From Ignavibacteria bacterium (lineage in GTDB: Bacteria > Bacteroidota > Ignavibacteria > Tepidaquicellales > Tepidaquicellaceae): a DNA stretch of 40,358 bases. Under the pieces are notes generated by a model, which was not told where the DNA came from, searched no databases, and saw only the letters and a program-made list of their open reading frames with translations. Each line of letters opens with the position of its first letter. Within the stretch, counting starts at the first letter, position 1. The position numbers were made by a program, and so were the translations under genes. The stretch is from NCBI GenBank assembly GCA_016788375.1, contig JAEUSI010000001.1:1-40358 (forward strand). The letters run 5' to 3'. Shown in pieces: positions 1 through 40,358 of this stretch.

Positions 1-129
1 AAATTTGTTGAAATACCGGTAAGGTATAAAGCCAGGATTTACGGAGAAACAAATATATCGCGGTTCAAACACGGTTTTATGCTTTTAAGGATGACATTTT
101 ATGCAGTGAATAAATTTAAATTTATTTAA
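1..129 (+). CDS. Glycosyltransferase family 2, C-terminal end only (partial at left edge)
   Basis: Frame 1 is open from the first base to a TAA at 127-129 and gives 42 residues. The tail contains the motif YGETNISRFKHGF followed by LLRMTFYAVNKFKF. This is the typical C-terminus of polyprenol-phosphate mannosyl/glucosyltransferase-like GT2 enzymes (DPM1-like), where a G-x-TN-x-SRF-x-HG motif precedes a hydrophobic stretch. The catalytic domain lies outside the window. The stop codon abuts the ATG of the next gene (TAAATG), so the two are probably translated from one message. The family call rests on the tail motif alone; the sugar donor cannot be told. Confidence 0.75.
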   Translation, partial: KFVEIPVRYKARIYGETNISRFKHGFMLLRMTFYAVNKFKFI

Positions 130-858
130 ATGACAGACAATATTGTGTTAAGGCACAGAAAAGTTTGGGAAAACAAAAAGATTCTCCGTGTAATCTATAC
201 AGAATGGTTTGAAAAAATAAAAAAAGATTTAAGCAGTACCAAAGGAATAACTCTTGAGCTAGGCAGCGGCAGCGGTAATTTCAAGGAATTTATGCCTGAT
301 TCCGTTTCATCAGATGTGGAATCTTATGAGTGGCTTGATTATACTTTTGATGCGCATAAAATGCCGTTCGGCGATAACAGCATATCCAATATTGTAATGA
401 TAGATGTCCTGCATCATCTGAACAATCCGGTGATTTTTCTTGATGAGGCTTTCAGGGTTCTGAACAAAAACGGAAGAATTATAATGATCGAACCCTTTCC
501 GACACCATTTTCACTGATTATTTACCGGCTCTTCCATCCGGAACCGTTTCAGTTTAACATTAATTATTTTACAAAAAAAGAGCTAGATGAGAAACTCCCC
601 TGGGATTCAAATCAGGCAATTCCATATTTAATTTTTTTTAAAAACATTAATTTGTTTGAAACCGGTTTTAAAAATAAATTCAATATTTTAAAAAAAGACA
701 AGTTTAGTTTTATTCTTTATCCTTTATCCGGCGGTTTTGAAAACAGGCAGTTGATACCTGATTTGTTTATACCTTTATTTCAGAAAGCTGAAAAATTTTT
801 ATCTCCCTTAAAATCTTTAATGGCATTCAGATGCTATATTGTAATTGAAAAAAAATAA
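130..858 (+). CDS. Class I SAM-dependent methyltransferase
   Basis: This 242-residue protein has the Rossmann motif I ELGSGSGN at residues 43-50, an acidic SDVES segment after strand 2, and MPFGDNSISNIVMIDVLHHL, the usual post-motif II/III layout of the Methyltransf_11/25 group. A later YRLFHPEPF segment resembles methyltransferases encoded beside glycosyltransferases. It is cytosolic with no signal peptide. The ATG follows directly on the stop of the upstream GT2, and the gene overlaps the next one by 14 bases, so the three form an operon. It probably methylates a sugar, sugar nucleotide or lipid-linked intermediate; the substrate is not visible from sequence. Confidence 0.85.
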   Translation: MTDNIVLRHRKVWENKKILRVIYTEWFEKIKKDLSSTKGITLELGSGSGNFKEFMPDSVSSDVESYEWLDYTFDAHKMPFGDNSISNIVMIDVLHHLNNPVIFLDEAFRVLNKNGRIIMIEPFPTPFSLIIYRLFHPEPFQFNINYFTKKELDEKLPWDSNQAIPYLIFFKNINLFETGFKNKFNILKKDKFSFILYPLSGGFENRQLIPDLFIPLFQKAEKFLSPLKSLMAFRCYIVIEKK

Positions 859-2494
859 TCCCGATATTAATCGTCTTGTATATATCCTTCTGTTAATATT
901 TCCCGTTTCATTATATTTTACAGGTATAATACTTAGAAATGTTCAGGGACCTTACTATCTGAATTTTTATGACCCGAGTTATGTGTATCTTATTAATTCT
1001 TTGAATATGGCACAACTAAGCGGTTTCGGCGTCGGTCATTTTGACCATCCGGGGACAACAGTTCAGGTCTTAGGCGCATTTACAGTCAGAATATTTCATC
1101 TGATTGGTCAGGTGCACTCGGATATTGCGGCTGATGTTCTTTCGAGACCTGAAGCGTTTTTACATGTTGAAAACAGATTTTTTATTCTTCTGAACAGCGC
1201 AGCCCTGTTGTTTCTCGGAATTTTTACTTTCAGAATTACGGGAAATGTTATTCTGAGCCTGCTCATTCAGCTTACACCATTCACTTCTGAAGAAATTTTC
1301 TACGGTCTTATTATTGTAACTCCGGATAACCTTCTTGTATTTACATCAGTGTTTCTTGTTGCTTTACTTGTATATTATATTTTCAGAATAGACATAAGAT
1401 CTGATACTCCGTTTTATTTTATTATTCTGCTTGCTTTAGTATGCGGATTCGGGCTTGATACCAAGCTGAACTTTCTTCCCCTGTTTGTGATTTCTTTCTT
1501 TATTGTAAAAGGATTTAAACGGAAAATGATTTTTACTCTTCTGACTATATTATTTTTTACTGTATTTTTCTTTCCTGTAATCTCAAACTACGATAAATTT
1601 CTGACATGGATTGAATCATTGTTTCTTAAAAGCGGTCATTACGGCAAAGGCGATAGTACTGTAATTGACACATCAACTTTCACCGGGAATTTGTTTCTGA
1701 TTTTTAAGAAAGACAAATTCTTTCTTCTTATATACATTTTTACACTAATTACTCTTGCAGTTTCTCCCGTTATGAAATTAAATTTTTCCGATACTGCCCG
1801 GTATTTCAGATTCAAAAAAGACATTAAACTGCTTACTGTGATATTTCTGTCCGTGAATCTGCATATATTTCTTGTAGCCAAACATTATGCACAGTATTAT
1901 ATGATCCCTTCCTTTGTTTTGTCAGTCTTCAATCTTGTTCTGATTGTGTTTATCTGGTCAGACTATTTAAAGAAATATGAAATCAGCTTAAGATTTAATG
2001 CCGTATTTCTTGTATTAATTCTAATAATTTCAGTACAGGGTTTTCTCAAAATATATTATTCATATTATGAGGGTGAATATCAGAAGAATGAAGCAGTCAG
2101 AATTTATGAATATGTCAGAAATAATTATGTAAATGATCTTGTAATCCCTGCATTCGGAAGCGCAAATCAGGAATGTGCCCTGGCTTTTGGAGCATCTTAC
2201 GCAGCTTCTCAAAAAAGCAGATACAATAATATCCTCTCGGAAAATCAGAAAACACAATTCTTTTATAATCCCTGGTCAAAGAAACTTTATAACATTTCAG
2301 GTTTATCTGATAGTGAAGAAATGCAGGAAATAAAGGGAAATTACAAAAGAATAATTCTTCAGATAAACGAGTACGGATCTGTAAATGATTTTACAAAACT
2401 TCTAGAATCTAATTACGGATTAAAAAACATTTCTGCCAGCAAGGTATTTTCCAACGGAAACAAAGAATCTGTTTATGAAATCAGGTTTGACTGA
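845..2494 (+). CDS. Multi-pass membrane protein, GT-C/ArnT-PMT-like glycosyltransferase candidate
   Basis: The 549-residue protein has about ten or more hydrophobic helices and a soluble C-terminal part from about residue 420. The first extracytoplasmic loop has an Asp at D43 (FYDPSYVYL) and the motif HFDHPGTT at 65-72. An acidic loop-1 residue before a His-Pro-Gly motif is the layout of GT-C enzymes, which use polyprenyl-phosphate sugars on the outer face of the inner membrane. That fits the polyprenol-phosphate GT2 two genes upstream, which could supply the donor. Translation starts at TTG 845, overlapping the methyltransferase; no ATG is available before the first helix. The GT-C assignment is inferred, and a flippase-like or unknown membrane protein remains possible. 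Confidence 0.6.
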   Translation: MKKNNPDINRLVYILLLIFPVSLYFTGIILRNVQGPYYLNFYDPSYVYLINSLNMAQLSGFGVGHFDHPGTTVQVLGAFTVRIFHLIGQVHSDIAADVLSRPEAFLHVENRFFILLNSAALLFLGIFTFRITGNVILSLLIQLTPFTSEEIFYGLIIVTPDNLLVFTSVFLVALLVYYIFRIDIRSDTPFYFIILLALVCGFGLDTKLNFLPLFVISFFIVKGFKRKMIFTLLTILFFTVFFFPVISNYDKFLTWIESLFLKSGHYGKGDSTVIDTSTFTGNLFLIFKKDKFFLLIYIFTLITLAVSPVMKLNFSDTARYFRFKKDIKLLTVIFLSVNLHIFLVAKHYAQYYMIPSFVLSVFNLVLIVFIWSDYLKKYEISLRFNAVFLVLILIISVQGFLKIYYSYYEGEYQKNEAVRIYEYVRNNYVNDLVIPAFGSANQECALAFGASYAASQKSRYNNILSENQKTQFFYNPWSKKLYNISGLSDSEEMQEIKGNYKRIILQINEYGSVNDFTKLLESNYGLKNISASKVFSNGNKESVYEIRFD

Positions 2495-2515
2495 TCCGTT
2501 AATGTGTTCGTAAAT

Positions 2516-3217
2516 TTATTGATTATTCATACTGCACATATAAACCCAGTCGCCGAAGATCTTTTTACAGGTATGATTTTTCATTTCAATAAGTGAAGTC
2601 AGATAGGATTCAACCGGATAAAAATTGATGTGCAGATCAAGCGTATAGTTAAAGAATCTCTGGCACGGAGTTACAATTATAAGCTGATTCTTTGCTACTC
2701 TTTTCAGTTCACTCACCGCTTTCTGAGGATTTCTGACATGCTCAATAGTATGCTGACATGTCACAATATCAAATGAATTGTCATCAAACGGAAGTTTTTC
2801 CACATCAGCTTTAATATAAATTCCGTTTTTTAAAGGGACATTATCGTAAAGATCGCATCCGGTTAATTTGTAATTTGTTTCATCGGCAACTCTGTTTAGC
2901 CAGTATCCCCTGCCGCAACCGACATCCAATAGTGATACCGATTGTTTGTCCAGATTTTTTAAAATAAAATCCGCACACGGCATATTAAGATCCGTCTCTC
3001 GGTCATTTGCCCTGCATTTTAGATTCCGGTATGCATCCGCAAATTCTTCATCTGTAAGATCAAAAGCATGTGATTTAAAGTTCATGTAAAAATCAACATT
3101 ATTCCCTTTATACCAGTAATAAAACAAAGGATACATGAAATACTTACTGTCGCGGATTAACGGCGGGAGGCATTCATCCAGAAAAAATCTTATTAAATTT
3201 GTAAATGATCTGTTCAA
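2516..3217 (-). CDS. Class I SAM-dependent methyltransferase
   Basis: The 233-residue protein carries motif I LLDVGCGRGYW (D98-G104 core), then TGCDLYD and the KLPFDDNSFDIVTCQHTIEH segment of the Methyltransf_11 group. About 95 residues precede the SAM fold. It is the last gene of an eight-gene minus-strand unit. Its TTG start (3215-3217) sits directly after the stop of the upstream GT2, with no bases between. Its position at the end of a glycan operon suggests modification of the sugar or a lipid-linked product. It converges on the membrane protein gene ending at 2494, with only 21 bases between and no clear terminator hairpin. Confidence 0.85.
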   Translation of the reverse strand: MNRSFTNLIRFFLDECLPPLIRDSKYFMYPLFYYWYKGNNVDFYMNFKSHAFDLTDEEFADAYRNLKCRANDRETDLNMPCADFILKNLDKQSVSLLDVGCGRGYWLNRVADETNYKLTGCDLYDNVPLKNGIYIKADVEKLPFDDNSFDIVTCQHTIEHVRNPQKAVSELKRVAKNQLIIVTPCQRFFNYTLDLHINFYPVESYLTSLIEMKNHTCKKIFGDWVYMCSMNNQ

Positions 3218-3931
3218 TTAATTTCTGTTTATTTTATTAAATCTTCGGATTTCTTTGAATAACCCTGCTAAATCTTTTACGGCCTGTGCAACAGTTCTTA
3301 ACGATGCTCCCCTTGCTGTTCCGGCAATTCTTTCATGATAAACAGATTCTGCTTCAATTGAACGATATCCCTTAAGATGAAGCTTAGCGCAAATTTCTGT
3401 TGCTACAAGAGAACTGCCGAGTTTCAGATCTATGTTTTTTAAATCAACAGATTTGTATGCTTTTACCCAGTTTATGTCTTTTACATTCAGACTGAGCAGG
3501 TATTTGTTGAGTAATTTATTCATACCGGATACAGCCTTTCTGTATGCTGAATATTGCTTTGTGTCACTTCTGTAGAAAGAAATGAAATGCTTATCGGAAA
3601 AGTTAATGTAAGGGCTTAATTCATTAACATCAAACTGACCGTCTCCCGGAACTGCAATTACATTTTCCTTATATGAATTCCTGTATCCCGACAGAAGGGC
3701 TGAACCTATACCGAGATTTTCCGGATGTCTTATATATTTTAAATTGTCCGAAGATTTCACTAAATCAGCAATAATGATTTCTGTTTCATCATCACTGCCG
3801 TCATCTACAACTAATATTTCCGATTCTGTAATATTGTTTTCAGATATAAACAGTTTTATTTTACAAATGACATCTGAAATTGTTTTTCCTTCATTGTAAC
3901 ACAGAATTATTATTGACCAGCTTTGATTCAA
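3218..3931 (-). CDS. Glycosyltransferase family 2, DPM1-like
   Basis: This 237-residue GT-A enzyme opens with SIIILCYNEG, has VVDDGSDD at 41-48 for nucleotide-sugar binding, ENLGIGSALLSGY as in dolichol/polyprenyl-phosphate mannosyltransferases, and PGDGQFD (D97 and D101) as the DXD-type metal site. There are no C-terminal membrane helices, so it resembles the soluble DPM1 class. It probably makes a polyprenyl-phosphate sugar used by the two GT-C-like membrane proteins encoded just upstream in the same unit (11-base gap). The start is TTG 3931; the family motif begins only five residues later, so no later start is plausible. Confidence 0.85.
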   Translation of the reverse strand: MNQSWSIIILCYNEGKTISDVICKIKLFISENNITESEILVVDDGSDDETEIIIADLVKSSDNLKYIRHPENLGIGSALLSGYRNSYKENVIAVPGDGQFDVNELSPYINFSDKHFISFYRSDTKQYSAYRKAVSGMNKLLNKYLLSLNVKDINWVKAYKSVDLKNIDLKLGSSLVATEICAKLHLKGYRSIEAESVYHERIAGTARGASLRTVAQAVKDLAGLFKEIRRFNKINRN

Positions 3932-3942
3932 AAAATATTTTC

Positions 3943-5454
3943 TTAATTATTTGTAATATTGTGATTCCGTTTTCTGTAGAAAAACACGAATACGACTGTC
4001 ATGAATAAAAACAAAATTCCCTGAATATAATATGAATTTTTTGAAATCATAAATGTATTCATAAAATAAAGCTGATTTGTAAAACTGTATCTGTCCGAAG
4101 AAAGGTCAGGAACATTATTCATGGGAATATATATTTTGGAAAGAATAAGAGAGAAAATTGAAATTATTACAAAAAGACTTCTTCTGAAATTCAACTTTTT
4201 AACAACAAGAACAGTCAGAACTAAAATTACAGGGAAAAAACTTGTGATAAGCCGGGCTTCTGTGACAAGTAAAATTAAAAATGAAACAATGAAAGTGATA
4301 TAAATTCCGATACCGCTATTCAACAGGATTATTCTGTATTCTTTTAACAAAATAAAACACAACATAAACACGGGACCGAAATAACTAATTGAAGTTACAA
4401 TGTAAACAAGCGGTTTTGTGATGCTGTAAACTGACATATAGTAGAATATTGAACCTGCATCTGTCTCTGACTCAACAGCCGGATTTCCTAATATTCTGTA
4501 AAGTAACTGTGTAAATAATATTATGGCCAGAGCAGAAATCACATCTTTCAGTCTAAACTGTTTTATAATCTTTTTAAGAATCACAGGAGAAAATACAACT
4601 GAAATTTTTCCCGGAAGAATTATATAAAAAAACAAAACGAGAATGAAAAAATTCAGTACCGAGCTGAAATACATCAGTGGTTTAACCGGCTGTGTGAATA
4701 TTGTTTTTATTTTCATACCGGAAAAATACTGATTAAGTGTAATGAGTGCCTGAATCAGAAAAGGAACTGCTGACAATAAACAAATAATTAATTTTGCACT
4801 TCTGTGATCCCCGGTTTGCAGATTTTCTGTTTTAATTCTGAAAGTGACCGGAAATATTATCAGCAGAATTCCAGTGAATAAAAGTAACGGCCATGTAAAT
4901 GCACCCAGGAAGGTTACAATAATTTTCGCGATCAGATTATCTCTTAAATAAAAGTAATAAAGACAGAAACCAAGAAAGAAAGCCGTAATATCTGTTAGAA
5001 CCGGATAGAAAAAAGGCATCAGAAAAATTCCGTAATTAATGAATCCAAGTATAAAACCAAACCAGATATTTTTTAAACTGAGATTGTATAATTCAGAAAT
5101 TTTTATCCATATTACAGATGATGCAGAAAGTAAGACTAAATTATAAAACTGAAATGACTTAATTATAAAATAATCTTCGACAGGAATCTGTAATAAGGTC
5201 ATCAGAATTTTAACTGCAGCGGAAGGAAGAATCCTCTGAATCCTGTAAAGCGAAAGTTCCCCGTTGGAAACCATTTCTAAAAAATTTTTCGTTATTGCTG
5301 CATACCAGGCACCGTCATATCCAAACCCGTTACCGGCATTAATTACTGATCCTTTCATAATATAAAAAATTCCCCAGACTGTTATTATAAATGGAAATGT
5401 AATTTTCGGATTACTCCGGAAGTATGCGAATAAATTTTTTATTCCTGGAATCAA
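3943..5454 (-). CDS. Multi-pass membrane protein, possible GT-C glycosyltransferase
   Basis: The 503-residue protein has about a dozen hydrophobic segments. The first loop after helix 1 contains GFGYDGAWY (residues 44-51), followed by YRIQRILPS at 70-78. A loop-1 Asp and conserved aromatic/Arg residues near a polytopic membrane region fit the GT-C fold loosely, but I do not recognise the exact family. It lies between another large membrane protein and a DPM1-like GT2 on the same strand, a context typical of lipid-linked sugar transfer at the periplasmic face. It starts at TTG 5454. Alternatives are a polymerase-like or other polytopic envelope protein. Confidence 0.5.
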   Translation of the reverse strand: MIPGIKNLFAYFRSNPKITFPFIITVWGIFYIMKGSVINAGNGFGYDGAWYAAITKNFLEMVSNGELSLYRIQRILPSAAVKILMTLLQIPVEDYFIIKSFQFYNLVLLSASSVIWIKISELYNLSLKNIWFGFILGFINYGIFLMPFFYPVLTDITAFFLGFCLYYFYLRDNLIAKIIVTFLGAFTWPLLLFTGILLIIFPVTFRIKTENLQTGDHRSAKLIICLLSAVPFLIQALITLNQYFSGMKIKTIFTQPVKPLMYFSSVLNFFILVLFFYIILPGKISVVFSPVILKKIIKQFRLKDVISALAIILFTQLLYRILGNPAVESETDAGSIFYYMSVYSITKPLVYIVTSISYFGPVFMLCFILLKEYRIILLNSGIGIYITFIVSFLILLVTEARLITSFFPVILVLTVLVVKKLNFRRSLFVIISIFSLILSKIYIPMNNVPDLSSDRYSFTNQLYFMNTFMISKNSYYIQGILFLFMTVVFVFFYRKRNHNITNN

Positions 5455-5532
5455 TTTAATAGTGTTGAAAATAAATGTTTTCCGGACAGGGATTAAGAGA
5501 CAATAATTCTCTCCAAACTCATTATCCGTTAT

Positions 5533-7296
5533 TTAATCCGGCTTGATTATAAAATCATATAAATATTTTTTAGGAAGAGGAGTAAGATTATCTTTTTCTT
5601 CTTTTGGCTTAAGATACAATTTTTTTCCCTTCAGTGTAATAAATGATGAATCAAGCCTGCTGATCTGATTATTTTCATTGAGCTGAAGAATAATTACGTT
5701 TGAGTCTTTCAGTGTTTCAAAGCCGCCGACTTCTTTTCTCGGATCCGGATATTTTATCTGCCCGTCCATAATCACTGCCTTTTGTCTGAAAACGTTGTGA
5801 ACAATCTGAGCCTTCGGAGGATATTTCCATGTTTTGGGAAATTCAAACATGTTGCTCAGCATTACCATATCCGACCAGGCAAATGAAAGTATATATTTTG
5901 TTCCTCCTATCCACCGGTTGTTTTCACCGTTTAAGATAAAAATATTTGTTCCTTCATTTACATCAGGACACAATCTTACAACTTCTGACCAGATTTTTTT
6001 CTGAAGTTTCCAGCTGTCGGCAAAGTCCCTCTGAACCCTGAGCTGATAAGCGATTAAAAGTGAAAGATAAAGAGACAAAACAACAATTGCGGCTTTTGCC
6101 CTGTTATAATAACCGGCGATATAAAAAACAGACGCACAGATAGAGGCAAATATAATTGAAGCGCCGAATGTTGCAGCAAGATGCACGGATGTCAGCCTTC
6201 CCTTAATTGCAGTCGGGGGGTAGTGAGTAAATGATGCAATATATCCCAGACATAAGAGAATAATCCCGGCAAGAAAAATTTTTTTAATTTTATTAAAAAA
6301 TACATAGGTTGTGTTCACCTGAACTGATTCAGTCCCCGGTAAATCCGCATCTGATTCTGAATTCATAGCCGTTACAAATCTGCTTTTCAGCCTGCTGAAA
6401 TAAAGTATGAATACTGCCGCACTAAATATAAACAGTATTATAATATTCTCGCTCCAGTACGGATTATAAAGACTTATCCAGTCTTTTACGGCAATTACAG
6501 GTGCCCTGAAAAACAGAAAAATGTTAAAGGATGGTCCTATAAGAAGAGAAAGAGGAATTTTATAAATGATATTTTCCGTATCACTTGCAGCCTGCTTGAT
6601 TCTGAATTCCCCGAGCATCTTCCTTATAAATAAAACTGCAATAACTATCAGAGACAATATCAGAATATGCAGCAGCATTTTCTTTATTGTCTTTTTATCC
6701 CAGGTATATTTCAGCAATGGTACTCCCAGGAAAACAAAAAAAGCTGTTTCGTAAGTAAACAGACTTAATGTAATTACAATGTATGAAAGTTTAATCCATC
6801 CTTTCATATACAGAATGGATGCTGTGATAAGATACATCAGGGATAACTGCAGAATATAGGAATGTGTAAGAAGCATTTTTGATGTATCCGAAGGGAACAG
6901 ACAAAATGCAAGTGCGCCGGTAATTGCAAAAATTTCGGATTCCGGAAAGAGAATTTTCAGGAATCTGTACATCAGAAAAGAATTTACGAAGATTATCAGA
7001 AATGAAAGAATGTATAATTCATGTAATCCTCCGAACTGATCTACTATAAACGTTAAAAGTCCGGGCATAAAAGCCATCGGATGTCCCTGATGCCATTGCT
7101 TTAACTTGAAAACCGTAAACTGAATTATCTGGTCAATATTACTGCCGAAATGCAGAGGGAAATTTCCGTAATCATCTTCATACAAACCGAAGTTTTTATA
7201 AAAATAAAACAAACCTATCCAAGCTGTAAATGCGAGAAGAAAAATCGCACGGACGGAATCTCTGTTTTTATTATAAAAATCTTTAATGAAGTTCAT
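5533..7296 (-). CDS. Multi-pass membrane protein with EDD loop motif, GT-C-like glycosyltransferase candidate
   Basis: The 587-residue protein has an N-terminal helix, then an extracytoplasmic loop with EDDYG at 40-44, followed by many hydrophobic helices to about residue 430 and a soluble C-terminal domain of about 150 residues. A di-acidic motif in the first loop and a soluble tail are hallmarks of GT-C enzymes (PMT/ArnT/Wzy-like superfamily). The ATG start at 7296 lies 57 bases downstream of the aminotransferase stop in the same minus-strand unit. With the next gene it forms a pair of GT-C-like enzymes, which would suit transfer of two different lipid-linked sugars. The exact family is not identified. 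Confidence 0.55.
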   Translation of the reverse strand: MNFIKDFYNKNRDSVRAIFLLAFTAWIGLFYFYKNFGLYEDDYGNFPLHFGSNIDQIIQFTVFKLKQWHQGHPMAFMPGLLTFIVDQFGGLHELYILSFLIIFVNSFLMYRFLKILFPESEIFAITGALAFCLFPSDTSKMLLTHSYILQLSLMYLITASILYMKGWIKLSYIVITLSLFTYETAFFVFLGVPLLKYTWDKKTIKKMLLHILILSLIVIAVLFIRKMLGEFRIKQAASDTENIIYKIPLSLLIGPSFNIFLFFRAPVIAVKDWISLYNPYWSENIIILFIFSAAVFILYFSRLKSRFVTAMNSESDADLPGTESVQVNTTYVFFNKIKKIFLAGIILLCLGYIASFTHYPPTAIKGRLTSVHLAATFGASIIFASICASVFYIAGYYNRAKAAIVVLSLYLSLLIAYQLRVQRDFADSWKLQKKIWSEVVRLCPDVNEGTNIFILNGENNRWIGGTKYILSFAWSDMVMLSNMFEFPKTWKYPPKAQIVHNVFRQKAVIMDGQIKYPDPRKEVGGFETLKDSNVIILQLNENNQISRLDSSFITLKGKKLYLKPKEEKDNLTPLPKKYLYDFIIKPD

Positions 7297-7353
7297 GGAT
7301 TTTTATTGTTCAATTTGCATAACTGGAGAAATTATTCAATCCGAAAAACAAAT

Positions 7354-8481
7354 TTAATTCAGTATTTCCTTTAATTTAGAAATGACAGTATTTACATCGT
7401 CGTCTTTCATGGGAATATAAACCGGGATCAATATGCTGTTGTCCGCTGCGTTTTCTGAAACGGGCAGTTTTACAGATGAATATTCATTCTTATAAGCTGT
7501 TTCCCTGTGCGCTGTCATTATTCCCCTTTTTGATGCAATTCCCGAGTCAAGAAGTTTTTGCATAAGTTCATTGCGGCTTACGGGACTGTTTTCCTTCAGA
7601 TAGATGCTGAATGACTGATAATTAGAGAAATATCCTTCTTCTTCAACAGGTAATCTTATGCATTCAATTTCTTTAAGCTCTTCTATATATCTCAGCGCTA
7701 TCTTTCTCCTTTCTTCAACAATCCAGTCTAACTTTTCAAGCTGCCTGATTCCAATTGCAGCCTGAAAATCCGTCATTCTGTAATTGTATCCTATCTCAAG
7801 ATGATCTTCAAAAAGTATTTTTGAAGACTCATGCCTCAATCTGTCATTTACAGACATTCCATGCTGCCTTAAAAGTTTTATTCTTTTCAGATATTCTTCA
7901 TTTGATGTAGCTATCATTCCGCCTTCTCCGGTTGTTATTACTTTTCTCGGATGAAAGGAAAAACAGACAAGTTCAGAATGAAATCCGATTTTCTTACCTT
8001 TATAAGAAGACCCGATTGCACAGGCAGCATCCTCTATTAATTTAAGATTATACTTTGAACAAAGTTTCTGAAATGCATCTATATCAGCCGGCATGCCGAT
8101 CTGATGAACAATTATAATCGCTTTTGTCCTGCCGGTAATTAAACTTTCAGCATGCTTAACGTCAATATTGTACGTCGAAGGATTTACTTCTGCAAAAACA
8201 GGAATTGCACCAGCATATCTGATGCAGTTTGCAGTAGCTATATAACTCATCGAAGGACAAATAACTTCATCTCCGGATTTAATACCTGCTGCTATCACGG
8301 CAAGATGCAGTGCAGTAGTACAATTTGAAACAGCAGCTGCATATTTCGCTCCTGTATATTCGCAGAATTTTTTTTCAAATTCTTCTACTTTTGGTCCCTG
8401 TGTAACCCATCCGCTTAAAATAGTATCGTAAGCGCTCTGAGCTTCTTCTTCCGTCAGATATGGTTTTGCAATAGGTATCAT
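7354..8481 (-). CDS. DegT/DnrJ/EryC1/StrS-family sugar aminotransferase (PLP)
   Basis: This 375-residue fold-type I PLP enzyme has the family signature throughout: SGWVTQGPKVEEFE near the N-terminus, SNCTTALHLA for the phosphate pocket, D151 in IEDAACAIGSSYKGKKIG, and the PLP lysine K180 in SFHPRKVITTGEGG. It would transfer an amino group, usually from glutamate, to a keto-sugar nucleotide. Its ATG overlaps the epimerase stop by four bases (ATGA type), so the two are coupled. With the Gfo/Idh-type dehydrogenase and formyltransferase of the same unit it suggests oxidation, amination and formylation of a nucleotide sugar. The ring position aminated (C3 or C4) cannot be read from sequence. Confidence 0.9.
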   Translation of the reverse strand: MIPIAKPYLTEEEAQSAYDTILSGWVTQGPKVEEFEKKFCEYTGAKYAAAVSNCTTALHLAVIAAGIKSGDEVICPSMSYIATANCIRYAGAIPVFAEVNPSTYNIDVKHAESLITGRTKAIIIVHQIGMPADIDAFQKLCSKYNLKLIEDAACAIGSSYKGKKIGFHSELVCFSFHPRKVITTGEGGMIATSNEEYLKRIKLLRQHGMSVNDRLRHESSKILFEDHLEIGYNYRMTDFQAAIGIRQLEKLDWIVEERRKIALRYIEELKEIECIRLPVEEEGYFSNYQSFSIYLKENSPVSRNELMQKLLDSGIASKRGIMTAHRETAYKNEYSSVKLPVSENAADNSILIPVYIPMKDDDVNTVISKLKEILN

Positions 8482-9458
8482 TTTACAGCAGTTTTAATTT
8501 TTTCAAAATACCATTTACTTAACTTTTTCAGGCCTTCTTCAAGAGTTATTTCTGGAATGAATTTCAGCAGTTCATAAGCTTTTTTATTTTCAGCCAGACG
8601 TCTGCTTACGGGATTTACCGTATTACTTTCCACAAATACCGGCTTTAGTTTACTGTCGTTTATTCTAAGCATTATTTCGAGAAGTTCCTTTAAACTCGTT
8701 TCTCTTTTGTTGCCGATATTAAACGCTTCATCTGTTACATCAGAAAGCAGTGCTGCAACATTAGCCAAAGCTACATCTTCAACATAAACAAAATCCATGG
8801 TTGTGCTTCCGTCTCCGTGAATTACGGGATTTTTATTTTCATTTATGCAGTCAAGCCATTTTATCATAACTTCAGTATATTTCCCGTCTGTATCCATTCT
8901 TGGTCCGTACACATTAAAGTATCTGAAAGCAACATAATCCAGACCGTACATGTGTTTATAACTCCTGAAAAGCTGCTCTCCGAACATCTTTGCCGCTCCG
9001 TAAAATGTCTGATTGTCATATGGATTGTCTGTTTCAGGTGTCGGAAAATTCTGCGCAAGTCCGTAAACCGAAGCGCTTGAACTGTAAATTACTTTTTTAA
9101 TCTTATACTTTCTTGAAAATTCTGCAACATTAAAAGTAGTTTTCACCATAGTATCAAATGCATTTACAGGATCTGCTGCGCAGGCATTTATTCTTAATGC
9201 CGCCATATGATAGACATAATCAGATTCAGATATGCATTTTTCAAGCAGTGCAGCATCGTTTACATCTGCTTCAATAAATTCCACGGCTGGATTACCGATG
9301 AAATTTTCCATGTTTTCAATGCTTCCTCTGATTAAATTGTCTATAATGATTATCTTTTCCGGCGAATGTTTCAGCAGTTTTTCCACAAGATAAGAGCCTA
9401 TAAATCCCGCTCCTCCGGTAACTAAAATCGAACTGCCTGTAATTTTATTGTTCAGCAA
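8478..9458 (-). CDS. NAD-dependent sugar-nucleotide epimerase/dehydratase (extended SDR)
   Basis: The 326-residue protein has the extended-SDR nucleotide-binding motif TGGAGFIG at 14-21, D40 at the end of strand 2, a serine cluster at 126-130 and the catalytic YGAAK (Y153, K157). RYFNVYGPR and a GDGSTTMDFVYVEDV segment follow, as in UDP-glucose 4-epimerase relatives and UDP-glucuronate/UDP-GlcNAc epimerases. It would interconvert or dehydrate a UDP- or dTDP-sugar. TTG 9458 is the only start before the Rossmann motif. It lies between the formyltransferase (55-base gap) and the aminotransferase (4-base overlap). Epimerase versus dehydratase is not settled; the overall look favours epimerase. 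Confidence 0.87.
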   Translation of the reverse strand: MLNNKITGSSILVTGGAGFIGSYLVEKLLKHSPEKIIIIDNLIRGSIENMENFIGNPAVEFIEADVNDAALLEKCISESDYVYHMAALRINACAADPVNAFDTMVKTTFNVAEFSRKYKIKKVIYSSSASVYGLAQNFPTPETDNPYDNQTFYGAAKMFGEQLFRSYKHMYGLDYVAFRYFNVYGPRMDTDGKYTEVMIKWLDCINENKNPVIHGDGSTTMDFVYVEDVALANVAALLSDVTDEAFNIGNKRETSLKELLEIMLRINDSKLKPVFVESNTVNPVSRRLAENKKAYELLKFIPEITLEEGLKKLSKWYFEKIKTAVK

Positions 9459-9513
9459 ACTGATTATATTAAATTTATAAAAATATTTCTGTTTTTATTT
9501 CCGAATAATTTTT

Positions 9514-10446
9514 TTATCTGAGTGTTAACTTTATTGATCTGATGATTTCAGAAGGATTGTTTACTATACCTGTTGATTTATTTTCCCATTCCTGCAAAAG
9601 CACAGTACCTTTTCCGCAAAGTATTTCTGCTCCTTCCGGATAAATTCTCAATACTCTTCCGGGAATATTTCCTGCGAATTTCTTTTTGTTGCTGAACCCG
9701 GTCCTTGCCTTTCTGATTATGTAACAGTCTTCATTTAAATAACAATATGCACCGGGATACGGATAGGCAAGCGCTCTGATAAGATTATAAACTTCAGCTG
9801 AAGTTTTATTCCATTCTATCTTGCCGTCTTCAGGAATTCTCTTGCAGGTATATGTTGCTTCAGATTCTTTCTGTTTATAGTATTTTAACTTACGCGATTC
9901 GTATTTAACAAAAAAATCCAGAAACATTTCGGATGTGATTTCGGCAAACTTAAGCTCGAGGTCATATGCATAATCATCCGGTTTAATTCTGACCTTTTTC
10001 TGATCAAATATTCTTCCTGAGTCTGTCTCTCCTTCTTCTATCTGAAACAACGTAACACCCGTAACCTTCTCTCCCTTGATAATTACCCATTGTGTCGGTG
10101 CAAACCCCCTGTATTTCGGCAATAAAGACTGATGCGCTGCTACAAACCCTGATTTTAAATATTTACTGTATGATGTATCTATTAATGTTCTCCATCCGGA
10201 TACGATAGCAAAATCAAGTTCTGATTCCTGAATTTTAGCGTAATCGCTTTCAGACAGTTTCCTTTTTAGGGTAAATGGGATTTTATATTTATTTAACAAT
10301 TCCGAAATCTCGGTTGAGTACTTGTGTATTTCATGATCGTCTTCTTTCAGTACTACCGCAAACTCGGGAATCCGGTTTCTGCCGATCAGCGAATTAAGTA
10401 ATTTTAGTCCTCTGACAGTCCCGCCGATAAATGCAAATCTGATCAA
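9514..10446 (-). CDS. Formyltransferase-family protein (Fmt/ArnA-N-like), probable sugar N-formyltransferase
   Basis: The 310-residue protein has a formyl_trans_N domain with AHQSLLPKYRGFAPTQW at 104-120 and EEGETDSG ending at G144. A formyl_trans_C domain starts near TCKRIPEDGKIEWNKT and includes RALAYPYPGAY. The catalytic triad of this superfamily is Asn-His-Asp (N-x-H...D). Here His105 and Asp142 are present but the Asn position is Ala103. Members transfer formyl from N10-formyltetrahydrofolate to Met-tRNA or to amino sugars. The setting among sugar enzymes argues for an amino sugar nucleotide substrate. It starts at TTG 10446; the beta-strand RFAFIGG follows at once. A role in another one-carbon reaction, or loss of activity, cannot be excluded. 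Confidence 0.85.
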   Translation of the reverse strand: MIRFAFIGGTVRGLKLLNSLIGRNRIPEFAVVLKEDDHEIHKYSTEISELLNKYKIPFTLKRKLSESDYAKIQESELDFAIVSGWRTLIDTSYSKYLKSGFVAAHQSLLPKYRGFAPTQWVIIKGEKVTGVTLFQIEEGETDSGRIFDQKKVRIKPDDYAYDLELKFAEITSEMFLDFFVKYESRKLKYYKQKESEATYTCKRIPEDGKIEWNKTSAEVYNLIRALAYPYPGAYCYLNEDCYIIRKARTGFSNKKKFAGNIPGRVLRIYPEGAEILCGKGTVLLQEWENKSTGIVNNPSEIIRSIKLTLR

Positions 10447-10460
10447 GTTGAATAATCTGT

Positions 10461-11462
10461 TTATATTGAAACTTCTCTGCTTTTTTCTTTAATTGAAATC
10501 TGAGACGCTTCAAGAATTCTTATAACTTCAAGTCCGGATTCAAAATCCGAAACCGGTTTTGTGCCTTTTGTAATAGCAGAAACAAAATCAGCTGCCATAG
10601 CTGCAAGGGCTTCTTTTGTGTCAAGTTTTGGTGTATAAATATCACCCGTTCTGTAATCTACAAGCACGCTTTTTTTCTCTTCGTCAGTCTTATGCGCATA
10701 ACCTGTGTCATAAACCTTGATTTTTTCTGTCGGCTCGACATCATTGAATACAATCATTTTTTTATCTCCGCCGATCAGCATCATTCTTATTTTTACCGGT
10801 GAAGTCCATGAGCAGCTGAAATGCGCCATGAATCCTGAATTATACTTAACAAAAATATATGCGATATTTTCGATTCCGTTATTAGTATGGGATACGCCGC
10901 TTGCCTGAACAGAGCAGGGTTTTTCTTTCACAAGATAATTCAGTATTGAAATATCATGCGGTGCAAGATCCCATAATACATTTACATCCGGCTGAAAAAG
11001 TCCGAGATTTATTCTTGTCGAATCAAAATATTTTACATTGCCGATTTCTCCGCTGTCAATCAGCGATTTCATTTTTCTGACTGCACCTGTATACAAAAAT
11101 GTATGATCCACCATCAGAACAAGATTTTTCGCTGTTGCAATTTCAATCAGTTCTTTTGCCTGATCAGTGCTTGAAGTCATCGGTTTTTCAATAAGAACAT
11201 GTTTTCCGTTTTCCAGAGCTTTTTTTGCTAATTCATAATGCGAAAAAACAGGAGTTGCAATAACTACTGCGTCGATTTCCGGATTATTAATCACTTCTTC
11301 GGCACTTACTGTAAATGCCGATGTTGGGCTGAGTTTTGACAAAATTTTAGACCTTTCCTGTCTTGAATCCGCAACCAAAGCCAGTTTTGCATCACTTAAA
11401 CCCGCAAAATTCCTTACAAGATTAGTTCCCCAGTATCCTAATCCGATTATACCGATTTTCAT
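10461..11462 (-). CDS. Gfo/Idh/MocA-family oxidoreductase, nucleotide-sugar dehydrogenase candidate
   Basis: The 333-residue protein opens with the NAD(P) motif IGLGYWG, has EKP at 92-94 (K93 catalytic), VDHTFLYTGAV, and a D-x-APHD segment with H169. The WDLAPHDISILNYL stretch and R-x-NLG motif resemble WlbA/WbpB-type UDP-sugar 3-dehydrogenases, which produce a 3-keto sugar for a DegT-type aminotransferase. It is the promoter-proximal gene of the minus-strand unit and is followed 14 bases later by the formyltransferase. It starts at ATG 11462. Substrate and ring position are inferred from context only. Confidence 0.85.
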   Translation of the reverse strand: MKIGIIGLGYWGTNLVRNFAGLSDAKLALVADSRQERSKILSKLSPTSAFTVSAEEVINNPEIDAVVIATPVFSHYELAKKALENGKHVLIEKPMTSSTDQAKELIEIATAKNLVLMVDHTFLYTGAVRKMKSLIDSGEIGNVKYFDSTRINLGLFQPDVNVLWDLAPHDISILNYLVKEKPCSVQASGVSHTNNGIENIAYIFVKYNSGFMAHFSCSWTSPVKIRMMLIGGDKKMIVFNDVEPTEKIKVYDTGYAHKTDEEKKSVLVDYRTGDIYTPKLDTKEALAAMAADFVSAITKGTKPVSDFESGLEVIRILEASQISIKEKSREVSI

Positions 11463-11554
11463 TATTATTAGGTTGAAATATTAAAATTAGAATTTTTTAT
11501 AAATGAATTTTTCTGAATTGAATCAAGGATGTGTTAATTACAAAACAGATTATG

Positions 11555-11562
11555 CAAATATA
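11555..11562 (-). promoter_or_regulatory. Candidate Bacteroidota-type -7 box for the sugar operon
   Basis: On the minus strand this reads TATATTTG, an exact match to the TAnnTTTG -7 element known for Bacteroidota sigma factors. It sits about 90 bases upstream of the dehydrogenase ATG. I see no matching TTG at the usual -33 distance, and short AT-rich matches arise by chance, so this is tentative. Confidence 0.3.
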
Positions 11563-11674
11563 AGAAAATTCAGTCTAAAATTATGTGAAAAATCTATTCC
11601 CGGAATAATAAGATGAAAAATAATTACTTTATTGAAATTACAAATCAAAAGTTGTATTTTTAAAAAAAATAAAA

Positions 11675-11679
11675 AGGAG
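11675..11679 (+). promoter_or_regulatory. Shine-Dalgarno-like AGGAG before exported protein gene
   Basis: AGGAG lies four bases before the ATG at 11684. Most other genes in the window have no recognisable Shine-Dalgarno sequence, as is usual in Bacteroidota, so this well-placed site supports the chosen start and hints at strong translation. Upstream, TTG at 11632-11634 and TATTTTTA at 11654-11661 are about 19 bases apart and could be a weak promoter. Confidence 0.45.
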
Positions 11680-11683
11680 ATAA

Positions 11684-12394
11684 ATGCTTCAATCAAAAAA
11701 ATCGTTAAAGTTCATTCTTGCATTTTTAATTTCTATCGTACCTGTTTTTGCAAATGCACTGAATATTAATCATATTATTACACTTCAGAAAGACGGAGGA
11801 GGTAATCTTAATCTTTCGTATTTTGCCAAAAGGTCTGAAATCAAGTCAATGAATAATGTGATCGGGAATTTTCCCTTTACCAATGATAAAATTACAGAAT
11901 TATTCAGTAATCCTGCATTACAGGTTAAAGGAATTACAATAGCTAAAGATTCAAAGGACAGTACTTTTGACAGAGTTACTATGACTATTTTTTTCAAGAA
12001 TGTAAGTGCTTTGAATTCTCTGAAAGCATTTGCTAATTTCACTGTAAATATGAACAGTACTGATTCTGGTAATGTTATTACATATCTGGTTTCACCTGAA
12101 TTCACAAAACAAAACTCTGTAGAAAATCTTTATGTGATTCTTAAGCCTGAAAGTGAAATACTAACTACTAACGGTAAAATTGAAGATAAGAGAATTACCT
12201 GGTTCAGGGGAAGCGAGTTTATAAAAGCAGATAAGCCATTTGGCTTTACCGCAACCTTAAAATCTGAAGATAAAAAAGGTCCGGGTAATACCGGCGGTGA
12301 CGGAAAATCATGCGGATTATTTGGATTGGAACTGCCTCTTTTATTATTAGGCGGTTTGGTGTTAACAGCAAGACGCAGAAAAAGTAATTCGTAA
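11684..12394 (+). CDS. Exported protein with LppM-like domain and Cys-containing C-terminal anchor/sorting-like tail
   Basis: This 236-residue protein has a signal peptide (MLQSKKSLKF basic start, hydrophobic core, likely cut after VFANA near residue 25). A beta-rich domain begins with ITLQKDGGGNLNLSYFA, reminiscent of LppM-like domains that open with a D-G-x-G strand. A Gly/Lys-rich linker (about 195-208) leads to a tail: C210-GLFGLELPLLLLGG, then a hydrophobic stretch and ARRRK. Short motif + transmembrane segment + Arg cluster is the architecture of C-terminal sorting signals such as GlyGly-CTERM or MYXO-CTERM, but I cannot match it to a named one. It is followed after 23 bases by a paralogue. 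Function unknown. Confidence 0.75.
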   Translation: MLQSKKSLKFILAFLISIVPVFANALNINHIITLQKDGGGNLNLSYFAKRSEIKSMNNVIGNFPFTNDKITELFSNPALQVKGITIAKDSKDSTFDRVTMTIFFKNVSALNSLKAFANFTVNMNSTDSGNVITYLVSPEFTKQNSVENLYVILKPESEILTTNGKIEDKRITWFRGSEFIKADKPFGFTATLKSEDKKGPGNTGGDGKSCGLFGLELPLLLLGGLVLTARRRKSNS

Positions 12395-12417
12395 TTAAGA
12401 ATTATATTTAAAACAAA

Positions 12418-13140
12418 ATGAAGATTAATGTTTCCTTTTTAAGGATAAATATAATCTTCATTTTTTTTATAGTTTTTTTATTTAATACAGGCTTTATTAC
12501 TCTTTATCAGACCGGAACCGTTAATAATGATGGTTCCGGTACAATAAATCTTCAGTACTTCGCTGGAAATTCATTTCTTCAGTCAAAAAAATTTATTGTC
12601 GGTAATTTTCCTTTTTCGGAAGATCTGGCACGGCAGTCTTTTTCTTCTTCAAACAGTAATATAAATAAAGTAAAACTTGATTTTGATATTAAGGACTCTG
12701 TTTATTATATGACAGTAGTTCTTGATTTCAATGACATTAATAAATTAAGCGAGGCACAGGGGTTTAGAAATGTTAATGCAGGCATTTCAGATTCTGACAG
12801 CGGAAAGGTTTTTCATTTTACTTTGCTGAAAAATTATCCTTTGTATGAAGAATTTTCCGATTTGTCGGTAATTTTGGAATTTGAAAATAAAGTGCTGTCA
12901 ACAAACGGTGTATTGGAAGGAAATAAAGTAACATGGGGAAACAGAAATGTAAAAAATACGGATTTTTCAAATGATGTTACTTTTTATGCGCTTTTGGGAA
13001 AAGATTCCGATGCTTCAGTAAATGATAAAGCTAACAAAATAAAAAAGGACAGCTGCGGTTTATTCAGCATCGAATTACCGCTCTTATTTCTTTTGGGGGT
13101 AGTCTCATATTACAAAAGAAAATACCGTACTGAAATTTGA
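12418..13140 (+). CDS. Exported protein, tandem paralogue with the same C-terminal tail
   Basis: The 240-residue protein has an N-terminal hydrophobic signal/anchor (residues 9-28) and a domain starting YQTGTVNNDGSGTINLQYFA. It shares VGNFPF, a D-S-x-x-x-x-T-V-x-x-D-F strand pattern, an LSTNG turn and the order of elements with the gene just upstream. The tail repeats the same plan: DSC(213)GLFSIELPLLFLLG, hydrophobic residues, then YKRKYR. The two genes are 23 bases apart and clearly co-transcribed, so they arose by tandem duplication. A strong hairpin 11 bases after the stop probably ends the transcript. Function unknown; a surface or outer-membrane-associated location is inferred from the tail. 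Confidence 0.72.
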   Translation: MKINVSFLRINIIFIFFIVFLFNTGFITLYQTGTVNNDGSGTINLQYFAGNSFLQSKKFIVGNFPFSEDLARQSFSSSNSNINKVKLDFDIKDSVYYMTVVLDFNDINKLSEAQGFRNVNAGISDSDSGKVFHFTLLKNYPLYEEFSDLSVILEFENKVLSTNGVLEGNKVTWGNRNVKNTDFSNDVTFYALLGKDSDASVNDKANKIKKDSCGLFSIELPLLFLLGVVSYYKRKYRTEI

Positions 13141-13150
13141 GATTTATATA

Positions 13151-13189
13151 AAAAGAGTTTTCTCATTTTAAAAATAAGAATACTCTTTT
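13151..13189. terminator. Bidirectional intrinsic terminator
   Basis: AAAAGAGT (13151-13158) pairs with ACTCTTTT (13182-13189). An inner TCTCATTTT / AAAATAAGA arm, with one mismatch, nearly continues the stem. It lies between the convergent genes ending at 13140 (+) and 13224 (-), and the T-rich or A-rich ends suit termination in both directions. Confidence 0.6.
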
Positions 13190-13223
13190 GTATGTAATTT
13201 GTGTTATAATTTTTATGAAAATT

Positions 13224-13979
13224 TTATTCGGCGGATTTCTGCCATAAAAAATTATAGGAAAACGGCTTGCCGAATTCATCGTAAGTTTTACCTGTTGTAA
13301 ACTGCCAGTTTTTGGAATAATACAATTCTGACATTATGAACAGTTCCGGATCTTTTCTTACATCAAGCAAATCCAGAAAACTGTTAAACATTTTTTCCTT
13401 TTCAAAAAAATAAGGCATTATTGCATTTGTCCAGACTATTGGTTCAAGCCAAACAACATCTATGCAATGCAGCGAATAACCTCCGGGTTTCAGAACACGG
13501 TTTATATCTTTTCTGATATTTTCATATGTTTCAAAATCATCAAGAGGCACGTGCTCAAGTGTTGATATGGAAAACACGAGATCAAAATAATTATCCGGAA
13601 GTTCTGGATTAAAATTTCCCATGTAATCATACACTAATTTATATCCTGTAATATCAATATCCGTAGGACCGTTACCGACGCCTTCAAGCTTGTCAATATT
13701 CCAGCATTCATAATCATCCTTAAATATTTTTAATATTCTGGAATCGCCGCCGCCGACATCAAGAATTTTTGAACCTTTTGGAACATTTAACTTAATATAA
13801 GAATAAACAAGCAGGTCCTGATAAATCTTAAGATCACAGTTTAACGGATCTACCCTGTATCCGAATAATTCTACATCAAAATTATTCTCAAGAAAAACAT
13901 CAAAATGTCTTTTCTTGGAAAAAGTAAATTCGTTAAATTTTTCCGGCGAGATAAACTTTGGCGAAAATGTCTTTATCAT
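13224..13979 (-). CDS. Class I SAM-dependent methyltransferase
   Basis: The 251-residue protein has motif I KILDVGGGDSR (D74-S80), then WNIDKLEG, and a long insert before FDLVFSISTLEHVP and INRVLKPGGYSLHCIDVVW. This fits the Methyltransf_11/23 group with an N-terminal helical cap of about 65 residues. It starts at ATG 13979, 47 bases downstream of a second methyltransferase gene on the same strand, and the two are probably co-transcribed. As with the other methyltransferases here, a sugar or glycan target is likely but not shown. The GGGDSR variant of motif I still keeps the glycine pattern needed for SAM binding. Confidence 0.83.
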   Translation of the reverse strand: MIKTFSPKFISPEKFNEFTFSKKRHFDVFLENNFDVELFGYRVDPLNCDLKIYQDLLVYSYIKLNVPKGSKILDVGGGDSRILKIFKDDYECWNIDKLEGVGNGPTDIDITGYKLVYDYMGNFNPELPDNYFDLVFSISTLEHVPLDDFETYENIRKDINRVLKPGGYSLHCIDVVWLEPIVWTNAIMPYFFEKEKMFNSFLDLLDVRKDPELFIMSELYYSKNWQFTTGKTYDEFGKPFSYNFLWQKSAE

Positions 13980-14026
13980 TTGAAAGTTTTTATTTGTTTA
14001 ATTTAATAAATGTTATAATATGAAAT

Positions 14027-14920
14027 CTATTTTCTCTTTAAAAGTATACCTGTCTGAAAACCGTAAGCTTCCTGATTTACTGACAATACATCAAATATCG
14101 TTTTAAGTGATTCGCGGAAAAAATCAATATCGTAAAATACCTGGGATGCTGGTCCTCTTCCGCCGACAAAAACAGAGAAGTCATTTTTATTTTCAAGGTA
14201 TACTTTGTTGCTGTTCAGATATCTTGTAAGCCAGATATCTTTATAATGTTTTTCGCTGTTTAACTTTTCGATCGAGTGTTTATCCTGAACGGTAAAATAC
14301 AATCTTCCTTCTGGTTTAAGAATTCTGCGGAGTTCCAGCAGCCATGCCTCAGCAAGATCATCGATATGCGTAAATACAGAACCTGCATAAATCAGATCAA
14401 AATATCTGTCTTCAAAAGGCAGGTTCGGATTTGTAGTTGTTGTTGCAAAATTAAACGGAGGTCTCAGATAATGGTTTGCCCAGTTTATATGTTCTGCGCT
14501 GATATCCGTACCCCAGATTTCACATTTTTCAGCATAAGGTTTAAGCCATCTTATCATCCTACCTGCACCGCAGCCGAAATCCAGGATTTTCATATTTTCG
14601 GAAATCTCAAATCCTGAATTTCCGGTAATTTCCAGCATTTTACTGATCTGAGTTTTCCCAAAGAGATAAACTTCTTTGCTTTTTCCATAACCAAGCCAAA
14701 GAGATTCCGGCGGAATAGGCAGTCCTAATTCGCATTTTTCATACTCGGTTTTGGATTCCGGGAAATAATAAGATTCGTTGTATTTTAGATAAGGAAGGTA
14801 AATTGTCGGAGTATCCGCACTTTGATTTTTATTCCTTTCTCTTTCAATCTCATAATATGTGTTTTTTATCTTATCTTTAAACCATTTCCTGATATTTCGG
14901 GGAATATTCATTTTCGGCAT
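14027..14920 (-). CDS. Class I SAM-dependent methyltransferase
   Basis: The protein has a charged N-terminal region of about 110 residues and then the SAM fold: motif I KILDFGCGAGRM, GTDISAEHINWA for the ribose-binding strand, PFEDRYFDLIYAGSVFTHI, and ELRRILKPEGRLYFTVQD. It is one of the methyltransferases common in polysaccharide loci. I chose ATG 14920 (297 residues); TTG 14929, three codons earlier, and ATG 14911 are also in frame and cannot be ruled out. It lies upstream of another methyltransferase on the same strand and is divergent from cysC across a long AT-rich gap. Confidence 0.82.
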   Translation of the reverse strand: MPKMNIPRNIRKWFKDKIKNTYYEIERERNKNQSADTPTIYLPYLKYNESYYFPESKTEYEKCELGLPIPPESLWLGYGKSKEVYLFGKTQISKMLEITGNSGFEISENMKILDFGCGAGRMIRWLKPYAEKCEIWGTDISAEHINWANHYLRPPFNFATTTTNPNLPFEDRYFDLIYAGSVFTHIDDLAEAWLLELRRILKPEGRLYFTVQDKHSIEKLNSEKHYKDIWLTRYLNSNKVYLENKNDFSVFVGGRGPASQVFYDIDFFRESLKTIFDVLSVNQEAYGFQTGILLKRK

Positions 14921-15190
14921 TAAACTCAAATTGTATGTTTAAATATGTTCAACTCTCAATTAAACTTCAATTCATATTCAGAATTCTTCACTTGAATTTA
15001 TTACAGATATCAGAAATTTTACGGATTCCGGAAGTTTTTTGATTTTCTCACTTTCTTAAGATTTTAAATCAGTTCAGAAAAAAACATTCATTGTATAAAA
15101 AGTATAATAAACTTATCTTAGAATTAATAATTCAAGTAAAATAAAAAAATGCTTTAACAAAAAATTTCTAGCATTTTTGACTGATTTTAA
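14921..15190. promoter_or_regulatory. Divergent AT-rich intergenic region upstream of cysC
   Basis: About 270 bases lie between the leftward methyltransferase pair and the rightward cysCDN genes, so promoters for both should be here. A TATAAT stands at 15103-15108 without a convincing -35. A perfect inverted repeat just before cysC is listed separately. I see no small ORF or RNA gene. Confidence 0.45.
15145..15178 (+). promoter_or_regulatory. Perfect 9-bp inverted repeat in the cysC leader
   Basis: AAAAATGCT (15145-15153) and AGCATTTTT (15170-15178) are exact reverse complements around a 16-base loop, ending 12 bases before the cysC ATG. The stem ends in a T run, so it could act as an attenuator, an RNA stem affecting translation, or an operator. 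The AT-rich background makes chance possible. Confidence 0.4.
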
Positions 15191-15787
15191 ATGGTAAGTT
15201 CTGACATTATACCTCATAAACACAATACCTCAAAGAGCGACAGGAATAAATTATTAGGGAACAAATCGTTTACTGTATGGTTTACGGGATTATCGGGATC
15301 CGGTAAATCAACTATTGCCAACGAGCTTGAAAGCAGGCTTATTTCAGAAGGAATACTCACATATATTCTTGACGGGGATAATATCAGACACGGGCTCAAC
15401 AGGGATTTGGGTTTTTCTGATTCTGACAGAAAGGAAAATATACGCAGAATAGGAGAAGTTTCAAAATTAATGGTAGATGCAGGCGTAGTTGTTCTTACGG
15501 CATTTATTTCACCGTTCCGGGAAGACAGGCAAAAAGTTCGTGAACTTTTCGGGGAAAATGAATTTTTTGAGGTATTTATAAAGTGTTCTATAGAAAAATG
15601 CGAAGAAAGAGATGTAAAAGGACTTTATTCCAAAGCAAGAGAAGGCAAAATAACTGATTTTACGGGTATAAATTCTGCATATGAAGAGCCTCTGAATCCG
15701 GATTATATTATAAATACAAATGAAAGCACTGTTCAGGAATCCGTTAACGGTTTGTACAATTTTATAGAAAAAAAAATAAGATTTTAA
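15191..15787 (+). CDS. cysC: Adenylylsulfate (APS) kinase
   Basis: The 198-residue protein has the Walker A loop TGLSGSGKST ending at T41, the DGDNIRHGLNRDLGFS signature from about residue 60, ENIRRIGEVSKLM, and ISPFREDR with the conserved active-site serine region. The lid segment KGLYSKAREGKI and the FTGINSAYEEP substrate site follow. It phosphorylates APS to PAPS using ATP. Length is normal for a stand-alone CysC. CysD follows after six bases and CysN after that. There is no sulfite or PAPS reductase gene in the window, while two sulfotransferases are close by, so PAPS is probably made for sulfation. Confidence 0.95.
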   Translation: MVSSDIIPHKHNTSKSDRNKLLGNKSFTVWFTGLSGSGKSTIANELESRLISEGILTYILDGDNIRHGLNRDLGFSDSDRKENIRRIGEVSKLMVDAGVVVLTAFISPFREDRQKVRELFGENEFFEVFIKCSIEKCEERDVKGLYSKAREGKITDFTGINSAYEEPLNPDYIINTNESTVQESVNGLYNFIEKKIRF

Positions 15788-15793
15788 AATAAA

Positions 15794-16699
15794 GTGGAAA
15801 ATTACAATTTAAACTATTTAAAAGAATTAGAATCGGAATCAGTTTTTATTATTAGAGAGGTTGCAGCACAGTTTGACAGACCGGCTTTGCTGTTCTCAGG
15901 AGGAAAGGATTCCATTGTGCTTACACATCTTGCCAGAAAAGCATTTCATCCTGCCAAGATTCCTTTTCCGCTGATACATATAGATACAGGACATAATTTT
16001 CCGGACACACTGGAATACAGGGATAAGCTTGTTAATGATCTCGGAGTAAAACTAATTGTCGGTTATGTTCAGGATTCAATTGACAAAGGAAGGGTAAAAG
16101 AAGAAACCGGATTTAATGCCAGCAGAAATCTTCTTCAGACAGTTACACTTCTGGATACTCTTGAAGAATACAAAATAGATGCAGCAATGGGCGGAGCAAG
16201 AAGAGATGAGGAAAAAGCCAGGGCAAAAGAAAGATTTTTTTCGCACAGGGATGAATTCGGTCAGTGGGATCCAAAAAATCAGAGACCGGAATTATGGAAT
16301 TTATTCAACGGTAAAAAGAATCCGGGTGAACATTTCCGCGTATTTCCGATAAGTAACTGGACTGAAATGGACGTCTGGAATTACATACATATGGAAAATA
16401 TACCTTTGCCCGTATTGTATTTTACACATCAGAGATTATGCATTAAAAGAAACGGAACAATTCTGGCGCATTCGGAATATCTTAATTTAAGGGAAACAGA
16501 AAAAGCTGAAATGCTTCAGGTAAGGTTCAGGACAATCGGTGATATGACTTGTACCGGAGCAGTGCTGTCGGAAGCAAATTCTCTTGAAGAGATTATAAAA
16601 GAGGTTTCATTGTCGAGACAAACAGAAAGAGGTACAAGAGCAGATGATAAACGATCGGATAATGCAATGGAAGACAGGAAGAAGGAAGGTTACTTCTGA
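15794..16699 (+). CDS. cysD: Sulfate adenylyltransferase subunit 2
   Basis: The 301-residue protein has the PP-loop SGGKDS at 35-40 that binds ATP, DTGHNFPDTLEYRD, GGARRDEEKARAKER and the C-terminal RSDNAMEDRKKEGYF, all characteristic of CysD. It forms the catalytic half of ATP sulfurylase, making APS from ATP and sulfate, with GTP hydrolysis by CysN driving the reaction. Length matches the family (about 300). It starts with GTG 15794, six bases after cysC and 52 bases before cysN. Operon order C-D-N supports a dedicated sulfate activation unit. Confidence 0.96.
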   Translation: MENYNLNYLKELESESVFIIREVAAQFDRPALLFSGGKDSIVLTHLARKAFHPAKIPFPLIHIDTGHNFPDTLEYRDKLVNDLGVKLIVGYVQDSIDKGRVKEETGFNASRNLLQTVTLLDTLEEYKIDAAMGGARRDEEKARAKERFFSHRDEFGQWDPKNQRPELWNLFNGKKNPGEHFRVFPISNWTEMDVWNYIHMENIPLPVLYFTHQRLCIKRNGTILAHSEYLNLRETEKAEMLQVRFRTIGDMTCTGAVLSEANSLEEIIKEVSLSRQTERGTRADDKRSDNAMEDRKKEGYF

Positions 16700-16751
16700 T
16701 ATTCATTAATAAACCTCTTTAAATAATAAACAGAAAGAAAATCAGGCATAA

Positions 16752-18011
16752 ATGATCGATTATAAGAAAAACGAACTTCTCCGGTTTACGACAGCCGGAA
16801 GTGTAGACGACGGAAAAAGCACTCTGATCGGAAGACTTTTGTATGATTCAAAAGCAATATTTGAAGATCAGCTTGAAGCCGTAAAAAAATCAAGCGAGTA
16901 TAAGGGACTGGATTATATTGATTTGTCACTGCTTACGGACGGATTAAGAGCAGAAAGAGAGCAGAGCATAACCATTGATGTCGCTTACAGATATTTTTCC
17001 ACGCCGAAACGTAAATTTATAATTGCCGATACACCGGGACATATTCAGTATACCAGAAACATGGTAACCGGAGCATCTACCGCAAACCTTGCGGTAATAC
17101 TTGTTGACGCAAGACACGGAGTAGTCGAACAGACCTGCAGGCATTCACTGATTGCTTCGCTGCTGAAGATAAATCATATTATCTTATGTATCAATAAAAT
17201 GGATCTTGTGAATTATGACAGGGAAATTTATGATAAAATAGTAAGTGATTACAAGGCTTTTGCCTCAAAGCTGGAAGTAAAGGATATACAGTTTATCCCT
17301 ATAAGCGCTCTGATGGGAGATAATGTTGTGGACAGATCCGAAAGAATGGACTGGTATGACGGATCAACATTGCTGTACAATCTTGAGAATGTTCATATTG
17401 CAAGCGATAACAATCATATTGACTGCAGATTTCCCGTCCAGTATGTGATCAGACCGCAGTCCGATCTAAATCATGATTACCGGGGATATGCCGGCCGGAT
17501 TGCAAGCGGAGTTTACAAACCGGGAGATGAAGTTATAATTCTTCCGTCGGGATTTACATCAAGGATAAAATCCATCGATACATTCGACGGTCCTGTCAAA
17601 GAAGCTTTTGCACCGATGTCGGTTACTATTACTCTTGAAGATGACATAGACATCAGCAGAGGTGATATGATTGTAAGATCTCATAATCAGCCTGAGATAA
17701 GCCAGGATATTGATATTATAATGTGCTGGATGAATGCAAAACCTATGAACCCGTCGTCCAAATATCTTCTGATACACACAACAAAAGATGCAAAAGCAAT
17801 CATTAAGGAAATCAATTACAAGATTGATATAAACACTCTTCACCGGATTGAGAATGACAAGGAAATAAAAATGAATGATATTACAAGAGTAAGATTAAGA
17901 ACTACCCAGCCTCTGTTTTTTGACAGTTATGAAAGGAACAGAAATACGGGCAGTTTGATTCTTATTGACGAAGGAACTAAAGAAACTGTTGCCGCCGGAA
18001 TGATAATCTGA
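16752..18011 (+). CDS. cysN: Sulfate adenylyltransferase subunit 1 (GTPase)
   Basis: The 419-residue EF-Tu-like GTPase has G1 GSVDDGKST (16-24), the EREQSITIDVAYR switch region, G3 DTPGH (93-97) and G4 NKMD (148-151), then beta-barrel domains with YAGRIASGVYKPGDEV. It couples GTP hydrolysis to sulfate adenylation by CysD. There is no C-terminal APS-kinase fusion as in CysNC, which agrees with the separate cysC upstream; the barrel end is slightly short compared with enterobacterial CysN. It starts at ATG 16752. A sulfotransferase gene follows 99 bases later on the same strand. Confidence 0.95.
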   Translation: MIDYKKNELLRFTTAGSVDDGKSTLIGRLLYDSKAIFEDQLEAVKKSSEYKGLDYIDLSLLTDGLRAEREQSITIDVAYRYFSTPKRKFIIADTPGHIQYTRNMVTGASTANLAVILVDARHGVVEQTCRHSLIASLLKINHIILCINKMDLVNYDREIYDKIVSDYKAFASKLEVKDIQFIPISALMGDNVVDRSERMDWYDGSTLLYNLENVHIASDNNHIDCRFPVQYVIRPQSDLNHDYRGYAGRIASGVYKPGDEVIILPSGFTSRIKSIDTFDGPVKEAFAPMSVTITLEDDIDISRGDMIVRSHNQPEISQDIDIIMCWMNAKPMNPSSKYLLIHTTKDAKAIIKEINYKIDINTLHRIENDKEIKMNDITRVRLRTTQPLFFDSYERNRNTGSLILIDEGTKETVAAGMII

Positions 18012-18110
18012 AATAACATACTCCGCTTTTCTTTGACTGATTTAAAGGACACTGTGTCATATGAAAGTTTTAATTTTTTACCTGCCTGCTTTTTAATCTG
18101 AACTTAAGAG

Positions 18111-18830
18111 ATGAGTGACAAAATAAATTATCCCGCAATTTCAGTTTCATGCAAAGAAAAACCAGCCGAAAGTCTTAAAAAAAATCCGGCATACATATTC
18201 CATCATATAATGAAATGCGGAGGAAGTTCCGTAAACAAGGTTCTTGGCAAATGGTTTAACATGGAGTATGAAGTCGTAAATCCCGGAGATAATATAAACA
18301 ACTATATTAAATTAAGATATAATACAGACAGAATATTCAGTGATGTATGCATTACCGGACATTTCCAGGGCGAAGGTCACTTTTTGCATCAGAGATATCC
18401 TGAGACAATAGAAAGAAAAAACGAATTCAGGATTTTTACGTTTCTGAGAGATCCTTTGAAGTTTAGAATATCACTGTATTATTATATCAGAAACAGCGGA
18501 GGAATGAAAGATACTACTTTAAAGGATTTTACGGAAGTATTTCCGGATTATATTTCGAGTTTAATTCCCTGTAATAAGGATAATTACAAAGAGGTTCTGG
18601 ACAGATATTTCTTTACAGGGATAGTGGAAGAACTTCAGGAATCAATGGATATTCTTGCTGGTTTAGTAAATAAAAAAAAGATTTCCGTGCCTATTGAAAA
18701 TGTTTCTGAAAAAGATGGTCAGTTGTCAGATTTGAATGAAGAAGTTATAAATAATTTCAGAAAATCAAATGATCTTGATTACAGCATTTATAACTACTGC
18801 CTGGAAAAATACAGAAGTTTTAAAAAATGA
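18111..18830 (+). CDS. Sulfotransferase, carbohydrate type (PAPS-dependent)
   Basis: The 239-residue protein has a 5'-phosphosulfate loop FHHIMKCGGSSVN (K35 and S39/S40) and a 3'-phosphate site TFLRDPLKFRISLYYY (R113, S121). The K-C-G-G-S-S form and the RDP-x(5)-S pattern are those of the sulfotransferase-2 group (heparan/chondroitin type) rather than the aryl type. It would move sulfate from PAPS to a hydroxyl or amine on a glycan. It lies directly downstream of cysCDN on the same strand, which strongly suggests PAPS is made for it. It starts at ATG 18111. The acceptor is unknown. A small palindrome, GACACTGTGTC, stands at 18048-18058 upstream. Confidence 0.82.
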   Translation: MSDKINYPAISVSCKEKPAESLKKNPAYIFHHIMKCGGSSVNKVLGKWFNMEYEVVNPGDNINNYIKLRYNTDRIFSDVCITGHFQGEGHFLHQRYPETIERKNEFRIFTFLRDPLKFRISLYYYIRNSGGMKDTTLKDFTEVFPDYISSLIPCNKDNYKEVLDRYFFTGIVEELQESMDILAGLVNKKKISVPIENVSEKDGQLSDLNEEVINNFRKSNDLDYSIYNYCLEKYRSFKK

Positions 18831-18844
18831 ATATAGTACTGGTT

Positions 18845-19720
18845 TTATAAAATTTTTTCTTCGGTCTTTCTAAAATAATTCTTCACTGCTTCCTTTTTTC
18901 CGAAAATCCATCCGGTTTCATCCGAGCCGAACAGTTCCTCAATTTCCTGAATGTTCGGAATTTTAGTATAAGTGCTTGCTGAATTCAATTTTAATTTTGT
19001 ACCGAGATAATCCTGCATTACAAGCGTCTGATCGTGATTGAAATTCCGGGGGAGTTCAAGGAAATCCAGCAGATTATTAAAGATTGATATCTTTTCTTTT
19101 ACATGCATTTGTTTAGCCAGAAAATCTTCATGAAACATTTCAATGTATTTAACCCCTCTGCTAATTAATTTTTCCCTGAAATAATCAACATAAAATTTTT
19201 CATGTTTAATATGCCATTCTATACCTTCTGGATTTACGGGATGATAGCTGAACTCTTCAGTCTTTACTGTTTTTTTATCTCTGCCTGTGGGAATTCTAAT
19301 AGGTTCCCAAAGCTCAGTCTGCTTGCTCATCATAACGGAAACTATCCTTTTCAGTATATTTCTTCTGTTTAAAAAAATCACAAAATCAAATTTTGTTAGA
19401 AGATATTCATTAAGTGACTCAATATCATTGAATGCATATCCCGGACTTGATTCTATAAACGGAAAACCAGAAGGATGCCAAATATGTTTTATGCAGTTAT
19501 AATTTTCTGTGATTTTACTTAGTTCCTCATCAAGCATTTCCCGGGTTGATATTTCTCTTTCACAAATTCCCGGAATATTAACAAGGTTTTCTTCATTAAG
19601 AATATTGAATGGTTCGCTGATGGCGTAAATCATTTTATGAATATTCAGAAGATTCATTAAAGTTGTGCTGCCGGATCGCGCAAGAGAGAAAATCAGTATT
19701 TTCTTGTCGTAAGTTTTCAT
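18845..19720 (-). CDS. Sulfotransferase (PAPS-dependent), second type
   Basis: I start this protein at ATG 19720 (291 residues), because the first strand KKILIFSLARSGSTTL follows immediately; a TTG ten codons upstream gives a longer but less likely form. The loop SLARSGSTTL is the 5'-phosphosulfate motif, and FLNRRNILKRIVSVMMS provides the Arg...Ser pair for the 3'-phosphate. The group is the Sulfotransfer_1/3 type, distinct from the neighbouring gene, so the two enzymes probably sulfate different positions. It converges on the other sulfotransferase with only 14 bases between and is divergent from an FkbM gene. The acceptor is unknown. Confidence 0.8.
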   Translation of the reverse strand: MKTYDKKILIFSLARSGSTTLMNLLNIHKMIYAISEPFNILNEENLVNIPGICEREISTREMLDEELSKITENYNCIKHIWHPSGFPFIESSPGYAFNDIESLNEYLLTKFDFVIFLNRRNILKRIVSVMMSKQTELWEPIRIPTGRDKKTVKTEEFSYHPVNPEGIEWHIKHEKFYVDYFREKLISRGVKYIEMFHEDFLAKQMHVKEKISIFNNLLDFLELPRNFNHDQTLVMQDYLGTKLKLNSASTYTKIPNIQEIEELFGSDETGWIFGKKEAVKNYFRKTEEKIL

Positions 19721-19872
19721 TAATCGGATTTTTGATAAATTTACGCACAATAAGAATAATTGTAAATTCCTTAATTAAACTGTTCCTTTATTTTAATTGT
19801 ATTGAAATCAGATGAAGATTAAATTAAGTTATTCCGTACATTTCCGAAACTTTTTATTTTCCGATAATTAAT

Positions 19873-20664
19873 TTGAAAAATAATCCCGGATCGAAACGGA
19901 TAATTAATTTCCTTTACAAAAAACTTTACCCGGGCAGGAAAAAGAAAAAAAGCGAAGATGATCTCCGCAGAGTTTATCTTCCCGAAAACGGACCTGCCGG
20001 AAATTTAGGATATCTTCTTTATGATATTAAACGCAAGGGTTTCAAATGCGATTGTATACTGGATGTCGGTGCGCATGATACACAGTGGATAAGAATGCAG
20101 ATGAAGCTTTTTCCCGATGCAACTGCATATCTGATTGAGCCATTATCAGAAATGGAGCAGCATCTTAAAGATTTCTGCAGTGATTACCCGACGTCAAAAT
20201 ATTTTCTTTGCGGCGCCGGTTCAAAAGAAGGTAACTTTTATCTTACAGTAAGCGGTCATCTTGAAGGCGCGAATTTTCTTCAGAAATCCAACAAAACATT
20301 CAGAGAATCAAACAGGCAGCGAGTAGTAAAAATCATTACTATAGATTCGCTTTTAGAAAGCGGTGAAATAGATATGCCCGGACTTGTAAAACTTGACATA
20401 CAGGGATTTGAACTCGAAGCCCTGAAAGGAGCAGAAATGCTTTTCGGAAATACTGAAATTTTTATTCTTGAAGTTTCTTTTTTTGAGTTCATTGAAGGCA
20501 CTCCCCTGTTTTCAGAAGTAGTTGGCTTTATGTCCCTGAAAGGATATGAGATTTATGACTTTCCCGGATTTCTAAGAAGACCTTTTGACAATGCGCTAGG
20601 TCAGGCAGATGTCTGCTTTGTCAGGAAAGACGGATTTCTCAGAAGTTCAAACGCTTGGTTTTAA
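19873..20664 (+). CDS. FkbM-family methyltransferase
   Basis: The 263-residue protein has motif I CILDVGAHDTQW (D64), YLIEPLSE after strand 2, and the FkbM signature VKLDIQGFELEALKGAE at 172-188, where D175 and E180 are the usual conserved acidic residues. FkbM-type enzymes O-methylate sugars or polyketides using SAM. The first about 40 residues are strongly basic (GRKKKKS). It starts at TTG 19873, the only start upstream of the fold apart from codons deep inside. It is divergent from the second sulfotransferase and convergent with the beta-helix protein. A glycan methyl group is the likely product. Confidence 0.88.
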   Translation: MKNNPGSKRIINFLYKKLYPGRKKKKSEDDLRRVYLPENGPAGNLGYLLYDIKRKGFKCDCILDVGAHDTQWIRMQMKLFPDATAYLIEPLSEMEQHLKDFCSDYPTSKYFLCGAGSKEGNFYLTVSGHLEGANFLQKSNKTFRESNRQRVVKIITIDSLLESGEIDMPGLVKLDIQGFELEALKGAEMLFGNTEIFILEVSFFEFIEGTPLFSEVVGFMSLKGYEIYDFPGFLRRPFDNALGQADVCFVRKDGFLRSSNAWF

Positions 20665-20688
20665 AGTGTTTTATTCTCCGTAAAAACA

Positions 20689-22980
20689 TTATTCCGAATC
20701 TCCTGAAACTTTCACATTGTAATTCAAACTTCCCGATTTATTTGAGATCAATCCTTCAAACTTCTTTACGCTACCCGGTATAAATCTTACAAATACAATT
20801 CTTTCCAGTGTTCCGTTTTCTGGCTTAAGTCTTAAAACTTTGTTATAACCGATATTATCGTCTGTACTGACTTCAAAACCATCCGGTGCACTTACGGTTA
20901 ATGTCTCATCAATATTTTTGCAGAACAATTTATACCAGGCGGGATCGGAAATGTTTCCTTCGCTTACTTTACCGAAGTTGATTTTATTACCGTAAATATA
21001 TATTACTGACAGTTTATTCAGATCCGAATTTGAGAACAATAACTGAGATGACCAGGGATGTATTTTTACGGAATCTTTAATTTGTCCTGTTCCAGGCAGG
21101 TTGTATGAATACGCCGGATTAAGCATGACTTCAGTCGTATCGTCATTCATATTCAGAAACAGTCCTGAATATGCAAATTCCTGACCTGTAAGAACTGTCG
21201 AATTAAGATCATTATTGTTTCCGAGCAACTTCCGGAATCCGGGATAGCTGAATGCCTGTTTAAGATTGCCTGACTGATAAACGAACAAGTCTGTGTTAAA
21301 AGGACTGCCGTAAAAATTATTTTCAAAAATACCGGGGATAAATCCCTGTGACCTTGCTCTTAGCATTACCGTGTACTGATAATTGTTTATTCCGAAAAAA
21401 ATATTATCAGCCACTGTATTTCCAGACATAGGATCCTTCTCTTTGAAAAAGAAAATTCCTGTTTTATTGTCATAACAGATATTGCTTCTTATCTCATTGT
21501 TATTGCATTCATTATACAGATAAACAGCCGTCAGCCGGCAACCGGAAATTGTATTATTCAGAACTTTCATATTGCTGCAATATGCATCAAGATAAACGCC
21601 TGCTGCTAAAGGTTCCGTGCCTGCAGGCGCACCGTCAGTATTTCCTTTTACATTAAAAATAAAATTGTTCCTCCAGACAGAATTCGAATTGTTTTCACCG
21701 TAACTTTTTATAGCGCCTCCGTCATTTAAAAAGAGCATTGAATTTGTAACCACATTATTCTCAATCAAAGCGGAGTTTCCGATACAGTTGACTGCATCAT
21801 GACCGGTATTTTCAAAACTGTTCCCGAAAATGTGAATCGAATTTGAACTCATTGCTATCAAACCCGACATTCCGAAAGGATCATCTTTTGTTCCGTACCC
21901 GGGAATCATTCCCGTGTTTCTGAAAATACATTTACTCACGGTCTGGTTTTTCGAGTTCACAATATAAATTCCTTTTCCGTTAATATCATAGAACCTGCAG
22001 TTATTGATTTTACAGTCAAGAGAATAATTATAAAGTGTAATCCCTGTCATCATCTGCCCTGAAAAAGTACAGTTGTCAATGAATATTTCCGATTTGTTTC
22101 CGGTAAAGCAAATTCCCGATTCTGTCTGATTTTTAAAATCAAGACCGGATACAGTCACATTGCTTAAATTACTGAAAGCATAAATTCCGTAAGCATAAGC
22201 GCTTCCTTCAATCAGTGAATTTCCGGGAAATCTGTTATCTGGTGGCATGAAATAAAGCGTACCATTTGAATTACCGGATTTTTCAAAATACCATTCCTTT
22301 TCGGAATTGAGTTCATTCAGATTATTGTCGATATAGTAACCCCATCCGTCTTCAACCGGATAATAAAACGGTTCCGAAAAAGTTATCTGCCCGTTTCTGA
22401 AACTTTTGATTACCGAATACTCATAAGCCCAGTTTACGGTTCTTACTCTGACATTTGAATTATCCCAGTATCCCGCAGCCTGTCTTAAATCTCCGTCTGT
22501 AAATCCGGTTCTGGGATTTGTGAAAGGTTCTTTTACAATCAGAAATCCTTTATCCGGATATCTTGCAAGAATCATCTGTTCGCGGAAATAAAAAAGATTT
22601 TTTATGACAGTATCGGTTTCTGTTTTGTATATATTTCCTTTGAACAAAGACCAGTTTTTTAACGGGTAAGCTCCGCTGATTACCGGATTCTTGCCTTTGC
22701 CGTATGCACCGATAAATACAGGACTGCCTTTACTTCCGCCGTTCTGCAGAATAATCTGTCCGGTAAAGTATCCGTTTCTTTCGAATAGCACGGCATCTCC
22801 CGGTCTGATTTTATTAATAATTGAATTAAGTTTCCAAATTGTTTTAAACGGAAATACTGGAGAAAGACCGTTGTTTGCATCGTTTCCGGAATTTGAAATG
22901 TAATATGTTTCCGGGAAAACCATATCCGGATTTAATAAATATACAAGTAACGATAAAATAATTAACTTAATATAATTCAA
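20689..22980 (-). CDS. Exported right-handed parallel beta-helix protein with C-terminal Ig-like domain
   Basis: The 763-residue protein has a signal peptide (KLIILSLLVYLLNP, residues 5-18, likely cut near 23-24), then YYISNSGNDANNGLSP, the usual opening of parallel beta-helix proteins of the pectate-lyase/NosD kind. Many short repeats of the form I-x-x-N-x-F/I-x-N-x-G run from about 270 to 560. A C-terminal domain (about 660-763) has APDGFEVSTDDN and FVRFIPGSVKKFEG, as in Ig-like modules of Bacteroidota surface proteins. It may bind or cleave polysaccharide; I see no decisive lyase motif. No T9SS-type C-terminal tail is evident. It starts at TTG 22980 and sits among glycan-modifying genes. 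Confidence 0.8.
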   Translation of the reverse strand: MNYIKLIILSLLVYLLNPDMVFPETYYISNSGNDANNGLSPVFPFKTIWKLNSIINKIRPGDAVLFERNGYFTGQIILQNGGSKGSPVFIGAYGKGKNPVISGAYPLKNWSLFKGNIYKTETDTVIKNLFYFREQMILARYPDKGFLIVKEPFTNPRTGFTDGDLRQAAGYWDNSNVRVRTVNWAYEYSVIKSFRNGQITFSEPFYYPVEDGWGYYIDNNLNELNSEKEWYFEKSGNSNGTLYFMPPDNRFPGNSLIEGSAYAYGIYAFSNLSNVTVSGLDFKNQTESGICFTGNKSEIFIDNCTFSGQMMTGITLYNYSLDCKINNCRFYDINGKGIYIVNSKNQTVSKCIFRNTGMIPGYGTKDDPFGMSGLIAMSSNSIHIFGNSFENTGHDAVNCIGNSALIENNVVTNSMLFLNDGGAIKSYGENNSNSVWRNNFIFNVKGNTDGAPAGTEPLAAGVYLDAYCSNMKVLNNTISGCRLTAVYLYNECNNNEIRSNICYDNKTGIFFFKEKDPMSGNTVADNIFFGINNYQYTVMLRARSQGFIPGIFENNFYGSPFNTDLFVYQSGNLKQAFSYPGFRKLLGNNNDLNSTVLTGQEFAYSGLFLNMNDDTTEVMLNPAYSYNLPGTGQIKDSVKIHPWSSQLLFSNSDLNKLSVIYIYGNKINFGKVSEGNISDPAWYKLFCKNIDETLTVSAPDGFEVSTDDNIGYNKVLRLKPENGTLERIVFVRFIPGSVKKFEGLISNKSGSLNYNVKVSGDSE

Positions 22981-23180
22981 GCTTCAGATCTTTTTCAGAC
23001 AAATTAAACAAACGTTTTTTGAAATGTTATTGATTTCATATTTTTTTCATTGCGGAATGAATACAACAGGTAAAAGTATATTTTTTACGTTTTAAATGAA
23101 TGACATATTGATTATTATTATAAACATAAAAACCGTAAGATATCAGTTCAGAAGCAGCAAAAAATAAGAAAATTGCCGTA
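22981..23180. promoter_or_regulatory. Divergent intergenic region before the right-hand glycan operon
   Basis: These 200 AT-rich bases separate the beta-helix gene from the rightward WbqC-led unit, and promoters in both directions are expected. A small perfect hairpin (TTCATT-GCGG-AATGAA, 23046-23061) is present without a T tail. No clear promoter boxes can be assigned. Confidence 0.4.
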
Positions 23181-23867
23181 ATGCAGCCGTATTTGTTTCC
23201 GTATATCGGCTATTTTCAGCTTTTAAATCTGGCTGACAAATTTATACTGTTAAATGATGTAAATTTCATTAAAAAGGGCTGGATTAACAGGAATTATATA
23301 CTTGTAAACAGAAAACGGAATTTATTCACAATACCGGTTACCGGCTCCAGTCAGAATAAACTAATTAAAGACATTGAAATTTCTTTTGATAAAAGCAAAA
23401 GAGATAAATTTCTTCTGACTATAGAAAAGAGTTATAAAAAAGCACCTTTCTTCGGAAAAGTTTACGGATTAATTGATGATATTATTTCCGTGAAGACTGA
23501 TATGCTTAATGAACTGATATTGCATTCAATAACTGAAATTAATAAATATCTTGAAATAACGACTGAAATTTCTGAATCTTCCGGGAGTTATCCTGAATCT
23601 GTTTTAAAAGGCGAAGACAGAATTATAGAAATTTGTCAGATTGAAAATGCAGCACAGTATATAAATCTTTCCGGAGGAATGAATTTGTATTCAAAGGAAA
23701 AATTCAGATCAGGAGGAATTGAACTGAATTTTTTAAAGACAAAGAAAATAGTTTACAGGCAGTTTGAAAACACGGATTTCGAAGAATCACTTTCTGTAAT
23801 TGACATACTTATGTTTAATCCGAAAGAGAAAATAAATAATTTTCTCAATGAATATGAATTAATCTGA
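23181..23867 (+). CDS. WbqC-family protein
   Basis: The 228-residue protein opens MQPYLFPYIGYFQLL, continues with ADKFILLNDVNFIKKGWINRN and ends with LMFNPKEKINNFL, the start, middle and end signatures of the WbqC family found in O-antigen and capsule loci. Its biochemical role is not firmly established; it often accompanies amino-sugar modification genes. Relatives usually have about five residues (like MKVAI) before MQPY. Here KNKKIAV precedes in frame, but only non-standard ATT or ATC codons could start it, so ATG 23181 is taken. It heads a plus-strand series and is six bases from the next gene. Confidence 0.88.
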   Translation: MQPYLFPYIGYFQLLNLADKFILLNDVNFIKKGWINRNYILVNRKRNLFTIPVTGSSQNKLIKDIEISFDKSKRDKFLLTIEKSYKKAPFFGKVYGLIDDIISVKTDMLNELILHSITEINKYLEITTEISESSGSYPESVLKGEDRIIEICQIENAAQYINLSGGMNLYSKEKFRSGGIELNFLKTKKIVYRQFENTDFEESLSVIDILMFNPKEKINNFLNEYELI

Positions 23868-23873
23868 ATATAA

Positions 23874-24860
23874 ATGGCGAAGCATATACTTATTCCGCTG
23901 GATTCACCGGATGAATGGAAAAATGCTTTGAAAGGAATCAAGCATTCATATTATCATACCTGGGAAAATTCATATGCGATGAATCTGACAACAGGTAACA
24001 GAACCTTTTTGTATTTATTTGAAAACGGAAATGAAAGGATTATATGTCCTTTATCTGAAAGGAATTTTAAGGGTTATGCTGATCTTGTAACACCTTACGG
24101 TTTTTCCGGATTTGCCGGAACTTCCGGTTATCCCGAGTTCAAAAATTACTGGAAAGAATTTACAGCAGAAAAAAAATATGTCTGCGGATACATCAGTCTT
24201 AATCCGCTGACTGAAAGTGATACTTATTATAATCACGAGGATTCATACAGAACAACAAACCTGTATTTCATAAATCTGAGATTAAGTCTTACGGAACTCT
24301 TTGAAAATCTGGATACCAACAGGAAAAAACAGATAAAGGATTTTAAAAAAGCAGAAGCAGGATTTATTTATGACAGAGACAGGTTGATAAAATTTTTTAA
24401 AAATAATTATTACGGATTTCTGAAAAGGATAAATGCATCATCTGCTAATTACTTTTCGGCAGAAACACTTGAGTTTATCTGTTCGCTTGAAAATGTCTAT
24501 ATGGTCGGCGCAGGAAGCAGGGATTATATTGAAGCGGTTTACATATTTGCATATACTGAGTATGAAGGGATCAGTATGTTTAATGTAGCAACTCCCGAAG
24601 GGCGCAGACATTCACCTCTGCTGTTGTGGAGCGGACTGAAGTTTTTCAGATCAAAGAAAATTCCCGTAATGAATCTTGGCGGGGGAATTAAGGAAGATGA
24701 CAGCGTTGCATTATCAAAAGAAAGATTCGGGGCTTACAAACTTCCATTCATTAATCTAAGGCAGATTTACGATGCTGATATTTACGACAGACTTTGCCGG
24801 GAAACCGGAACAGACAGCATAAACAGGTCCGGGTATTTTCCGGCTTACAGAAAAAATTAA
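23874..24860 (+). CDS. FemAB-like/GNAT acyltransferase
   Basis: The 328-residue protein has the two-lobed FemAB/GNAT_6 layout. The middle has RKKQIKDFKKAEAGF, then a helix-rich segment ending AETLEFICSL. The second half has YIEAVYIFAYTEYEGISMFNVATPEGRR, SPLLLWSGLKFFRSKKIPVMNLGGG and SKERFGAYKLP. The order substrate lobe, then lGG and FG motif, is that of enzymes which attach acyl groups to amino sugars or peptidoglycan. Placed between WbqC and a methyltransferase, an amino-sugar N-acyl modification is likely. It starts at ATG 23874. The acyl donor (acyl-CoA or aminoacyl-tRNA) cannot be read from sequence. Confidence 0.75.
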   Translation: MAKHILIPLDSPDEWKNALKGIKHSYYHTWENSYAMNLTTGNRTFLYLFENGNERIICPLSERNFKGYADLVTPYGFSGFAGTSGYPEFKNYWKEFTAEKKYVCGYISLNPLTESDTYYNHEDSYRTTNLYFINLRLSLTELFENLDTNRKKQIKDFKKAEAGFIYDRDRLIKFFKNNYYGFLKRINASSANYFSAETLEFICSLENVYMVGAGSRDYIEAVYIFAYTEYEGISMFNVATPEGRRHSPLLLWSGLKFFRSKKIPVMNLGGGIKEDDSVALSKERFGAYKLPFINLRQIYDADIYDRLCRETGTDSINRSGYFPAYRKN

Positions 24861-24879
24861 CTTTTTAAAAAGCAAAAAA

Positions 24880-25581
24880 TTGTTTACAAAATCAGCAGAA
24901 TTCTATGATGCTTTGTATCACTTTAAAGATTATGCACAAGCTTCGCAAAAATTATCCGGCATAATAAAAAAAATTAATCCTGAAGCAAAAACACTTTTAG
25001 ATACTGCCTGCGGAACAGGCAAGCACATAGAAAAGCTTAAAATTTATTTTGAATGTGACGGGCTTGATATAAGCGGCAAGCTTCTGGAAATCGCAGAAAA
25101 GAGATGTCCGGGGAATAAATTTCACAAAGGAGATATAACTGATTTCAGCTTAAATAAAAAATATGATGTTGTGACATGCCTTTTCAGTTCGATAGCATAT
25201 GTAAAAACCGGGGAGAATCTGATTAAAGCTGTCCGCTGCATGTCAGATCATCTGAATGAAAAAGGATTACTTATAATCGAACCCTGGTTCAGCAAGGAAA
25301 CATTCTGGACTAATACAATAACGGCAAATCATTATGATTCAAAGGATCTTAAAATTTCATGGATGTATAACAGCAAAAGTGAAAATGACATGTCCGTACT
25401 GGACATAAATTACCTGGTCGGGACACCGGAAGAAGTGACATATTTTACTGAAAGGCATGAACTCGGACTGTTCAGTGATTTGCAGTACAGAAAATCGATG
25501 GAAGATTGCGGACTTGAAGTAGATTTTGACAAGGAAGGATTATTCGGAAGAGGTATGTACACGGGAATTAAAAATTTATGA
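24880..25581 (+). CDS. Class I SAM-dependent methyltransferase
   Basis: The 233-residue protein begins FTKSAEFYDALYHFKDYA, the typical first helix of a widespread methyltransferase group, and has motif I LLDTACGTGKH (D41-H49), GLDISGKLLEIAEKR and DVVTCLFSSIAYV. The start is TTG 24880 because the family's N-terminal motif follows at the very next codon. It lies 19 bases after the acyltransferase and 21 before a GT2, so it is part of one transcript. A sugar or amino-sugar substrate is inferred from context; some relatives N-methylate dTDP-amino sugars. Confidence 0.87.
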   Translation: MFTKSAEFYDALYHFKDYAQASQKLSGIIKKINPEAKTLLDTACGTGKHIEKLKIYFECDGLDISGKLLEIAEKRCPGNKFHKGDITDFSLNKKYDVVTCLFSSIAYVKTGENLIKAVRCMSDHLNEKGLLIIEPWFSKETFWTNTITANHYDSKDLKISWMYNSKSENDMSVLDINYLVGTPEEVTYFTERHELGLFSDLQYRKSMEDCGLEVDFDKEGLFGRGMYTGIKNL

Positions 25582-25602
25582 ATATAAAATAATTCTGCTA
25601 AC

Positions 25603-26562
25603 ATGAAAGTCAGTGTCTGGATGTCAGCATACAATCACGGGAAGTATATTTCTCAGTGTTTAGACAGCGTACTGAATCAGAAAACAAATTTTGAATTTGA
25701 TATTGTACTCGGCGAGGACTGTTCAACGGATAACACACGGGAGATTGTAAAGAAGTACAGTGAAAATAATCCCGGCAAATTCAGGCTGTTCCTTCCGGAA
25801 AAGAACATAGGAATGATGGAAATGGATGTTGCAACAAGGAAGATGTGTACAGGCGAGTTTATAGCTTTGTTAAACGGCGATGATTACTGGACTGACGAAT
25901 ACAAGCTGCAGATACAGGCAGATTTCATGGAACAGAATCCGGATGCGGTAATGTGTTTTCATAAATCAGAAATAATAAACGAAAACACGGGATATAAATT
26001 TGATTCTTATTATCCGGGAACAGGCGATACGCTTCCTGCTGAATCACTGCTGCTTGGTTATAATCCTGTTATGACTCCGACAGTTATGATCAGAAATATC
26101 ATGGATGTACCTGATTATTATGCCGAACTGCCTTACGGTGACATGCCGTTATATCTGTTATTATCAGAAAAAGGAAAGATAAAGTATATTGACAGAAAAA
26201 TGAGTGTTTACAGAATACATTCAGAAGGTCAGTGGCAGGGTGAAAGCGTGTACAAGAATTTACTTAAAGATCTCAATTTTTACAGAATAATGAACGGGAA
26301 ACTTGGCTTTAAGTATGATAGACAGATCAGGAAAATTTTTTCACAGAGATATTTTGATCTGGTAATATCAGATATAAACAATGACAATTATAAACAGGCC
26401 AGAAGATTTTTCAAAAAATTAGTACTGGCAGATAGTGAATTTCTTTTTGAAAACAAGAGAGATATTGTGAGAATGTTTGAGATTTTATTTGAGACAGCAG
26501 ATAAAAGCAAACACAGAAATCTCCTGAGCAGGGAAGTTCAGTGGAAAATCAGTCAGCATTAA
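25603..26562 (+). CDS. Glycosyltransferase family 2
   Basis: The 319-residue GT-A enzyme has KVSVWMSAYNHGKYI at the N-terminus, LGEDCSTDNT for nucleotide binding (E38, D39), and LLNGDDYW with the metal-binding D93-D94. A C-terminal helical part of about 100 residues follows. The opening VWMSAYNHG and LGEDCS spelling is common in O-antigen GT2s that use an extra Cys. The sugar and linkage are unknown. It starts at ATG 25603 and lies 15 bases before the giant glycosyltransferase gene, so the two products probably act in one assembly line. Confidence 0.9.
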   Translation: MKVSVWMSAYNHGKYISQCLDSVLNQKTNFEFDIVLGEDCSTDNTREIVKKYSENNPGKFRLFLPEKNIGMMEMDVATRKMCTGEFIALLNGDDYWTDEYKLQIQADFMEQNPDAVMCFHKSEIINENTGYKFDSYYPGTGDTLPAESLLLGYNPVMTPTVMIRNIMDVPDYYAELPYGDMPLYLLLSEKGKIKYIDRKMSVYRIHSEGQWQGESVYKNLLKDLNFYRIMNGKLGFKYDRQIRKIFSQRYFDLVISDINNDNYKQARRFFKKLVLADSEFLFENKRDIVRMFEILFETADKSKHRNLLSREVQWKISQH

Positions 26563-26577
26563 AGCTTAAAATAAATT

Positions 26578-29500
26578 TTGGAAATAAAAAATTCGCAGAA
26601 TATTATCGAACCTGTAGCAGCCGGAATCAGGAGACCTCTATGGTCTGTTATGATTCCTGTTTACAATCCGGGCGAGTTTTTACTTGAGAGCATCCGGAGT
26701 GTACTGAAACAGTTTCCGGGTGAAGATAAAATGCAGATTGAAGTTGTAGATGACTGTTCACCAGATGTAAATGTTCAGGAGCTGTTATCAGAACTTAGTG
26801 ATGACAGAGTAGCGTATTACAGAAATCCCGTGAATCAAGGTCATTCATTTAATTTTACAGAATGCCTGAGAAGGGCAAAAGGCGAACTGATACATCTGCT
26901 TCATCAGGATGATATTGTTAATGAAGGATTTTATTCTGCATTTGAAAAAATATTTGAAAAATATAAGGATGCAGGCGCTGTGTACTGCAGGCAGTCATAC
27001 ATAGATGAGAACGGAAGCGTAATGTTTTATTCAGAACCTGATCTGACTGAGACGGGAATACTTGAAGATGCAGTAGTAAAGCTTGCCGAGAAGCAGAGAG
27101 TCCAGTATTGTGCAATGGCAGTGAGAAGACGAGTTTATGAAGATGTCGGAGGATTCATTGCCAAAAACATCGGCTGCGAAGACTGGGAAATGTGGGTAAG
27201 AATTGCTTCGAAATACAAGATTGTTTATGAACCAGAAGCACTTGCTTCATACAGAGTTCATAATCTTACATCAATGACACTGAGAGAAATGCGAACAGGA
27301 TTAGACATGAGAGACATGATGGAAGCTTCTGAAATTTTTGACAATTATGTTCCAAAAGATAAGCGCGAACAGGTAAAACTGTTCAGAAGAAAACATTACG
27401 GAAAATATTCGCTTGAAAATGCAAGAAGACTCTTTACTGAATTCAAAGATGAAGAAGGAGCTGCAGCACAGTTAACCGAAACGATCAGGCTTGATTCTGA
27501 GACAGTTTTTGAAAACTCTGATTTACTATCGGAATTCAGCATACCTGTTGACGGAACCGGAGTATCGGTAATAATCTGCACGGAAAATAACGAAGATGTA
27601 ATTGAACATACATTAAAGTGCCTGATTTATCAGAATGTCCCTGATTACATTCCGTGGGAAATAATTGTTTCAGACAATAATTCTTCCGACAGAACTCTTG
27701 AAACAGCAATAGATATTTTAAGCAAGTCACACTGCAAATTCACATACAGAATATTTGAAAACAAGGATAAAGATTTAAACAGCATAAGAAATAGAGCTGT
27801 AACAGACAGCCGTTACAATTTTATAGTATTCTGCGAGCCGGGAAATTTTCTGAATACAAATTTCATTCATAATGCATCAAAGAATATGATGAAAAATTCC
27901 GATGCCGGAGTTATCGGAGGTTATATTGAAGATGCAACCGAATCAGTAAAGCCGGAATGGTTCGGTGAATACATAAGCGATATATTTGAAACCGGTGAGC
28001 AGTACGAAAACAATTCAGACATAACATGGTCACGGGGATATGTATGGAGTTCCGGGATGGTGATAAGAAAAGAAGCTTTTATTTCATTAATCCAAAAACA
28101 CTTTGTACCTCTTTATGAAAGAGACAATAGATACGGATATTCTTTTTCTAAAGAATTATGCTTTGCGTTAAGATTAACAGGCTGGAGGATTTTTTACAGT
28201 GTTGATCTCAGATTAACAAAATTTATTTGCGGCGATAAATTACGGTCCGGATATTTAAAGCTTGTGCAGAGACATAACGGAGCTGAGTCAGTATACCTGT
28301 CGCCTTATACAGAAACTAAGTTAAAAAGAACAGATGATTTCAGTAAGCTGAAATTTAAATTAAATGTCAGGAGTGAATTCAGAAAATGTCTTCATGAATT
28401 AAGAAAAATAAATAACACAACTCAAAGTACTGAAAGTGAAAAAACTTTTCCGGACAGGAATCAACTGAAGGCAGATTACCTGACAGGAAAAACTGAGGCT
28501 ATTCTGAAAGACATTAAGTCTTACAACAGAAGGCTAAGATTTATAAAGAAATATTCCCGTAAGAAAGAAATTTCATTTTTCAGAACAACTTTTAATTCTG
28601 AATACTTCAGATTTCCACAATATAAAATTAAAAATGACAGACGCGGAGTATCAGTAATATTAGAATATAAAAATAAAACAGCTGACATATTTTACAGATG
28701 CTTAGGAAAAATAGCAGATCAGGTTTTACCGTCTGACTTCAAATGGGAAATTCTTATAATATCCGGAGACAACGACAAGGATTTTTTAAACGGCATTAAG
28801 AAAATTAAATCTTTGTACGGATGCGGGGCTGAATTCAGAACCATCAATGAAGTTAACAGCGGATTGCATCATATACTGAATACGGGAATAAAATACAGCC
28901 GTTATGACACGCTCATATTTCTTAACGATCTTAATTTCATAGAATCCGATTATGTAAGAATTGCATATAAGTCGGTCAGCAAAAACAAGCAGACGGAAAT
29001 AGTAACAGGTAATATTGAGTTTACAAGTGATGTAAAACCTCCGAAATGGTTTAAAGAATATAAACATCTTTATAAGAAAGGTAACATTTTTGAAAACGGC
29101 TTTTCCATTTCTGGAGATAATCATTCCACTGATTCCGATGGCTTTGTAATTAAAAAGCAGACATTGAAAGAGATTACAGACAGTAAGCCTGTTTTAAACG
29201 GAAAAGTTGAAAGCAATGGTGCGGGTGATTCTGAAATTGCCAATTCATTTTTAGAAAAACTTAATTCTCCGGGTTTCAAGATCAGATTAGAACCGAGATT
29301 AAAAATAAAGAAATTCATTACCGTAAGAAAGTTCAGCTGGGAATATCTCCGGGACTTAAATTTCAGATACGGAACAGAAAAGGCAAGAACAGAAATAGCG
29401 GGAAATCCTTCATCAGTTAACGGCAATGGAAATTCAACTAAATGGATTTACAGGGCAAACAGGACACTCGGAGAATTAAAGAAACATTCATTCAAAAAAA

Positions 29501-32500
29501 TATTTTCCGGAAAAGAAGAATATAATGGAGACACTGAAGTTCTTGAGATAGAAGAACTGAAAGGTAAATTCCGTGCGATATTAAAGAACAAAGACAAATT
29601 CATACAGATAAATTCAAACGGAAAATACAACGGATCTTCAAACGGTTCTCCCGAAAATTTCAGAAAAGGCGTATCAGTCGTAATCTGCTGTTATAACAGT
29701 TCAAAAGTAATCAGGCAGACACTTCTTCACATTATCAGACAGAAAGTAACGGATAAAGTTAACTGGGAAGTAATTATTGTGGATAATGCCTCAACTGACA
29801 ATACATCAGATATAGCAGATAGATTCTGGAAAGAGCACAACTGTTTAGCTGACTTTAAAATTGTAAAAGAACAGGAACCGGGATTGAGTGCCGCCCGTCA
29901 GAAAGGAATTGATGCATCGGGTTTTGAATACATAATATTCTGTGATGACGATAATCATCTTGAAGAAAACTTCATTGAAAGAGCATATGAAGTAATGTGT
30001 AATGACGATAAAATCGGAGTGCTGGGAGGACAAAGTATTGCAAAATTTGAGACACTTCCGAAATACTGGTTCAAAGACTGGGATAACAGTTTTGCAATCG
30101 GAAAACAGAATGATCAAACCGGTGACATTACATGGTCGAGGGGTTACGTCTGGGGAGCAGCAATGACGATCAGAAAAACCGCCTGGAAGAAACTTATTTC
30201 CGGGGGATTCAGATCAAAGCTTACAGACAGGAAAGGTAATCTTTTATCGGCGGGTGGAGATACAGAGATATGCTATGCTTTAAGAAATGAGGGTTGGAAA
30301 ATATATTATGATGACCGGCTGAAATTCATACATTTTATCACCGGAGAAAGATTAAAATGGGAATATCTGAGAAAATTATTCAGAGGATTCGGAGTTGCTT
30401 CAACCGGACTTGACGAATACCTGAAACAGATTCCTTTAAAAATCAGAAAGAGAAATCGAATCAAAGTTCCGCAATCTGCAAGAAAGGAACTGCACAGGGC
30501 TTTAAGAATTCTGAGAGAAACTAGATACAGTAAACTTCTGACTTTTAAGAGAAGAAGGGAAGGTGATACCGACATTCCGATGATTGAATATACTTCAGGA
30601 AGGATTGAATCAATTTTAAAGAATCAGCATACTTATAACCGCGGACTAAAACTTCTCAAGAGAACGGCATATAAAAATGATTTCAGATATTTAAAATCCG
30701 TTTTCAGAAAATACGGAAATAATTTTCCTAAATACAGAATTTCGGAGAAGTTTAACGGAGTTTCAGTGATTGTCTGTACATATAACGGAGCAGACAGATT
30801 AGCGGATACTATAAGACATATTGCCAGACAGAAAGTTGATCCCGGAATACTCTGGGAAGTTATTCTTGTTGACAATGCATCAACAGATAATTCAAAGGAA
30901 GCTGCCAGAGAGGAATGGAACAAGCATAAGTGCAGGGCAAAGCTCAGGATTGTGGATCAGCCGGTACCGGGAAAACAGCTTGCGCTTGAGAAAGGGTATG
31001 AAGAAGCAAAGTATGAATACTGGATTACATGTGATGATGACAACTGGCTGGAAGAGAATTTCGTGCAGCTCACATATGAGATAATGAGCAGTAATAAAAA
31101 TGTCGGAGCGCTCGGAGGACCGAATGAAGCTTTATGTGAACTTGAGCCGCCGGAATGGTTTAAATGGTTTCAGAAAGATTATGCTGCAGGACCGCAGGGA
31201 GATATTTATACAGGTAAAGTTTCGGAAGGCGATATAACCTGGAAACGGGGATTTGTATGGGGAGCCGGAATGGTGGTGAGAAAGTCTGCATGGGAAAAAC
31301 TCATTGCTGACGGTTTCAGAACTTCAATGAGCTGCAGAAAAGGAACGGAGCTTTCTTCCGGAGGAGATTCTGAAGCATGTTATGCACTCGTTCTTGCAGG
31401 CTGGCATGTCTGGTATGATACAAGATTAAAACTTAAGCACTGCATGCCGGCAGGCAGGCTTCACTGGGATTATCTGACCAGACTATTTTCCGGATTCGGA
31501 GTGGCAACAGTTGGGCTGGAATTGTATGAAAAAGCAATTAAACTCGGACATGCCGATAAAGATGAAAAAGAGATTTTAAAACAGAACTGGAATTATGAAA
31601 TTAAAAAAGCTATCCGGGAGCTGAGGAAATACGGACTTAAAAAAATTCTGTCTCTGAGATTTTCACAGGACGGAAAAACTGAAATTCCGATGCTTGAATT
31701 TTATATTGCAAAAGTAAAAGAGTTATGGAAAGTCAGGAAAGAATACGATAAGAAGTTCGAAGAAATCAGGAATGCTCCTTGGAAGAAAAGTTTTTCCGAG
31801 CTCAGGAATGAGCACAGGAAATTTCTGGAAAAGGAAAATGATTTCAGATACGGCTGGCCATGGACAAAGGAGAGCATTGGAACAGCAGTAGCAGAAGACA
31901 GTGAAGTTAAAGATTATCCGAAAATCAGCATTCTCACGCCTTCATTTAATTCCGAAAGTACTATTGAAAAAGCCATTCTCAGTGTCTTGAATCAACAGTA
32001 TCCCAATTTTGAACACATTATCTGTGACGGAGGTTCGAAAGACGGCACGGTTGAAATTTTAAAAAAATATCCTCATCTGAAGTGGGTTTCAGAGCCTGAC
32101 AAAGGACAGTCAGATGCAATGAATAAAGCATTTGACATGTCGACTGGTGAAATAATTTCATATCTGAACGCCGATGATTATTACTCGAGGGGAGCTTTTT
32201 TAAAAATTGCAAAAGAATTCAAAAAGAATCCGTCTGCAGAGATGGTAGTCGGCAATTTATTCTTTGAATTTGATAATCACACATTTACAAGAAATGCCGA
32301 GATTGATTACAAAAAAATAATGCTCCCGTTCAGATATATGTTTCCTATAAATCCGGTAAGCTATTTTTATAAAAGAAATGTGCAGACTGAAACAGGACCA
32401 TTCCCGCTGGATAATCATTTTACGATGGATTACTGGTTTTTACTAAAAGCATATCAGAATCACAGGCTTGCAAAGACAGAAGACTACCTTGGAACATTCT

Positions 32501-34386
32501 GCATGAACGGTTACAATAAAACTTCAAATGCAGACAACCGGAAAAATACACACATAAGAGTCCTTTATCACTGCTGGCATTATGACAAAAAAAATCTGCC
32601 TTATTATCTTTACAACTATTATAAGTTCTTCTATTACGATAAGAAGCCGTATAATCTGACTAATCTTTGGAACAAGGCGGGAAAGAATCTCGGCAGAATT
32701 TATTCGGTAATTACTTTAAGGAAAAACAAATATTATAACGAGAAGCTGTATCAGAGTGCAAGGAACAGTTTCTATTCCGGCAAAAAATTCCGGTCAGCTG
32801 TTACACTGCTTACATCTTATATGATTTACCCGAAAGCGGTGAAGCAGAAATCAAGATTCGGGCTGCTTTCTTATTCTGTTTTCGGCATCAAAAATACAGA
32901 GAAGCTGAAATGGTTTTACTTTTTCCTAACTACACCTCCGGGTCTGCCGCTGGCTAACAAACTTCATTACTTCGGGAATAAATTTAAAACCGAGAAAAAA
33001 TCTTTCTGGGGATCATTGCTGCTTTTTCTAACATACCTTATTTCGCCGAAATTTATTTTTAAAGAAAATTATTACAAAAAAGATCAGTCAAGTACCGGAT
33101 TTAAACTGAAATATATGAATCCTTTTTACTGGCTGAAAGCTTTTGTGAATTTTTTCCGTTACAGAAAATACAGAGATGTTTCGTACAATCTTTATCTGAA
33201 GTCAGCGGAGAAATTTTATTTTCACAAATATTTTAAGAGTGTTCTTTATATGTTGCTCTCATTCTTTGTGTATCCTTTTTCAGTTTTTAAAAGATCACGG
33301 TTAAATCAGTTTGCTTATTCCGCGCTGGGAGAGAAAAATACCGGCAGACTCAAAATTCTTTATCATTTATACAAGGATAATCCTGAATATACGCTTGCTC
33401 ACAAGCTTCATTATTACGGCAATGATTTCAAAATAAAGGGGAATTTATTCAAGGGAAACATGATTTTAATGCTGACATACATTATTTCTCCGAAATATAT
33501 TTTCAGACCTTCTTACATACCGAAACCGGAAAAAATAAGATTCCGGGATAAAAGTTTTGTTCAGAAACTGTCATATCTTAATCCTCTTTACTGGTTAGCA
33601 TCTGTTATTAATTTTTTCAGATATAAAAAATACAAAGAAATTTCTTACAATTATTACATAAAAGCCGGAGAGAAATATTATTTTCATAAAAACATACAGG
33701 CGGTATTGTATCTGCTGACATCATTTTTCATTTATCCTCTGTCAGTCGCAAAAAAGTCGAGGCTGAATTTATTTATGTATTCATTTTTCGGGAACAGGAT
33801 ATCGGATAAATTCATGTTTGCTTATCATCTTTACAAAGACAACCCTGAATATTCCTTTCCTCACAAACTGAATTATTACGGCAATGAACTAAGGAAAGAA
33901 GGAAGACATTTGAAAGGAAACTCTGTGCTTTTATTAACATATATTTTATCACCGAAATACATTTCAAAAAGAGAAAAGATAAAAAAAGCAAAAACAGTTT
34001 ACGTTTCAGAATCCATGATTCCGAAAATGGATATTCCTGAAAATTTAATCACCGGAAAAAATTTCAGGGAATTTTCAACAGTAAATACAGGCAGATTCCG
34101 GATTAATCACGGATTCAATTTTAAAAATCTGCCGGGAATAATAAAATACAGACTTGTACTTGTATATCACTATTTCAGATACAGAAAATTCAAGGCTAAA
34201 TCAAAAGAACTATATACCAGAGCGCAGGAAAGTTATCACAACAACAAAAGATTTGACACTGTTAAACTGCTTTTACCTTCTTTTCTTTTGTATCCTGTGT
34301 CAATAGTAAACAGAAATAAACTGAGCCTTATGTATAATTCTATTTTTGGAAATTCCCATACTGAAAAACCGGAGAATAAGAACTAA
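26578..34386 (+). CDS. Giant multi-module glycosyltransferase (six GT2-like domains plus four C-terminal repeats)
   Basis: A single intact frame encodes 2602 residues; typical GT2s have about 300. GT2-like domains start near residues 20, 328, 690, 1031, 1394 and 1780. Domain 1 keeps VVDDCS and HQDD (109-112). Domain 4 has CDDD (1122-1125) and GGDTE (1226-1230); domain 5 has CDDD (1485-1488) and GGDSE (1595-1599); domain 6 has LNADD (to 1867). Domain 2 has CEPG in place of CDDD, and domain 3 has SGDN and LNDL, so both look inactive. Residues 2048-2602 hold four Tyr/Phe/Lys-rich repeats. There is no signal peptide. The TTG start follows the previous gene by 15 bases; the next ATG falls inside domain 1. 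It could build several linkages of one glycan in sequence; the actual product is unknown. Confidence 0.9.
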   Translation: MEIKNSQNIIEPVAAGIRRPLWSVMIPVYNPGEFLLESIRSVLKQFPGEDKMQIEVVDDCSPDVNVQELLSELSDDRVAYYRNPVNQGHSFNFTECLRRAKGELIHLLHQDDIVNEGFYSAFEKIFEKYKDAGAVYCRQSYIDENGSVMFYSEPDLTETGILEDAVVKLAEKQRVQYCAMAVRRRVYEDVGGFIAKNIGCEDWEMWVRIASKYKIVYEPEALASYRVHNLTSMTLREMRTGLDMRDMMEASEIFDNYVPKDKREQVKLFRRKHYGKYSLENARRLFTEFKDEEGAAAQLTETIRLDSETVFENSDLLSEFSIPVDGTGVSVIICTENNEDVIEHTLKCLIYQNVPDYIPWEIIVSDNNSSDRTLETAIDILSKSHCKFTYRIFENKDKDLNSIRNRAVTDSRYNFIVFCEPGNFLNTNFIHNASKNMMKNSDAGVIGGYIEDATESVKPEWFGEYISDIFETGEQYENNSDITWSRGYVWSSGMVIRKEAFISLIQKHFVPLYERDNRYGYSFSKELCFALRLTGWRIFYSVDLRLTKFICGDKLRSGYLKLVQRHNGAESVYLSPYTETKLKRTDDFSKLKFKLNVRSEFRKCLHELRKINNTTQSTESEKTFPDRNQLKADYLTGKTEAILKDIKSYNRRLRFIKKYSRKKEISFFRTTFNSEYFRFPQYKIKNDRRGVSVILEYKNKTADIFYRCLGKIADQVLPSDFKWEILIISGDNDKDFLNGIKKIKSLYGCGAEFRTINEVNSGLHHILNTGIKYSRYDTLIFLNDLNFIESDYVRIAYKSVSKNKQTEIVTGNIEFTSDVKPPKWFKEYKHLYKKGNIFENGFSISGDNHSTDSDGFVIKKQTLKEITDSKPVLNGKVESNGAGDSEIANSFLEKLNSPGFKIRLEPRLKIKKFITVRKFSWEYLRDLNFRYGTEKARTEIAGNPSSVNGNGNSTKWIYRANRTLGELKKHSFKKIFSGKEEYNGDTEVLEIEELKGKFRAILKNKDKFIQINSNGKYNGSSNGSPENFRKGVSVVICCYNSSKVIRQTLLHIIRQKVTDKVNWEVIIVDNASTDNTSDIADRFWKEHNCLADFKIVKEQEPGLSAARQKGIDASGFEYIIFCDDDNHLEENFIERAYEVMCNDDKIGVLGGQSIAKFETLPKYWFKDWDNSFAIGKQNDQTGDITWSRGYVWGAAMTIRKTAWKKLISGGFRSKLTDRKGNLLSAGGDTEICYALRNEGWKIYYDDRLKFIHFITGERLKWEYLRKLFRGFGVASTGLDEYLKQIPLKIRKRNRIKVPQSARKELHRALRILRETRYSKLLTFKRRREGDTDIPMIEYTSGRIESILKNQHTYNRGLKLLKRTAYKNDFRYLKSVFRKYGNNFPKYRISEKFNGVSVIVCTYNGADRLADTIRHIARQKVDPGILWEVILVDNASTDNSKEAAREEWNKHKCRAKLRIVDQPVPGKQLALEKGYEEAKYEYWITCDDDNWLEENFVQLTYEIMSSNKNVGALGGPNEALCELEPPEWFKWFQKDYAAGPQGDIYTGKVSEGDITWKRGFVWGAGMVVRKSAWEKLIADGFRTSMSCRKGTELSSGGDSEACYALVLAGWHVWYDTRLKLKHCMPAGRLHWDYLTRLFSGFGVATVGLELYEKAIKLGHADKDEKEILKQNWNYEIKKAIRELRKYGLKKILSLRFSQDGKTEIPMLEFYIAKVKELWKVRKEYDKKFEEIRNAPWKKSFSELRNEHRKFLEKENDFRYGWPWTKESIGTAVAEDSEVKDYPKISILTPSFNSESTIEKAILSVLNQQYPNFEHIICDGGSKDGTVEILKKYPHLKWVSEPDKGQSDAMNKAFDMSTGEIISYLNADDYYSRGAFLKIAKEFKKNPSAEMVVGNLFFEFDNHTFTRNAEIDYKKIMLPFRYMFPINPVSYFYKRNVQTETGPFPLDNHFTMDYWFLLKAYQNHRLAKTEDYLGTFCMNGYNKTSNADNRKNTHIRVLYHCWHYDKKNLPYYLYNYYKFFYYDKKPYNLTNLWNKAGKNLGRIYSVITLRKNKYYNEKLYQSARNSFYSGKKFRSAVTLLTSYMIYPKAVKQKSRFGLLSYSVFGIKNTEKLKWFYFFLTTPPGLPLANKLHYFGNKFKTEKKSFWGSLLLFLTYLISPKFIFKENYYKKDQSSTGFKLKYMNPFYWLKAFVNFFRYRKYRDVSYNLYLKSAEKFYFHKYFKSVLYMLLSFFVYPFSVFKRSRLNQFAYSALGEKNTGRLKILYHLYKDNPEYTLAHKLHYYGNDFKIKGNLFKGNMILMLTYIISPKYIFRPSYIPKPEKIRFRDKSFVQKLSYLNPLYWLASVINFFRYKKYKEISYNYYIKAGEKYYFHKNIQAVLYLLTSFFIYPLSVAKKSRLNLFMYSFFGNRISDKFMFAYHLYKDNPEYSFPHKLNYYGNELRKEGRHLKGNSVLLLTYILSPKYISKREKIKKAKTVYVSESMIPKMDIPENLITGKNFREFSTVNTGRFRINHGFNFKNLPGIIKYRLVLVYHYFRYRKFKAKSKELYTRAQESYHNNKRFDTVKLLLPSFLLYPVSIVNRNKLSLMYNSIFGNSHTEKPENKN
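27559..28644 (+). repeat. GT2 module repeat 2 (degenerate) within the giant protein
   Basis: Residues 328-689 begin GVSVIICTENNED and keep VSDNNSSDRT, RGYVWSSGMVIRK and the linker after the GT fold. The CDDD metal motif is replaced by CEPG (419-422), and the GGDSE motif is replaced by SFSKE (ending E526). It aligns with modules 4 and 5 and with the separate gene at 34462. Confidence 0.75.
28645..29667 (+). repeat. GT2 module repeat 3 (most degenerate) within the giant protein
   Basis: Residues 690-1030 begin GVSVILEYKN. The nucleotide-binding VDNAS is replaced by ISGDN (728-732) and CDDD by LNDL (782-785), while GAGDSE (881-886) and PPKWFKEY are kept. A GT2-derived module with the sugar-nucleotide site altered is inferred. 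Confidence 0.7.
29668..30756 (+). repeat. GT2 module repeat 4 (intact motifs) within the giant protein
   Basis: Residues 1031-1393 have GVSVVICCYNSS, VDNASTDNT, EPGLSAARQKG, CDDDN, SRGYVWGAAMTIRK and GGDTE, followed by a basic helical linker (RALRILRETRYSKLL). All acidic motifs expected of a working GT2 are present. Confidence 0.8.
30757..31914 (+). repeat. GT2 module repeat 5 (intact motifs) within the giant protein
   Basis: Residues 1394-1779 have GVSVIVCTYNGADR, VDNASTDNS, CDDDNWLEENF, KRGFVWGAGMVVRK and GGDSE, then the same basic linker as module 4. It is close in sequence to module 4 and to the stand-alone gene at 34462-35472. Confidence 0.8.
32719..33060 (+). repeat. C-terminal aromatic repeat, copy 1
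   Basis: Residues 2048-2161 run from RKNKYYNEKLYQSA through LLTSYMIYP and KLHYFGN to FLTYLISPKFIF. It is the most divergent full copy. The first helices look TPR-like; no known domain is recognised. Confidence 0.7.
33163..33504 (+). repeat. C-terminal aromatic repeat, copy 2
   Basis: Residues 2196-2309 run from RKYRDVSYNLYLKSAEKFYF through SFFVYP, YHLYKDNPEY and KLHYYGN to LTYIISPKYIF. The stretch before it (NPFYWLKAFVNFFRY) is also repeated before copy 3, so the true unit is about 150 residues. Confidence 0.75.
33625..33963 (+). repeat. C-terminal aromatic repeat, copy 3
   Basis: Residues 2350-2462 run from KKYKEISYNYYIKAGEKYYF through SFFIYP, YHLYKDNPEY and KLNYYGN to LTYILSPKYI. It is clearly the closest relative of copy 2. 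Confidence 0.75.
34183..34383 (+). repeat. C-terminal aromatic repeat, copy 4 (half unit)
   Basis: Residues 2536-2602 run from RKFKAKSKELYTRAQESYH through LLPSFLLYPVSIV and YNSIFGN, then the protein ends with a charged tail. Only the first half of the unit is present, which suggests an unfinished or trimmed repeat. Confidence 0.65.
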
Positions 34387-34461
34387 AAATTTTTTTCAGC
34401 TAAGAATCCGGGATTCGTTCAAAAAAAAAGCATTTGATTTACGATTTGTAAAATCGAAAAA

Positions 34462-35472
34462 ATGAACAAAGGTATCTCAATAGTTGTTTGCTGTCACAAC
34501 AGTTCTGCACTGCTTGAACAGACCTTAAAGCATATTTGCAGATTAAAATCTGATTCCGGCATTAAATGGGAAGTGATAATTATTGATAATGCTTCGACAG
34601 ACGATACATTTAAAAAATCTGAAAAATTACTGAAGGAATTTAACTGTCCGGTTTCATTTAAGATAATATCCGAGCCTGAGCCGGGACTTTCAAATGCAAG
34701 AAAAACGGGAATGGACAATTCGGAATATGAGTATATTCTTTTTTGCGACGATGACAACTGGCTTGAAGAAAATTATCTGATTACCGGCTTTGAAATACTT
34801 GATTCTGACGAAAAGATAGGAGCACTCGGAGGTAAAAGTGAAGCAGTAACCGAAACAGAAATTCCCGACTGGTTTGAAAAACATTCCATAAATTACTCTG
34901 TAGGAAAACAGAGTGATATACAGGGTGACATTTCAAATACAAACACAGTATTGTGGGGGGCTGGAATGTTTGTGAGGAAGTCTGCTCTCATCGAACTTTA
35001 TTCAAAAGGATTTTATTCGTTTCTCACGGACAGAAAAGGAAATCAGCTTTCTTCAGGCGGTGACAGTGAAAAATGCTATGCTTTGCGTCTTGCAGGTTGG
35101 AAAATCTGGTATGATGAAAGACTAAAGCTTAAGCATTTCATTCAGGATAAAAGACTGACCTGGGATTATCTGAGAAAACTCAGCAGAGGATTCGGTGCAC
35201 AGAAAATTGATTTTGATCCTTATCTTAATGTATTAGAAAAAAGGAACAATACGGATTCAGATAATAAATGGCATATTCAGGCATTAAGATTAATCGGGAA
35301 ATTAAGAGGATACGGCTTAAGAAAACTGATTTCATTCAATAATAGTCCAGCCGGCGACAATGAAACCCTGCGAATTGAAAAAACAATCGGCCGTTTAAAG
35401 GAACTGCTTAAAATCCGCAGTGAATACAACAGAAGAATTCAGATTGTAGAAACCGCAAAATGGAGAAAATAG
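34462..35472 (+). CDS. Glycosyltransferase family 2, stand-alone copy of the giant protein's internal module
   Basis: The 336-residue protein has GISIVVCCHNSS, IDNASTDDT, EPEPGLSNARKTG, CDDDNWLEEN (95-104), VLWGAGMFVRK and GGDSE (199-203). It then has the same basic helical linker, ending at NRRIQIVETAKWRK. This matches modules 4 and 5 of the upstream giant almost motif for motif and stops exactly where the next internal module would begin. All catalytic acidic residues are present, so it should be active. It starts at ATG 34462, 75 bases after the giant gene. Confidence 0.9.
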   Translation: MNKGISIVVCCHNSSALLEQTLKHICRLKSDSGIKWEVIIIDNASTDDTFKKSEKLLKEFNCPVSFKIISEPEPGLSNARKTGMDNSEYEYILFCDDDNWLEENYLITGFEILDSDEKIGALGGKSEAVTETEIPDWFEKHSINYSVGKQSDIQGDISNTNTVLWGAGMFVRKSALIELYSKGFYSFLTDRKGNQLSSGGDSEKCYALRLAGWKIWYDERLKLKHFIQDKRLTWDYLRKLSRGFGAQKIDFDPYLNVLEKRNNTDSDNKWHIQALRLIGKLRGYGLRKLISFNNSPAGDNETLRIEKTIGRLKELLKIRSEYNRRIQIVETAKWRK

Positions 35473-35503
35473 CGGCAGAAAGTCATTAAAATTTATCAGG
35501 ACA

Positions 35504-36487
35504 TTGAAAGTTAAAGTATCGATAATAACTACAGTATATAACTGTGAAAAATTCATCAGACAGTCTGTGGAAAGTATTTTGAATCAGACTTACGGAGATT
35601 TTGAATATATAATTGTGGAAGACGGCTCTTCAGACAAAACCCCCGGGATAGTAAAGCAGTTAGCCGCAATTGATAAGCGCATCAAACTTTTAATCAACGA
35701 AAGAAATATCGGAAGAGTAAAATCTCTTAATAAAGCTCTGGAAAATGCACAGGGAGAGTATGTGGCATTGCAGGATGCTGATGATTTTTCAATGCCGGAG
35801 AGGCTTGAAAAGCAGATTGCATTTCTGGATAAAAATCCGGATTATGTTCTTGTCGGCGCTAATATTATTGTCATAGATGAATTTGAAAATTTCATTTCCA
35901 AACCAGAGAGACCATTGAAAAATCCCGATGCCAAATTCAGCATGCTTTTCAGATGTACATTTGCAAATCCGAGCATTGTCTACAGGAAAAAAATAACCGA
36001 CGAACACAATTTACGATATGAAGATAATTTTATTCATGCCGAAGATTTCAGAATTATGTCCCTAATCGCAAGACACGGGAAAATTTATAACTTCGAAGAG
36101 CCTCTTGTAAAATACAGAAGGCACAGCGGTAATAACAGCGTGATGAATTTTGACATACTTAATCAGGGCAGTGTACAAATTGTAAAGGAAAACCTTTCTC
36201 TGATGAACATTGATTCCGATGAAGAACAGGTTACAAGAATCAGGAATCTCATTTCTTCCAGAGGAATCAGAAGCGAACATTTGTATGAAGATCTGAGTTT
36301 ACTTTTGAAAATTATGAAATCTTTTCAATCTGAAAATAAGCTCGGCAAAAACAGGGAAATACTTTTTATACTTAGGAGAATGATGAAATGGACAGGTCGA
36401 AGAAATGTTCTGACAAAACCCAGATATACATATTTATTTTTTTCCTTACTTTCATTTTATGCAAAAGAAAAATTTTTTAAATGGTAA
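35504..36487 (+). CDS. Glycosyltransferase family 2
   Basis: The 327-residue GT-A enzyme has KVSIITTVYNCEKFI, VEDGSSDKT (E39, D40), INERNIGRVKSLNKAL, LQDADDFSMPERLEKQ (D91-D94 metal site) and FANPSIVYRK, the common form of O-antigen GT2s similar to WaaE/EpsE relatives. A C-terminal region of about 90 basic and hydrophobic residues follows. The start is TTG 35504, since the first strand begins three codons later. It lies 31 bases after the previous GT2. Donor and acceptor are unknown. Confidence 0.9.
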   Translation: MKVKVSIITTVYNCEKFIRQSVESILNQTYGDFEYIIVEDGSSDKTPGIVKQLAAIDKRIKLLINERNIGRVKSLNKALENAQGEYVALQDADDFSMPERLEKQIAFLDKNPDYVLVGANIIVIDEFENFISKPERPLKNPDAKFSMLFRCTFANPSIVYRKKITDEHNLRYEDNFIHAEDFRIMSLIARHGKIYNFEEPLVKYRRHSGNNSVMNFDILNQGSVQIVKENLSLMNIDSDEEQVTRIRNLISSRGIRSEHLYEDLSLLLKIMKSFQSENKLGKNREILFILRRMMKWTGRRNVLTKPRYTYLFFSLLSFYAKEKFFKW

Positions 36488-36743
36488 GAAAAAATAAAAT
36501 TTATTATTTTTACCGCAGTTAAATCAGTAAATTTAATCCTATCGAATTTATTTACACTTTATTATACCTGTTTATGAAGTTTCAGAATATTTAATTACAC
36601 AAACAGAACTGTAATTAATCTTTTTAAACTGATTATATTTTACTAAATTCTTTATAAATAACACAATTCAAATTTTTACTAGTTAAAATTCCCGGAATTT
36701 AAAATCCGGGTTAATAAATTATTTATGCAGACAATTTTTACAA
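36488..36743. other. AT-rich intergenic region with GC-rich hairpin
   Basis: These 256 bases separate two same-strand GT2 genes and form the longest gap inside the right-hand series. The only structure I see is CCCGGA (36691-36696) pairing with TCCGGG (36705-36710) around an eight-base loop, 33 bases before the next ATG. There is no T run after it, so a leader stem or operator is as likely as a terminator. A promoter for the next gene may lie here. Confidence 0.4.
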
Positions 36744-37724
36744 ATGGCAAATAAGCTTGTTTCGGTAATTATTCCGTTTTTTAACAGAATAGATCTTCTG
36801 AAAGCATCGATGAAATCAGTGACTGAGCAGACTTACAGTCCGATCGAATTAATACTTGTAGATGATCATTCGACCGAGAAGCCTGATGAGGATTTGATAA
36901 AGAAATATTCCTCAAAAAATGTAAAAATAAAAATCATACGTAACGAAGTTAATCTCGGACCGGGGTTATCCAGAGAAGAAGGCAGGCTGATAGCAAAGGG
37001 TGAATATTTTGCTTATCTGGATTCTGATGATTTCTGGCATGATCAGTTTCTGGAAAAACTCATTTATTTGCTCGAAAAAAACTCCGATGTCGGAATGGCA
37101 TACAGCAAGACGCTGCTTATCAGAAATACGGGAAATTTTCTCCGGAATAAAAACGATCAGACATTTGACAAAATTATTCCCATCCTGTTTGATGTTCACG
37201 GAAGACCCTGGGCAACGGGAGCATGTGTCTGGAAGAGGCAGATTGTTAACAAGATTGGCAACTGGTCCAGTTCAAGAATATGGGAGGATTACGAATATGA
37301 TGTCAGGGCTGCTATAATAAACAATAAAATTATACATGTTCCTGAAGTATTGTTTTATGTAAATATGGATTCAAAGGAAAAAATTTCTCTGGTAAAAAAT
37401 ACCGAACAGATGATTATGGATAAGGCTAATTCTATACTTAATATATCGCGTTTTTTAAGAAAATCGAAATTCTTCAGTGATGCTGACATCAAAAAAAGGA
37501 TAACTTATTATCTTTTAACTTCCTGTGCCACTCTTTCGGATTTTAAATCCGACAAGGGTCTCATAAAAAATCTGTTTAAGGAATATTATTATTGGAAAGG
37601 AAAAAGTTTTACTCCTGTAAGTATTTTTACTCCGATTTTTCCTTCAAAGGTAAATTCGAAAATATTCAGAAAGATAAGACAATATTTTACATTGTTAATC
37701 GGATTACCATATTTTTACTTTTAA
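36744..37724 (+). CDS. Glycosyltransferase family 2
   Basis: The 326-residue protein has LVSVIIPFFNRIDLL, LVDDHSTEKPDEDL (D40-D41), NLGPGLSREEG and AYLDSDDFWHDQFLEKL (metal site around D93-D96). GACVWKRQIV and WEDYEYDVRA supply the acceptor-side catalytic residues (ED). The last about 90 residues are basic and hydrophobic. This is a canonical single-domain GT2. It is separated from the preceding GT2 by 256 bases, so it may have its own promoter. Neither base composition nor motifs suggest inactivity. Sugar specificity is unknown. Confidence 0.9.
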   Translation: MANKLVSVIIPFFNRIDLLKASMKSVTEQTYSPIELILVDDHSTEKPDEDLIKKYSSKNVKIKIIRNEVNLGPGLSREEGRLIAKGEYFAYLDSDDFWHDQFLEKLIYLLEKNSDVGMAYSKTLLIRNTGNFLRNKNDQTFDKIIPILFDVHGRPWATGACVWKRQIVNKIGNWSSSRIWEDYEYDVRAAIINNKIIHVPEVLFYVNMDSKEKISLVKNTEQMIMDKANSILNISRFLRKSKFFSDADIKKRITYYLLTSCATLSDFKSDKGLIKNLFKEYYYWKGKSFTPVSIFTPIFPSKVNSKIFRKIRQYFTLLIGLPYFYF

Positions 37725-37789
37725 TTATCTAAATTAAACTTTCTGCTGAAAATTTCAGTTAAACAAACGAATCTAATAATTACTTTTTA

Positions 37790-40358
37790 ATGAGATTTCT
37801 AACCGGATTAATACTGATTTTAAGCTGTTTCACGTTAATATCAGGTAAATCATCAGCTCAAAATTACAACTGGATTACACCCGGAAAAACATACCTGAAA
37901 ATGTATGTGACAGAAGACGGGCTGTTCAGAATAAATAAATCTGATTTTAACAGTGCCGGAATAGATGTAACTGACATTGATCCCAGAACAATTAAAGTTT
38001 TAAATCTCGGGCAGCAGATTCCTATATATTTTTCAGGAGAACAGGACGGAAAGTTTAACAATAATGATTACTTTGATTTTTACGGAACACGTAAATACGG
38101 CGGTCTGACGAATACATATACAGAGACAAATGCGGTTTTTTATGTTACGAACGAGTATTACGACCTTTATTCTGACACAAATTTTTACTGGATAGACTGG
38201 GGCGGATCTAACGGCTTAAGATACTCTTCAACTGATTACACATCTTCCGAATTATTTCAGAATAATTTTTTCAACGGCAAGCTGCATTTTGAATCTGACA
38301 AGTATTATTCCCAGGGAGAAAATTTTTCCGCTGCGGAATACAGATACTTATCTACGGAAAAATTCAAGGGAGAAGGGTGGTACTGGAAACTTATAGGAGA
38401 TAATCAGCAGCTGAGCGATACTTTTTCACTGCCGGTTCTTTTTCCTCTGCCTCAGACCGCTTCAATAAAGTTGTTTGCTTATCCTACCGTGAGAAACACC
38501 TTAATATTAAATGAACACAATCTTCAGATCAGAATTAACGGAACACTTATCAGTACTCTCATATCAAATGATTACAGCAGGTTTGACACTACAATCAGTT
38601 TTTCAAGTTCGCTTCTATCAAATATTTCTGTGAATAATGTAACGATTACTTATGTCCCGGCTCCGGGTTCAACAGGCGGAGTTCATTTTGATTTTTTTGA
38701 ATTACAGTTACCGAATCTGTATAAATTACTTGACAATAAATTTTCCTGCAGCACAGGTGTATCAGATACAGTGTCAAAGCAATTTAACATTACAGGATAT
38801 AATTCATTAAATCAGGTTAACATTTATGATGTAAGAAATAATTACAGAATACCGGCTTTCAGTTCAAGTAATGACACTTTAAAATTCACAGGTAAAAGCA
38901 ACGGAAAATTTGAAATTGTAAATTCAGTAATTACAAAAAAGCCTGTCAGGATCAGACAGAGATCTGTGCCTGATCTTGTGTCTGTTTCTAACGGCGCAGA
39001 TTATCTTGTCATATACAATTCTGTATTCAGTTCTCAGGCTGAACAATTAAGAGCTTACAGGCAGACTCATGATAATTTCAGAAGTATAAAAGCTGAAATT
39101 GAAGATATTTATGATATTTTTAATTACGGTTTAGAAAATCCGGTAGCTGTAAGAAATTTTTCAAAATATGTTTTTGAAAACTGGCAGCTGCCGAAACTTC
39201 AGTATATATGCCTGCTCGGAAGAGGTTCATTTGATCCTAAAAAGAATATTCCTTCTTCGACTTATTACAAAAATCTTGTTCCTGTTTATGGTTATCCGAA
39301 TTCCGACGGTTATTTTGCAAATGTGAATACAGGAACATTCTTTTATTATGATCAGATAGCCATAGGAAGACTTCCCTCATATACAGTTTCTGAAGCCCAG
39401 ACTATGGTTGATAAAATCATAGCTTATGAAAATCAGACTTCAAATCCTGAAGCATGGTGGAAGACATTTAATTTCATTACAGGAGGCGGGACATATGCTG
39501 AGCAGCAGACACATCAGCAGAGATCAAATTTTGAGATCAACACATATGTAATTCCTCAGAACATTGCCGGTAATCCGGTAAAGATTTACAGAACAGATAC
39601 ATCCGGATCCAATACTTATAATCTTTCCGATTCGGTCAGAAATTCAATCAACAGAGGAACTCTGTTTATAAATTTCAGAGGACATGCAGGCAGTCATGAC
39701 TGGGAAGTTCTTTTGAATGATCCGAATACTCTTAACAACGGAAACAAACTTCCGCTTATACTTAGCCTTACTTGTTTCACGGGGGAAAATTCCAAAACTG
39801 ATTACAGAGGTTTCGGAGAAAGATTTGTTTATCTGCCCGGAAAAGGAGCAATCGGTTTTGTGGGAACAACAGGATGGAGTTTCGGTTCGAGCGGAAATGA
39901 TTTTGGTACATATATTATTCAGTCTCTCAAATCTGACACTTCAAGAAGAATCGGTAATCTTCTGAAAGTTGCTGGCAAATCAATGAGCAGTGATTCTCTT
40001 TCATTCAATACAAGGCATACAGTTAACTGTTATAACCTGCTCGGTGATCCGGCTGCAACACTTAATCTGCCGAAGCATCCCGAATTTCTGATCAACAACA
40101 ACGATTATAAGTTATCAGACCCTGCTCCTGAAGTGAAAGTTCCGGCTGTATTAACTGTTTTCCCCAAGAATTACGGATTGTATGCCGATTCATGCAAAAT
40201 CAGATTTCATCTTACCAAAAATAATATTACTTATTCCGTTAAGGATACAATTATCAGAACTTTCAGATTTTCAGACAGTGTAAAATATAAATTTACTCTT
40301 GACTCGGCGGGTGTATACAGAATGCTTGTATCACTTGATATAGACAACTGGTTTAACA
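37790..40358 (+). CDS. Gingipain-type C25 cysteine peptidase, PorU-like (partial at right edge)
   Basis: An open frame runs from ATG 37790 to the window end (856 codons, no stop). A signal peptide (MRFLTGLILILSCFTLISG) ends at SSAQ, near residue 24. An N-terminal beta domain follows (VTEDGLFRINKSDF; QDGKFNNNDYFDFYG). The C25 caspase-like domain has YLVIYN, LLGRGSFDP, catalytic His632 in FRGHAGSHDWE and Cys662 in LSLTCFTGEN, then GAIGFVGTTGW and NLLGDPAATLNLP. In Bacteroidota such proteins are either the type IX secretion sortase PorU or secreted T9SS substrates; the missing C-terminus prevents deciding. It is probably exported and is not obviously tied to the glycan operon 65 bases upstream. 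Confidence 0.88.
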   Translation, partial: MRFLTGLILILSCFTLISGKSSAQNYNWITPGKTYLKMYVTEDGLFRINKSDFNSAGIDVTDIDPRTIKVLNLGQQIPIYFSGEQDGKFNNNDYFDFYGTRKYGGLTNTYTETNAVFYVTNEYYDLYSDTNFYWIDWGGSNGLRYSSTDYTSSELFQNNFFNGKLHFESDKYYSQGENFSAAEYRYLSTEKFKGEGWYWKLIGDNQQLSDTFSLPVLFPLPQTASIKLFAYPTVRNTLILNEHNLQIRINGTLISTLISNDYSRFDTTISFSSSLLSNISVNNVTITYVPAPGSTGGVHFDFFELQLPNLYKLLDNKFSCSTGVSDTVSKQFNITGYNSLNQVNIYDVRNNYRIPAFSSSNDTLKFTGKSNGKFEIVNSVITKKPVRIRQRSVPDLVSVSNGADYLVIYNSVFSSQAEQLRAYRQTHDNFRSIKAEIEDIYDIFNYGLENPVAVRNFSKYVFENWQLPKLQYICLLGRGSFDPKKNIPSSTYYKNLVPVYGYPNSDGYFANVNTGTFFYYDQIAIGRLPSYTVSEAQTMVDKIIAYENQTSNPEAWWKTFNFITGGGTYAEQQTHQQRSNFEINTYVIPQNIAGNPVKIYRTDTSGSNTYNLSDSVRNSINRGTLFINFRGHAGSHDWEVLLNDPNTLNNGNKLPLILSLTCFTGENSKTDYRGFGERFVYLPGKGAIGFVGTTGWSFGSSGNDFGTYIIQSLKSDTSRRIGNLLKVAGKSMSSDSLSFNTRHTVNCYNLLGDPAATLNLPKHPEFLINNNDYKLSDPAPEVKVPAVLTVFPKNYGLYADSCKIRFHLTKNNITYSVKDTIIRTFRFSDSVKYKFTLDSAGVYRMLVSLDIDNWFN

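Follow-up and report, generated by a model that had tools for sequence, protein, structure and literature searches.

A six-module GT2 protein with two predicted pseudo-glycosyltransferase modules in a glycan operon of Ignavibacteria

A gene of an Ignavibacteria bacterium encodes a single chain with six GT2-like glycosyltransferase (GT) modules (M1 to M6), of which M2 and M3 lack the catalytic motifs in every homologue and are predicted to be pseudo-GTs. It is this conserved dead pair, and not the module count, that is the surprising part. The reading that we favour, with moderate confidence, is that the protein is a cytoplasmic multi-GT synthase in which the two pseudo-GT modules act as a scaffold, and that it builds a sulfated and methylated surface glycan.

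In several bacteria multi-GT chains fix the order of the sugars in a polymer, and those that have been characterised consist of two or three modules. The present chain links six, with four sites intact and two dead but conserved, and so offers a natural test of GT linkage, which may serve to template the order of the sugars, to channel the acceptor or to space the GTs. In addition, the chain would be a clear bacterial case of pseudo-GT domains kept within a synthase, parallel to EXT2. The sulfation genes and the PorU-like peptidases of the locus point to a surface glycan that might anchor proteins, in a little-studied phylum.

The gene and its product

The window, that is the whole stretch of DNA analysed, covers bases 1 to 40,358 of a 116-kb contig in a 3.54-Mb draft genome and starts at the contig edge (table 1). 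Open reading frame listing and translation gave 2602 codons that are read from a TTG start with zero internal stops, which bears out the single unbroken 7.8-kb frame claimed in the preliminary description of this DNA. TTG is also the start near the same conserved N-terminus in two homologues (G017 and G001), with GTG in G010 and ATG in G011. Uninterrupted homologues are present in independent assemblies (G010, 2474 aa; G017, 2461 aa; G011, 2456 aa; G022, 1954 aa; G013, approx. 1950 aa), and in two further genomes the gene is broken by contig ends. Of direct DNA repeats with 30 nt or more the gene contains one, which is 100 nt long and whose copies, at 72% identity, are too diverged for collapse or expansion in assembly. 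Chance, a frame artefact and collapsed or expanded repeats were rejected on the basis of the intact homologues and of this diverged repeat. Coding on the reverse strand was rejected as well, the antisense of the gene holding two short open reading frames only, and so was a transmembrane synthase, as the hydropathy profile is devoid of convincing transmembrane segments, with a single marginal one in the C-terminal repeats.

Table 1. Features of the window that are discussed in the text (strand and positions as in the window; activity as predicted from motifs).
Feature	Position	Strand	Remarks
CysC, CysD-like, CysN	15191..18011	+	sulfate activation (PAPS supply); conserved in locus
Sulfotransferase-like protein	18111..18830	+	KCGGSS-type motif by eye; no Pfam match
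Second sulfotransferase-like protein	18845..19750	-	weak Pfam Sulphotransf/Sulfotransfer_3
WbqC-family gene and 328-aa gene without Pfam match	23181..24860	+	conserved operon start
Methyltransferase MT_e	24880..25581	+	conserved in operon
GT2_u, single GT2	25603..26562	+	directly upstream; conserved
Multi-GT2 gene	26578..34386	+	2602 aa
M1	26611..27297	+	GT2; HxDD (D111-D112) and EDWEMW (E201-D202) kept; predicted active
M2	27559..28257	+	HpsE-like GT-A fold; DxD replaced by CEPGN (residues 419-423), GGDxE lost; predicted pseudo-GT
M3	28645..29337	+	HpsE-like GT-A fold; DxD and GGDxE lost; predicted pseudo-GT
M4	29665..30372	+	HpsE-like GT2; CDDDN and GGDTE kept; predicted active
M5	30754..31482	+	HpsE-like GT2; CDDDNW and GGDSE kept; one of the most conserved modules; predicted active
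M6	31915..32562	+	different GT2 subfamily; NxDD and MDYW kept; predicted active
C-terminal A-B-A-B-A-B-A helical-hairpin repeats	32725..34350	+	residues ~2050-2591
GT2_d1	34462..35472	+	standalone HpsE-like paralogue, 53% to M4; motifs kept
GT2_d2, single GT2	35504..36487	+	conserved in operon
GT2_d3, single GT2	36744..37724	+	conserved in operon
First of two tandem C25 peptidases	37790..40358	+	PorU/PorU2-related; extends beyond window

The Pfam model PF00535 matches the protein in six separate stretches (whole-protein E value, 3.9e-119), and its cut-off of 23.3 bits is passed by each module, the two weakest scoring, alone, 53.3 and 27.4 bits; M2 and M3 exceed the cut-off also when each is searched singly. 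With purpose-built profiles the modules were placed at residues ~12-240, 328-560, 690-920, 1030-1265, 1393-1635 and 1780-1995, in essential agreement with the starts near residues 20, 328, 690, 1031, 1394 and 1780 that had been proposed at the outset. The repeated C-terminal region noted at that stage is also real and consists of four units A of approx. 54 residues alternating with three units B of approx. 46 residues. The layout is A-B-A-B-A in the other six-module homologues and A-A-A in the five-module form (see below); units 2 and 3 of the present protein both match the same unit of the G001 homologue, so that the extra A-B pair is a lineage-specific duplication. The region is predicted to fold as all-helical hairpins, with low confidence (pLDDT 55), and neither unit A nor unit B was found in other proteins of the scanned loci.

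Catalytic motifs

A DxD motif followed by a downstream acidic motif (ED, GGDxE or DxW), taken as the mark of a competent GT2, is present in M1, M4, M5 and M6 and missing from M2 and M3. The comparison of each module across eight genomes revealed that the intact modules keep their motifs throughout, namely H-x-DD and EDWEMW in M1, CDDDN and GGDTE in M4, CDDDNW and GGDSE/T in M5, and N-x-DD and MD(Y/F)W in M6. At the place of DxD, the homologues carry CEPGN, CKPGN, CNPGN, CNPGE or CNGRF in M2 and NDLN, NEYN, SEND, NEFS or NELT in M3, and GGDxE is absent from both modules in all of them. A related genus (g13, with genomes G022 and G013) has five modules, in the order intact, dead, dead, intact, intact, so that exactly two dead modules directly follow M1 in both the six- and the five-module forms. 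Six active steps are thus not supported, in view both of the loss of DxD and of the acidic catalytic motif from M2 and M3 in every homologue and of the recurrence of two dead modules in this genus. From their motifs, M1, M4, M5 and M6 are predicted to be active and M2 and M3 to be pseudo-GTs, bearing in mind that loss of DxD is not strict proof of inactivity. More than one motif-intact GT module per chain, as in polymerases of the WbdA/K4CP type, is found in either form (four here, three in the five-module genus).

AlphaFold modelling of M2-M3 yielded two GT-A folds (mean pLDDT, 76.5) with an uncertain relative placement (pTM, 0.50), and M2 and M3 are predicted, on the basis of this model, to retain the GT-A fold. 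The best fold matches in the PDB are K4 chondroitin polymerase and heparosan synthase 2, at approx. 12% identity; the global TM-scores are low (0.2-0.3), which probably reflects domain placement. The nearest solved structure for M6 is the second GT of K4 chondroitin polymerase.

Genomic context

The gene lies in a glycan operon, in keeping with the glycan-assembly context that had been suggested for it. In relatives the operon has the order WbqC, 328-aa gene, methyltransferase, GT2, multi-GT2, three GT2 and two C25 genes, with exceptions due to breaks at contig ends and, in G017, to a minor deviation close to the operon start. The 328-aa gene (at 23874) resembles FemAB by eye but has no Pfam or PDB match, and a FemAB-like identity was therefore not assigned. 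The CysC/CysD/CysN, sulfotransferase-like and methyltransferase genes are close to the operon in relatives too, and FkbM and several methyltransferases are also conserved nearby. In four loci of other genera (L029 in G010, L032 in G011, L034 in G022 and L035 in G013) one or two methyltransferase domains are fused to the sulfotransferase-like domain that the window encodes as a gene of its own (18111-18830).

On the minus strand the window holds a block of DegT aminotransferase, epimerase, formyltransferase and Gfo/Idh genes. Three polytopic membrane proteins without Pfam match and with 9-10 predicted transmembrane segments (845-2494, 3943-5454 and 5533-7296) are possibly GT-C enzymes or a polymerase/ligase. 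Two adjacent secreted-type proteins of 236 and 240 aa (11684-13140) each have an N-terminal hydrophobic stretch and end with CGLF, a hydrophobic segment and a basic tail, resembling a sorting signal.

A Wzm/Wzt-like ABC transporter is absent from the window; it is found on the same contig, approx. 20-30 kb away, in G011, G022 and G013, and G000 and G010 carry it on other contigs. The gene pair at the left edge of the window continues, in G011 and G022, into a co-directional cluster of DegT, ABC ATPase, ABC permease, C25 and WecG genes, which in the source genome is on contig C166. This arrangement, the copy on C166 and the position of the window at a contig edge make ABC-dependent export plausible; flippase-like genes are also present in the genome.

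The tandem C25 genes scored 353-363 bits with the NCBIfam model of the PorU2 N-terminal region (cut-off, 450) and 295-328 bits with that of PorU (cut-off, 420), so that they are related to PorU/PorU2 but below the membership cut-offs. They end with a T9SS-type C-terminal domain, and extra C25 genes occur in the genomes that encode the multi-GT protein. Past the window end (L041:1-2668) the first C25 gene, whole in relatives, is split into overlapping frames of 869 and 774 aa by a frameshift that is either an assembly error or real. Family-wide, a WecG/TagA/CpsF glycosyltransferase gene adjoins a PorU-like C25 gene or a C25 pair within polysaccharide clusters (L049, L160-L171, L174-L178), which suggests that T9SS-sortase-like peptidases are generally linked to dedicated glycans.

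Distribution

The closest full-length relatives are those of Ignavibacteriae bacterium HKST-UBA123, uncultured Ignavibacteria bacterium SRR2107183_bin.48 and Bacteroidetes bacterium SZAS-88 and SZAS-89. In the family-level group to which the source genome belongs, the multi-GT protein is encoded by 8 of the 29 genomes, representing 5 of the 16 genera; besides the genus of the source genome, four genera of this clade (class Ignavibacteria) have homologues that are intact, at 1950-2474 aa. The module order, whose conservation in full-length homologues was to be checked according to the preliminary description, is the same in the relatives across the five genera. Among 245 genomes of the class the protein is restricted to those eight, and in a ninth a fragment of 296 aa, with one module, lies at the edge of a contig. 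In a phylum-wide scan of 198 genomes the matches outside the source genome were single-module genes only. A viral origin was rejected after a scan of viral contigs that returned no relative, as was plasmid spread, for which one plasmid with a single-module match (39%) was found.

Function and evolution of the modules

In the mechanism that we favour, the protein would be cytoplasmic and would not span the membrane, M1, M4, M5 and M6 would add successive sugars to the backbone or repeat unit of a surface glycan, and M2-M3, placed between M1 and M4-M6, would serve as a spacer, as a scaffold or to bind the acceptor. The hairpin repeats at the C-terminus might dock the chain onto the face of the membrane, onto an export complex or onto neighbouring GTs, which is a guess in view of the low-confidence model of this region. 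Neighbouring enzymes would then sulfate and methylate the glycan, export would possibly proceed via the ABC transporter encoded in the cluster next to the locus, and the tandem PorU-like C25 peptidases may attach T9SS cargo to it. In Porphyromonas gingivalis, PorU cleaves the cargo and attaches A-LPS (PMC8545088). By analogy, one may speculate that the retired GT-A pair is an internal scaffold and that the sulfated glycan is passed by the PorU-like C25 peptidases to type IX-secreted proteins, as a lineage-specific counterpart of the A-LPS anchor, but we regard this extended scheme as unlikely.

A processive polymerase, in which M4 and M5 would alternate in the manner of K4CP or WbdA while M1 and M6 prime or cap the chain, with ABC-dependent export, is a rival that we rate as rather less than probable. 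In its favour are the close paralogy (46% identity) and strong conservation of M4 and M5 and the match of M6 to the second GT of K4 chondroitin polymerase. ABC-dependent glycans, moreover, are usually polymerised by multi-GT chains (PMC11231755), and in relatives the locus has an ABC transporter cluster next to it. However, the five-module genus has one intact HpsE-like module only, which would make an alternating pair inessential unless the downstream standalone copy substitutes for the missing partner, and neither a chain-length regulator nor a terminator was identified.

As to their origin, M2-M5 are paralogous copies of a single HpsE-like unit, with 26-46% identity, and the gene directly downstream, at 34462, is a fifth, standalone copy of it; M1 and M6 come from other GT2 subfamilies. 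Six unrelated specificities are therefore not what the chain contains. The HpsE model NF038302 gives 509 bits for the whole protein (cut-off, 300), a value summed over six stretches with M4 as the best. In a tree the modules group by position and not by genome, so that the module order was fixed before the genera split; the dead modules have long branches and the placement of M3 is uncertain. Unfused counterparts, with an M1-like gene (approx. 340 aa) immediately followed by an HpsE-like gene (approx. 360 aa), were seen in 11 of 74 loci, which were picked by motif and hence are no census, mainly in Bacteroidota (e.g. Pontibacter, Fibrivirga and Paraflavitalea). We infer that neighbouring GT2 genes fused, that the HpsE-like unit was duplicated and that two of its copies lost catalysis.

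The dead modules evolve several times faster than the intact ones. Identities within the six-module form are 32-42% for M2, 21-33% for M3, the least conserved module, 56-65% for M4, 61-83% for M5 and 69-82% for M6, and two species of the five-module genus share 29% identity in one dead module, as compared with 87% in the module that comes next. Such rates would suit functionless, decaying remnants tolerated between useful modules, an explanation that we find doubtful: M2-M3 are in frame in every genome examined, their GT-A fold is predicted to be intact, two dead modules, and never another number, follow M1 in both forms, and for the closest pair (G017/G002, the other pairs being near synonymous saturation) the dN/dS ratios of 0.15 for M2 and 0.14 for M3, as compared with 0.035, 0.061, 0.010 and 0.016 for M1, M4, M5 and M6, indicate relaxed but purifying selection. 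The same open frame, predicted fold and purifying selection could be claimed for a six-step assembly line in which all the modules are active, M2 and M3 using a different donor with a metal-independent or otherwise altered mechanism, but this is quite improbable given that both motifs are gone from M2 and M3 everywhere with no common replacement, that each lineage has different residues at the site, and that conservation is by far the lowest in this pair (21-42% versus 56-83% for M4-M6 in the six-module form).

Comparison with known systems

A literature search for chains with at least four GT domains returned no bacterial example, the hits being EXT and collagen GTs only. Genomes of the same class do, however, encode three such chains, namely a 2293-aa protein with three GT2, two GT4 and TPR (G055, L045:6704-13582), a 1756-aa protein with a methyltransferase, two GT4, two GT2 and TPR (G049, L046:6638-11905) and a 1726-aa protein with three GT2, one GT4 and a methyltransferase (G051, L047:6107-11284). 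The statement that bacterial fusions usually have two or three GT domains was thus too low for this class, where chains carry four or five, mixed with methyltransferase or TPR domains; since these uncharacterised chains exist, module number alone is not new and six is an extreme. They share with the present protein the large number of GT domains per chain but mix GT folds in another domain order, whereas the present chain is all GT2 with a duplicated HpsE-like unit. HpsE itself, the cyanobacterial hormogonium polysaccharide GT2 (NF038302), is the nearest model for the module type of M2-M5 and is, unlike the six-module chain, a single-module protein.

K4CP and heparosan synthase 2 likewise consist of tandem GT2/GT-A modules and are the best solved relatives by sequence (for M6) and by fold (for M2-M3), but they have two modules, both active, with approx. 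12% identity and another chain organisation. The EXT1-EXT2 heparan sulfate polymerase likewise retains a catalytically inactive domain, the pseudo-GlcA-T domain of EXT2 within the polymerase complex (PMC9675754), although it is a eukaryotic GT47/GT64 heterodimer and the present protein is a single bacterial chain of GT2 modules. With WbdA (Klebsiella O3/O5, E. coli O8/O9), which has two or three GT modules and makes ABC-dependent glycans (PMC11231755), and with WsaE, the present protein would share several GT modules in one cytosolic chain, devoted to a surface glycan, for which those systems have a partner ABC exporter (PMC11231755, PMC2943079). In WbdA and WsaE, however, the two or three modules are reported to be active, while the chain described here has six GT2 modules, two of them without catalytic motifs, carries a helical repeat tail and lacks a fused terminator.
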